Below, piece by piece: positions 1 through 45,146 of a stretch of DNA of 45,146 nt. The position numbers and the translations under genes are program-made. This DNA comes from Clostridia bacterium (lineage in GTDB: Bacteria; Bacillota; Clostridia; Christensenellales; Aristaeellaceae). The DNA is taken from contig JAFYOR010000102.1 in NCBI GenBank assembly GCA_017547805.1, positions 1-45,146 on the forward strand, given 5' to 3'. The number at the start of each line of letters is the position of its first letter. Positions within the stretch are counted from its first letter, which is position 1. The notes beneath the pieces were generated by a model. That model had not been told where the DNA came from and did not search any database. It was given only the letters and a program-made list of their open reading frames with translations.

Positions 1-256
1 ACGCAGCCGCACCGCTTCGTTGCGGCTTGAACCCGTTTCGTTCGGGCAGAAGGTCCTGCGAAACTGCGATGCAGAATATCGTGCATAGAAAAAACGCTTT
101 CGGTCCTTCCGGAAGCGTTTTTCATCAACATACGCAGCCGCACTGCTTCGCTGCGGCTTGAACCCGTTTCGTTCGGGCAGAAGGCCCTGCGAAACTGCGA
201 TGCAGAATATCGTGCACAGAAAAAACGCTTCCGGATGAAACCGGAAGCGTTTTTTA
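1..256. repeat. Two tandem copies of a 131-bp element, each ending in a terminator hairpin
   Basis: Copy 1 occupies 1-131 and copy 2 begins at 132 with the same ACGCAGCCGCA start; the period is 131 bp and the copies differ at few positions. Each has a small GC hairpin (AGCCGCA...TGCGGCT), a conserved TTTCGTTCGGGCAGAAGG core and a terminator-type stem (about 91-125 and 222-255). Copy 1 may extend to the left of the window. The copies lie just downstream of the yitT-like gene on the minus strand and could terminate it. A diverged relative of the core is seen near 7690-7740. Confidence 0.85.
222..255. terminator. Bidirectional terminator downstream of the YitT-like gene
   Basis: A perfect stem of about 15 bp (AAAAAACGCTTCCGG paired with CCGGAAGCGTTTTTT) with loop ATGAAA gives a U-run in both directions. 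It sits about 10 bp beyond the minus-strand stop codon at 266. The copy at about 91-125 has the same stem with one G-U wobble. Confidence 0.85.
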
Positions 257-265
257 TTTCTTGTT

Positions 266-877
266 TTATGCTGTCGGCAGTCCCAGCTTTTTCATGACAA
301 ACGTCGCGCCGTCCAGCGACACGCTGGTCACGACTGTATACACCGCGCCGTAAATCACCGCCTGAACCTCCCCGAAGACGAATGCAGAAGCGATGATCAC
401 CGTGCTGTCGATGATAAACGCCAGCATGCCGAAGGAGAGCTTCGGGTTCGCCTTTGCAATCGCCGCGATGATGAAGTCCGTTCCTCCGGTAGACGAACCG
501 ATGTTAAAGAGCATGGAATACGCCACGCCTGCAAACACGCCGGAAAGAATCGCCGCAACCAGTCTGCTCCCCTCATACGCCGGCAGATGAACGACGACAT
601 AATCAATGAACAGCGCGTTGATCAGCACGCTCTTGACCGAGCAGATAAAGAACGCCGCTCCAAGCTTCCTGAATGTCGCCAGGACGATGGGGATATTGAT
701 GAGCACCGTTACAAATCCAATCGGCCAGGCGAACAGATAGTTGAGAATTACGGCGAGACCCGACACGCCGCCCGGCGCGAAATTGGCCTTCACGGCATAG
801 ACGACGATGCTCACACCCAGAAGAAACGAAGCAATCAGATCATAGGCGATGATCTGCACGATTTTCCTTTTGTCCAT
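266..877 (-). CDS. YitT-family (DUF161) membrane protein without the DUF2179 domain
   Basis: The 203-residue protein is almost wholly hydrophobic, with about five to six membrane segments starting at residues 10-30, and carries the GSSTGGTDFI motif (about 127-136) typical of YitT/DUF161 proteins. Most family members run to about 280-290 residues and end in a soluble DUF2179 domain; this one stops shortly after the last membrane segment (VMKKLGLPTA), so the C-terminal domain is absent. Function of the family is unsettled; transport or membrane stress roles are only suggested. The start follows a weak AGGG site, and a good extended -10 promoter lies at 910-915. The terminator at 222-255 lies directly downstream, so the short form is not caused by the window edge. 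It is divergent from the caspase-like gene. Confidence 0.85.
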   Translation of the reverse strand: MDKRKIVQIIAYDLIASFLLGVSIVVYAVKANFAPGGVSGLAVILNYLFAWPIGFVTVLINIPIVLATFRKLGAAFFICSVKSVLINALFIDYVVVHLPAYEGSRLVAAILSGVFAGVAYSMLFNIGSSTGGTDFIIAAIAKANPKLSFGMLAFIIDSTVIIASAFVFGEVQAVIYGAVYTVVTSVSLDGATFVMKKLGLPTA

Positions 878-909
878 ACAAACCCTGCTTTTGCTGTAAT
901 CTGGTCACC

Positions 910-940
910 AGTATACCACATTTTTGCGCCAATTGCAGCC
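910..940 (-). promoter_or_regulatory. Extended -10 promoter for the YitT-like gene
   Basis: On the minus strand TGG-TATACT is a perfect extended -10 (hexamer at 910-915), about 33 bp before the start codon. The -35 region (CTGCAA at 17-bp spacing) is poor, which is usual for extended -10 promoters. Confidence 0.5.
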
Positions 941-1141
941 ATCCGTTCACATTTGCGACGAACTTGTAACGATTCAAGGAAATATTCCCCTGCCGCCTTG
1001 CCTTCACCGGCAATATCCGATACAATATCTCTATCATTCCTGCAGAATTGTCGCATTGGATGAGATTTTTTGACTCCATGCATCGTCTATCATGATGAAT
1101 ACACTGAAATGACGCTGCAAAAGATGAAAGGAGGGGAAACC

Positions 1142-2623
1142 ATGCAAAGAGCCATTCGCCTGATCATCCTGCTGAGTTTACTGTGCCTGTTTTCCCTTCC
1201 GGCCGCAGCCCAGACGCGGGCGCTGCTGATTGCCTGCTCCGACTTTATCACCCAGCCGGATCTTGGCAGCGCCATCTCCGGCAATCTTCACATGATCGCC
1301 TCCACGCTGCTGGGCGCTGACCCGGCGCTTGCGGGGCTGTCCATTGAGGACGGCACAATCGGTACGCCCGAAGCGCTCGCCGATGCAATCTCCGCTTCTT
1401 TCGCAGACGCCAATGAGGACGATCTTTCCATCCTCTACCTGTGCACGCACGGCATTCTCTCCTCCGCCGATGACAATCAAGCCTATCTGCTGCTGGGCAA
1501 CGGTGAAACGGAAAGCCCGCTGAGCAGCGCCGAACTCTACCGTCAGCTTTCTCCCATTCAAGGCGACAAGCTGCTGATTCTTGACGCCTGTTTTTCCGGC
1601 GCTCTGCTCGGACGCGGCGCAGACGCCGCCAATGCATACGCAGCCGCGCAGTCATTTGAATCCCCGTTCCTCAAAGACTCCGGCATGCACGTTCTCACCT
1701 CCGCCTCCGCCAGCGAATCCAGCTGGTATTACGACGCAGAAGGCCTGCAAAGCGGTGCCGTATCTTATTTTGCCTCCGCGCTGTCCAGCGGCCTTGGCCT
1801 GTACGGCAGCATCGAGGCTGACCTCAATGGCGACAGGGAGGTAACCCTTGCCGAGCTGCACCGCCACCTGAGTGCCGCCGTTCCCTCTTCCTCCAGCCAG
1901 CTGCTCTCCAGCCGGGCAGAGAGCATTGTCCTGCCCGCTGCGCAGGGCGCGATGCTCTCCCGTCCGCTTTCCGGCTTTTCCTACGGCGCGTCTCTTCTCA
2001 GGGCCGATGATCCGACGCTTGATTTTTCCTTTACCGCCACGCGCGAAACCATGGTTCAGTATCGCCTGATCGAATATGAAAACGGCGCTTGGAACTGGAC
2101 GGATTCCAAAGTGTTTCTTGACGGGAACGCGTCCCTCGCACCCGGGCGGCACATGCGCTCCCTCACCCTGCCCACGGTCACGGAAACAGACAGCGGTTAT
2201 CTGATGCTGCAGATCTTCTCCGTCGGTGACAACGGTCTGCTTCTTTGCTCCGAACGGCTCATCGCCGTTGCGCCGGTACTCGATTCGCCCGTCATGGTTC
2301 TCAGCGCGCCCGCGCGCTTTGAATCGCCCGGCGTCAGCGAAATTCCCATCACAGCATCCATTGGCGCGCCATCTGAAATCACCGTCACCGTCCTTGACGA
2401 AAACGGCGCCGCCGTGCGCAGGCTTTCCGCCGGACAGCTCACTCGCCCGGCGGATGAAAACGCGCTGCATCTTTTCTGGGACGGGCGCGACAGCATGGGC
2501 AGCATCGTTCCCGATGGACGCTATACCCTCAGCGCCGAGACATTCATCGGCTTTTCCCGCGTAAAAGCCACCGCAGATCTCATCGTCAGCGCCGGCCAAG
2601 CATCTTCTGCGCCCTCGCCCTGA
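1142..2623 (+). CDS. Secreted caspase-like (peptidase C14 fold) protein with FlgD-type Ig domain
   Basis: The start at 1142 is chosen because GAAAGGAGGGG lies just upstream; the frame is open further 5' but has no such site. The 493-residue protein begins with a signal peptide (MQRAIRLIILLSLLCLFSLP, cleavage near AAAQ). Residues about 25-270 form a caspase-hemoglobinase fold: TRALLIACSDF first strand, catalytic His103 in LCTHG and catalytic Cys150 in ILDACFSG. The C-terminal part (about 385-485) resembles FlgD-type Ig domains, with VRRLSAG and a FWDGRDSMGSIVPDGRYTL segment. It is expected to act outside the membrane, cleaving after a basic or acidic residue that cannot be told from sequence. 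The last 38 bp overlap the convergent patatin-like gene. The substrate is unknown; no obvious partner gene lies in the same operon. Confidence 0.85.
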   Translation: MQRAIRLIILLSLLCLFSLPAAAQTRALLIACSDFITQPDLGSAISGNLHMIASTLLGADPALAGLSIEDGTIGTPEALADAISASFADANEDDLSILYLCTHGILSSADDNQAYLLLGNGETESPLSSAELYRQLSPIQGDKLLILDACFSGALLGRGADAANAYAAAQSFESPFLKDSGMHVLTSASASESSWYYDAEGLQSGAVSYFASALSSGLGLYGSIEADLNGDREVTLAELHRHLSAAVPSSSSQLLSSRAESIVLPAAQGAMLSRPLSGFSYGASLLRADDPTLDFSFTATRETMVQYRLIEYENGAWNWTDSKVFLDGNASLAPGRHMRSLTLPTVTETDSGYLMLQIFSVGDNGLLLCSERLIAVAPVLDSPVMVLSAPARFESPGVSEIPITASIGAPSEITVTVLDENGAAVRRLSAGQLTRPADENALHLFWDGRDSMGSIVPDGRYTLSAETFIGFSRVKATADLIVSAGQASSAPSP

Positions 2624-3458
2624 AGGGCAGAATCCGGCACTGTGTCATGCCCATTTCAAGCAGCGCGCCGTCAAGCCGTTCCCGCGCCGCTTCATATCCT
2701 GCCTGCGCGATTTCCCGCGCCTTGCTATAATCAAGCGCGTGTACGCCCAGCGGCATTCCGATCCCAATAACCCGCACGGACGAGCCGTCTTCCGGCGCTT
2801 TCATCCATCTGCTGCGCGCTGCGGCAAGCTCAAGGGCATCCATCTGTGCGCCGGCATCAGCGCGCGGATCGAAGATCAGCACGCGGTCAGCGCCCATATG
2901 CATCAGCTGCTGCGCCGCCCATGCCGCGTCATCCTCGCCAAGCAGATACGATCCCGCCCATGCAAGCGGCGCAAGAAACGGCGGATTGCCCATGGCTGCG
3001 CGCGCAGCAAAGCTGACTGTCGCCTGCTGCGTTGCATCGCAAGAGCCGGCACAGGCATAGGCGCGCGTGGTGAACACAACGCGTTTTCCGCTTGAAGCAA
3101 TCCGGCAGGGAAAGATCACGCGTCTTGGACACAGCCCCAGCAGCATTTCGCCTGTCTGGATTCTGAGCAGACGGTCAATGACTCTTCCATCGTTCAGCCA
3201 CGCCCTTCTTCCGCACGTCAGCGCCCTCGACGGATACTGCGCCCGAAACAGCCTGCAGGCTCCGGCGCCGATATGATCAAGCGCTTTTTCCATGTCCTGC
3301 GCATCATATCCCACGGCATGCAGCGCCGCTGTCCACGCCGCATCCTGCATGCCGCACACGGCGTGAATGTTCAGCGAGCGCTCGCCCAGCAGCCTCAAAA
3401 CACCTGCATTCGCCGCCGAAAAAGCGCCGCTGCCCGTCATTACCACACCAAGACGCAT
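2586..3458 (-). CDS. Patatin-fold protein lacking the catalytic serine (probable pseudoenzyme)
   Basis: The start is the ATG at 3458, 8 nt after AAGGGG; an upstream GTG at 3467 is in frame but would sit on the ribosome site. The 290-residue protein follows the patatin phospholipase layout: an N-terminal oxyanion-loop region (VVMTGSGAFSAANAGVLRLL), the nucleophile-elbow segment, an ASSGKRVVF segment like the usual DLETGKEVVF, and AARAAMGNPPFLAP like the A-rASsAiPg-F-Pv block. At the elbow, where active members read GTSAG, this protein reads GMQDA, so the Ser is Gln. The C-terminal DGG motif reads GEDDA. It is therefore predicted catalytically inactive as a lipase, with ligand-binding or scaffolding possible. 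It has no signal peptide, so it is presumably cytoplasmic. The gene is convergent with the caspase-like gene and overlaps its last 38 bp. Confidence 0.65.
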   Translation of the reverse strand: MRLGVVMTGSGAFSAANAGVLRLLGERSLNIHAVCGMQDAAWTAALHAVGYDAQDMEKALDHIGAGACRLFRAQYPSRALTCGRRAWLNDGRVIDRLLRIQTGEMLLGLCPRRVIFPCRIASSGKRVVFTTRAYACAGSCDATQQATVSFAARAAMGNPPFLAPLAWAGSYLLGEDDAAWAAQQLMHMGADRVLIFDPRADAGAQMDALELAAARSRWMKAPEDGSSVRVIGIGMPLGVHALDYSKAREIAQAGYEAARERLDGALLEMGMTQCRILPFRARAQKMLGRR

Positions 3459-3607
3459 TCCCCTCACCCCTTACGGAGAAATCCCGTTCGTTCCCGCGCG
3501 TCCATCACCGCTTTCAGCCCTGTATTCTATGCAGAAATCGCCAACTTATTCTTCGATAAATGCTGTATATACAGGATTTATCTCTTTAATTTGCGCTCAT
3601 TTTGTGC

Positions 3608-3613
3608 TATAAT
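3608..3613 (+). promoter_or_regulatory. Extended -10 promoter for the first CotH gene
   Basis: TGC-TATAAT is a consensus extended -10 located 40 bp before the start codon at 3653. The hexamer at 17-bp spacing (TTTAAT, 3585-3590) is a weak -35. Confidence 0.6.
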
Positions 3614-3652
3614 GTTTCAGGTATTTTGTCGAATCTTGAAAGGAAGTACATC

Positions 3653-6600
3653 ATGCATTCCAATCGGCTTAACCCATCCAGAATGCCGAAGAAAAAAAAG
3701 CGCCGTCAGGTTCGCCGCATTGCCCCCAAGCCGGGTACGCTGCGGATGCTGCTGATCCTGGTTGCGTTGATCATTACCGTCGTCATCTTCATGCCGATCA
3801 GCCGCGTCTCGCCTGCCGCCAACGTTTCCGGCACGCAGGTCAGCGAAGAAGTGGTCGCCAGCGGCAACAAGGCGCTGCGTATCACAGAAGTCATGTCCTC
3901 CAACAGGACGGCCTTCCCGGATGAAACCGGCGCTTTCCCCGACTGGATTGAACTGACGAACACGGGCGACACGCAGATCGCGCTGGAAGGCTACGGCCTT
4001 TCCGACCGACCGGACAAGATCACCTACGTCTTCCCGGAGATCACGCTTGCCGCCGGTGAACAGATCATCATCTTCGCTTCTGATGAAACCAAGAACACGC
4101 CCGGAAAAACGCAGCACGCCAAGTTCAAGCTCTCCTCTTCCGGCGAAACGCTCTACCTCTTTGGCAGCGACGGCGTCGCCTTCCAGGAGCTGACCGTCCC
4201 CGCGATGGACAGAGACATGAGCTATGCATGGCTGAGCAACGACAGCTACATCATCACCCAGCAGTATTCCCCCGGATACAAAAACGATCAGGAAGGCTAC
4301 GCACAGTTCCGCGCATCCACCGTGCTTGAAACCGGCGCGCTCGTGATCAACGAGGTTTGCGCCTCCTCCATCACGACGCTTGCTGACGACGACGGAGAGT
4401 ATTCCGACTGGATTGAGCTGTACAACGCCTCCGGCAAGACGATCGACCTGTCCAACTACGCGCTGAGCGACAGTTCCGACAAGCTGATCAAGTGGCGCTT
4501 CCCCAAGGGCTGCGTGATTGAGCCGGGCGGATACTTCGTCGTCTTTGCCTCCGGCAAGGATCGCGCAGGCAGCGAGGGCAGCTGGCCGCACACCAGCTTC
4601 AAGCTGCGCAGCAACGGCGAAAGCGTCATCCTGTCCGATATTCAGGGGCGTATGCTTGATCTGGTCACGTACGACCTGCTGGAAAGCGACACCTCCTGGG
4701 GCAGAGATCAGGAAGGAAACGGTGCATTCAAGGTGTTCAGGCAGCCCACGCCCGGCCTGCCCAACACCCGCAGCGGTGAAATCGCCATGGATGCCAACTT
4801 CTGCCTTGCCAACACCTCGGGCCTGTATATCACCGAAGTCATGGCCGGCAACAAGAGTACCGTCGGCCCCAATGTACGCAACCCATACGACTACATCGAA
4901 ATCTACAACATGAGCGGGCAGGCCGTCAACCTTAAGGGTTACGGCCTGTCCGATAACATCAAGAAACCGCGCAAATGGCAGTTTCCTGATATCACGCTTG
5001 AAAACAACAGCTATCTGATCATCTACTGCGATACCACACAGAAGACGAAAGACGGCGTTTACTATTTCACCAACTTCAATCTCGCCAAATCGGGCGAAAC
5101 GGTCTGCCTCTCCAAACCGGACGGTACCATCATCGACCGCATCGCCTATCCCCAGCTCTACGACGACATCTCCTATGGCAGAACGCTGGGGCAGGCCGGA
5201 CTTTTCTATTATGCCGACGCTACGCCGGCTGCAAACAACGGTCCTGGCTTCACCGGCTTTGCCGACTCGCCCACCTTCGCCACCAAGGGCGGCCTGTTTG
5301 ACCGCCAGCTGGAAGGCGAAAATGCGGTCGCCATCAATGTGCCCGCCAATACCATTGTCCGCTACACTACCGACGGCAGCGATCCCGACGAAAACTCCAC
5401 GATTTACTTTGAGCCCATCGAGCTTGAAAAGACGACTGTCATCCGCGCCCGTGCCTATCGCGACGGCGTTCAGCCGTCTCAGGTAGTCTCGCAGACATAC
5501 ATGATTTCCGTCTATCACACGATGCCCATCATCTGCATCACGACAGATCCGGACAACATGTGGAACGAGGAAACCGGCATGTTCGCCTATGGCCCCAACG
5601 TGGACATTGAGAACGATCCGACGCCGTGGAAGCACGCCACCTACTGGCAGAAGAACTGGTTTGGCGGCTGGGTGGAATACTATGACGAGTCCGGTATTCA
5701 GCAGTTCTCTCAGGGTATGACCTTCCGCGTCATGGGCCAGTATTCTCTGGATATGCCGCAAAAGAGCCTCTATCTGAAGGCTGACGCGCAGTATGGCAAG
5801 GATTCCTTTGATTACGCGCTGTTTGAAGATCGTCCGTACACATCGTATTCCAGCTTTGTTCTGCGCAACGGCGGTCAGGACGGCAAGTTCACCCGCGTGC
5901 TGGATGGCCTGCAGGCCCGGCTCGTCGACGCATCCGGCTCCACCGTCGCCAATCAGGCATGGAAGCCCGTCATCGTTTACATCAACGGCAAGTACTGGGG
6001 CCATTACAACATGCGCGAGCGCGCAGGCGTTGCCATGGCCGCCCAGCACGAAGGCTGGGAAAATCCTGATGACATCGACATGCTCGAATCCAGCGGCCTT
6101 TCCTCTTCCCAGATCGTTCAGGGATCCAGCAAGGATTACGTCGATCTCTATGAGCGCGTCAAGGCTGGCGACCTGAACAAGGATCCCGCGCTGCTTGCCG
6201 AAGTCGAAGCGAACTTTGATATCGACAACATGTTCGATTACTACATTTTCGAATCGTTCTTTGGCAACACCGACCCGGGCAATATCCGCTACTACCGCAA
6301 CACCAAGTCCGGCGACGGCAAGTGGCGTTACCTGCTCTACGACATGGACTGGGGTCTGTTCAACTCCACCTACACGGAGCGCGGAAAGGAATATGCCACC
6401 GGCGCAGTCACGTACTACATGAACGAAAACGGCGCGGGTACGCAGAAGATCAAGGCGAATCTCTTCCTGCGTAAGCTGGTTGAGGTGCCGAAGTACCGCG
6501 AAAAGTTCCTCACGCGTTATGCCGAGCTGTTCAATTCCGTGCTGACAACGGAAAACATGGTTTCTCTCTTCACGGAGATGATTCAGCAGATCAAGCCGGA

Positions 6601-6841
6601 AATGCTCTTCCACAACCAGCGCTGGGCGGCGGAAATGCCCAAAGCAGTCAGCTTTGACCAGCCGAAAAACCCGGAAGGCGGCTACAACTATTGGGTGACG
6701 CGCTGCGAGCGCGCAATCCGCGTTATGAACCGCCGTCCGCACTTCGTCTGGCTGGACATTCAGTCCTACTTCAAGCTTTCTGACAAGGAAATGATCGAGC
6801 GCTTCGGTCCCCTGCCCGTCATCCCCGCGGAGTACAGATAA
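3653..6841 (+). CDS. Membrane-anchored CotH kinase-family protein with three lamin-tail domains
   Basis: The start at 3653 follows AAAGGA with 8-nt spacing. The 1062-residue protein has a very basic cytoplasmic tip (KKKKRRQVRR), one membrane anchor (about 30-50) and a large outer part. Three lamin-tail domains follow, each opening with an I-T/N-E-V box: ALRITEVMSSN, ALVINEVCASS and GLYITEVMAGN. Next is a chitobiase-like beta domain with IVRYTTDGSDPDE. The C-terminal CotH domain begins near PIICITTDPDN and carries FVLRNGGQDGKF, PVIVYINGKYWGHYNMRER and the metal/ATP-site type motif YLLYDMDWGLF. CotH proteins are atypical protein kinases known from spore coats; non-spore surface members are common in Clostridia and their substrates are unknown. 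DUF4956 and VTC genes follow in the same direction after 105 bp and suggest a joint envelope role. Confidence 0.9.
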   Translation: MHSNRLNPSRMPKKKKRRQVRRIAPKPGTLRMLLILVALIITVVIFMPISRVSPAANVSGTQVSEEVVASGNKALRITEVMSSNRTAFPDETGAFPDWIELTNTGDTQIALEGYGLSDRPDKITYVFPEITLAAGEQIIIFASDETKNTPGKTQHAKFKLSSSGETLYLFGSDGVAFQELTVPAMDRDMSYAWLSNDSYIITQQYSPGYKNDQEGYAQFRASTVLETGALVINEVCASSITTLADDDGEYSDWIELYNASGKTIDLSNYALSDSSDKLIKWRFPKGCVIEPGGYFVVFASGKDRAGSEGSWPHTSFKLRSNGESVILSDIQGRMLDLVTYDLLESDTSWGRDQEGNGAFKVFRQPTPGLPNTRSGEIAMDANFCLANTSGLYITEVMAGNKSTVGPNVRNPYDYIEIYNMSGQAVNLKGYGLSDNIKKPRKWQFPDITLENNSYLIIYCDTTQKTKDGVYYFTNFNLAKSGETVCLSKPDGTIIDRIAYPQLYDDISYGRTLGQAGLFYYADATPAANNGPGFTGFADSPTFATKGGLFDRQLEGENAVAINVPANTIVRYTTDGSDPDENSTIYFEPIELEKTTVIRARAYRDGVQPSQVVSQTYMISVYHTMPIICITTDPDNMWNEETGMFAYGPNVDIENDPTPWKHATYWQKNWFGGWVEYYDESGIQQFSQGMTFRVMGQYSLDMPQKSLYLKADAQYGKDSFDYALFEDRPYTSYSSFVLRNGGQDGKFTRVLDGLQARLVDASGSTVANQAWKPVIVYINGKYWGHYNMRERAGVAMAAQHEGWENPDDIDMLESSGLSSSQIVQGSSKDYVDLYERVKAGDLNKDPALLAEVEANFDIDNMFDYYIFESFFGNTDPGNIRYYRNTKSGDGKWRYLLYDMDWGLFNSTYTERGKEYATGAVTYYMNENGAGTQKIKANLFLRKLVEVPKYREKFLTRYAELFNSVLTTENMVSLFTEMIQQIKPEMLFHNQRWAAEMPKAVSFDQPKNPEGGYNYWVTRCERAIRVMNRRPHFVWLDIQSYFKLSDKEMIERFGPLPVIPAEYR

Positions 6842-6864
6842 AACCCATTCCTCACCGCACCTTA

Positions 6865-6900
6865 ATATGTCCGCGTCTGTTTATGAAAGCGCAGGCATAT
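6865..6900 (+). other. Imperfect hairpin between CotH and DUF4956 genes
   Basis: ATATGTCCGCG pairs with CGCAGGCATAT across about 14 nt, with one mismatch and one wobble. No T-run follows, so it is not a standard terminator. It could be an mRNA-processing or attenuation element that sets different levels for the CotH gene and the downstream pair. Confidence 0.35.
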
Positions 6901-6946
6901 TCAGTATGAATCACAATCACAAAACAAGTTTTTTAGGAGGCTTCCC

Positions 6947-7621
6947 ATGAACAACATCATCAATGACGCGAGCGTTAACGAGTGGTTCAGCCAGCAGATG
7001 GCGAACCTGAGCCCTGTGAAGATGCTTCTGGCGCTTGCGCTGGGTCTGGTTGTCGGTCTGATCATCGCGCTGGTTTACCGCAAGGCTTTCCGCGGCGTGC
7101 TCTATTCCCCGTCCTTTGCGACCACGCTGGTCATGCTGTGCATGATCACCACCCCGGTCGTTATGTGTATCAAGTCCAACATCGCGCTCTCCATGGGTAT
7201 GGTCGGCGCGCTGTCCATCGTCCGTTTCCGTACCGCGGTCAAGGATCCGCTGGACACCGCCTACATGTTCTGGAGCCTGACCATGGGCATTCTCCTCGGC
7301 GCCGAGCTCTACGACATCGCGCTGGTCGTCGTTGCGGGCATCTCCGTGGCAATGCTGGGCATGTCCTTCTTCCGTCTTCGCTCCCCGAACACCTTCCTGC
7401 TCGTCACCCACTATGACGCCGACGCGGAGAACGAGGTCATGTCCTTCGTGCGCCGCATCAAGGTGCAGCGCCTGCGCAGCAAGACCGTGACCCCGGGCGG
7501 CGTGGAGCTGACCGTGGAAGTTCAGCTGCGTGAGCGCACCGATATCGTCAATTCCCTCATGGACACCAAGGGCGTGCACAGCGCGACGCTGATCTCCTGC
7601 CAGTCCGAAGCCGGCAACTAA
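6947..7621 (+). CDS. DUF4956 membrane protein
   Basis: The 224-residue protein follows a textbook AGGAGG site. It has about four membrane helices in residues 20-145 and a soluble C-terminal domain (about 150-220) with a ferredoxin-like beta-alpha-beta look (FLLVTHYDADAENEVM, then VELTVEVQL). The segment MVGALSIVRFRTAVKDPLDTAY (about 86-107) is the signature of DUF4956 proteins. Members are usually coded next to VTC-domain polyphosphate polymerases and CotH proteins, exactly as here; the VTC gene starts 133 bp downstream. The function is unknown; a membrane partner or channel for the VTC enzyme is the simplest inference. The codon use is very biased toward C-ending codons, suggesting good expression. 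Confidence 0.88.
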   Translation: MNNIINDASVNEWFSQQMANLSPVKMLLALALGLVVGLIIALVYRKAFRGVLYSPSFATTLVMLCMITTPVVMCIKSNIALSMGMVGALSIVRFRTAVKDPLDTAYMFWSLTMGILLGAELYDIALVVVAGISVAMLGMSFFRLRSPNTFLLVTHYDADAENEVMSFVRRIKVQRLRSKTVTPGGVELTVEVQLRERTDIVNSLMDTKGVHSATLISCQSEAGN

Positions 7622-7639
7622 GCGGCTGCGCCGCGGCAC

Positions 7640-7740
7640 TTCCGACGAAGGGTTGTCATTTGTCAGCCTTTCGCGAACGAGGCCGATTCACTGTTTCGTT
7701 CGGGCGCAAAGCCCTCCGAAGCTACGATGAACAATTTCAC
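7640..7740. repeat. Diverged relative of the 131-bp repeat core
   Basis: The stretch CTGTTTCGTTCGGGCGCAAA, followed by GCCCTCCGAAGCTACGATG, aligns with the core of the tandem repeats at 1-256 (GTTTCGTTCGGGCAGAAGG, then CCCTGCGAAACTGCGATG). It fills the intergenic space between the DUF4956 and VTC genes and lacks the terminator stem. Confidence 0.6.
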
Positions 7741-7754
7741 TTGAAGGAGCGCTT

Positions 7755-8462
7755 ATGCCTACCATTCGCAATATCCCGCTGCGCCACGAGCTGAAGTACT
7801 TTACCACGGCAGCCGAGCTGCATGTGCTTCGCAGCATCCTGACGCCCGTCATGCAGCTGGATCCCAACGGAAACGAAAACAACGAGTATCACATCCGCTC
7901 GCTGTATTTCGATACCATCAACGACGACGCGCTGGAAGAGAAAATCGCAGGCGTGGGCAACCGCAAGAAGTACCGCATGCGCATTTACAACTTCTCCGAC
8001 AAGGTCATCAAGCTGGAATGCAAGAGCAAGTACGGCGACCTGATCTCCAAGCAGTCCGTGACGATTCCGCGCGATCTTGCCGAGCAGCTGATTGCCGGCG
8101 ACCCGGAGGGACTGCAGCGCATGCGTCATCCCCTCCTCCACGATGTTTACCGCGAGATGAAGACCCGTCTTCTCCGCCCTGCCGTAATCGTTGACTACGT
8201 CCGCGAAGCCTATATCCATCCCGCGCAGGATGTGCGCATCACCTTTGACAAGCAGCTTCGTACCGGTCTTTACAGCCAGGACATCTTTAATCCCCAGGTT
8301 CCGACCTATCCGGTATTTGATGATGCGGTGGAAATCCTGGAAGTCAAGTTCAACGAGTTCCTGCCGACGTACATCCAGTCTGTTCTCAGCGGCATTACTG
8401 CACAGCGCAGCGCCATCAGCAAATACACATGGTGCCGCCGCTATGAAAACAAGGAATTCTGA
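7755..8462 (+). CDS. VTC-domain protein, probable polyphosphate polymerase
   Basis: The 235-residue protein starts after GAAGGAG. It shows the sequence landmarks of the VTC tunnel domain in order: RHELKYF near the N-terminus, YHIRSLYFDT, NRKKYRMRIYNF, KLECKSKYGDL, and the closing EILEVKFNEFLPTYI. These supply the basic residues that bind phosphate chains and the acidic residues that bind metal in eukaryotic Vtc4. The length matches stand-alone bacterial VTC proteins. By analogy it may make polyphosphate from ATP, but bacterial members next to CotH/DUF4956 have not been shown to do this. A bidirectional terminator follows at 8482-8518. Confidence 0.87.
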   Translation: MPTIRNIPLRHELKYFTTAAELHVLRSILTPVMQLDPNGNENNEYHIRSLYFDTINDDALEEKIAGVGNRKKYRMRIYNFSDKVIKLECKSKYGDLISKQSVTIPRDLAEQLIAGDPEGLQRMRHPLLHDVYREMKTRLLRPAVIVDYVREAYIHPAQDVRITFDKQLRTGLYSQDIFNPQVPTYPVFDDAVEILEVKFNEFLPTYIQSVLSGITAQRSAISKYTWCRRYENKEF

Positions 8463-8481
8463 TCCATTTAACGGCAAACAG

Positions 8482-8518
8482 AAAAAGCGCCTTCCGTATG
8501 GAAGGCGCTTTCTTTTTG
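8482..8518. terminator. Bidirectional terminator between VTC and second CotH gene
   Basis: AAAGCGCCTTCC (8484-8495) pairs with GGAAGGCGCTTT (8500-8511) around loop GTAT; T-runs flank it on both strands. It serves the plus-strand VTC gene and the convergent CotH gene. Confidence 0.85.
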
Positions 8519-8530
8519 TTTCAATTCTTT

Positions 8531-10867
8531 TCAGGGATACAGATCGCCAAAGTAGCTCTCCATCTCCTCGTCGCTGAGCCTGAATGCACGCTGCGCGCTC
8601 GTGACGATCGTCGCTACGCGATCGTTTTTTTCGCTCTTGATAAAATCACGCAGGAACTGAACATGCTCCTGCCAGGATTCATACGTGCCGTTCCAGATTT
8701 CATAGTCGTAAACGAGGTCATGCTCAACCTCCGCCACCATGCTTTCCAGATGCGCAAGCACGCGTTCCGGCGCGTATGTATTGTTCAAATGCCAGACAAG
8801 GCGCTTAATCATCTGATCCTTGAAATCCGCATTTTTAAGCAGTGCATTGATGATGACCGTGTTGAGCGCGGATTCGTCGGTGACCTTGCCAATCATCTGC
8901 GTCAGGGATGCGGGCTGCGTGCCGAATCCCCAGTCCAGATCGAAATTGACAATCCTCCACAATCCGTCGCCCGCGTTGGAGCGCACATGGCGGATATTGG
9001 CGTAGTCGCGGTCGCCCGTGTAGGCGCGGGCAATGTAGTAATCCATGAAGCTTTCCAGCGAAATCTGGCTGGCCACGTAATCAAAGTTCTCCTGCACAGA
9101 AAGGTCGTGCTTGCGGCAGTAGCGCATCAGCGCCATCCAGTCGTCACGAGAGCCATGTTCGCCAATCGACCAGCCCTTGATCATATCAATGTCCTCTTCA
9201 TCGCCGCCCAGATGCGACGCAGCGAAGGCATCCGTCACGCGCTCGCGAATGTAATAAACGCCGAAGTATTCGCCGTCTATGAACAGATTCACCGGTCGGT
9301 TATTCTGATAGAGCACCTCGGGCATCGTTTCCGCCGTCAGCGAGGTCAGGAATTCATCGCGAAGAAAGGCGCGGTTGGCATCCTCCGAGCCGCAGCGGAG
9401 CACCAGCGCATTAAAGAACGTCACCGTCGAATTCTCAAACAGCGGGTATTCCAGACGGCCTGTGCCGTACTTGGAACGAAAGCGTACAGAAAAGCTCTTT
9501 TTATCCAGCTGGCGGCTGCCCTGACCGTGAATCTTGAGGCCGCAGTCGACGCTGAACTTCGTTTCGCCCTCCTCAATGAGCGTCAGGTTGATGGCAGCTT
9601 CCAGATTCTTGCTTTCATACAAGGTATAAATACCGTTTGAGCCCATGATGGCATTGGGTTCTCCGCTGATGCACAGCAGCGGAAGCTCATACTTTTCCGC
9701 ATCAAAGAGGTAATGGTATGTCGCCGTGGAGGACCAGAGCTCGCCATCCGCCAGCGCGCGCACGCGAAGCACCGTGCTCTTTGTCACAGCAATCGGCGTG
9801 CCGTCGTATCGGGCGCTCTTTTCGTTGGGCGTCTTGCCGTCAAGCGTGTAGTAAATTGCGCCTTCACCGCTAAGAAAAACCTCGGCAGGCCCGCTGAGCG
9901 GGCCGCTGCCAAGGTTTGCCTGAGGCGTATCGGTGATGCCTGACGCGCCCTGCGGATTCGGGCGCCCGATGGAAGGCTGATCATAGTAGCTCATTCCATC
10001 CCCGCTCCTGCCGTAGGAAGTGTTCGGCGTGAGCGGCGGCACATACAGCGCTTCGATGCACTGACCGTTTTTATCGTTGATGTAAATCGTTTCGCCGGTT
10101 GCAGGGATCTTGAAGGGCGCTTCGTACGCCTGATCCCGACCGGATGCCTGCACGACGTAGCACTCGCCGGGTTTGAGTTCCACGCTGGGCATCTGCCAGA
10201 GGAACGGATTCTTCTTCTTATCGGAAAGGTAATAATCGCTCAGGTTGATCGTTTCATCGCCAATGTTCTGCAATTCGATCAGATCGTTGTACTGATCGCT
10301 CTGCGGCAGCAGCTTGCTGTTGGAGGAGACCACCTCGCTGATGATAAGCGTCTGCCCCGCCATATACGATGCGCGGTAGAGCGCAGCGCCTTCTGCTGTA
10401 TTGGGATAGCCGGGAGAAGGCTGATCGGTAAGACCGTGCTCGGCTTGCCAGACGTTATTCTCCATCGCCGGCAGATCAACGTCATCGCAGAGCGTTCCAT
10501 CGCGGTGAAACAGGAACAGCTCACAGCCCTCCTTTGGCAGACGAAGGTCGCGCAGATCGACATCGCAGATCAGCAGCGCATAGCCATCCGGCTCAAGCTC
10601 AACGGCAGGCAGGTGGCAGGCATACGGATCTGCCTCGTCACGCGTGAGGAAATAATCCGAGAGAAGCACCGCAGCGTCTGAGCCGTTATGCACCTCGATA
10701 TAGTCGTAGAATCCCAGCGCCCAATCCGCATCATTGTTGCTCTGCGCCTCGCTGATGGTCAGACTGTATGCGCCGCCATCCGCCAGCGCACATGCGCTCA
10801 TCAGCAGCGCTGCAAGCATGACCAGCATCATCACGGCTGTGTATTTCTTCAGTCCAAATTGAACCAT
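8531..10867 (-). CDS. Secreted CotH kinase-family protein with two lamin-tail domains
   Basis: The 778-residue protein starts 8 nt after GAGGT. A signal peptide ends at ALADGG (about residue 29); a Cys in LMSAC is only a marginal lipobox. Lamin-tail domain 1 begins at YSLTISEAQSNN and domain 2 at TLIISEVVSSNS. A chitobiase-like domain follows with IYYTLDGKTPNEKS. The CotH domain is closer to the family consensus than in the first paralog: CGLKIHGQGSRQLDKKSF, NALVLRCGSEDANRAFLRDE, NLFIDGEYFGVYYIRERV and IVNFDLDWGFG, which supplies the D-x-D-x-G type site. It is convergent with the CotH-DUF4956-VTC group and is likely part of the same system but separately transcribed from the promoter at 10951-10979. 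Confidence 0.9.
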   Translation of the reverse strand: MVQFGLKKYTAVMMLVMLAALLMSACALADGGAYSLTISEAQSNNDADWALGFYDYIEVHNGSDAAVLLSDYFLTRDEADPYACHLPAVELEPDGYALLICDVDLRDLRLPKEGCELFLFHRDGTLCDDVDLPAMENNVWQAEHGLTDQPSPGYPNTAEGAALYRASYMAGQTLIISEVVSSNSKLLPQSDQYNDLIELQNIGDETINLSDYYLSDKKKNPFLWQMPSVELKPGECYVVQASGRDQAYEAPFKIPATGETIYINDKNGQCIEALYVPPLTPNTSYGRSGDGMSYYDQPSIGRPNPQGASGITDTPQANLGSGPLSGPAEVFLSGEGAIYYTLDGKTPNEKSARYDGTPIAVTKSTVLRVRALADGELWSSTATYHYLFDAEKYELPLLCISGEPNAIMGSNGIYTLYESKNLEAAINLTLIEEGETKFSVDCGLKIHGQGSRQLDKKSFSVRFRSKYGTGRLEYPLFENSTVTFFNALVLRCGSEDANRAFLRDEFLTSLTAETMPEVLYQNNRPVNLFIDGEYFGVYYIRERVTDAFAASHLGGDEEDIDMIKGWSIGEHGSRDDWMALMRYCRKHDLSVQENFDYVASQISLESFMDYYIARAYTGDRDYANIRHVRSNAGDGLWRIVNFDLDWGFGTQPASLTQMIGKVTDESALNTVIINALLKNADFKDQMIKRLVWHLNNTYAPERVLAHLESMVAEVEHDLVYDYEIWNGTYESWQEHVQFLRDFIKSEKNDRVATIVTSAQRAFRLSDEEMESYFGDLYP

Positions 10868-10950
10868 GTCACATTACCTCACTTTTCATACGGCAGCCGA
10901 TATACCCGCCGCCTGTCCGCCTTTGAGATGTGCGGAAATTCTCTCCATTC

Positions 10951-10979
10951 ATTATACCGTATCACGCCTTGATTGGAAA
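10951..10979 (-). promoter_or_regulatory. Promoter for the second CotH gene
   Basis: On the minus strand TTTCCA (10974-10979) and a consensus TATAAT (10951-10956) are 17 bp apart. The start codon at 10867 gives a leader of roughly 75 nt. Confidence 0.7.
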
Positions 10980-11025
10980 GTCTTTTTTGCAGAATATGTG
11001 CTTTAGCTGCTCTTGACGCTCGTGG

Positions 11026-11031
11026 TATAAT
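11026..11031 (+). promoter_or_regulatory. Extended -10 promoter for the M28 peptidase gene
   Basis: TGG-TATAAT lies 35 bp before the start codon at 11067. A TTGACG at 11013-11018 is too close to be its -35. Confidence 0.55.
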
Positions 11032-11066
11032 AAACTCAAACGCAAGCAATGATCGGAGGTTTTCTT

Positions 11067-12341
11067 ATGAACGTATCCGCCCACCGCGCTTTCTCCCTGC
11101 TCAAGGAGCTCGCCTACGAACGCGTCAGCTGCTCTGCGGAAGAACGCAGCGCAGCCCAGCGTCTGCTTCAGGAGGCGCTTTCAATCGGCGTCAGCGCGCA
11201 GATTGAGGAATTCAAGGCGCCCTGCGGCCATGTTGATCACGCAAGGCTCGTCGTCACCGCGCCGTATGAAAAGGAATACACCGTCACCGGCTATGAACGT
11301 GCCCTCCCCACCGGCGAAGACGGACTTGACGGCGAGTTCTATTACGCCGAGGATGTTCTGCCCGCGCACCTTGCGCGCGTGAAGGATAAGATCGTGATGA
11401 TCAACGGCCCGCTGCGCCGCAAAACATATGAAAAGCTGCGCAAAGCCGGCGCGAAGGCCATCCTCACCTTCTCGGGAGAGACGATCGACCACGAGAGCAA
11501 CAGCGATCTGCTCATCCGCAAGCTCCGCGAAACGCTGACCGAGCCCTTCGGCAGCGCGGTTGCGCTCAACATGCGCGCCGCGGACGCTGCGGAAATCGTC
11601 CGCCGCGGCGCAAAGCAGATGCATATTGAACTGGAAGGCGAAAGCTACGAGGGCACCAGCCAGAACGTCTGCGCCGTCATCGAAGGCACGACCTATCCCG
11701 AGGAGATCATTTCTCTGGGTGCGCATTATGACAGCGTGTACTTCTCCACCGGCGTCTACGACAACATGTCCGGCAGCGTGATTCTGATGGAGCTGCTGCG
11801 CTACTTTGCCAAGCACAGACCCGCCCGCACCCTCAAGTTCAACTGGTACGGTTCTGAGGAGCAGGGACTGCTGGGCAGCAAGGCGTGGGTCGCTGCGCAT
11901 GCGGACGAGCTTAACCAGCATGTGCTGATGATCAATGTGGACGTCGCAGCTGCAACGCTGGGCCACAACGTCGCCCCCGTGCTGGCGACAGATGCCGCCG
12001 TCAGCTATGTGGACGCCGTGATGCGCGAGATCGGTATTCCCTGCAAAACGAAGCTGGATATCTATTCCAGCGACTGCATCCCCTTTGCCGAAAAGGGCGT
12101 TCCGGCGGTCAACTTCTGCCGCTTCGGCGCGCCGGGCGCGGACTTCATCCACGACCGCAATGACAACCTCAAGAGCGGCTATATCGACGAAAATGCGCTG
12201 GATATTACCCTGCGTCAGGCGCTCGCCTTCACCGATCGCGTCGCCAACGCTGTGCTTTGTCCCATCGAGCGCAAGATCGACAAGAAGATCGTGGACAAGG
12301 TGGACGAATACCTCTTCAAGAAGGAGAAAGACGAGGAGTAA
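11067..12341 (+). CDS. M28-family zinc aminopeptidase
   Basis: The start at 11067 follows CGGAGG; the in-frame ATG at 11049 lies upstream of that site. The 424-residue protein has the M28 layout: a PA-type insert (about 80-180, KDKIVMINGPLRRKTYEKL) and the metallopeptidase domain. All five metal ligands and the general base can be seen: His220 (LGAHYDS), Asp232 (YDNMSGS), catalytic Glu264 and ligand Glu265 (GSEEQGLLGS), an Asp in MINVDVA, and His in FIHDRNDN near the end. It should therefore be an active di-zinc exopeptidase. No signal peptide is seen, so it probably acts in the cytoplasm on peptides. Its C-terminal tail is rich in Lys and Glu. It ends at a terminator shared with the convergent MFS gene. 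Confidence 0.9.
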   Translation: MNVSAHRAFSLLKELAYERVSCSAEERSAAQRLLQEALSIGVSAQIEEFKAPCGHVDHARLVVTAPYEKEYTVTGYERALPTGEDGLDGEFYYAEDVLPAHLARVKDKIVMINGPLRRKTYEKLRKAGAKAILTFSGETIDHESNSDLLIRKLRETLTEPFGSAVALNMRAADAAEIVRRGAKQMHIELEGESYEGTSQNVCAVIEGTTYPEEIISLGAHYDSVYFSTGVYDNMSGSVILMELLRYFAKHRPARTLKFNWYGSEEQGLLGSKAWVAAHADELNQHVLMINVDVAAATLGHNVAPVLATDAAVSYVDAVMREIGIPCKTKLDIYSSDCIPFAEKGVPAVNFCRFGAPGADFIHDRNDNLKSGYIDENALDITLRQALAFTDRVANAVLCPIERKIDKKIVDKVDEYLFKKEKDEE

Positions 12342-12391
12342 ATTCGGCCTTTCCTCCCCGCACGGCATGTGCCTGAAGGTGAACACAATGC

Positions 12392-12427
12392 AAACAGCCC
12401 CATTCCAAACGGAATGGGGCTGTGTTT
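12392..12427. terminator. Terminator shared by M28 and MFS genes
   Basis: ACAGCCCCATTCC (12394-12406) pairs perfectly with GGAATGGGGCTGT (12411-12423) around AAAC. T-runs are short on both sides (GTTTATT and TGTTTGCATT), so efficiency may be moderate. Confidence 0.7.
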
Positions 12428-12446
12428 ATTCAGTTCATCATCTGTG

Positions 12447-13649
12447 TCACTTTTTGATCCGGCTGGAAATAATCATCATCGCCGCACAAGCCGACGCCGC
12501 CGCCATCCACACCATGCACAGCGCAAAAACGCCCGCGTTTTCATACACACCGCCGGCCAGCACGCCCGCAAGCGCAGAACCCAGATAGATGAAGGCGTCG
12601 ATCATGCCCGCCGTCATACCCGACTTGCCTACGCTGTCATATTCCATGGGAATCAGCCCGGTCAGCATGGTATTGGCGCCGTACATCGCCGCACAGACGC
12701 AGCCAAGCAGCAGCGCCACCAGCAGCATCCCCCCGGCAGGCAGCAATGCCGCGCAGCAGCAAAACGCCGCCACCATCATCATCGCCACGACAAGGCGCGG
12801 ATTTGCGCCCCTGCTTCGCAGATGATTGCCGATCAGCACGCCGACTGCGTTGATCAGCGGGAGAATCAGCGTGAATGCTGTTGCCGACATGGCATTTTCT
12901 CTGCCCATGCGCGCCAGAATCGTTGGCGTCCACGTGATGACGCCATCGCGGATAAAGCCATAGAGAATGCAGGTAGCCAGCACCAGCAAGAAACTCACGG
13001 ATGAAAGCACAGCCATGGAGGATGCGCCGGCAGCCGCTTTTTCCTTCCTTGCAGCGCTGCTCCAGCTTCCATCGCGAAGCTCGGCAAGCAGAAAGCAGGC
13101 TGCGCACGCAGCCGTGACAAGCGCGATGCACGCCGGCACGCGGAAGGACAGCCGCCAGCCAAAGCGGTCCGCCATAACGCCCGAAATCGCCCAGGCAAAG
13201 AAGTGTCCGGCAATCAGCGTCACGGACAACGCGGCATTGGCTGTATTGCGCTCCCTGTCTCCCCTGAAATAGAACGCCACAACGCGCACAATCGGTGTCC
13301 AAAGCATCGACTGGAAAACGGCGTTTACCGTCCAGACGGCAACCATCGCCGGAAAGCTTTGCGCAAAGCTCATCGCCAGATTGCACAGCGCCGAGCCGCA
13401 AAGACCCGTCACCATATATCGGAAGGGATTGACATGGTCGACAATCATACCGTTGACCATCTGACCGCAGGCGTAAACCACCGCAAAGACTGTCTGCAGA
13501 AGTCCCGCCGTGGTTATTGAGAGCCCCAGATCCATGGTGATGGCGTCAAGCGCGGCAGAGATGTTCAGCCGGCAAAAATACAGTACCGTATACACAATCA
13601 CGCAGCAGGACAGCATGCCCGTCTGCTTTCTTGTAAACTTCATGCTCAC
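12447..13649 (-). CDS. MFS transporter, OPA-like (organophosphate/sugar-phosphate antiporter type)
   Basis: The 400-residue protein has about twelve hydrophobic segments and a central hydrophilic loop (about 195-210, ELRDGSWSSAARKEKAAAG), as in major facilitator proteins. The N-terminal YTVLYFCRLNISAALDAI, with Tyr and Arg in the first helix, resembles the GlpT/UhpT/UhpC (OPA) branch. Start is the GTG at 13649, 7 nt after AGAGG; its GTGA overlaps the stop of the PHP gene by 4 bp, so translation is probably coupled. An ATG two codons further in is possible. The coupling suggests that the substrate is a phosphorylated compound handled by the PHP phosphoesterase, but this is inference. Confidence 0.82.
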   Translation of the reverse strand: MSMKFTRKQTGMLSCCVIVYTVLYFCRLNISAALDAITMDLGLSITTAGLLQTVFAVVYACGQMVNGMIVDHVNPFRYMVTGLCGSALCNLAMSFAQSFPAMVAVWTVNAVFQSMLWTPIVRVVAFYFRGDRERNTANAALSVTLIAGHFFAWAISGVMADRFGWRLSFRVPACIALVTAACAACFLLAELRDGSWSSAARKEKAAAGASSMAVLSSVSFLLVLATCILYGFIRDGVITWTPTILARMGRENAMSATAFTLILPLINAVGVLIGNHLRSRGANPRLVVAMMMVAAFCCCAALLPAGGMLLVALLLGCVCAAMYGANTMLTGLIPMEYDSVGKSGMTAGMIDAFIYLGSALAGVLAGGVYENAGVFALCMVWMAAASACAAMMIISSRIKK

Positions 13650-14581
13650 TTGACGTCCTCTGCCTCAAGGAAAATGGGATTCGTCCATGCACGCCTGCCG
13701 AAGGTATCCACCACCACCGCGCGGATATAGTCACCCGTGCGCACCGCGTCGCTCGCCTCGGTGATCACTTCGCCATACGGCGCGGCATGCAGCGGATACG
13801 GCACGCGCAGATGGACAAATCGGATTTCCTTCACCGGGGAACATTTGATGTGCGCCTGCCCGTCCTCCACATAGAAATCATAGATTTCCGGACCGCAGGA
13901 TGCATAGAAAGCGCCGCTTTCAAGCGCCTTGAGAATTGCAGGCACGCTGTTTTCGCTGTTCACGCGCACCCAGCCCTTGCAGTGGTGATCCATCGCGTGG
14001 CCGTCGTCCGTGGCGACGCCAAAGATCTTTTTTCCCTGCGCCAGCAGCTCGTCCCAATATGCCGCATCCATATCCAGCCTGTTTTCAATTGCGCAGCCGC
14101 TGTTCCAGATCTCCATGGCGAAATTGCCTTCGAGCATCTCAAACTCGCGCGCAGGCGTGCCGCTCCACTGGGGATGGGCATAAATCGTCAGGTTGCCGTT
14201 GCGGTGAATCTCGTCAAGATGCGCCTGCGTATCCTCGGGCTTTTCAAGCTTCCAGCTGTCAAGGCGCTGATCCTGATCGTAGCCATTTCCGTCTTCCTTG
14301 CGCGGGCCGACGCACACAATATGATGGCAATGCACAGCGCGGTAAACGCGCGGGAAATTGCCGTCCATTTCCATGCCCGGCAGGATGGTGATTCCATCGA
14401 CGCCGAAATTATCGTAATTATACAGCCGGTGATCCGTCACCGCCATGAAATCATATCCGTTTTCTTTATGCAGGCGAATGACTTCACTGACCTCGCCCTT
14501 GCCGTCCGAACGGGTCGTATGGCAATGCAGCGCACCCTTGAGCATCTTTCCTGCAGCTTCAAATGCAGCCTGTCGTTTCAT
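13646..14581 (-). CDS. PHP-domain metal-dependent phosphoesterase
   Basis: The start at 14581 follows GGAGG with 7-nt spacing. The 311-residue protein opens with the PHP metal motif LKGALHCHTTRSDGKG, then VTDHRLYNYDN, a Glu in GMEMDG, IYAHPQW and GVATDDGHAMDHHCKGW, which together supply the His/Asp/Glu cluster for a multi-metal centre. Residues about 230-311 form a beta-rich tail (IKCSPVKEIRFVHLRVPYP). Such stand-alone proteins hydrolyse phosphate esters or nucleotides; the substrate is not predictable here. It is the first gene of an operon with the MFS transporter, from the promoter and inverted repeat at 14630-14660. Confidence 0.87.
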   Translation of the reverse strand: MKRQAAFEAAGKMLKGALHCHTTRSDGKGEVSEVIRLHKENGYDFMAVTDHRLYNYDNFGVDGITILPGMEMDGNFPRVYRAVHCHHIVCVGPRKEDGNGYDQDQRLDSWKLEKPEDTQAHLDEIHRNGNLTIYAHPQWSGTPAREFEMLEGNFAMEIWNSGCAIENRLDMDAAYWDELLAQGKKIFGVATDDGHAMDHHCKGWVRVNSENSVPAILKALESGAFYASCGPEIYDFYVEDGQAHIKCSPVKEIRFVHLRVPYPLHAAPYGEVITEASDAVRTGDYIRAVVVDTFGRRAWTNPIFLEAEDVK

Positions 14582-14629
14582 GTTCCATCCTCCTGTTGTA
14601 CACAGAGATTTTCGATTCCTGCTACGCCA

Positions 14630-14660
14630 AGTATAGCACTTCCCTCGTTGCGCTGCAACG
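14630..14660 (-). promoter_or_regulatory. Promoter of the PHP-MFS operon with an inverted repeat on the -35
   Basis: On the minus strand TTGCAG (14653-14658) and TATACT (14630-14635, with TG extension) are 17 bp apart. The palindrome CGTTGC-GCT-GCAACG (14646-14660) covers the -35, which is where a repressor would block polymerase. Confidence 0.6.
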
Positions 14661-14750
14661 TACAACTCTCTCTTTTGCGCTGTTTTCCTTTGTTATCTAT
14701 CTCTTTGCTCCATGTGAGGAATTGCTTGCCAAATCTGTCGAAAATGACGA

Positions 14751-14779
14751 TTGGCGATCCGTTTGTTCCGGCGTATACT
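14751..14779 (+). promoter_or_regulatory. Promoter of the MATE-SDR operon
   Basis: TTGGCG (14751-14756) and TATACT (14774-14779) have 17-bp spacing. The leader to the start codon at 14854 is about 65-70 nt. Confidence 0.7.
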
Positions 14780-14853
14780 GTAGGCAGACTTCCGGCATGC
14801 CGCCGCGCTGCAGGACGTCCAGGCATTCATTTGAAACATGGAAAGGAGCCGTC

Positions 14854-16224
14854 ATGAATAAAGCCGCCGCATCCTCATCCGGACACATGCGCACGCGGGA
14901 CATGACGCAGGGCCATCCCCTTCGCCTGATCCTCGCCTTTTCCATTCCTCTGCTGATCGGAAACCTTTTCCAGCAGGTTTATAACATCGTGGATACCATG
15001 GTTGCCGGATACTGCATCGGCGATCAGGCAATCGCCGCCATCGGGGCAACCACGTCGCTCTATCATCTTCTGCTCAACGCCGCAATCGGCCTGAACAACG
15101 GCTACGGCATCGTGCTCACCCGCTGTTTCGGCGCAAAGCGCCTGCAGGACATGCGACAGGGAATCGCCGGCATGCTGCTGCTCAACATCGCCGCTTCCAC
15201 CCTGCTGACATTCGCCTCGCTTTTCTTCCTGCGGCCTTTGCTGCACTTTCTCAACATCCCCGACGCGATATTTGATCAGACGCTGACCTATATTTCCATC
15301 ATCTGTCTGGGCATCGCGCCGACCGTCATCTACAACATGTGCGCCGCCATCCTGCGCGCCGTGGGCAACAGCACAACTCCGCTCTATTTTCTCATCCTTT
15401 CCTGTGTGCTCAATATCGTTCTTGACCTGTTTTTCGTCGTCACGCTGCATATGGGCATCGCCGGAACAGCCGCCGCAACAGTCATCGCGCAGACGGTTTC
15501 CGCGCTGCTGTGCGCCCTTCAGGTGTTTCGCTGCTACGGCGCATTTCTTCCGCGCAGGACGGATTTCCGGATTCCCGCAAACCTGCTGTCGGATCTTGTG
15601 AGCACGGGGCTTTCCATGGCGCTGATGGTTTGCGTGGTGGATATGGGAACGGTGATCTTCCAGCGCGCCAATAACCTGCTGGGAGAAATCATCATCGCCG
15701 CACATACCTCCACGCGCCGCGTGATGTCGGTGTTCATGGCGCCGTTCATGTCCATCGCCACCGCCTGCGCGACATTCATCGGCCAAAACCGCGGTGCGCA
15801 AAAATACGACCGCATCCGTTCCACGCTGAAAAAGACGCTGCTCCTTGAAGCAGGCTGGGCCGCTTTTTCCGCCGTCGTGATCTTTCTCCTCGGCGCGCAG
15901 ATCGTCCGCCTGACAACCGGAACGCAAAGCGATGCGATTATCTCAAACGCCGTCATGGCGCTGCGCATCCACTTCGCCTTTTATCCCGTTTTGGGCGTTC
16001 TCCTCTGCCTGCGCATGGCGATGCAGGCGCTGGGCATGAAGCTTGCGCCCGTGCTTTCCAGCTGCATCGAGCTGTGCATGAAGATTCTTTCCGCGCGGCT
16101 GCTCATCCCAAGGCTCGGCTATCTTGGCACCAGCATCACCGAACCAGTCACATGGGTCGTGATGCTCCTGTTCCTGTGCGCGGCCTTCGCATGCAGATGC
16201 AGACGCGTTTTCCCCACAACATGA
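14854..16224 (+). CDS. MATE-family multidrug/toxin exporter
   Basis: The start at 14854 follows GAAAGGAG; the frame is open further upstream but without such a site and across the promoter. The 456-residue protein has about twelve membrane helices. It begins with the family signature MTQGHPLRLILAFSIPLLIGNLFQQVYNIVDTMV (start of MatE domain 1) and has GDQAIAAIGAT and the second half starting near LLSDLVSTGLSMALM. Family members export drugs or metabolites using a sodium or proton gradient. The SDR gene follows after 18 bp, so the two are probably one transcript, and the exported compound may be linked to the SDR product. Confidence 0.9.
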   Translation: MNKAAASSSGHMRTRDMTQGHPLRLILAFSIPLLIGNLFQQVYNIVDTMVAGYCIGDQAIAAIGATTSLYHLLLNAAIGLNNGYGIVLTRCFGAKRLQDMRQGIAGMLLLNIAASTLLTFASLFFLRPLLHFLNIPDAIFDQTLTYISIICLGIAPTVIYNMCAAILRAVGNSTTPLYFLILSCVLNIVLDLFFVVTLHMGIAGTAAATVIAQTVSALLCALQVFRCYGAFLPRRTDFRIPANLLSDLVSTGLSMALMVCVVDMGTVIFQRANNLLGEIIIAAHTSTRRVMSVFMAPFMSIATACATFIGQNRGAQKYDRIRSTLKKTLLLEAGWAAFSAVVIFLLGAQIVRLTTGTQSDAIISNAVMALRIHFAFYPVLGVLLCLRMAMQALGMKLAPVLSSCIELCMKILSARLLIPRLGYLGTSITEPVTWVVMLLFLCAAFACRCRRVFPTT

Positions 16225-16242
16225 CAATCAAGGAGGATGACC

Positions 16243-16956
16243 ATGGGTGATTTTGACAGCAAGGTTGTCGTCGTCACCGGCGGCGCGCACGGCATCGGCA
16301 GATGCCTTTGCGAAGAATTTGAAAAGCAGGGCGCAAAGGTCTGTGTGATTGATCTGCGCGACAATCCGTATTTCACCGGCGATCTGTCAAAGAAGGAGGA
16401 TATCGAACGCTTTGCCGCAAAGGTAATCGATGAATGCGGGCATGTCGATGTCCTCATCAACAACGCGCTGCCGCTGATGAAGGGCATTGACGAATGCACA
16501 TACGAAGAATTCTCCTATGCGCTGAGCGTCGGCGCCACCGCCGCGTTCTATCTGTCCAAGCTCTTTCTCCCGCATTTTGCACCGGGTGCAAGCATCATCA
16601 ACATTTCCTCCAGCCGCGACCGCATGAGTCAGCCGCAAACGGAAAGCTACACCGCAGCCAAGGGCGCAATCCATGCCCTGACTCACGCGCTGGCCGTCAG
16701 CCTTGCAGGAAAGGTACGCGTCAATTCAATCTCCCCCGGCTGGATCGATACCGATTACACTGTCTATGACGGTCCGGACGCCTGGCAGCAGCCCGCAGGG
16801 CGCGTGGGCAATCCGCTGGATATCGCCCATGCCGCGTTGTTCCTTGCGTCTGAAAAGGCCGGGTTCATTACCGGCGAAAACCTGTGCATCGACGGCGGCA
16901 TGACGCGTCTGATGGTTTATCACGGCGATCACGGCTGGACACTTTCCGGCAGATAA
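16243..16956 (+). CDS. Short-chain dehydrogenase/reductase (SDR)
   Basis: The start at 16243 gives 6-nt spacing to AGGAGG; an in-frame ATG at 16237 touches that site. The 237-residue protein is a classical SDR: TGGAHGIG for NAD(P) near residue 11, NNAL in place of the usual NNAG, the catalytic Ser in NISSSRD, and YTAAKGA as the Tyr-x-x-x-Lys pair, followed by SPGWIDTDY. An Asp after the second strand (VCVIDLRDN) points to NAD rather than NADP. It ends in the usual GENLCIDGGMT. The substrate is unknown. It lies 18 bp behind the MATE exporter. Confidence 0.9.
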   Translation: MGDFDSKVVVVTGGAHGIGRCLCEEFEKQGAKVCVIDLRDNPYFTGDLSKKEDIERFAAKVIDECGHVDVLINNALPLMKGIDECTYEEFSYALSVGATAAFYLSKLFLPHFAPGASIINISSSRDRMSQPQTESYTAAKGAIHALTHALAVSLAGKVRVNSISPGWIDTDYTVYDGPDAWQQPAGRVGNPLDIAHAALFLASEKAGFITGENLCIDGGMTRLMVYHGDHGWTLSGR

Positions 16957-16979
16957 TCTGACAGATTCCAAATAAACAA

Positions 16980-17010
16980 CAGCAGCTTTTCCATGCGGAA
17001 AAGCTGCTGT
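16980..17010. terminator. Terminator between the SDR and acyl-CoA synthetase genes
   Basis: AGCAGCTTTTCC (16981-16992) pairs with GGAAAAGCTGCT (16997-17008) around ATGC, between two convergent genes. T-rich sequence (ATTATATTTC) follows on the plus strand. Confidence 0.75.
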
Positions 17011-17040
17011 ATTATATTTCGCTTTATGGACGGCAGTCTG

Positions 17041-18762
17041 TTATGCGCTGTGCTTCATTCTCTCCAGCTCTTCTTCCTCCAGCACGCGGTAGGCCACCTT
17101 GCCCACGAGCGTTTTGGGCATATCGCTGCGGAATTCCACGTCGCAGGGCATGGCATACTTGGCGACATGCTTTCTGCAATGGTCAAGAATGGCCTTCTTC
17201 GTCTCCTCGCTCTCTTCAACGCCCGGCACAAGCTTGACAAACGCCTTCACCTTCTGCATCTTGTAAGGATCCGGAATGCCGATGACGCAGCTCATCTGAA
17301 CATATTCATGCGCATCAAGGACGTTTTCGAGCTGAGCCGGATACACGTTGTAGCCGGAGGTTACGATCATGCGCTTGGCTCTGCCCTTGAAATAGACAAA
17401 TCCCTGTTCATCCATCATGCCGAGGTCGCCGGTGTAAACCCACGTCAGACCGTCGTCATGCTTGCGCAGCGTCTTTGCCGTCTCTTCCGGATGGTGCATG
17501 TATTCCTTCATCACCGTCGGTCCGGCCAGCAGGATCTCGCCTTCCTCGCCGTAGGGCAGTTCAATGTCCGTTCCCGGCTCAACAATTTTGATGTACGTAT
17601 CCGGGAAGGGCAGGCCAATGGAGCCTTCTTTGAACATATGCGGCGGCGTCAGGCAGCAGGCGGTAACGGTTTCTGTCGTGCCGTAGCCTTCACGCACCTG
17701 CACGACAGCCTTATGGTCATACAGGAATTTATCCAGTTTCTTTTTAAGCTCGACAGAGAGCGAATCGCCGCCGGAGAAGACGCCCTTCAGGCAGCTCAGA
17801 TCCGCGCCATCCATGTCCTTCAGACGCAGCAGCGCCTCATAGAGCGTCGGTACGCCGGCAACAAAGTTGCAGCGCTTCCTGACCAGATCCTTGGCATATG
17901 TCTTGGGCGTGAAGCGCGGCACGAGAATGCAGCGTCCGCCCTGCGTGAGCATGGAGTGAATACATACGCCAAGGCCGAAACCATGGAATACGGGCATGGC
18001 CGCCAGCATCTTGTCGCCCGGCCGGAACATCGGGTTGGCAGCGATGATCTGCTGGCTCAGCGCGTTAAAGTTCTTGTTGGTCAGCACAATGCCCTTCGTG
18101 GCGCCCGTCGTGCCGCCGGAATACAGGATTACCGCCGGATCATCCGACTCGCGGCTGACCTTGTAATCATAAAAGCAGTGACGGCTGAGCGCCATGAACT
18201 CGCGCCAGCGGATCACGGGCGCGTCGGCAGGGATCTTCTTGATCTTTCGTCCCTCGGTGAGCATGTATCCCGCTTTGATCGGCTGTGCCAGCGCATCGCG
18301 GATGCTGGCAATGACGATGTTGACCACCTTGGTGTTCTTGCGAACGGCTTCGAATTTATGATAGAACTGATCCAGCGTGATGGCCGTTACGCTGCCGGAT
18401 TCGTTGAGATAAAACTCGATTTCCTTTTCTGCCGACAGCGGATGGATCATGTTCGCGATGCCGCCCACCAGATTCACCGCATAGAACAGAAAAATTGCCT
18501 GCGGGCAGTTGGGCATGGCAATCGTCACCTTGTCCCCTTCGCGGATGCCGATGGTTTTCAGCGCCTTGGCGCAGGTTTCCACCTCTTCCACCAGCTTTTT
18601 GTAGGTGGTGGATCTGCCCATGAAATCAAAAGCGATATTCGTCGGGTAGGTTTTGGCAACCTTTTCAAGCGCCTCGAACATGGATCCCTCAAAGTATTCA
18701 ATGTTCATCGGCACATTGCCCATATATGCCTTCCACGGCGTTTTCGCTGTGATGATGCTCAT
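17041..18762 (-). CDS. AMP-forming acyl-CoA synthetase (long-chain fatty acid-CoA ligase type)
   Basis: The 573-residue protein carries all core motifs of the adenylate-forming family: YSGGTTGATKG (P-loop), GYGTTET, YTGDLG, the hinge region FKGRAKRMIVTSGYNVYPAQLE, and the catalytic Lys in KTLVGKVAYR near the end. It should load a carboxylic acid onto CoA (or another thiol) via an acyl-AMP. Its ATGA start overlaps the stop of the upstream acyltransferase-like gene by 4 bp, so the two are coupled, and the thioester it makes is the likely donor for that protein. Chain-length preference cannot be judged from sequence. Confidence 0.9.
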   Translation of the reverse strand: MSIITAKTPWKAYMGNVPMNIEYFEGSMFEALEKVAKTYPTNIAFDFMGRSTTYKKLVEEVETCAKALKTIGIREGDKVTIAMPNCPQAIFLFYAVNLVGGIANMIHPLSAEKEIEFYLNESGSVTAITLDQFYHKFEAVRKNTKVVNIVIASIRDALAQPIKAGYMLTEGRKIKKIPADAPVIRWREFMALSRHCFYDYKVSRESDDPAVILYSGGTTGATKGIVLTNKNFNALSQQIIAANPMFRPGDKMLAAMPVFHGFGLGVCIHSMLTQGGRCILVPRFTPKTYAKDLVRKRCNFVAGVPTLYEALLRLKDMDGADLSCLKGVFSGGDSLSVELKKKLDKFLYDHKAVVQVREGYGTTETVTACCLTPPHMFKEGSIGLPFPDTYIKIVEPGTDIELPYGEEGEILLAGPTVMKEYMHHPEETAKTLRKHDDGLTWVYTGDLGMMDEQGFVYFKGRAKRMIVTSGYNVYPAQLENVLDAHEYVQMSCVIGIPDPYKMQKVKAFVKLVPGVEESEETKKAILDHCRKHVAKYAMPCDVEFRSDMPKTLVGKVAYRVLEEEELERMKHSA

Positions 18763-19625
18763 TCGTATTCAACCTCTTCTTCAAGCGGACGATCCAGCAG
18801 TTCCGGATTTTCCAGCAGTTTTTTGAGCAGGCGGATGGTCTTGGAATAATAGTATCCGTCCGCCAGACGTTCATCAATCGTCAGGCCCAGATCTACGCTC
18901 TCGCGCATAACCACCGTGCCGTCCTCCTGATAGAACGGACGCTTTTTCATGCTGCCAATGGCGCAGAAAACGGATGTCGTTCCCCAGTTGGTCAGGTGAT
19001 GATAGCCGGCGTTCAGACCGATGGAACCGAGATTGGAAAGCACGACGGAGGAATAATATGGATCCCCCTTGATCAGAGAATAGGGCACCCAGCCATGGCG
19101 GTCAAGGTAGCGCAGCACGATGCCCACGAGCTTAAAAAGGAGGCCCGGCGTTTTGTTGACGATGTCCACGCTCTTCATGCCGTCGTCCTTTTCCTCGCTG
19201 CGGCAGAAGGAAACCTGACGGAAAATCTCATCGTGGATGGTATCGATGGTGTCGCTTCCCTTGGAATGGATGATGGACAGCGCTTCTTCTCCATTATCGG
19301 AAAAGATTTTCTTCACCGTGAACGCAGCCGAAACCTCGTTCCTCATGTACATCGTCTGGTTGGCGATGAAGCGGTTCATCTTCGGGCGCAGCGTGATCGT
19401 CTTGAGCATCGCCGTCACCATCACCTGAAACAGGTTGTATTTATACTCCGGATTTGCAGCATTCTTCTTTTCAAGATATGCCAGTACGTTCGTCAGATCG
19501 ATGCACTCGCTGATGAACGCTTCATTGTCGCAGCGATGGGGATACATCAGCGGCATGATCCTGTGCATCGGATGGATTTTGCGCATCAGCATACCATCTT
19601 TTCTGTCTCCGAATTTCTTGCCCAT
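18759..19625 (-). CDS. E2/CAT-fold acyltransferase-like protein with a replaced catalytic His
   Basis: The 288-residue protein resembles the catalytic domain of 2-oxoacid dehydrogenase E2 and chloramphenicol acetyltransferase, with SNLGSIGLNAGYHHLTNWGTTSVFCAIG and a C-terminal DLGLTIDERLADGYYYSKTIRLLKKLLE. The lipoyl and peripheral-subunit-binding domains of a true E2 are missing, so it is not a dehydrogenase subunit. At the active-site block HRxxDG the His is Glu (ERLADG). Other such small proteins are known beside AMP-forming ligases in Clostridia; an O- or N-acyl transfer using the neighbouring ligase product is a reasonable inference, but the His loss makes the chemistry uncertain. It is first in the operon, from the promoter at 19712-19740. 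Confidence 0.75.
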   Translation of the reverse strand: MGKKFGDRKDGMLMRKIHPMHRIMPLMYPHRCDNEAFISECIDLTNVLAYLEKKNAANPEYKYNLFQVMVTAMLKTITLRPKMNRFIANQTMYMRNEVSAAFTVKKIFSDNGEEALSIIHSKGSDTIDTIHDEIFRQVSFCRSEEKDDGMKSVDIVNKTPGLLFKLVGIVLRYLDRHGWVPYSLIKGDPYYSSVVLSNLGSIGLNAGYHHLTNWGTTSVFCAIGSMKKRPFYQEDGTVVMRESVDLGLTIDERLADGYYYSKTIRLLKKLLENPELLDRPLEEEVEYE

Positions 19626-19711
19626 TGTATTCTCACTTTCGCAATATGCAGATTAATAGATTGCTGACCCGCGCCAATGGCAGGGGTGCATAGCTATGTA
19701 TATCATACCAT

Positions 19712-19740
19712 TTGTTTCTTGCCTTTTCAAGGCATCCTGC
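19712..19740 (-). promoter_or_regulatory. Promoter of the acyltransferase/acyl-CoA synthetase operon
   Basis: On the minus strand TTGAAA (19735-19740) and TATGAT (19712-19717, with TGG extension) are exactly 17 bp apart. A small palindrome CATAGCTATG (19689-19698) lies just downstream of the -10, near the transcription start, and could be an operator. Confidence 0.75.
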
Positions 19741-19854
19741 GCCGAATCGCAGCAATGCCCCAAAAAACAGCAGGAAAAGCGCACGCATCCGACCCATTCT
19801 GCCTCCCTTGATTCTTCTACATACGCATCTGACGGTTTTTGCGCGTTTTCTATG

Positions 19855-19895
19855 AGCAATCAAAAAGCCTTCTTTCGAAGGCTTTTTTGATTGCT
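19855..19895. terminator. Terminator downstream of araM
   Basis: AAAAAGCCTTC and GAAGGCTTTTTT form a stem around TTTC, extended by AGCAATC/GATTGCT. It ends the araB-araM transcript on the minus strand. Confidence 0.85.
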
Positions 19896-19909
19896 TATGT
19901 TCAGGCCGC

Positions 19910-21253
19910 TTATGGCAGCTGTGTTTCATACAGCACGCCCATATCCCAGAGCATCGAGCTGGTCAGGTACTTCTTTCTCGTATCGCGCGAGGCCATAAAC
20001 GCGTCCACGGTATCCTGCCGGTCAATGCCGATATCCTCCGGCTCCATCGGCATGTCCAGTTCGCGCATCAGCGTCTCGATTTCCTTCGTCGAGGGCAGTT
20101 CCTCGTCAATCGCCAGCAAGATTCCATCCCAATTGGCGCAGATTTTCTCCACGCGCTGCGCATGCGCCTGTGCGTCGTTATTATGGAACTCGCGCTCCTC
20201 CAGCGTGATCACCGTCTCCGCTGCGCTGCCAAGGATGCGCCTGAGTTCGCTTTCCCACTTTTCCTGGCTGAAACCGCGACGGAAAGCAAGCGCCTTCTCC
20301 CCGTCGGGGCGCATCCTGCGGATCTGATCATAGAGTCTGAGCGTCTTTAATGTGCCGACGCCCACTTGAATGCCGTGCAGCTCAAAGCTGCGCCCGCGTT
20401 CCAGCGCCATCATTTCCCACAGATGGCTGAAATAATGCTCAAGGCCGCTCGCCGGACGGGAGTTCCCCGCAAAGCTCATCGCGATGCCCGAAAGGACAAG
20501 TCCTTCCACCGTCGCCTGCACGGCGGCAGGATCGCGGCGGCGCAGCCCCGGCGCATGGCTGACGATTTTACGCAGCGTTTCGCGCATCAGCCCCGCAACA
20601 TTCTCGCAGTAATACTCGCCATTCACCAGATGGGAAATCCGCCACTCGCACAGCGCCACGTATTTGGCCATCATGTCACCAAGGCCAGCATGGAGCATGC
20701 GCATGGGCGCGTCCTTGATGATATCCACATCGCAGATGATGGCAGCAGCCGCTTCATTCTGAATCGTGCATTTGACGCCCTGACGGATCATCGCAGAGCA
20801 GTTGGACGCGTAACCGTCCATCGAAGGCGCCGTGCCGACGATCATCATCTTTTTCTTTGTCATCTGCGCAAGCACCTTGCTGCAGTCGTTGATCACGCCC
20901 GAGCCGATGCCCATCACGCAGTCGCAGTCGGGATCAAAGCCCATGATGATCGAACCCATCGCCATCTCATTTGGCTCCACGTGCTTCATGGGCATGGTAA
21001 AAAGCACATGGTCAATCTCCGCCGCTTTGAGCACCGGCTCCACGCGGCTCCAGGCCGCCGCCTTCGTGTTCTCATCGCAGATGATGAACGGCTTTTTACA
21101 GCCCATTGCACAGAGCGCCTGCGGAATCTCCCGTACAGCGCCGCTGCGGATGGCAATGTAATCCATATCCACCATGTGACGGCGTCCGCAGCTGCATTCA
21201 AACCCTTCCTTGGCAATCAGCTGCTCAAGCGCAGCATCGGCAAATCGAATCAT
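19910..21253 (-). CDS. araM: AraM-like sn-glycerol-1-phosphate dehydrogenase
   Basis: The 447-residue protein belongs to the iron-type alcohol dehydrogenase/glycerol dehydrogenase superfamily, AraM/EgsA branch. It shows the NAD-binding GIGSGVINDCSK, the TAPSMDGYAS block, and the metal ligands Asp in GLGDMMAKY, His in SGLEHYFSH and His in ELHGIQVG. In Bacillus subtilis AraM is a nickel-dependent enzyme reducing dihydroxyacetone phosphate to sn-glycerol-1-phosphate and sits in the arabinose operon; here it lies 32 bp behind araB, so the same association is kept. The C-terminal part (about 340-447) is longer than in archaeal enzymes. Activity on a different sugar phosphate is possible. Confidence 0.85.
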   Translation of the reverse strand: MIRFADAALEQLIAKEGFECSCGRRHMVDMDYIAIRSGAVREIPQALCAMGCKKPFIICDENTKAAAWSRVEPVLKAAEIDHVLFTMPMKHVEPNEMAMGSIIMGFDPDCDCVMGIGSGVINDCSKVLAQMTKKKMMIVGTAPSMDGYASNCSAMIRQGVKCTIQNEAAAAIICDVDIIKDAPMRMLHAGLGDMMAKYVALCEWRISHLVNGEYYCENVAGLMRETLRKIVSHAPGLRRRDPAAVQATVEGLVLSGIAMSFAGNSRPASGLEHYFSHLWEMMALERGRSFELHGIQVGVGTLKTLRLYDQIRRMRPDGEKALAFRRGFSQEKWESELRRILGSAAETVITLEEREFHNNDAQAHAQRVEKICANWDGILLAIDEELPSTKEIETLMRELDMPMEPEDIGIDRQDTVDAFMASRDTRKKYLTSSMLWDMGVLYETQLP

Positions 21254-21285
21254 ATTCGTATTCCTTTCCTGCCCAACGGCAGCCG

Positions 21286-22950
21286 TTATCTCCTGTTGTT
21301 CATCGCGCTGCGTCGGATGGATTTCAGCTTTTTCATCACATCCACGCCGCCCCTGCCAAACAGATCGTGCAGACGCACATATTCCGCAAACAGCTCGTCA
21401 TACACGCGCACATGCGCTTCGTCCGGCTCATAAACCCGCATCACAGGCGCAGCCATTGCATCAATCGCCGCCTCTGTATTCTCATAAACGCCGGCAGCCA
21501 CAGCGGCGAAAATCGCGCTGCCCAGCGCGCCGCCCTGCTCGCAGCCGACCACGCGCACCGGCATGCCCAGCACATCGGCATAGATCTGCATCGCCAGCGC
21601 ATTCTTCTGGCTGATGCCGCCCATGGCATATACCTCGTCAATCGCAACGCCGTGCGCAGCGTAGTTTTCCGTCACCACGCGCATGCCGTATGCCGTCGCT
21701 TCAATCAGCGCGCGATAGATTTCTTCCGGCTTTGTCTGCAGCGTCATGCCGATCATCAGGCCCGTCAGATCGCCGTCCGCCAGTATGCTGCGGTTTCCGT
21801 TCCACCAGTCAAGCGCAATCAATCCGCTCTCTCCCGGCGCGCTCTCTGCCGCCAGCAGCGTCAGATACTGGTGGACGGACATTCCCCTCGCCTGCGCCTG
21901 CTCAGCGTATTTCTGCGGCACGAGGCTCTTCGTCAACCATGCAAAGTGATCGCCCACGCAGCTCTGCCCGGATTCATATCCCCAGCAGCCCGGCAGGATA
22001 CCATCCTCCACGATACCGCAGATGCCCGGCACGTCATGCCGCGTCCGGCTGAGCGCCATGTGGCAGGTCGACGTGCCGATGATCGCCAGCAGCTTTCCCG
22101 GCTGTGTGATACCGGCAGAAAGCACGCAGACATGCGCATCGACATTCCCTACAGCAACCGCCGTCCCCGGCGCAAGACCAAAGCGCGCCGCCATTTCCTG
22201 CGTCAGCCCGCCTGCACGCGAAGACACCGGCAGCACCGGCGCATTGAGCTTCTCCCGCACGACATGGCGCAGCCGCTCATCAAGCGCAGCGAAATACGCT
22301 TCGTCCGGATAACCTTCGCCCTTGCGGTAAAAACACTTATATCCGGCCGCGCAGCTGCTCTGCGTCCGCCGTCCGCACAGCTGCCAGACGAGCCAGTCCG
22401 CCGCCTCCACCCATGCATCCATCGCCTCGTAGACTTCCGGTGCTTCTTCAAGCAGCTGCCACAGCTTGGGAAAGGACCATTCCGAGGACACCTTTCCGCC
22501 ATATGCGGAAAGCCACGGCTCACCGCGCTCTATGGCAATGCGCGTCATGGCGTCGGCCTTGTCCTGCGCCGCATGGTGTTTCCAGAGCTTGACATAGGCG
22601 TGCGGATGATGCCTGAACGCATCAAGGAAGCAAAGCGGCGTTCCATCCGCCCGGACAGGCAAAGCGGTGGAGGACGTTACGTCCAGCGCAATGCCCACGA
22701 CCTCCTCGCCGCGCACGCCGCCCATGCGAAGAATCTCCGGCAGGGTATGGTCAAGCACATCAAGATAGTCCTGCGGATGCTGCAGCGCCCAGTCCGGCAG
22801 GAGCTTTGTTCCGTCCTCGAGCGCGCTGTCCATCACGCCATGCGGATAATCATACACGGCAGAGGCAATCGTTTTTCCGTCTGCCGCATCCACCAGCGAC
22901 GCACGTCCGGAAAGCGTGCCAAAGTCGATGCCAATCACATACCGGGCCAT
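21286..22950 (-). CDS. araB: Ribulokinase
   Basis: The start at 22950 (MARYVIGIDFGT) is 7 nt after GGAGG; upstream in-frame ATGs lie on or before that site. The 554-residue protein is an FGGY kinase of the AraB branch: N-terminal IDFGTLSGRASLVD, the FRHHPHAYVKLWKHHAAQDKA stretch and YGGKVSSEW. The second half has the ATP-binding GTSTCHMALS and GGISQKNALAMQIYAD. It phosphorylates L-ribulose to ribulose-5-phosphate in arabinose use. Isomerase (araA) and epimerase (araD) genes are not in the window. The promoter carries a 15-bp palindrome (22996-23010), which suggests repressor control. Confidence 0.9.
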   Translation of the reverse strand: MARYVIGIDFGTLSGRASLVDAADGKTIASAVYDYPHGVMDSALEDGTKLLPDWALQHPQDYLDVLDHTLPEILRMGGVRGEEVVGIALDVTSSTALPVRADGTPLCFLDAFRHHPHAYVKLWKHHAAQDKADAMTRIAIERGEPWLSAYGGKVSSEWSFPKLWQLLEEAPEVYEAMDAWVEAADWLVWQLCGRRTQSSCAAGYKCFYRKGEGYPDEAYFAALDERLRHVVREKLNAPVLPVSSRAGGLTQEMAARFGLAPGTAVAVGNVDAHVCVLSAGITQPGKLLAIIGTSTCHMALSRTRHDVPGICGIVEDGILPGCWGYESGQSCVGDHFAWLTKSLVPQKYAEQAQARGMSVHQYLTLLAAESAPGESGLIALDWWNGNRSILADGDLTGLMIGMTLQTKPEEIYRALIEATAYGMRVVTENYAAHGVAIDEVYAMGGISQKNALAMQIYADVLGMPVRVVGCEQGGALGSAIFAAVAAGVYENTEAAIDAMAAPVMRVYEPDEAHVRVYDELFAEYVRLHDLFGRGGVDVMKKLKSIRRSAMNNRR

Positions 22951-22984
22951 GTTCATTCCTCCAAGACACAGGTTTTCTGGCTTC

Positions 22985-23013
22985 ATCATACCATTATTTC
23001 AGCCTGAAATAAA
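22985..23013 (-). promoter_or_regulatory. araB promoter with a 15-bp palindromic operator in the spacer
   Basis: On the minus strand TGG-TATGAT (hexamer at 22985-22990) is an extended -10. The perfect palindrome ATTTCAG-G-CTGAAAT (22996-23010) lies between the -10 and the weak -35 TTTATT, so a bound regulator would block the promoter. Confidence 0.7.
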
Positions 23014-23048
23014 GAGGAATGCGTCAATTCCCTCAACATCGCGCAATG

Positions 23049-23077
23049 TTGACAGCCTGTGCAGCGGATGATACAAT
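23049..23077 (+). promoter_or_regulatory. Near-consensus promoter for the serine hydrolase gene
   Basis: A perfect TTGACA (23049-23054) and TACAAT (23072-23077) have 17-bp spacing. It is divergent from the araB promoter; the palindrome at 22996-23010 is about 40 bp upstream of the -35. Confidence 0.85.
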
Positions 23078-23117
23078 TTCAGCAGAAAAGCCCTTGCCGA
23101 CAGGAGGAATGCATGCC

Positions 23118-23975
23118 ATGGATTTTAGGAAAATCATCGCCGATCTCAGCGCCATGGGGCTCAATCTCTACGATTTTGCCCTCTACACCCCGGACGGCAT
23201 TGCGTCCCATCGCTTTATCCCCTGCAGCAACTGCCACAACAGCTACTCCGTGGCGAAGGTTTTCATCATGACGGCGCTGGGCATGCTCTATGACGACGGA
23301 AAACTGCTGCCGGAGGATCCGGTCAGCCGCTATCTTTCCCTTCCGCAGAATGCCGATCCGCGCTTTCACAGCGTGCTGATCGATCATGCCCTGACGCACA
23401 GGATCGGTTTTGACAAGGGCTTTCTGGATATCGACACGGAGGATCCGACGACCTATCCAAGCGAAGATTATCTGTCCATCGTCCTCAGCCGTCCCCTTGC
23501 GCATGTGCCCGGCACACACAGCCAGTACAGCGACGCCGCATTTTATCTTCTTTCCCGGCTCATCGCCGCCGTCGCCGGAGAACATGCGGATGTGCTGCTC
23601 AACCGCCGGCTGCTGCGCCCGCTGCGCTTTCACGAAGCCGCGTGGAGCCGCTGTCCGCACGATCATCCCATCGGCGCGACAGGGCTGTACATTGGCGCGC
23701 AGGATATGGTCAAGCTCGGCGCGCTGTATCTTGAAGGCGGCGTTTACGACGGGCAGCGCCTGCTCAGCCGCGAATGGACGCAGATGGCGATAGACCGGCA
23801 ATATGAGCTGCATCCGCTTGCCCCCGGCAATCCGGACAGCGACCTGACCGGAAAATGGGGCATGTACGGACAACTGCTGGCTTTCTCTCGCAAAAAGCAT
23901 TTCGCCATTGCCCTTCACGCGCACATGGATATCCGCCGCGATGGCAGCAAGCTGATTGAATACTTCAGCGCTTGA
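23118..23975 (+). CDS. Serine hydrolase of the class C beta-lactamase / penicillin-binding family
   Basis: The start at 23118 is 10 nt after GGAGG; an ATG at 23109 is too close. The 285-residue protein has the SxxK motif as SVAK (about residues 49-52, in NSYSVAKVFIMTALGML), a Tyr-Ser-Asp second motif in SQYSDAAFYLLSRLIA, and the typical LLRPLRF and GLYIGAQDMVKLGALYLEGG blocks. The third motif (HxG/KTG) is not clear; TGKWGMYG may stand in. No signal peptide is seen, so it is probably a cytoplasmic esterase or amidase rather than a resistance enzyme. Confidence 0.83.
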   Translation: MDFRKIIADLSAMGLNLYDFALYTPDGIASHRFIPCSNCHNSYSVAKVFIMTALGMLYDDGKLLPEDPVSRYLSLPQNADPRFHSVLIDHALTHRIGFDKGFLDIDTEDPTTYPSEDYLSIVLSRPLAHVPGTHSQYSDAAFYLLSRLIAAVAGEHADVLLNRRLLRPLRFHEAAWSRCPHDHPIGATGLYIGAQDMVKLGALYLEGGVYDGQRLLSREWTQMAIDRQYELHPLAPGNPDSDLTGKWGMYGQLLAFSRKKHFAIALHAHMDIRRDGSKLIEYFSA

Positions 23976-23987
23976 CAGTCTGGTGGA

Positions 23988-24085
23988 CGGGGGAACTTTT
24001 CCCCCGCCGCGACCGATTGCATTAGCTGCTTGATGCAGGTTTGTCGACAAACAAAGAGGAAGAATCCTTTGGATTCTTCCTCTTT
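23988..24085. terminator. Two terminator hairpins between convergent genes
   Basis: CGGGGGAA-CTT-TTCCCCCG at 23988-24006 is a GC hairpin with little T-run. A second, AAAGAGGAAGAATCC (24053-24067) with GGATTCTTCCTCTTT (24071-24085), is a long perfect stem. A 14-bp palindrome GTTTGTCGACAAAC lies between them at 24039-24052. Confidence 0.75.
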
Positions 24086-24111
24086 TGGATTTATTCCGCA
24101 ATTACCATCAA

Positions 24112-25722
24112 TCAGCCCAGATACTTCTTCAGCGTCGCGCGCACAGCGCCCACGCCCGCGATCTCCTCGACAAACATCTGCTCAATGCGATCCGCCAGAC
24201 CAATTTTCACAAGATCACTGCCAAAGACCGCCTCATTGGAAAGAATCTCCCGCAGCTGTCCCTGATAGGTGTCCGTTTTGCCAAATTCAATGCCCGCCAG
24301 CTTTTCCTGCAGGGCTTCCTTCATCGGATCGGAAGAAATCTCAATCGGCGCGCCGTCGTCGCCAACGCCCAGAAGATAGCGCAGCCAACCTGCAATCGCC
24401 AGCGGAATGGCGACCAATTCGTTCAGGTCGCGCCCCTGCGCCACATAGCTCTTGATCGTCTCACCAAAGCGGATGCCGACCTTCTGAGACGTATCGGTTG
24501 CAATGCGGCGCGGATCATCGGGCATAAAGACATTGGGCAAACGCTCACCCACCACCTCATCGATAAACGCCCTCGGACTGAGGATCTTGGGATCCACGAC
24601 GACCGGAAGACCCTCGTCATAGCCAAGGCGCGTGACAAGCCGCACCAGATCCGCATCCTTCATCTGCGCGCTGATGAGCGTATAGCGCAGAAGGCAGCCA
24701 TACACCGCCAGCGCGGTATGCAGGGGATTGAGGCAGGTGGTCACCTTCATGCGCTCGGTACAGTTCACCGTGTCGCGATCGGTCAGGTAGACGCCCGCCT
24801 TTTCAAGCGCAGGACGTCCGTTTGGAAAGCGATCCTCGATCACCAGATACTGCGGACGCTCTGCGTTGACAAACGGCGCAATATACGTGCCGCGGCTGGT
24901 AACAATCGGCGCCATGTCCTCGATGTCGTCTGAAAGCAGCGCATCCTCAACGACCTTCGCCGGACGCGGCGTGATCTTATCGATCATGCTCCACGGAAAC
25001 GCCACCCTGCTTTCATCCTGCAGATAGGCGATAAACGCCTCGTCGGCAAACCCGTTGGCCTTCCAGGCTTTCGCGATTTCAAGCACGGATGCTTTCAGCT
25101 TTTCACCGTTGTGGCTGCAGTTATCCATGGAAACCAGCGCAACAGGATACGCGCCCGCCGCAAAACGCCTGAGCATCAGCGCCGCCACGATGCTCATCGC
25201 GTGGCGCGCGGCGTCCGGGCCTTGCGCCATGTCTGCCGCGACAATCGGCAAAAGGTCTCCGGTCATGCTGCGCAGCGCATAGCCCTTCTCCGTGATGGTG
25301 AAGGAGACCATCTGCAGGGAGGGGCTTTCAAAAATCTCCTTAAGACGCGCCATCTGCCCGGCATCGCCCGCATCCGCGCGCAGGCCTTCCGCGACGGAGG
25401 CAATGATCTCGCGGCTGGTCGTCGCATCGGGGTTGAGCGTCACGTTCATCGTCAGGCAGTCAAACGGATCATAGATTTTTGAGATAATCTCATAGTCAAA
25501 CGTATCCGCCGCGATGATGCCGCGGGTTTCAAGTCCTTCATTGAGCAGCTTCTGCTGCAAGGCGGCAACAAAGCCGCGGAAGATGTTGCCCGCGCCAAAA
25601 TGCACCCAGATGGGATGCTTCTTCGTTTCCTCTGCCATCGTCTGCACGTCATACGCAGGCAGCTTCACGTTCACCCTTGCCCAAGCTTCCCTGTCATTCA
25701 GGGCTGCGCGATTCATTTTCAT
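24112..25722 (-). CDS. Mannitol dehydrogenase-family oxidoreductase (fructuronate reductase-like)
   Basis: The start at 25722 is 7 nt after GGAGG. The 536-residue protein opens with a Rossmann motif IWVHFGAGNIFRGF and has the family signature VALVSMDNCSHNGEKL, followed by VAFPWSMIDKITPRP, CLNPLHTALAVYG and a long helical C-terminal domain. The catalytic Lys and Asn/His residues of the polyol dehydrogenase family are visible. Likely substrates are D-fructuronate/D-mannonate or a related polyol with NAD(P). It is 14 bp behind the alpha-xylosidase gene, so the two serve one sugar pathway; uronate from xyloglucan or xylan side chains is a plausible source, which is inference. Confidence 0.85.
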   Translation of the reverse strand: MKMNRAALNDREAWARVNVKLPAYDVQTMAEETKKHPIWVHFGAGNIFRGFVAALQQKLLNEGLETRGIIAADTFDYEIISKIYDPFDCLTMNVTLNPDATTSREIIASVAEGLRADAGDAGQMARLKEIFESPSLQMVSFTITEKGYALRSMTGDLLPIVAADMAQGPDAARHAMSIVAALMLRRFAAGAYPVALVSMDNCSHNGEKLKASVLEIAKAWKANGFADEAFIAYLQDESRVAFPWSMIDKITPRPAKVVEDALLSDDIEDMAPIVTSRGTYIAPFVNAERPQYLVIEDRFPNGRPALEKAGVYLTDRDTVNCTERMKVTTCLNPLHTALAVYGCLLRYTLISAQMKDADLVRLVTRLGYDEGLPVVVDPKILSPRAFIDEVVGERLPNVFMPDDPRRIATDTSQKVGIRFGETIKSYVAQGRDLNELVAIPLAIAGWLRYLLGVGDDGAPIEISSDPMKEALQEKLAGIEFGKTDTYQGQLREILSNEAVFGSDLVKIGLADRIEQMFVEEIAGVGAVRATLKKYLG

Positions 25723-25736
25723 GCGCGTTCCTCCAT

Positions 25737-28040
25737 TCATCCCTTGACCTCGACAGACGCGCTGCCTGCGCCGCTCAATTCAAGCTCAGCAGCCGCTTCC
25801 CCGCCGTAAAAGACGACCGAACAGGGGGACTGGCCCGTATAGACCACTTTGTATTCCTGTGCGGTGCGCGTAACGGTCAGCTGCGCACGGCAGACGGCAT
25901 TTTCGTCATACACGCAGGTCTGCGCCGTTTCTCCATCCTTCAGCGCATAGACGTAGTAGCGCGTGTTCTTCGCATAGTCGTATTGCGCGCCGCCCTTACT
26001 CGCGCCAAAGGCGACAATGCTGCCCTCGCGCGCATAGAGCGGAATGCTCATATAGCCATGGTGTTCGCGGTACCACCGGCCGCCGCCGCGCTCTTCGCCG
26101 GTCAGTACGTTTGTCCATCTGCCCTCCGGCAGATAGTATTCCGCCATGCTCCGATCATTGAGAATCGGCGCGACGAGCAGACTGTCGCCCAGCATATACT
26201 GGCTGCACAGATAGTCGCAGTTCCTGTCCTGCGGGAATTCCAGCGTCATCGCGCGCATCATCGGCACGCCGCTCGCAGATGTCTCCACCGCGGCACGGTA
26301 AAGGTAGGGCATCAGCTCCGCCTTGAGCTGCGTGAAGAACCGGAGCACGTCAACCGCCTCCTCGTCATAGATCCACGGCACGCGGTAGGAATCCGAGCCA
26401 TGCAGACGAGAATGCGAGGAAAGCAGGCCGAACGCACACCAGCGTTTATAGACGTCGGCAGTCGACCGCCGTTCAAACCCGCCGATATCATGGCTCCAAT
26501 AGCCAAAGCCGGAACAGGTCAGCGACAGACCGCCGCGAAGGCTTTCCTGCATGGCCTCATACGTGCTCCAGCAGTCGCCGCCCCAATGCACCGGGAACTT
26601 CTGTCCGCCAGCCGTTGCCGAGCGCGCAAAGAGTACAGCGTCCTTCTTCCCCTTCTTCTTTTCAAGCACCTCATACACGGTCTTGTTGTACAGATAGGTA
26701 TAGAAGTTGTGCATCTTCTGCGGATCGCTTCCGTCATAATAGACCGTGTCCGTGGGAATCCGCTCGCCAAAGTCCGTCTTGAAGCAATCCACGCCCATGT
26801 CCACCAGCGCTTCCAGCTTCCCTGCATACCACGCGCGTGCCTGCGGATTGGTGAAATCCACGATGGCCAGTCCCGGCTGCCACATGTCCCATTGCCACAC
26901 GCTGCCGTCGCTGCGCTTAAGGAAGTAACCGTTGCGCATGCCTTCTTCAAACAGGCAGCTCTCCTGCCCGACATAGCTGTTGATCCACGCGCAGATTTTC
27001 AACCCCTTGGCCTTCAATCGCGCAAGCATCCCCTTGGGATCCGGGAACATTTCAGGATCCCAGACAAAGTCACACCAGGAAAACCCGCGCATCCAGAAAC
27101 AGTCAAAATGGAACACGGACAGCGGAATGCCCCGGCTGAGCATGCCATCCACAAAACTGTTGACGGTCTCTTCGTCGTAATTCGTGGTGAATGATGTCGA
27201 CAGCCACAAACCAAACGTCCACGGCGCAGGCAGCGGCGGCTTGCCCGTCAGGTCCGTATAGCGCATGATCACATCCTTCATCTGCGGTCCGTCGATGAAG
27301 AAATAGTCAAGGCTCTCTCCCTCCACCGTAAAGCCGACCTTGGAAACCATCTCCGAGCCAACCTCAAAGGACACGCGCTCGGGATGGTTGACAAATACGC
27401 CATACCCCGCGCTGGACAGATAGAATGGAATATTCTTATACGCCTGCTGGGTGGAGGTTCCGCCGTCCTCATTCCAGATATCGATGCTCTGTCCGTTCTT
27501 GACAAAGGGGCCAAAGCGCTCGCCAAGGCCATAGATCCGCTCCCCCACGCCAAGGTCCAGCTGCGCACGCATGTAGGCATTGCCCGGACCGCGGTCATAC
27601 GCCGCGCCGCGCCAGTCGGTTTTGACATAGGCCAGATCCTTGGCCCGGCTGGCGGTCAGCCTGCATTCACCGTGATAAAACGTCATCTCGGCGCTGTCCT
27701 TGTCAATCTCAAGGCGGAGGTCTCCGCTGCGCACGAGTATGCTGTCCTTGGTTTGCTCCGCGTCAAACGCCGCCGCTTCATCAAGCGACAGATCAAAGGA
27801 AGGACCGCGGCGAAGCGCGCCGAGATGATGGCTCGCCTTGACGCGGATTACGCCCTTCGCCGGCGCCGTGATCTCCACCGTCAGGTTGACGCCGCCCAGC
27901 GTGTCGCCGCGATGAACAATCCGCGACGTCGGACAGCACAGCTTAACGCCCTTTTCACCAAGCTGAGCATCGTAGACGTGGGCGGGCGAAAAACACTCCA
28001 CGCCCTCCTGCCAAAGCCAGCATCCGTTGCTGAATTTCAT
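25737..28040 (-). CDS. yicI: GH31 alpha-xylosidase (YicI type)
   Basis: The start at 28040 is 8 nt after GGAGG; an ATG two codons earlier is too close to it. The 767-residue protein matches GH31: an N-terminal beta domain with LGVGERIYGLGERFGPF, the catalytic barrel, and C-terminal beta domains. The nucleophile is about Asp423 in CFKTDFGERIP and the acid/base about Asp489 in HWGGDCWSTYEAM; both lie close to the E. coli YicI positions. CFWMRGFSWCDFVWDPEMFP and SGFGYWSHDIGGF are also typical of YicI enzymes. No signal peptide is seen, so it releases xylose from imported isoprimeverose-like oligosaccharides in the cytoplasm. It forms an operon with the downstream oxidoreductase. Confidence 0.92.
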   Translation of the reverse strand: MKFSNGCWLWQEGVECFSPAHVYDAQLGEKGVKLCCPTSRIVHRGDTLGGVNLTVEITAPAKGVIRVKASHHLGALRRGPSFDLSLDEAAAFDAEQTKDSILVRSGDLRLEIDKDSAEMTFYHGECRLTASRAKDLAYVKTDWRGAAYDRGPGNAYMRAQLDLGVGERIYGLGERFGPFVKNGQSIDIWNEDGGTSTQQAYKNIPFYLSSAGYGVFVNHPERVSFEVGSEMVSKVGFTVEGESLDYFFIDGPQMKDVIMRYTDLTGKPPLPAPWTFGLWLSTSFTTNYDEETVNSFVDGMLSRGIPLSVFHFDCFWMRGFSWCDFVWDPEMFPDPKGMLARLKAKGLKICAWINSYVGQESCLFEEGMRNGYFLKRSDGSVWQWDMWQPGLAIVDFTNPQARAWYAGKLEALVDMGVDCFKTDFGERIPTDTVYYDGSDPQKMHNFYTYLYNKTVYEVLEKKKGKKDAVLFARSATAGGQKFPVHWGGDCWSTYEAMQESLRGGLSLTCSGFGYWSHDIGGFERRSTADVYKRWCAFGLLSSHSRLHGSDSYRVPWIYDEEAVDVLRFFTQLKAELMPYLYRAAVETSASGVPMMRAMTLEFPQDRNCDYLCSQYMLGDSLLVAPILNDRSMAEYYLPEGRWTNVLTGEERGGGRWYREHHGYMSIPLYAREGSIVAFGASKGGAQYDYAKNTRYYVYALKDGETAQTCVYDENAVCRAQLTVTRTAQEYKVVYTGQSPCSVVFYGGEAAAELELSGAGSASVEVKG

Positions 28041-28100
28041 GCGCATTCCCTCCGATCAGCCGTTCATGCCGAAGACGGCGATTTGTTCTGCATTAATCGA

Positions 28101-28586
28101 TCAGATGCCGTCGAGCTTATCCCGCCTGCGCTGGTCACGGATTCTCTTGCGCTCTTCACCGTGCGACCACGCCAGATGCTCATCCTCCGTCTGAAGAATC
28201 AGACGCGGAACCTTGATAGGCTTGTCATTTTCATCCAGTGCAACCATCATAAAATGCGCATTGTTGATCCTGCGGCGATCACCCAGATGATTTTCCACAT
28301 AGGTGTCCACGCAAACCTCCATGGACGAGGAGCCAACCCACGTCATCTTGCCCTTGATGACGACCATCTCGTTCTGGTAGGCACCCTGCAGGAACGTCAG
28401 GTTGTCCACGGAGGCCGTCGTCACATTGCTCATCGAGTGTCTTTTGGCAACAATACCCGCCACCTCGTCAATCCACTGCATCAGAATGCCGCCAAAGAGG
28501 CGGTTAGCGCCGTTGAGGTGGTTCGGACGCACAAGGTGTACGGTTTCCACGCGGGATTCATCCACGGTTTTGGCTTGATTATTCAT
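28101..28586 (-). CDS. Hotdog-fold acyl-CoA thioesterase
   Basis: The start at 28586 is 5 nt after GAAGGAGG. The 161-residue protein has the YciA/BACH type acyl-CoA thioesterase features: VRPNHLNGANRLFGGILMQWIDEVAGIVAKRH with the catalytic-loop Asn/Gly and Asp, then VDNLTFLQGAYQNEMVVIKGKMTWVGSSSMEV and NAHFMMVALDENDKP. It should hydrolyse acyl-CoA thioesters. The C-terminus is basic (RKRIRDQRRRDKL). It has its own promoter at 28634-28662, and 60 bp separate it from the alpha-xylosidase gene downstream, so read-through is possible. Confidence 0.9.
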   Translation of the reverse strand: MNNQAKTVDESRVETVHLVRPNHLNGANRLFGGILMQWIDEVAGIVAKRHSMSNVTTASVDNLTFLQGAYQNEMVVIKGKMTWVGSSSMEVCVDTYVENHLGDRRRINNAHFMMVALDENDKPIKVPRLILQTEDEHLAWSHGEERKRIRDQRRRDKLDGI

Positions 28587-28633
28587 AAACTCCTCCTTCA
28601 TTCTCCGGGAACGAAATGCTTTTTGCTACATCC

Positions 28634-28662
28634 AATATAGCATCATTGCTTCCTTTTTTCAA
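28634..28662 (-). promoter_or_regulatory. Promoter for the thioesterase gene
   Basis: On the minus strand TTGAAA (28657-28662) and TATATT (28634-28639, with TGC extension) are 17 bp apart, about 50 bp before the start codon. Confidence 0.8.
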
Positions 28663-28701
28663 TGACGGATGCGATTGAAGTTTGCGCATTTCTCATCCGG
28701 C

Positions 28702-28749
28702 AAAAAAGCAGACCCGCCGCCGGAATGCTCCGGACAAAACGGGTCTGCT
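28702..28749 (-). terminator. Terminator of the first SPFH module
   Basis: AGCAGACCCG (28707-28716) pairs with CGGGTCTGCT (28740-28749), followed on the minus strand by TTTTTT. A second small stem CCGGAATGCTCCGG sits in the loop; the same small stem recurs in the terminator at 39007-39030. Confidence 0.85.
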
Positions 28750-28790
28750 TGCTATGTCGATCAGCGGCTTCACCGCCGCATTCCGGCCTG

Positions 28791-30191
28791 TCAGCGGATG
28801 TCGCCCTCGTCAAAGGGGTCGCCGCATTCCGGGCAGAATCTCGGCGGATTCTTGGGATCGGCAGGCTTGAAGCCGCACTTATCACACTGATAAAGCGGCG
28901 CATCTGCCGGCTTCTTCGCACCGCACTCCGGGCAGAACTTGCCCTTGTTCACCGCGCCGCAGGCACAGGTCCAGCCCTCCTGCTCCGGCTTCTTCGCGCC
29001 GCATTCCGGGCAGAACTTACCGCTGACCGTCGCGCCGCAGGCGCACTTCCAGCCGGCTTGCGCTTCCGGCTTCTTCGCGCCGCACTCCGGGCAGAACTTG
29101 CCGCTGACCGTCGTGCCGCAGGCGCACTTCCAGCCGTTTTCCGCCGGCTGCGGCGCGCTCTGCATCTGCTGCATCTGCTGCTGGCCCATCTGGAAGAGCT
29201 GCGCCGCATTGACGCCGCTTCCGCCCTGCACCATGTTCATGCCCATGAAGCCTGTGAACGCGCCGGCGGTGTTTTTCGCCGCGTCCTGCATGGCCTGCGC
29301 CTGCGCGCCGACCATATGCGCCGCCGCCATATTCGCATTGCGGAAGACGGCATTGCGCTGCAGCTCCTTAATCATCGCCTCGTCTTCCTCGGACGCCTTG
29401 ACGGAATTGACGCCGAAAGAAACGACCTCCACGCCGCGAAGCTGCGCCCACTTGCCGGAAAGCACCTCATTGAGCGCCTCCGCCAGCTCCATCGTATGGC
29501 CCGGCAGCGCGCTGTATCGGATACCCATTGCAGAGATTCTGGCAAAGGCAGGCTGCAGCGCAGTCAGCAGCTCGCTCTTGAGCTGGCTGTCGATCTTGTC
29601 GCGCGTATAGTCGCCCTCGACATTACCGCAGACATTGGCATAGAAGAGAATCGGGTTGGTGATGCGATAGCTGTATTCGCCAAAGCAGCGGATGGACACA
29701 TCGATATCCAGACCGATATTCTGGTCCACCACGCGGAAAGGCACGGCGCTCGGCGTGCCATATTTGTTGCCCAGGATCTCCTTGGTATTGAAGTAATACA
29801 CGCGCTGCTCCCTGCCGGCCTTGCCGCCAAAGGCAAAGCGGTCAAACGCAGCCTTGAGCACATCCTTGATCTTGCCCATGCCAAACTCGCCGTACAGGAT
29901 CGTCGGCTCGCCGTTGGCATCAAACGTATATGCGCCCGGCTCCGCGCAGAAATCCACAACCTTGCCCTGATCGACGATCATCATGCACTGACCGTCGGCA
30001 ACAGCAATCACGGAGCCCTGAGAGATGACGTTTTCATCCTCCACCTTCCAGCCGCCGAAAACACCCTTCGTCTTCTTCAGCGCTCTGGTGGCCAGCACAT
30101 TTTCCGGCATGGCGTCGCAGTAGAAAAACTCCTTAAACTGGCTTTCCAGCGTTCCCGTGACGGCGCTCACCGCAGCAGAAATCAGTCCCAT
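28791..30191 (-). CDS. SPFH-domain protein with four C-terminal zinc ribbons, copy 1 (YdjI-like)
   Basis: The start follows GGAGG with 8-nt spacing. The 466-residue protein starts with a YdjI-type SPFH region (about 1-300), with QGSVIAVADGQCMMIVDQGKVVDF and FGEYSYRITNPILFYANV, then an Ala/Met/Gln-rich stretch (about 300-345). Four CxC/CxxC ribbons follow: two of WKCACG...KFCPECG, one WTCACG...KFCPECG and a last YQCDKCG...RFCPECG. In Bacillus subtilis YdjI is a membrane-associated scaffold recruited by YdjG and YdjH in an envelope-stress system with the PspA-like YdjF. No pspA gene is seen here. The membrane zinc-ribbon gene lies 34 bp upstream. A second copy is at 33231-34622 with about 80-90% identity by eye. 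Confidence 0.88.
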   Translation of the reverse strand: MGLISAAVSAVTGTLESQFKEFFYCDAMPENVLATRALKKTKGVFGGWKVEDENVISQGSVIAVADGQCMMIVDQGKVVDFCAEPGAYTFDANGEPTILYGEFGMGKIKDVLKAAFDRFAFGGKAGREQRVYYFNTKEILGNKYGTPSAVPFRVVDQNIGLDIDVSIRCFGEYSYRITNPILFYANVCGNVEGDYTRDKIDSQLKSELLTALQPAFARISAMGIRYSALPGHTMELAEALNEVLSGKWAQLRGVEVVSFGVNSVKASEEDEAMIKELQRNAVFRNANMAAAHMVGAQAQAMQDAAKNTAGAFTGFMGMNMVQGGSGVNAAQLFQMGQQQMQQMQSAPQPAENGWKCACGTTVSGKFCPECGAKKPEAQAGWKCACGATVSGKFCPECGAKKPEQEGWTCACGAVNKGKFCPECGAKKPADAPLYQCDKCGFKPADPKNPPRFCPECGDPFDEGDIR

Positions 30192-30225
30192 TATGTTGCC
30201 CTCCTATATCGTTGATTACCCTTTG

Positions 30226-31509
30226 TTATTTCCTGTTGTTCTGTTCAATTCTTCTGCGCGTCTGCGTGGTATGCAGGTAATGATCATGGCGCGCATACAG
30301 CTTGAAAGAATCCCTGATCACGTAATTGCCGGCGCCATGGACGCTCGCCGCCTGTTTAAGCTGACCGCGCAGCGCGCCGTAGACCACGAGCGCAGCCACC
30401 AGCGCAAGCACCGCAGCAATCATGACCATGCCGCCTTCAAGCGCGCCCATAAAGCCGAAGGCAGCGCAAGCCAGCGCAAACACCAGCGCAAATGTACCGC
30501 CGCCCCAAAGCCAGCTCTTCTTCACATCAGCCGGCACATCGCACGTGAGCTTGCCGGTCTGGCCGTTGATGGCAAAGGTGTACGTCACGCCCTCTTTCTC
30601 GGTGGTAATCAGCCACACGGGCATGAGCACGGGCGTTACCTTGCCCTCCTCCGTGTGGAAGCTCCTGCTGCGCGGCATAACAGCGGTATACCCCGAAACC
30701 GTGCTGCGCAGCGCCTGCTCCATGCTGGTTTCCACGCGCTGGCGGGCGCGTTCCTCACAGTCGGCGCTGTCCACATCCGCATGATCCGCCATTGCGCCGG
30801 CCAGCACAGCCGGAGCAAACGGCACCGCAGCGCTCATGTCATAGGGTTCCAGAGACTCGGTGATCTTATTGTCCAGCTTCACGCTGCCATCCACCGGGAT
30901 GCCTTCAAAGCCCATCATACCGGCGCGGCGAACGAGGTAGTGCTCGGTATACGTTACCTCCCATTCGCCTTCGCGGCGGGTATACTTTTTCTGCGCATCA
31001 TAGACGGCGCTGCCGCCCGCTGTGCAGTCAAACAGCCAATACGGCACGTAGAGCTTGCGCATCTCGGCGATGCGGTTGCGGGTATTCAGAAAAACATTGG
31101 GCATCAGCTTCTTGCCCTTGAAATAATCCTCAAAGAGCTTCTGCGCCTGTTCCTTGGTCACGGTGAAAGGAATCACCTTCTCCGGCTTGACGCCGCCTTC
31201 AATCCGCTCAGGCAGGATCGTCGGGCTGCCGCAGTACGGGCATTCCGTTGCCGTTGTCGTTTCCTCGGTCATCAGCTCCGCGCCGCAGCCCTGACAGATA
31301 TAGGCCTGCATCTGCGCCGTTTCACCCGCATCGAAGGTTTCGGTGGGCATATCAAAATGAATGCTTCCCGCCTCCTGCGATTCGCTCATCGCTTCCAGCG
31401 CATCCAGCTCATAGCTGTTGCCGCAGGAAGCACATTCCAGTTTTCCGCTCTGCGCGCCATAAGCGAGCGGCGCGCCGCAGCACGGGCATTGATATGTTAC
31501 CGTAGCCAT
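30226..31509 (-). CDS. Zinc-ribbon membrane protein, copy 1 (YdjG/YdjH-like)
   Basis: The start at 31509 follows AAGGGA. The 427-residue protein has an N-terminal ribbon (CPCCGAPL...CASCG, about 8-33) and a second (CQGCG...CPYCG, about 70-95) in the TFIIB style. A large soluble middle follows, including EMRKLYVPYWLFDC and VTPVLMPVWLITTEKEG. Two membrane helices occur at about 345-400 (TFALVFALACAAFGF and MIAAVLALVAALVVYG), then a basic tail. The layout fits the membrane partner of the SPFH protein, like YdjG/YdjH of Bacillus. It is the first gene of the module and is driven by the strong promoter at 31583-31611. The paralog at 35207-36493 is very similar throughout. Confidence 0.87.
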   Translation of the reverse strand: MATVTYQCPCCGAPLAYGAQSGKLECASCGNSYELDALEAMSESQEAGSIHFDMPTETFDAGETAQMQAYICQGCGAELMTEETTTATECPYCGSPTILPERIEGGVKPEKVIPFTVTKEQAQKLFEDYFKGKKLMPNVFLNTRNRIAEMRKLYVPYWLFDCTAGGSAVYDAQKKYTRREGEWEVTYTEHYLVRRAGMMGFEGIPVDGSVKLDNKITESLEPYDMSAAVPFAPAVLAGAMADHADVDSADCEERARQRVETSMEQALRSTVSGYTAVMPRSRSFHTEEGKVTPVLMPVWLITTEKEGVTYTFAINGQTGKLTCDVPADVKKSWLWGGGTFALVFALACAAFGFMGALEGGMVMIAAVLALVAALVVYGALRGQLKQAASVHGAGNYVIRDSFKLYARHDHYLHTTQTRRRIEQNNRK

Positions 31510-31582
31510 AGCATTCCCTTCTTTCGTGTAAGCTTCTTGAATATCCCTCTGCGCAGCATAGCGCAATCTATCTAACATATTC

Positions 31583-31611
31583 ATTATACCAAGTCAGCAG
31601 GATGCTGTAAA
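31583..31611 (-). promoter_or_regulatory. Strong promoter of the first zinc-ribbon/SPFH module
   Basis: On the minus strand TTTACA (31606-31611) and consensus TATAAT (31583-31588, with TGG extension) are 17 bp apart, about 75 bp before the start codon at 31509. Confidence 0.82.
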
Positions 31612-31718
31612 TAGCTATTAGGCCTGAACACCCTAACCGCAGCTTCATGCAGCGCCGCCTTCGCGTATTTTTCCGCGTACGCAGCCGATGTTTTCTGCGC
31701 AATTTCATATACATAAAA

Positions 31719-31762
31719 AGTAGACACATCATCGCAGAAATCCTGAAAATGATGTGTCTACT
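31719..31762. terminator. Bidirectional hairpin at the left border of the mobile-element debris
   Basis: AGTAGACACATCAT (31719-31732) pairs perfectly with ATGATGTGTCTACT (31749-31762) around a 16-nt loop, with A/T runs on both sides (AAAA before, CTTTTTT after). It shields the first module's promoter from minus-strand transcripts. Confidence 0.8.
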
Positions 31763-32054
31763 CTTTTTTCTAATTATTTAAGGCAAGATCGAAGAATCGA
31801 ACCTTAAACTCTGTCGGCAACAGCCAGTTATTCCAGCTATTGCTTACTTCGCCAGCACTTGGGAAACCGCAACGGCAACGGCGACGGTCATGCCGACCAT
31901 CGGGTTGTTGCCACTGACGGTCAGTCCCACATTTCGTATCTCAAAACATATCGCTTCACAGCATTTCATCGCAATACATGGTTTTTTCGCATATTGTACT
32001 CTTCCCCGTCCTCGAGAACTCCGGCCCTCCGTGGTCAATACGTGGTCAGCATAT
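31763..32054 (-). other. Stretch without a recognised gene; hydrophobic reading-frame tail
   Basis: A minus-strand frame ending at 31844 reads EIRNVGLTVSGNNPMVGM followed by an Ala/Val run and SQVLAK. It has no ribosome site or start of its own; upstream it is continuous only with out-of-frame integrase sequence. It may be the 3' end of a gene joined here by the element. A tRNA-like box (GAATCGAACC at 31794-31803) is present without a foldable tRNA. Confidence 0.3.
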
Positions 32055-32742
32055 TCAGGTGCCAATCTTGTGGTCATCCTCCTGATACATGGAATTCAGA
32101 ATCTCTACGGACTGCTTTCGCATCTCATCGCTCATGTACATATACCCGCCGCGTTGTCATCTCGCTCTTATGCCCCAAGCGCCGCTGAATCTCTTTACTG
32201 GAAACGCCGGCTTCTTCAAGTTCCGTTGCATGGGTGTGCCTGAGTGTATGGAAATCAAATGCCGGATACCCAAGTTCCTTATGAACCACACGCGAACAAT
32301 GCTGCATGACACGCGGTTGAATATATGACCCATCGCTCCTAACCGTAACCATCTGTATTTCCTCACCATTACCACTCGTACCGATATATCCGTCCGAGTC
32401 GCTATACAGATGAATGTACGCATCACCAAAGCCCATCCGGAACTGAAGTTGCCTCTCCCGCTTCAGGTAAGCCATCGTGTCCCTGTCCATGTCGATTTTG
32501 CGATAGGAATCATACTTGGGAGGAACAAACCGCCACTGCTGCCGCTCCTTGTACCATTGCACTTGTTTATTGACATCAATTTGCCCATTCTCAAAATCGA
32601 CATCATCCCAAAGAAAAGCAAATGATTCACCAATTCGCGTTCCTGCCCGGTATCCAAAGAGCAACAATGTATAACAGGAATGCCCATCTGGAAACCGCGC
32701 GAAAATCTCATTCACCACTTCTCTCGTCAACGGTATCGAGAA
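32055..32742 (-). pseudogene. Tyrosine recombinase/integrase, 5'-deleted and frameshifted
   Basis: The open part (32125-32730) encodes the catalytic domain of a phage/ICE-type integrase: Arg in YRAGTRIGESFAFLWDD, HTLRHTHATELEEAG, RRLGHKSEMTT and the region of the nucleophile Tyr in RRVYVH. Two lesions are visible. First, the N-terminal arm and core-binding domains (normally about 150-180 residues) are missing, because the gene meets XRE sequence at about 32730-32742. Second, right after YVH the frame is lost and ends in HER-stop, while the normal ending (MSDEMRKQSVEILNSMYQED) continues in another frame to a stop at 32055-32057. A 2-nt loss of CA in a CACATG context near 32135-32139 would explain it. 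Not functional. Confidence 0.85.
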
Positions 32743-32995
32743 CTATAAAGGAAATCCCAAATTGGAGGTTCTTTATCCTTTGATTCGTGCCCTTGATATT
32801 AATCCCACTTCCATATACTACTCGGAACTCTTTCAAGATTCTGACAGCCGATCCGAGCTGAACAGCATTCTTGCTCAATACAGTAACGACGAAATCGCCT
32901 CGTTGGTTCCTATCTGCAAAACAGTCATCTCCGTACTCCGCTCAACAGAATCCATTCCAATTAGTAAAAACCAAAACAAAGAGCCTGCTCCCTGA
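32723..32995 (+). pseudogene. C-terminal part of an XRE-family regulator, HTH domain deleted
   Basis: The readable frame starts near 32723 and gives NGIENYKGNPKLEVLYPLIR, then ALDINPTSIYYSELFQDSDS and an EIASLVPICKTVISVLRSTES ending. This is the last part of the HTH domain and the C-terminal half of XRE regulators found beside integrases in Clostridia. The start codon and the DNA-binding helices are absent. The TTG at 32762 after no clear ribosome site is not a credible start. It is head-to-head with the integrase fragment. Confidence 0.75.
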
Positions 32996-33022
32996 GTTTT
33001 TTTCTTAGGAAGCAGGCTCTGC
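32979..33022 (+). terminator. Terminator-like hairpin after the XRE fragment
   Basis: AGAGCCTGCT (32980-32989) pairs with AGCAGGCTCT (33011-33020); the loop contains a run of seven T. It overlaps the stop codon and lies just before the end of the convergent KTR remnant. Confidence 0.6.
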
Positions 33023-33024
33023 GT

Positions 33025-33206
33025 TTATACGTCTGGCTCTGTGCTTACGACCTTTTTCAGTTTTACTATACTAATAACGGTTTCTCTTTTGCATTTAGGA
33101 CAATGCAACGGAAATTCAGAAGTACCGTATCTTCATATACCTTGATACGGGTTCTGCCATTACAGATTGGGCAATTCACCCACAGTGTATTTTTCTGATC
33201 GTTCAC
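33025..33206 (-). pseudogene. Cysteine-rich KTR protein, frameshifted
   Basis: From a GTG at 33206 the minus strand reads VNDQKNTLWVNCPICNGRTR, then IKVYEDTVLLNF. After that the family sequence LHCPKCKRETVISIVKLKKV continues only in the next frame, to a TAA at 33025-33027. Loss of one T in a TTTCC context near 33110-33114 explains it. The two CPxC pairs and the KTR-like GRTR identify the Cys_rich_KTR family, small zinc-binding proteins common on Firmicutes conjugative elements. The annotation of a single frame would miss it. Confidence 0.75.
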
Positions 33207-33230
33207 CTTTTCACCAGTCTTTTCTATCAA

Positions 33231-34622
33231 TCACTGAATATCGTTTTCGTCAAAAACATCGCCGCATTCCGGACAGAACTTCGGCATCTTTGTGGGATCA
33301 GCAGGCTTCCAACCACACTTATCACACTGATACACCGGCGCACCCGCAGGCTTCTTCGCGCCGCACTCCGCGCAGAATTTGCCCTTGTTCACTGCACCAC
33401 ATGCACAAGTCCATCCATCTTCTGCCGGTTTCTTCGCACCGCATTCCGGGCAGAACTTGCCAGTCGCTGTCGCGCCGCAGGCACACTTCCAGCCAGCCTG
33501 AGGTTCAGGCTTCTTGCTGCCACACTCCGGACAGAACTTGCCGGTTGCCGTCGCGCCGCACGCGCACTTCCAGCCATTGGCGGCCGGCTGAGCAGGCTGC
33601 TGAGCCATCTGCTGCTGACCCATCTGGAACAGCTGTGCGGCATTGACGCCATTGCCGCCCTGCGCCATGTTCATGCCCATAAAGCCGGTAAATGCACCAG
33701 CCGTATTCTTTGCTGCATCCTGCATGGCCTGCGCCTGAGAACCAACCATATGCGCCGCCGCCATGTTCGCATTGCGGAAGACCGCATTGCGCTGCAGCTC
33801 CTTGATCATGGCCTCGTCCTCTTCGGACGCCTTGACAGAATTCACGCCGAAGGAGACGACCTCCACGCCGCGCAGATTCGCCCACTTGCTGGACAGAACT
33901 TCGTTGAGTGCCTCGGACAGTTCCATCGTGTGGCCAGGCAGTGCGCTGTAGCGGATGCCCATCTCGGAGATCTTGGCAAAGGCAGGCTGCAGCGCGGTCA
34001 GCAGTTCGCTCTTGAGCTGGCTGTCGATCTTATCGCGAGTGTAATCGCCCTCGACATTGCCGCAGACATTCGTATAGAACAGAATCGGGTTGGTGATGCG
34101 ATAGCTGTACTCGCCAAAGCAGCGGATGGACACATCGATATCCAGTCCGATATTGTTATCCACCACGCGGAAAGGCACAGCGCCCGGCGTGCCATACTTA
34201 TTGCCGATGATTTCCTTGGTGTTGAAATAGTATACGCGCTGATCCTTGCCCAGCTGACCGCCAAAGGAGAAGCGATCAAACGCTTCCTTGAGCAGTTCCT
34301 TGAGCTTGCCCACGCCAAACTCGCCGTAGAGAATCGTCGGCTGACCGTTAGCATCGAAAATATACTCGCCCGGCTCGGCGCAGAAATCGATGATCTTGCC
34401 CTGATCGACGATCATCATGCACTGTCCGTCGGCAACAGCGACAACAGAACCCTGAGAAATGACATTCTCATCAGTCACTTTAAAGCCAAGAACGCTCTTG
34501 GTTCTCTTCATCGCCTTGGTCGCCAGAACACTCTCCGGCATCGCATCGCAGTAGAAATACTCTTTAAACTGGCTTTCAATCGTACCCGTCACCGCATTAA
34601 CCGCAGCAGCAATCAGTCCCAT
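33231..34622 (-). CDS. SPFH-domain protein with four C-terminal zinc ribbons, copy 2 (YdjI-like)
   Basis: The 463-residue protein starts after GGAGG with 8-nt spacing and is colinear with copy 1 at 28791-30191. By eye about 80% of the first 100 residues are identical, and the central SPFH region (KIDSQLKSELLTALQPAFA and the VEVVSFGVNSVKASEEDE stretch) is nearly so. The four ribbons (WKCACG, WKCACG, WTCACG, YQCDKCG, each with a CxECG partner) are kept. Differences sit mostly in the Ala/Gln linker and around residues 40-50. It lies 24 bp behind the 186-residue secreted protein gene. There is no terminator between its stop and the mobile-element debris, unlike copy 1. Confidence 0.88.
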   Translation of the reverse strand: MGLIAAAVNAVTGTIESQFKEYFYCDAMPESVLATKAMKRTKSVLGFKVTDENVISQGSVVAVADGQCMMIVDQGKIIDFCAEPGEYIFDANGQPTILYGEFGVGKLKELLKEAFDRFSFGGQLGKDQRVYYFNTKEIIGNKYGTPGAVPFRVVDNNIGLDIDVSIRCFGEYSYRITNPILFYTNVCGNVEGDYTRDKIDSQLKSELLTALQPAFAKISEMGIRYSALPGHTMELSEALNEVLSSKWANLRGVEVVSFGVNSVKASEEDEAMIKELQRNAVFRNANMAAAHMVGSQAQAMQDAAKNTAGAFTGFMGMNMAQGGNGVNAAQLFQMGQQQMAQQPAQPAANGWKCACGATATGKFCPECGSKKPEPQAGWKCACGATATGKFCPECGAKKPAEDGWTCACGAVNKGKFCAECGAKKPAGAPVYQCDKCGWKPADPTKMPKFCPECGDVFDENDIQ

Positions 34623-34646
34623 GTGGTTATCCTCCTGTATCGTTCA

Positions 34647-35207
34647 TCAATAATCCGTAAAATCAATCACCCATCCGCCCTGCGCCTGCGTATTCATTTC
34701 GCCCATATAGAAATGGATGTACGGATTCCACTGCATCACGTTGCCCACGCTGTCCTCAACGCAAACCCGGCAATCAAAAGGCTCCGCAGCCTCTTCAAAA
34801 TCCGACAGGTACGGATCTTCTTCCCACGGAGAAGTCACCGCATTGCAGCGCAGCAGAAACGGTTCTCCTGTTTCGCTGTAATATATGAGGCTTTCTTCAT
34901 CTTCGCCCATATACACAATTGAGACGCTCGCCTCAGCATCCAGCGGAAGAATCAGATACAGCTCTTTTCCTCCCCGGATATCCACGACGCGCTCATCCGG
35001 AACGCTTAAAGCGATTCCCCGCCACGCATCGTCAAGACCAGTAATCACCGCATCCAGATGCCTGCGTTCCTCCAGCAGCGCCCAATCGCCGCCCATGCTG
35101 TCGGACACAAGGATAGCGGCGCAAATCGGAGAGGTCTCCTCCGCCATGCACAGGCAGGGCAGACACAGCAGCAGAGCACACAGCAGCAAACAAATCCTGT
35201 TTTTCAT
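34647..35207 (-). CDS. Small secreted protein of unknown function inside module 2
   Basis: The ATG at 35207 overlaps the stop of the zinc-ribbon gene by one base (TGATG), with AGGAG 9 nt upstream; an in-frame GTG one codon earlier is possible. The 186-residue protein has a signal peptide (MKNRICLLLCALLLCLPCLC, cleavage near CMAEE). The mature part is acidic, beta-rich and ends in HFYMGEMNTQAQGGWVIDFT. Two Cys (DCRVC) may form a disulfide. I do not recognise the family. Its place between the two module genes, absent from copy 1, suggests an extracytoplasmic sensor or cargo of the system. Confidence 0.75.
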   Translation of the reverse strand: MKNRICLLLCALLLCLPCLCMAEETSPICAAILVSDSMGGDWALLEERRHLDAVITGLDDAWRGIALSVPDERVVDIRGGKELYLILPLDAEASVSIVYMGEDEESLIYYSETGEPFLLRCNAVTSPWEEDPYLSDFEEAAEPFDCRVCVEDSVGNVMQWNPYIHFYMGEMNTQAQGGWVIDFTDY

Positions 35208-36493
35208 CACTTGCTCTCCTGTTTCTTCTCGATCTTCCTGCGCGTCGTGGTGGTGTGCAGGTAGATATCCCTGCTGGTGAAGAGTTCAAAGGAATTCTTG
35301 ACGATGTAATTGCCCGCGCCATGCACGATGCCCGCCTGCTTGAGCTGGCTGACAAGACCGCCGTAGACGATGAATGCCGCAATCAGCGCGATCACCGCCG
35401 CGCCAGCAAATGTGCCGCTCTGCAGGCTGCCAAAGAAATAGAACGCCGCACAGGCAAGCGCAAACACCAGCGCAAACGTGCCGCCGCCGTAGAGCCAGCT
35501 CTTCTTCGTATCCGCCGGGACGTCGCAGGTGAGCTTGCCGGTCTGGCCGTTGATGGCGAAGGTATAGGTCGCGCCTTCCTTTTCGGTGGTGATCAGCCAG
35601 ACGGGCATGAGCACCGGCGTGGCCTTGCCGTCCTCAGTATGGAAATGCTTATGGCGCGGCGTGACCGTAGCGTAGCCCTTGACCGTCTCGCGCAGCGCCT
35701 GCTCCAGGCTGTTTTCCACGCGCTGGCGGGCGCGCTCCTCACATGCGGCGCTCTCCACGTCCGCATGGTCCGCCAGAGCGCCGGCCAGCACCGCCGGGGT
35801 AAACGGCACGGCAGCGCTCAGGTCATAGGGCTCCAGGGATTCGGTAATCTTGTTATCCAGCTTTTCGCTGCCATCCACCGGGAGGTTTTCAAAGCCCATC
35901 ATACCGGAACGTACAACATGGTAGTGCTCCGTCTCGGTCACTTCCCAATCGCCTTCCGTATACTTGCGCGTCTTCTGCGCGTCGTAGGCGACGCTGCCGC
36001 CGGCCGTGCAGTCAAACAGCCAGTACGGCACATACAGCTTGCGCATCTCGGCGATGCGGTTGCGGGTATTGAGGAAGACATTGGGCAGCAGCGGCTTGCC
36101 CTTGAAATAGCCTTCAAACTGCTGCTGCGCCTGTTCCTTGGTCACCGTGAAAGGAACCACCTTCTCGGGCTTCACGCCGCCGTCGATGCGCTCGGGCAGG
36201 ATCGTCGGGCTGCCGCAATACGGGCACTCCGTGGCGGTCGTGGTTTCCTCGGTCATCAGTTCCGCACCGCAGCCCTGGCAGATATAGGTCTGCATCTGCG
36301 CCGCCTCGCCAGCGTTGAATGTTCCGGTGGGCATATCAAACTGGATGCCGTTCTTTTCACTGGATTCGTTCATCGTATCCAGCGCGTCCAGCTCATAGCT
36401 GTTTCCGCAGGCCTTGCATTCCAACTTGCCGCTCTTTGCATCATACGCAAGCGGCGCGCCGCAGCTGGGACACTGATACGCAATGGTACTCAT
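35207..36493 (-). CDS. Zinc-ribbon membrane protein, copy 2 (YdjG/YdjH-like)
   Basis: The start at 36493 follows GAAGGA. The 428-residue protein is colinear with copy 1 (30226-31509): ribbons CPSCGAPL...CKACG and CQGCG...CPYCG, the shared EMRKLYVPYWLFDCTAGGS block, PVLMPVWLITTEKEG, and two membrane helices near 345-400 (TFALVFALACAAFYFFG and AAVIALIAAFIVYGG). The tail is basic (RRKIEKKQESK). Divergence is highest in the ELDAL... linker after ribbon 1 and in the second helix. The stop is coupled to the small secreted protein gene. Confidence 0.87.
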   Translation of the reverse strand: MSTIAYQCPSCGAPLAYDAKSGKLECKACGNSYELDALDTMNESSEKNGIQFDMPTGTFNAGEAAQMQTYICQGCGAELMTEETTTATECPYCGSPTILPERIDGGVKPEKVVPFTVTKEQAQQQFEGYFKGKPLLPNVFLNTRNRIAEMRKLYVPYWLFDCTAGGSVAYDAQKTRKYTEGDWEVTETEHYHVVRSGMMGFENLPVDGSEKLDNKITESLEPYDLSAAVPFTPAVLAGALADHADVESAACEERARQRVENSLEQALRETVKGYATVTPRHKHFHTEDGKATPVLMPVWLITTEKEGATYTFAINGQTGKLTCDVPADTKKSWLYGGGTFALVFALACAAFYFFGSLQSGTFAGAAVIALIAAFIVYGGLVSQLKQAGIVHGAGNYIVKNSFELFTSRDIYLHTTTTRRKIEKKQESK

Positions 36494-36538
36494 ATTCAAT
36501 CCTTCTTTCGCTTCAATATGATGGCTATCGGAAATGTC

Positions 36539-36568
36539 GCTGGCGCACGACAATTGCCATGCGCCAGC
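36539..36568 (-). terminator. GC hairpin between the Cys-rich lipoprotein and module 2
   Basis: GCTGGCGCA (36539-36547) pairs with TGCGCCAGC (36560-36568) just after the lipoprotein stop. On the minus strand it is followed by GACATTTCC rather than a T-run, so it may only attenuate and let module 2 be read from upstream. Confidence 0.5.
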
Positions 36569-36578
36569 CATTCAAGTT

Positions 36579-38948
36579 TTACTCGGTATAGGCGTTCCAG
36601 CTGATGGACTCGACACACTTGCTGTCATCGAACACAACTTCGATATAGGAATCGAAGCCCTCGTCATTGACGCACATGGAATACAGCTGAATCGGGCGCT
36701 TATAGATATACGTGCCGCCAGACTTGGAGGCGCAGTACAGGCCGTTCTTCTTCATGGAGTTTTCGACGGTCTTGAGCTTATCGCCCACCCCGATGCCATA
36801 GAGCGCATAACCCTCGCCGGTCAGCTCGATATACTCGACAAAGTCGCTCGCGCCACCGATGGTCACCGCATCATCGGAAGCTTCGCCGCTCATTTCCATT
36901 TCAAGGCCGTAGTGATCCGCCGCCTCGGAAATGAAAGAGAAGCAGATGTCGCTGAGATCCTCGCTGTCCACGCCGACATGGCGGTTATCCGAGTAGGACA
37001 TATCGCCGATCACCGCGCGGGCATAGTCAGACGTGATCCAGACGTTCTTATTCTTATAGCGCACCTTATACCAGACATTGCCGGTGCTGTCCACTTCCGC
37101 CTCGATGAGATTGCCAAGGTTGGTGTTCTTCTTCGCCACCTGACCGGCGGTGCCGTTGTCCTTGCCGGGGCCGGTACGCAGGTTGACCTTGCCGGAGGTG
37201 GAAATGATCGTGATCTGTCCATCCTCCATCATGCTGTAAAACGCCGGAGTCGCGGTGGGCTTCGGGGTCTTGGTGGGCTTGGGCGTCGCGGTCGGCTTCG
37301 GGGTCTTCGTCGGCTTGGGCGTTGCCGTCGGCTTCACCTTCTTGGGGATGGACTGCGTTTCCTTCTGACCGCAGGTCTTGCAGGTGTGCTCCTGCGTGCC
37401 CTCGGCCGTCTCGGTCGCTTCCTTGGTCACCGTCCACTCGCCGAAGCTATGGCCGATCGCCTTGATGGTGGTCTTCTTTACGTCGCCGCAGGTCTTACAG
37501 GTTTCCTGGGATTCGCCCGCCGTGGTGCAGGTCGCCGCCTTGGTCACCTTGGCTGCATCGTAGTTATGGCCGGTCGCCTTGATGGTCGTCTTCTTCACAT
37601 CGCCGCAGGTCTTACAGGTCTGCTGGGATTCGCCCGCCGCAGTGCAGGTCGCCGCCTTGGTTACAACAGCGCTGCCATAGCTATGGCCCAGCGCGTCAAG
37701 GGCACGACTGCCGTCGGTCTTGCCGCAGACCGTGCACACAGAAGACGCTTCGCCCTTTTCCGTGCAGGTCGGCTGCTTGGTAACCTGATCATCCTTCCAC
37801 TTGTGACCAGTAGCAGGGATTTTCTGCTCCTTCTTATCGCCGCACTGCGTACACGCTGCAACCTTCAGGCCATCCTTGTCGCAGGAAGCATTGACCGCCA
37901 CGATCCACTCCCCATATGTACATTTGCCGGTAGCAGGAATCGTTTCTATCTTTTCCTTAGAACAGGAGGCGCACTTATATGATTTGTAGCCGTCAGCGGC
38001 GCAGGTAGCCGGCTCGGAATACGTCTGCTGCCAGTTATGATCCGCAGGAGAACCTTCCTTTTCCGTCTTCTTTTCATTGCACGTGCTGCACTGATAGGTT
38101 ACCGTCTTGGGAGAATCGCAGGTCGCGCCAAGCGCGGAAACCGCTTCCCACTTATGCCCCGTAGCCGGGACGCCTTCATTCTTCTGATCGCCGCAGACCG
38201 AACAGATGTAATACGCCGTGCCGCCCGCCACGCATTCTACATCGTCGCGGTTGGTATGCGTGTGTTCCCACTTGTGCTCGCCGGTCGCCGGGCGTACTTC
38301 GGTCTTCTGTTCGCCACAGTTGCTGCACTCCAGATAATACGCGCCCTTCTCCGCACAGGTGGGTGCCAGTACGCCTACCTGCACAAAGTTGTGATTACCG
38401 ATAGCAGGAATGGTCTCGCTCTTTTGCGAACCGCAGCCCAGTCTTGAACAGGTATAGACTTTCTTTCCGTCTTTTTCGCAGGTCGCATCGACAGTACTCG
38501 TCACCTTGTAATCATGGCCCAGCTTGGGGATGGTCTGGTACTGAGAATCGCCGCAGCGGGTGCAGTCATACCATTCCTTGCCATCTTTTTCACACGTTGC
38601 ATTGCTGGTTTGAGCATACTGATAATCGTGTCCCAGCTTATCCTTCGCCTTTTCTTTCCATTCCTTATGGCACCTCGTACACTCCAGAACATAATAACCC
38701 GGCTCAGTACACGTAGCCTCATCAAAACCAATCTGCGCTGCAGCATGACCAAGCTTATCTTTTGCCTTTTCTCTCCATGTGCCACCGCAATCGGCGCACT
38801 TCAGAACAAAATATCCCGGTTCCGTACACGTGGCTTCGTCAAAGCCGATCTGATATTCATTCGGCTGCACACACTGGCACCCGGCAAGCGCACATACCGG
38901 CAGCGCCGCCAGCATAACAAGCAGCACAAAACCTAAAAACCGTTTCAT
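36579..38948 (-). CDS. Lipoprotein with 13 Cys-rich repeats and an SH3 domain
   Basis: The start follows GAGGAG. The 789-residue protein has a lipoprotein signal peptide ending in a canonical lipobox (ALAGC, Cys24). Residues about 30-515 hold 13 repeats of about 33-38 residues with pattern ATC-x5-8-G-x6-C-x2-CG...IPATGH; each offers three Cys and usually one His. Repeats 11 and 12 are nearly identical (TCKTCGDVKKTTIKA). Repeat 13 has lost its first Cys. A Pro/Thr/Lys linker follows (TPKPTKTPKPTA), then a bacterial SH3 domain (VNLRTGPGKDNGTAGQVAKK, about 575-640) and a 140-residue C-terminal domain with no recognised family. It is outward-facing; SH3 suggests cell-wall binding. The repeats may bind metal or form disulfides. 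Confidence 0.85.
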   Translation of the reverse strand: MKRFLGFVLLVMLAALPVCALAGCQCVQPNEYQIGFDEATCTEPGYFVLKCADCGGTWREKAKDKLGHAAAQIGFDEATCTEPGYYVLECTRCHKEWKEKAKDKLGHDYQYAQTSNATCEKDGKEWYDCTRCGDSQYQTIPKLGHDYKVTSTVDATCEKDGKKVYTCSRLGCGSQKSETIPAIGNHNFVQVGVLAPTCAEKGAYYLECSNCGEQKTEVRPATGEHKWEHTHTNRDDVECVAGGTAYYICSVCGDQKNEGVPATGHKWEAVSALGATCDSPKTVTYQCSTCNEKKTEKEGSPADHNWQQTYSEPATCAADGYKSYKCASCSKEKIETIPATGKCTYGEWIVAVNASCDKDGLKVAACTQCGDKKEQKIPATGHKWKDDQVTKQPTCTEKGEASSVCTVCGKTDGSRALDALGHSYGSAVVTKAATCTAAGESQQTCKTCGDVKKTTIKATGHNYDAAKVTKAATCTTAGESQETCKTCGDVKKTTIKAIGHSFGEWTVTKEATETAEGTQEHTCKTCGQKETQSIPKKVKPTATPKPTKTPKPTATPKPTKTPKPTATPAFYSMMEDGQITIISTSGKVNLRTGPGKDNGTAGQVAKKNTNLGNLIEAEVDSTGNVWYKVRYKNKNVWITSDYARAVIGDMSYSDNRHVGVDSEDLSDICFSFISEAADHYGLEMEMSGEASDDAVTIGGASDFVEYIELTGEGYALYGIGVGDKLKTVENSMKKNGLYCASKSGGTYIYKRPIQLYSMCVNDEGFDSYIEVVFDDSKCVESISWNAYTE

Positions 38949-38999
38949 ACCCTCATTCTCCTCTATGTTTCTTTTCGCCTTTGCGGCGATTGTTTCAAA

Positions 39000-39030
39000 A
39001 GAATTCGCCTGCCGGAATGCTCCGGCAGGC
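39000..39030 (-). terminator. Terminator of the secreted-protein operon
   Basis: GCCTGCCGGA (39007-39016) pairs perfectly with TCCGGCAGGC (39021-39030) around ATGC. On the minus strand a short T-run follows a few bases later (GAATTCTTTT). Confidence 0.7.
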
Positions 39031-39045
39031 TATGATTGCATTTCA

Positions 39046-42000
39046 TTACTCAGCCAGCACAAAATGCAGCGTCATCGTGCCGTAATAGTCCATGTCAAAG
39101 CCGGCGTCGGTCAGCACGGCGTTGAACATGGAGCCGTAGTAGTTGATGGCAAACGCATCCACGGAGGTGAGTCCGACGGCAACCTTCTGCAGGCCCCACG
39201 GGAGGCTGGGCACCGTCATGCCCGAAAGGGTGAAGTCCGCAAGGCCGTTGGCATGGAAGGTAACCGCATACTCCGCGCCGAGCATGGAGGCATCCATCGT
39301 CTGGCCGAAGGAGGTGTAGGTCTTGGCGACAAACTTCTTCTCCAGTCGCTCTTCCATGGTGGTAAAGCCAGCGCTCTGCGCCTGAGCCGTTGCACCCGGG
39401 AGATTGGAGACGCCCGGGGCAAGGGTCATCGCCTGACCGGCGGTCGGCTCCCAAGTCGCATTCGGATCCTTGCTGAAAACGAAGTAGCCGCCCAGCTGGC
39501 TGCCATACTGCAGGCAGCCGTCGGAGAGCAGGGTCAGCGGCATGCCTTCTTCGCCGAAGTAGACATTGCCGTCCTCCTCGTACCAATTGCCGTTCTTGTC
39601 GATCGGGAACCCGACGGAAGCGGTGCCGTCCTCGTTCACGGTGAACTTGGAGTCAAGGCCGAGCACCGTCTTGGGATGGCCGCTCATGCCGCCGAAGTTC
39701 ATATAGACCATGTGCCATTCGCCGAGGTAACCCTGCAGGTGCTCCGGCACGCCGGATTCGCCCTCTTCCATCGCGGCCAGCGCTTCAAGGAGCGCCAGCA
39801 GCATTTCATCCTCGCTCATTTCCTCGCCATCAGCGCTGCCTTCGCCACGGACGAAGACCATGCCCTGAGATTCCATGACCAGCTGGCCTTCGCCATTGAT
39901 ATAGAGCTCGTCGCCCATGACATTCGCCTTGCCGTCAATCACCATCCAGACGCCCGGGTCAACCTCGCCGAACATTTCCATACCGCAGGTTCCATCCGGG
40001 TTCAGGGTCAGCGTCATTTGCATGCCGCCCATGTCCGCAGTCCACGCGCCGAAGTACGGCTCGCCCTCGGAACCGATGGGCATCGCTTCAGGCAGTTCAT
40101 AGCCTGCGTCGCTGCCGTAGTAAGCGGAAAGGTCGCCGTCCCGGCTGAAGAGCTGGAAGATACCCTCACCGTTGGTAATGGTCAGGATGATGCCGTCAAA
40201 GGTGATCGGGCAGCTCTCCCAGATATCGCTGGTGACCATCGCCTGACCGTCGACCACATTCCAAGTCATTTCGCGCGCATAGCCATCGTCGTAAGTGAGA
40301 GTCAGCGCGCCTTCGTTGGTCAGCGTAAGCTTCGTGCCGATATCGTCGTACCAGTCGCCCAGCAGTTCATCAGCGCCTTCGATGAGCTTCTTTTCAACAT
40401 ACGGCACGAGGATAATCTCATCGCCGCCCATGCTCATCTTGATGTTGCCATTGCCGTCGAAGGTGATCTTCGCCAGTTCGCTCATCGCCGGGCCGACATA
40501 AGCGGTGCCGTAATCCGCGTACCACTGCAGCGCGTAGGGTTCTTCGCCCATTTCTGCGGAGGTCGCCGTGCCGTCGTCATTCAGGGTCAGGGTCATCGCG
40601 CCGTCCGCCGTCTGCCATGCGCCGATGAAGTACTTCGCGTTGTCGAGGTTAAACTCCGGCCACGGCTTTTCCGGAACGGCGGGGGCAGTATAGAGCTTGC
40701 CCTCCTGCTCGCAGATGGCAGCGGCATAGAAGAAATCGATCACCAGACGGCCATTCTCGTCGATATTGGCCATGGCATAAGTTGCTGCCGCGTCGGGCTT
40801 TCCGTTTTCGGCGGCAGCCAGGAAGGCACTGCCCGCCTCCACATACCAGCCAGAGGGCATCTCCACGCCATCCAGAATGACAACAGCGGTGCCGTCCGGG
40901 TTTAGAGTCGCATTCACACTGGGATACGCATCGGTGAAGTCACCCATGACGTCCTTGCCGGCTACAGCATGCCAGCTGCCGAAGAACGGCATGCCCGCCA
41001 TCACGTCGAGCGCCGGGAAGGGCATTTCCATCGCCGTAGGCTCGCTCACGACACACTTGGCAAAGGCGTCCGCCATGTAGGTCACAAAGCCCTCATAGAG
41101 CTCCTTCGGGCAGCCGTCCGCCAGCGTCAGGGTCGCATCATACTTGTTGTCCTTGAATGCATCTGCGCCGAATTCAGGCATCTCCATGCCGGTGTAGACG
41201 ATCTTGGTCAGTCGGTTACCAGAGAAACCCTTCTCACCAACCGACTCCACACTCGGACCAAAGGTCACTTCAACCATGCCGGCACGCTCAAAGCCAGACG
41301 CAGCGATGGTTTTCAGCGTCGTCGGCAGGGTCACAAACTCAAGGTCGCAATTGTAGAACGCCTTGCTGCCGATGCTTTCAAGGCCCTCTGCCCAGCCAAC
41401 AGCAGCCAGCTTATTGGTGTTGAACGCGCTGTCGCCGATGGTTTTCAGCGTCGTGGGCAGAGACACATAGGTCATCAGGCTGCAGCCATGGAACGCCTGC
41501 TTTTCAATCGTCTCCACGCCCTCAGGAATGGTCACGTAGCACAGGCTATAGCGCTGCAGGAAGGCCTGCTTGCCAATGGCCTTGACCGGCGTGCCGCCGA
41601 TGGTCGCGGGGATCTCAATACGACCGGCCGTACCATTGTAAGCGGTAATGGTGCCGGTGGAAGCGTCGAAATCAAAGTCGCTTTCAGGCGCAGTCCAATC
41701 GATCTGAACCGCATTCTTGCCGCTGGGCTGGATGCGGGCAAGCACGTCCTCGCGCTCCGCAAAAGCCGCCTTGTACGCATCAATCTGGTCGTCCGGAACA
41801 TAGATCACGCACTCGGCAGCCAGATCAGCGAAGGTGGTGTAGTAAGAGTCCACCGGGAAGATGGGGCACACGCCCTCAAAGGTGATGCTCTTGATGTTGC
41901 TGAGATTGAAGATCGCACCGTCGATCACCGATACGGACGGCGGGATCACCAGGCTCTCAATCGGCATGCCGCTGAGGCTTCCATCCTTGATGATCAGCAG

Positions 42001-42315
42001 GTCACGCGGCAGCGTAAGAGAGGCCAGATAGGGCGAATTGTCCAGCGTATTGCTCTCAAAGAATCGAATCGTATCCGGGAAGATCATCTCGGTCACGTCA
42101 AAGGTGGACTTAAAGGCCATGTAATCAAGGCCCACTACGCTTGTACCTTCCACCTCCGCCGGGATTGTCACCATGCCGGCAACGTTCGTGCCGCTGGCCA
42201 GCTTGATCAGGCCGGTAGACGCTTTAATCGTCCACGGAAGTTCATCTGCCCCGGCGCTCACACACAGCGCCAGCACAAGCAGCATGCTCAGGATCAGAGT
42301 CAAAGTCTTTTTCAT
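39046..42315 (-). CDS. Large secreted protein: BspA-type leucine-rich repeats plus lipocalin-like beta repeats
   Basis: The 1089-residue protein has a signal peptide (MKKTLTLILSMLLVLALCVS, cleavage near AGADE). Residues about 40-400 are BspA/LRR_5-type repeats with IPEGVETIEKQAFHGCS and LPTTLKTIGDSAF units, interrupted at about 190-220. Residues about 425-1089 hold some six beta repeats that each open with G-x-W: FGSWHAVAG, IGAWQTADG, LGDWYDDIG, FGAWTADMG, LGEWHMVYM, and a diverged last one; each contains an LTLNxDGT-like strand. The same unit makes up the neighbouring 225-residue protein. There is no LPXTG or membrane anchor. Such proteins are surface or secreted binding proteins; no catalytic motif is seen. 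It is the last gene of the operon starting at 44291. Confidence 0.82.
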   Translation of the reverse strand: MKKTLTLILSMLLVLALCVSAGADELPWTIKASTGLIKLASGTNVAGMVTIPAEVEGTSVVGLDYMAFKSTFDVTEMIFPDTIRFFESNTLDNSPYLASLTLPRDLLIIKDGSLSGMPIESLVIPPSVSVIDGAIFNLSNIKSITFEGVCPIFPVDSYYTTFADLAAECVIYVPDDQIDAYKAAFAEREDVLARIQPSGKNAVQIDWTAPESDFDFDASTGTITAYNGTAGRIEIPATIGGTPVKAIGKQAFLQRYSLCYVTIPEGVETIEKQAFHGCSLMTYVSLPTTLKTIGDSAFNTNKLAAVGWAEGLESIGSKAFYNCDLEFVTLPTTLKTIAASGFERAGMVEVTFGPSVESVGEKGFSGNRLTKIVYTGMEMPEFGADAFKDNKYDATLTLADGCPKELYEGFVTYMADAFAKCVVSEPTAMEMPFPALDVMAGMPFFGSWHAVAGKDVMGDFTDAYPSVNATLNPDGTAVVILDGVEMPSGWYVEAGSAFLAAAENGKPDAAATYAMANIDENGRLVIDFFYAAAICEQEGKLYTAPAVPEKPWPEFNLDNAKYFIGAWQTADGAMTLTLNDDGTATSAEMGEEPYALQWYADYGTAYVGPAMSELAKITFDGNGNIKMSMGGDEIILVPYVEKKLIEGADELLGDWYDDIGTKLTLTNEGALTLTYDDGYAREMTWNVVDGQAMVTSDIWESCPITFDGIILTITNGEGIFQLFSRDGDLSAYYGSDAGYELPEAMPIGSEGEPYFGAWTADMGGMQMTLTLNPDGTCGMEMFGEVDPGVWMVIDGKANVMGDELYINGEGQLVMESQGMVFVRGEGSADGEEMSEDEMLLALLEALAAMEEGESGVPEHLQGYLGEWHMVYMNFGGMSGHPKTVLGLDSKFTVNEDGTASVGFPIDKNGNWYEEDGNVYFGEEGMPLTLLSDGCLQYGSQLGGYFVFSKDPNATWEPTAGQAMTLAPGVSNLPGATAQAQSAGFTTMEERLEKKFVAKTYTSFGQTMDASMLGAEYAVTFHANGLADFTLSGMTVPSLPWGLQKVAVGLTSVDAFAINYYGSMFNAVLTDAGFDMDYYGTMTLHFVLAE

Positions 42316-42334
42316 GTTCGTATCCCCCTACGCT

Positions 42335-42805
42335 TTATTGTTCAGGCTCCCACAGGAGCTGATCAAACAGATTCTCGATTTCCCGCATCGCCTGTCCCAT
42401 ACCCTTGGGACGGCGATTTGTACCGCGGGCACTGATGGTCGTGCCATCATCAAAGGCGATGGTGAGTGTGAAGCTTTCCCCGTCGTCGATCAACGGATCG
42501 TGTCCGGAGAATCCATCCCACGAAAGCACGTCATGTTCACGCAGAATATCCGCAATGTTTTTGCCCATTTGGGCGCTTCCATGTGCTCTGCGGGAAGGCT
42601 CTTCCCAACCCACGGTGCGGACAACCGTAAAGCCATCGTCCTCTCTGGAAATTGAGAGAGACGTTTCTGAGCCCGCCATCATGAACCATGTTTCATAGCG
42701 CAGCGTTTCAACGCTCACGCCTTCCGGAAGCCGCTTTGCCCGGCAGCCCCACAAAACCACAGCAGCCAGGCCAAGCAAAATGCAGAGCAGGATTTGTTTG
42801 CGCAT
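42335..42805 (-). CDS. Small lipoprotein of unknown function
   Basis: The ATG at 42805 is about 8 nt after AGGGG; the in-frame GTG at 42814 sits on that site. The 156-residue protein has a lipobox (VVLWGC, Cys about 21). The mature part ends with a conserved-looking block: SWDGFSGHDPLIDDGESFTL, TIAFDDGTTISARGTNRRPKG and a final helix. Similar W-GF...DG...A-GT-xxP-G blocks occur in many small secreted proteins of Clostridia, but I cannot name the family. It lies 19 bp upstream of the LRR gene. Confidence 0.7.
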   Translation of the reverse strand: MRKQILLCILLGLAAVVLWGCRAKRLPEGVSVETLRYETWFMMAGSETSLSISREDDGFTVVRTVGWEEPSRRAHGSAQMGKNIADILREHDVLSWDGFSGHDPLIDDGESFTLTIAFDDGTTISARGTNRRPKGMGQAMREIENLFDQLLWEPEQ

Positions 42806-42845
42806 CGCCCTCACCCCCTGCAGACAGCCAGCCGGTTATCCCGCT

Positions 42846-43523
42846 TTAGTCAAGGATCATCGGCTGTTCAAGGTAGAAGGTCGCCGGCGCGGAGAACAGC
42901 TCCGTGGTGATGGCGATCATGCCATCCTCAAGGGCGTTCATGGTAAAGACAGAAGCGCTGCTGTATTCATCCTTCGCCGGAACAGTCATGGTCAGCGTAC
43001 CATTATCCAGAACAGCCTCGCCTTCGAAGGTTTCCGCCTCGATGAAGTTAATGGTCACAGAGACGTTGTTTCCAGTGATAAGCGCATCCATGTACACGCC
43101 TGCCGCGTCCACCGGCAGCAGCGCGCCGAAGCAATCGACGTTCATCGCCGTCCAGATGCCTTCAAAATCAGCCAGCGCAGCCTCCGTGCGCACCGCAGCC
43201 GGAGCCCATGCCTCCATGGCCGTGCGGGTGAAGGTCATTTCGCCCGCCATATCCAGCACCTGTGCAGCAGCGTCGTAGGTGAATACGCTCTCGGTTTCGG
43301 TGCCCTTGTCCACGATCAGGTTCGTGCCGTCCAGTTCCCATGTGCCCGGGGCAGAATCGCCGCCAGCTTCCAGCACATAGGTGTTGTCAGCATTCACGGT
43401 CATCTTCATCACCATGCCGTACACTTCGGCATACCAATCACCGGTCACATCCTCGGCATACGCGCCGACAGCCAGCGTCGCCAGCAGGGTAAGGGTAACG
43501 ATTGCAGTCAGAATCTTCTTCAT
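42846..43523 (-). CDS. Secreted lipocalin-like beta-repeat protein
   Basis: The start at 43523 is 8 nt after GGAGG. The 225-residue protein has a signal peptide (MKKILTAIVTLTLLATLAVG, cleavage after AYA). Two beta units follow: VTGDWYAEVYGMVMKMTVNA with GTWELDGTNLIV, and FEGIWTAMNVDCFG with LDNGTLTMTVPAKDE. They match the G-x-W units of the LRR protein two genes downstream, so the pair may have arisen from a common block. No membrane anchor is seen. Function is unknown; ligand or polymer binding is likely. Confidence 0.75.
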   Translation of the reverse strand: MKKILTAIVTLTLLATLAVGAYAEDVTGDWYAEVYGMVMKMTVNADNTYVLEAGGDSAPGTWELDGTNLIVDKGTETESVFTYDAAAQVLDMAGEMTFTRTAMEAWAPAAVRTEAALADFEGIWTAMNVDCFGALLPVDAAGVYMDALITGNNVSVTINFIEAETFEGEAVLDNGTLTMTVPAKDEYSSASVFTMNALEDGMIAITTELFSAPATFYLEQPMILD

Positions 43524-43562
43524 TGTTTTTTCCTCCATATTTCCATTTATTGATTACACAAT

Positions 43563-44291
43563 TTATCTGTTCGGCTCAGCGCCGTACAAATCAAAACAAA
43601 GGTCTACGCCGATGCTTTCCAGCCACTCCATCCGGCTGAGCAGCGCTTCATTGCTTCCCGATGCGGCCGCCTTGTTCCACAGCGCCGTATTCTCCTCCAG
43701 CGCAGCACGGAAGATTTCGTACTGCTGCGAGGCAACACTTGCATCAGCGCCGCCGAGCCCGTCCGCCCAATGTGCATACATGGTGCGAATCGAATCGAGC
43801 CAGAACGCACAGGCGTTCTCCATCAGCAAGTTTTCCAGCTTGCGGGGCGGATTTTTGTAAGCAAGCTGAAGCACAATAGGATATTGCTCAATATGCCGAT
43901 AGCAGAATTGTGCGTACACCTCGTCTCCCTCCTGTATCCAACCGCAGGAAGGCGGATAACCCTCGCCGTCTATCGGCGCACCGGATTCGCGCTCCAGACC
44001 CATGGCCAATGCCCAAAGGATTTCCAGATCGTTGATCACGCCCTCGTCGGCAACGCCGGTCTCCTCCACGCACCAGTAGCGCTGAATGGCTTTGACCGCC
44101 GCCTGCGTGTTCTTGCCGAAGATGCCGTCGGCTTTGTCGTTCAGGAAGCCAAGGTCAATGAGCATCGACTGAAGCTGCTGCACGTCCTCGCCCCGGCTGC
44201 CGCGCGACAACTCTGCAAGCGCACAGGATGCAGCAAGCAGCAGAACCAGCAAACAGACTGCAAGTTTTGCAGCAAAGCGCTTTTTTCTCAC
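43563..44291 (-). CDS. Secreted protein with a peptidoglycan-binding domain
   Basis: The start is the GTG at 44291, 6 nt after GAGGTG; the frame is open upstream but crosses the presumed promoter. The 242-residue protein has a signal peptide (KRFAAKLAVCLLVLLLAAS, cleavage near ALAEL). Residues about 28-85 are a PG_binding_1 domain: LSRGSRGEDVQQLQSMLIDL, GFLNDKADGIFGKNTQAAVK. The rest (about 110-242) has four Cys and several conserved Trp/Tyr (WIQEGDEVYAQFCYRHIEQY, FWLDSIRTMYAHWADGLGG) and is not recognised. It is the first gene of a four-gene operon of exported proteins. Confidence 0.8.
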   Translation of the reverse strand: MRKKRFAAKLAVCLLVLLLAASCALAELSRGSRGEDVQQLQSMLIDLGFLNDKADGIFGKNTQAAVKAIQRYWCVEETGVADEGVINDLEILWALAMGLERESGAPIDGEGYPPSCGWIQEGDEVYAQFCYRHIEQYPIVLQLAYKNPPRKLENLLMENACAFWLDSIRTMYAHWADGLGGADASVASQQYEIFRAALEENTALWNKAAASGSNEALLSRMEWLESIGVDLCFDLYGAEPNR

Positions 44292-44341
44292 GCAATCACC
44301 TCTTTTATCATCGCAAATGGGCAAAAAATCCCATTCATAAT

Positions 44342-44381
44342 TTTAACAGTACACGACAGAAACGAACACTACACGAAAGTA
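44342..44381 (-). promoter_or_regulatory. Direct repeats upstream of the secreted-protein operon
   Basis: On the minus strand TCGTGTAGTGTT and TCGTGTACTGTT are 20 bp apart (plus-strand TACACGA at 44350 and 44370). They differ at one of twelve positions and lie 50-90 bp before the GTG at 44291, next to a TAAAAT that may be the -10. Head-to-tail boxes about two helix turns apart are typical for response regulators. Confidence 0.5.
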
Positions 44382-44403
44382 CCGTTTTTGGGCAGAGAGG
44401 AAA

Positions 44404-44436
44404 AGAAAAGCGCCTTCCCGCACATGCAGGAAGGCA
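44404..44436 (-). terminator. Terminator of the sortase-anchored protein gene
   Basis: GCCTTCC (44412-44418) pairs with GGAAGGC (44429-44435), and on the minus strand GCTTTTCTTTT follows. It lies about 30 bp beyond the stop codon at 44465. Confidence 0.7.
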
Positions 44437-44464
44437 TATAGGATTCACATGGTATCCAATCTGA

Positions 44465-45146
44465 TTATGCTTCACGCTTTTTTCGGGAAACCAACGCAAG
44501 CCCCGTCATGCTGGTCAGCGCAAGGCCCATCCAGAGCAGAATGTCGCTCTCGTCACCGGTCTTCGGCATGTTGATGTCAGAAGGAATCTTCTGACTGGGA
44601 TCAATCAGCGTAAACGTGTTGGTGATGATGATTTCCAGCTCCGGCATGGTTCTGGTCTGCGGGTTTACGCTTCCACCCGGCTCAAACGGCACAGTGTCGA
44701 TCTCAAAGCTACCGACGAAAATGCCATCCTTTCCGTCATCCGGCGCCTTATTGCCCGGCTTGACGCCCTTGAGCTCCACATCAACCGTCACATCATAGCC
44801 GTCGACGCTTTCAAAGCCCTTCTCGATGATCCCGAACGCTCCCGGCACTCTGACTGGCTTGGTCTTATTGCCATTCAGCAGATCGTTCTTGCTAAAGTTC
44901 ACCTTGCCCGACATACCGCCGTTGAGGCTGTCGTAGATTTCGAAGGTGAACACAGTGCCGTCCGGCAAATCCTTCACCTCGACGCCCTCAATCTTCTTGG
45001 TGATATGAACGATAACGTCGTCCGGGATGACAGGATCAGTCGGGGTGGCCGTGGGCTCGGCGGTCGGGGTGACCGTGGGCTCGGCGGTCGGAGTGACCGT
45101 GGGCTCGGCGGTCGGAGTGGCCGTGGGCTCGGCGGTCGGAGTGGCC
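44465..45146 (-). CDS. C-terminal part of a sortase-anchored surface protein (partial)
   Basis: The frame is open from the window edge to the stop, giving 226 residues of the C-terminus. It begins with a stalk of TAEPT(A/V)TP octapeptides (about 35 residues), then a domain of about 130 residues with HITKKIEGVEVKDLPDGTVF, TFEIYDSLNGG and IIITNTFTL, which resembles the Cna-B/pilin-like ITxxV...F-F-L...ITN domains of Gram-positive surface proteins. It ends with a cell-wall sorting signal: NMPKTGDESD, a hydrophobic helix and RKKREA. MPKTG replaces the classic LPxTG. A GTG at 44977 is not the start, since coding continues upstream. Confidence 0.85.
   Translation of the reverse strand, partial: ATPTAEPTATPTAEPTVTPTAEPTVTPTAEPTATPTDPVIPDDVIVHITKKIEGVEVKDLPDGTVFTFEIYDSLNGGMSGKVNFSKNDLLNGNKTKPVRVPGAFGIIEKGFESVDGYDVTVDVELKGVKPGNKAPDDGKDGIFVGSFEIDTVPFEPGGSVNPQTRTMPELEIIITNTFTLIDPSQKIPSDINMPKTGDESDILLWMGLALTSMTGLALVSRKKREA
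45039..45146. repeat. 24-bp tandem repeat coding for TAEPT(A/V)TP
   Basis: Units at 45039, 45063, 45087 and 45111 plus a half unit to the window edge, differing only by GGGG/GGAG and GGCC/GACC. Each codes eight residues of the surface-protein stalk. Such repeats vary in number by slippage. Confidence 0.9.

Follow-up and report, generated by a model that had tools for sequence, protein, structure and literature searches.

A repeated zinc-ribbon/SPFH gene pair on either side of a mobile element remnant in a gut Clostridia genome

Results and Discussion

The genome of a gut bacterium of the class Clostridia carries a gene pair encoding a zinc-ribbon (ZR) protein and an SPFH protein in two copies of like order and strand, all on the minus strand. 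In the whole stretch of DNA analysed (45,146 nucleotides, here the window), module 1 consists of ZR1 followed by SPFH1, and module 2 of ZR2, a gene for an exported protein (sec) and then SPFH2 (Table 1). We consider it probable that these are old paralogous modules of the YdjG/YdjI kind lying side by side, that they follow a PspA-free scheme of membrane anchor and exported partner, and that the mobile element between them was not the cause of the duplication.

Two copies of the gene pair

An earlier note on this DNA had described both genes as present twice in the same order and orientation, and this was borne out by their coordinates, by blastn and by Pfam Band_7_1 matches over the cut-off in both SPFH proteins (65 and 68 bits against a cut-off of 24). 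The SPFH copies align at 28807-30216 and 33247-34647 with 82.8% DNA identity (E = 0), and the ZR copies at 30231-31526 and 35217-36510 with 79.0% (E = 0). The protein identities are 397/463 (86%) for SPFH and 330/427 (77%) for ZR, so the identity of 80-90% estimated by eye fits SPFH and is slightly generous for ZR. The DNA-level alignment proposed in the note for finding the ends of the duplication placed them at the gene ends, since self-comparison of the window by blastn found no homology outside the paired SPFH and ZR blocks, the flanks being unlike.

Both SPFH proteins have a C-terminal zinc ribbon, for which the DZR model scores under its own cut-off, and no transmembrane helix. Each ZR protein has four CxxC motifs in two pairs and two hydrophobic segments, and reaches no curated zinc-ribbon cut-off. 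The Band_7_1 domains, zinc ribbons and hydrophobic segments of ZR agree with the idea of a membrane module, namely one of the YdjG/YdjI kind. Module 1 was also said to have its own promoter and terminator; such sites were found as consensus or folding matches only, and promoter-like matches are common here (16 in the window against 6.3 expected from shuffles). Rfam and tRNA scans of the window gave nothing, and matches of the module proteins to solved structures were limited to zinc-ribbon parts. Three other readings were rejected: a defence system (PADLOC matches were weak and lay over the ZR zinc ribbons only, E 1e-4 to 2e-3), carriage by a virus (a single partial locus, on an IMG/VR contig of 4.2 kb) and carriage by plasmids (7 records, all below 60% identity, 2 of them with at least 80% cover).

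Table 1. Features of the two modules and of the gap between them, in order of position in the window.
Feature	Position	Strand	Part	Details
Terminator-like hairpin with U run	28692..28790	-	3' of module 1	-45.9 kcal/mol, z -3.18
SPFH1	28791..30191	-	module 1	Band_7_1 domain and C-terminal zinc ribbons, without hydrophobic segment
ZR1	30226..31509	-	module 1	two N-terminal zinc-ribbon-like CxxC pairs, soluble part, hydrophobic segments 339-357 and 362-380
Promoter-like site	31583..31611	-	module 1	TTTACA, 17, TATAAT, TG; 11/12; consensus match only
Terminator-like hairpin	31715..31766	-	gap	z -6.6; homologue about 65 nt past intact GGGtGRT gene (L119) and past GGGtGRT 3' end (L107)
GGGtGRT gene 3' end, attachment-site-like junction	31844..31912	-	gap	PF14057 in relatives
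Tyrosine integrase, C-terminal half	32125..32730	-	element	201 aa; full-length relative in L109 = 408
XRE-type regulator, C-terminal piece	32734..32995	+	element	41% to L110 ORF whose full form has HTH_3
Terminator-like hairpin	32974..33026		element	z -5.8
Cys_rich_KTR gene remnant, frame-broken	33027..33182	-	element	PF14205 by read-through; open homologue in L110
SPFH2	33231..34622	-	module 2	Band_7_1 and C-terminal zinc ribbons
sec	34647..35207	-	module 2	exported protein, signal-peptide-like segment 5-23; start overlaps ZR2 stop
ZR2	35207..36493	-	module 2	two zinc-ribbon-like CxxC pairs, soluble part, two hydrophobic segments
Hairpin without U run	36494..36578	-	between upstream gene and ZR2	-29.3 kcal/mol, z -3.0

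The mobile element remnant

The claim that a dead mobile element lies between the copies was confirmed by an integrase piece (PF00589, E 4e-20), an XRE piece and a KTR piece in the gap 31510-33230, where G+C goes down to 0.39-0.50. The remnant keeps the integrase C-half, the XRE C-terminal end and KTR in that order. The XRE piece abuts the integrase piece, probably through an internal deletion; the remaining 1.7 kb holds no further ORF of note, conjugation genes included, and the rest of the element is gone. Among phage records, 734 match the integrase piece, all below 60% identity. Elements with a GGGtGRT 3' end were also found in three relatives (G011, G005 and G013), and because of this repeated position the dead element is less likely to have caused the duplication than to mark a junction in the chromosome or to have been inserted later.

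Module loci in relatives

The genus is represented by fragmented assemblies of 40 to 590 contigs and 75-99% completeness. In G004, G011 and G012, loci of the module-2 type have the same surface-protein genes beside them, and relatives hold one or two modules at other places. In 38 of 57 named loci, ZR and SPFH share a strand and lie no more than 1.7 kb apart. The integrase query had no match in the stretches read around 10 module loci from 6 relatives. In G012, two modules lie on separate contigs, each of which breaks off within SPFH and shows the far side of its copy only in part; the fourfold divergence of its ZR copies is 0.39, against 0.36 in the window. The element is present in G005, where no module was matched. 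The earlier note had held that relatives with two modules, no element and much higher divergence would separate the duplication from the element. This is largely what was found: two modules without integrase in G012, at a divergence that is alike rather than much higher, and in G005 the element with no module. The note had also suggested that one copy is perhaps specialised for another envelope signal. G011 has an intact module and a second one, of the module-2 type, that looks decayed, which speaks for redundancy there rather than specialisation.

In G004, G005 and G011, the thioesterase gene that borders module 1 has homologues of the window genes at 17041-21253 as neighbours, and the stretches read there contain no module. 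In G015, the distance between the thioesterase gene and a GGGtGRT 3' end is about 4 kb; G015 is the single genome that links the two, as no GGGtGRT match was found near the thioesterase in the loci read of G004, G005, G011, G012 and G013. Moreover, the GGGtGRT loci read in G011, G013, G026 and G022 contain neither module nor thioesterase.

Divergence and origin of the pair

Differences at fourfold sites between modules 1 and 2 (M1 and M2 below) amount to 70/187 for SPFH and 62/173 for ZR (0.36-0.37). These values are inside the range of 0.25-0.56 obtained for either copy against the copies of other species of the genus, and are no larger than those of many species pairs. The SPFH trees, built without the fragments of G004 and G012, join M1 with M2 (support 88/89 for protein, 84/86 for DNA), and one further tree, which does include the C-part of G004, leaves the two unresolved. 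The best ZR trees place M2 with the module-2 copies of relatives (87/88 protein, 82/92 DNA), and a ZR clade of M1 and M2 was not rejected (p 0.063 DNA, 0.066 protein). Orthology of module 1 with relatives' modules lacking sec (G011_B and G012_B) gave a mixed result. For ZR, M1 with G012_B was rejected (p 0.001), M1 with both copies gave p 0.018 and 0.023, and M1 with G011_B alone was not rejected (p 0.32 and 0.058); for SPFH, M1 with G011_B gave p 0.004 and 0.021. Groupings that were not rejected also include ZR of M1 with relatives' module-2 copies (p 0.064) and SPFH of M2 with G013_A (p 0.105 and 0.125) or with G013_A and G011_B (p 0.179 and 0.196). With distant outgroups, neither copy evolved faster (SPFH 25 v 27 and 28 v 20; ZR 20 v 30 and 22 v 35). 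Against near relatives, SPFH1 seems the faster copy (42 v 15, 38 v 18), a result that would also arise if SPFH2 were closer kin of the relatives' copies.

Since the SPFH trees group the two copies and the ZR data are compatible with the same clade, the pair could have arisen within its own lineage, by local tandem duplication of a three-gene module whose first copy then lost the secreted gene, the element being inserted later. The adjacent position and same order of the copies also fit. However, the fourfold divergence lies in the between-species range, the best ZR trees draw M2 away to relatives' module-2 copies, the flanks lack homology, and module 1 has a GGGtGRT 3' end with its hairpin beside it and, beyond it, a thioesterase neighbourhood that in the relatives read occupies a different place from the module-2 locus; we regard such an origin as unlikely, though deserving some weight. 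We also find it rather improbable that two unconnected pieces were wrongly joined at the element, which would make the contig a chimera of modules that lie apart in the cell. The assembly comprises 113 contigs, and none of the relatives read showed the two neighbourhoods in one place, but a search of the genome gave no further copy of the element (12 of 34 candidates scored), so the element is not an obvious repeat for a false join.

The earlier note had read the arrangement as a segmental duplication around the element. A duplication is retained here and its tie to the element, whether as cause or as carrier, is rejected as very improbable. The element does sit between the copies; the limits of homology, on the other hand, are gene ends, the copies are highly divergent, the modules read in 6 relatives are free of integrase, G005 has the element without a module, and in the self-comparison the window shows no further copy of the element. 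In line with the preferred origin from old paralogues, module 1 lies between the GGGtGRT 3' end and the thioesterase gene, whose surroundings and the module-2 locus are distinct places in the relatives read. Module 2 holds the place common to three relatives, with the exported protein between its two genes.

The exported protein and the absence of PspA

The exported protein has no significant family match in Pfam or NCBIfam and none under E 0.4 among solved structures. Its gene was present in 4 of 4 loci at the position of module 2 (the window and three relatives); the additional gene remarked on in module 2 is indeed there, and it is common to these loci rather than peculiar to this copy. In 10 of the 13 strong-hit genomes of the class Clostridia, the gene immediately downstream of a sec relative encodes an SPFH protein, a count obtained with a search profile built in part from sec-SPFH loci. 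Ructibacterium gallinarum also has the sec-SPFH pair. A second profile drew on 9 of 16 non-own matches, L142 standing in for one of them as a named copy of almost identical sequence; L188 (a near-duplicate), L191 (a locus at a contig end) and the weakly scoring L197 and L199-L202 were not included. The new point, with a proposed function, is this recurring partnership of an exported protein without a known family and SPFH genes in Clostridia.

PspA, which the earlier note had found missing, is indeed absent by our searches: PF04012 has no match in the genome itself (83% complete) and none over the cut-off in 250 genomes of the family, with 5 weak matches. A second family sample, equal in size and drawn alike, has a ZR-like gene in 160 of its 250 genomes (E up to 1e-20, distant paralogues counted). 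These two counts suggest that the scaffold in this family does something other than in Bacillus subtilis. The recurrent exported partner offers a handle for finding that role, and two copies in one genome, with and without the partner, offer a natural comparison. More tentatively, the sec family may be the unnamed outer partner of YdjI-type SPFH scaffolds of Clostridia, in a PspA-independent membrane-stress device whose sensor lies on the extracytoplasmic side and whose SPFH scaffold lies in the cytoplasm, the zinc-ribbon anchor being optional. One genome might then hold two versions, one of them sensor-free, and gene conversion might keep the SPFH copies alike in one relative.

Comparison with known systems

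The order int-xis-sigma-XRE-KTR is what we take to be the mark of Tn916-like integrative elements. L110, in G005, has int, a helix-turn-helix ORF, a sigma-like ORF, XRE and Cys_rich_KTR in this sequence, its xis-like ORF scoring below the HTH_17 cut-off. Compared with such elements, the remnant in the window consists of pieces only and adjoins the 3' end of a GGGtGRT gene.

For the modules, the nearest parallel is pspA-ydjGHI of B. subtilis. According to PMC8581546, YdjG, YdjH and YdjI anchor PspA, with which the YdjI-type SPFH protein works at the membrane; the domain layout of YdjG and YdjI is described in PMC11237479. By that layout, YdjI resembles SPFH1 and SPFH2 in joining a Band-7 domain to a zinc finger at the C-terminus and in lacking a membrane helix, and its partner resembles ZR in having two zinc ribbons and a membrane segment. 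Further marks of a system of this type would be a YpeB-related NTF2-like domain in the ZR partner and recruitment of SPFH to the membrane by that partner when the envelope is under stress. By analogy, the ZR protein would anchor the SPFH scaffold to the inner face of the membrane without PspA, much as YdjG together with YdjH does for YdjI. The exported partner would sense or adjust the outer side of the membrane. A TPM domain of the YdjH type has no match among the five module proteins; TPM proteins adjoin ZR in the distant loci L136 and L145. The modules also differ from the B. subtilis system in that PspA has no match in the genome itself and none over the cut-off in the family sample, and in module 2 an exported protein of another family stands in the place of the TPM protein.

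Layout of the two modules

Both modules of the window encode a zinc-ribbon protein (ZR) and an SPFH scaffold protein, and module 2 has an additional gene for an exported protein (sec) between them. The stop codon of ZR2 overlaps the sec start in the sequence TGATG and only 24 bases separate the end of sec from SPFH2, so module 2 is read as a single operon. SPFH1 and SPFH2 match Band_7_1 with 65 and 68 bits, respectively (cut-off 24), share C-terminal CxC/CxxC zinc-ribbon-like motifs and contain no hydrophobic segment. ZR1 and ZR2 each combine an N-terminal region of four CxxC motifs with a C-terminal region of two hydrophobic segments, and sec has a signal-peptide-like segment. The zinc-ribbon coding part of SPFH1 is repetitive (28907-29136, 2.9 copies of an 81-base unit). 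Just upstream of module 2, window 36579-42315 encodes a cysteine-rich repeat protein, for which no Pfam match was found, and a BspA-type LRR_5 surface protein. A stable hairpin without a U run lies between the upstream gene and ZR2 (36494-36578) and is possibly a processing or attenuation site. The contig ends in an array of 24-base units (45039-45146, 4.5 copies).

Coordinates of the modules, the element remnant and a related element
Feature	Position	Strand	Remark
ZR2	35207-36493	minus	
sec	34647-35207	minus	
SPFH2	33231-34622	minus	
Mobile-element remnant	about 31700-33182		between SPFH2 and ZR1
ZR1	30226-31509	minus	
SPFH1	28791-30191	minus	
Compact integrase element beside GGGtGRT 3' end	L110 (locus in G005) 5841-9552		helix-turn-helix, sigma-like, XRE, Cys_rich_KTR genes

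Extent and age of the duplication

The DNA alignment of the copies that the earlier note had proposed for finding the duplication ends shows that the homology covers both genes and extends upstream of them by 25 bases at SPFH and by 17 bases at ZR; no homology was detected past these short stretches. At fourfold-degenerate sites, the copies differ in 70 of 187 positions for SPFH and 62 of 173 for ZR. The divergence of either window copy from the copies of other species is 0.25 to 0.56, and closer species pairs without the own genome (G000) reach 0.10-0.27 among the congeners G004, G012, and G013 (SPFH; module-2-type ZR). Since the divergence of the two modules falls within the between-species range, the copies are not recent, and the duplication claimed earlier is real and old.

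Two SPFH trees favour grouping module 1 with module 2 (support 88/89 and 84/86), and a further one leaves this grouping open. The best ZR trees place the module 2 copy with the module-2 copies of relatives (87/88, 82/92), and the grouping of ZR1 with ZR2 is not quite rejected (p 0.063 and 0.066). By comparing the two SPFH starts of G012 (L053 and L054, bases 1-219), 7 differences were found in the first 78 bases and none in the next 141, after which both contigs end within SPFH. The ZR pair of G012 differs at 65 of 168 fourfold sites; at this rate, the probability of at most one difference in 31 fourfold sites is about 5e-6, and at a rate of 0.27 it is about 7e-4. The identical tract is likely the result of gene conversion, with strain mixing as the alternative, both contigs coming from one incomplete assembly. 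Such a tract makes the gene trees weaker as a dating tool. In G000, no comparable tract stands out.

Modules in relatives and the mobile-element remnant

ZR matches were present in 7 of 29 genus genomes, own included, and strong SPFH matches in the same seven; nine further genomes had weak SPFH matches (best E 6.8e-29), chiefly to the zinc-ribbon part. Sec-bearing modules occur in G000, G004, G011, G012, and G013. Those of G004, G011, and G012 adjoin homologues of window gene 36579-38948, to which G004 and G012 add homologues of 39046-42315 and 42846-43538; no such neighbour was seen in G013. Modules without sec (G011, G012, G014, and G015) had no further window gene in the stretches read. The sec-bearing module of G011 (L047, G011:C146, 1063-2441) retains the start and scraps of ZR and an open sec, and its SPFH contains a deletion and a break in the reading frame; it looks decayed, an assembly fault being the alternative. 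In G012, an ORF weakly like TMEM43, below cut-off, lies between ZR and a surface-protein gene (L054 2111-2983) and was not seen in the window.

The window integrase is the C-half of a tyrosine integrase, and window 31842-32733 has 89% DNA identity to a G011 stretch encoding a 408-aa integrase. L110 runs from a GGGtGRT 3' end through integrase, helix-turn-helix ORF, sigma-like ORF, XRE, and hairpin to Cys_rich_KTR; the window keeps this order, minus the integrase N-half through the N-part of XRE. The GGGtGRT 3' end adjoins the integrase in G000, G011, G005, and G013. The hairpin at 31715-31766 has homologues about 65 bases past the intact GGGtGRT gene in L119 and past the GGGtGRT 3' end in L107. 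A second GGGtGRT piece of the own genome (aa 1-196) borders the edge of contig C46; the gene is therefore divided between two contigs.

The earlier note had linked the duplication to this element. The link is unsupported: the integrase query matched 0 of 10 module loci of relatives, although several of the contigs concerned stop inside the module or shortly past it. Six relatives carry close homologues (87-90%) of the thioesterase gene that comes after module 1. In G004, G005, and G011 this gene is found close to homologues of the window genes at 17041-21253, with no module within the stretch read, and on a contig other than the module-2 locus, where such a locus exists. In G015 a GGGtGRT 3' end is about 4 kb away from the thioesterase gene, and an integrase piece separates the two; no GGGtGRT match was seen nearby in the loci read from the remaining five relatives. 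Neither module nor thioesterase was seen in the GGGtGRT loci that were read in G011, G013, G026, and G022. We hypothesize that the window is a junction, in which the thioesterase neighbourhood, module 1 and the GGGtGRT 3' end, in this order, would have been joined to the module-2 locus, and that the dead element would sit at the joint between the GGGtGRT 3' end and that locus. The GGGtGRT-thioesterase part of this junction we infer from one relative, G015.

The secreted partner

Sec had no match in Pfam or NCBIfam at E 0.001, and a single meaningless NCBIfam row at E 1. The first sec profile gave two weak relatives (E 0.0012; hhalign 90% over 44 columns), one in Ructibacterium gallinarum and the other in Acetivibrio sp. 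MSJd-27; they are 99% alike, and each is located directly upstream of SPFH. With these two included, the next profile matched 17 of 391 class genomes. Of the 16 non-own genomes, 8 have SPFH immediately downstream; once the Ructibacterium-like two are set aside, 6 of 14 remain as the independent part. The second profile, built from nine members outside the genus (seven beside SPFH, two not) and four from it, matched 26 of 391, with strong matches (E < 1e-20) in 13 of 25 non-own genomes. Ten of these 13, across six families, have SPFH immediately downstream; in two, the 1.0 and 1.5 kb of downstream sequence seen contain no SPFH, and in one the contig ends there. Most of the 13 had already entered the profile, and therefore the independent part of this count is smaller; G441 and G388, strong genomes first found by it, both have SPFH downstream, the sec copy of G388 being only partly open. 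None of the 12 genomes whose matches were all weaker shows SPFH in the stretches seen, so these matches may be other proteins. Many distant members have, as read by eye, an LFGC motif, which we take to be lipobox-like. An LRR_5 protein with SLH domains is also upstream of sec-SPFH in locus L142. What merits further work is this recurrent secreted partner.

Comparison with known systems

Of 57 named SPFH loci, 38 have ZR within 1.7 kb of SPFH and on the same strand (upstream in 6, downstream in 32); the search for ZR was negative in the other 19, several of which are truncated by a contig end. The short loci read from the ten sec-SPFH genomes likewise showed no ZR. In distant Clostridia, DUF4428 proteins directly adjoin SPFH (L131 7415-8356, L138 7408-8127). 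Among the papers listed by the literature searches, none dealt with a secreted partner of YdjI-type SPFH proteins in its title or displayed abstract. In B. subtilis, YdjG combines zinc ribbons with a membrane segment (PMC9239133, PMC11237479), and YdjI is a soluble SPFH protein whose membrane foci require YdjG and YdjH and which interacts with PspA (PMC8581546). Whereas PspA partners YdjI there, none of 250 sampled family genomes here had PspA over the cut-off (five weak matches), in line with the absence claimed earlier; the control search was positive in 9 of 14 named genomes, B. subtilis included. The duplicated module is of a known kind, in a form without PspA.
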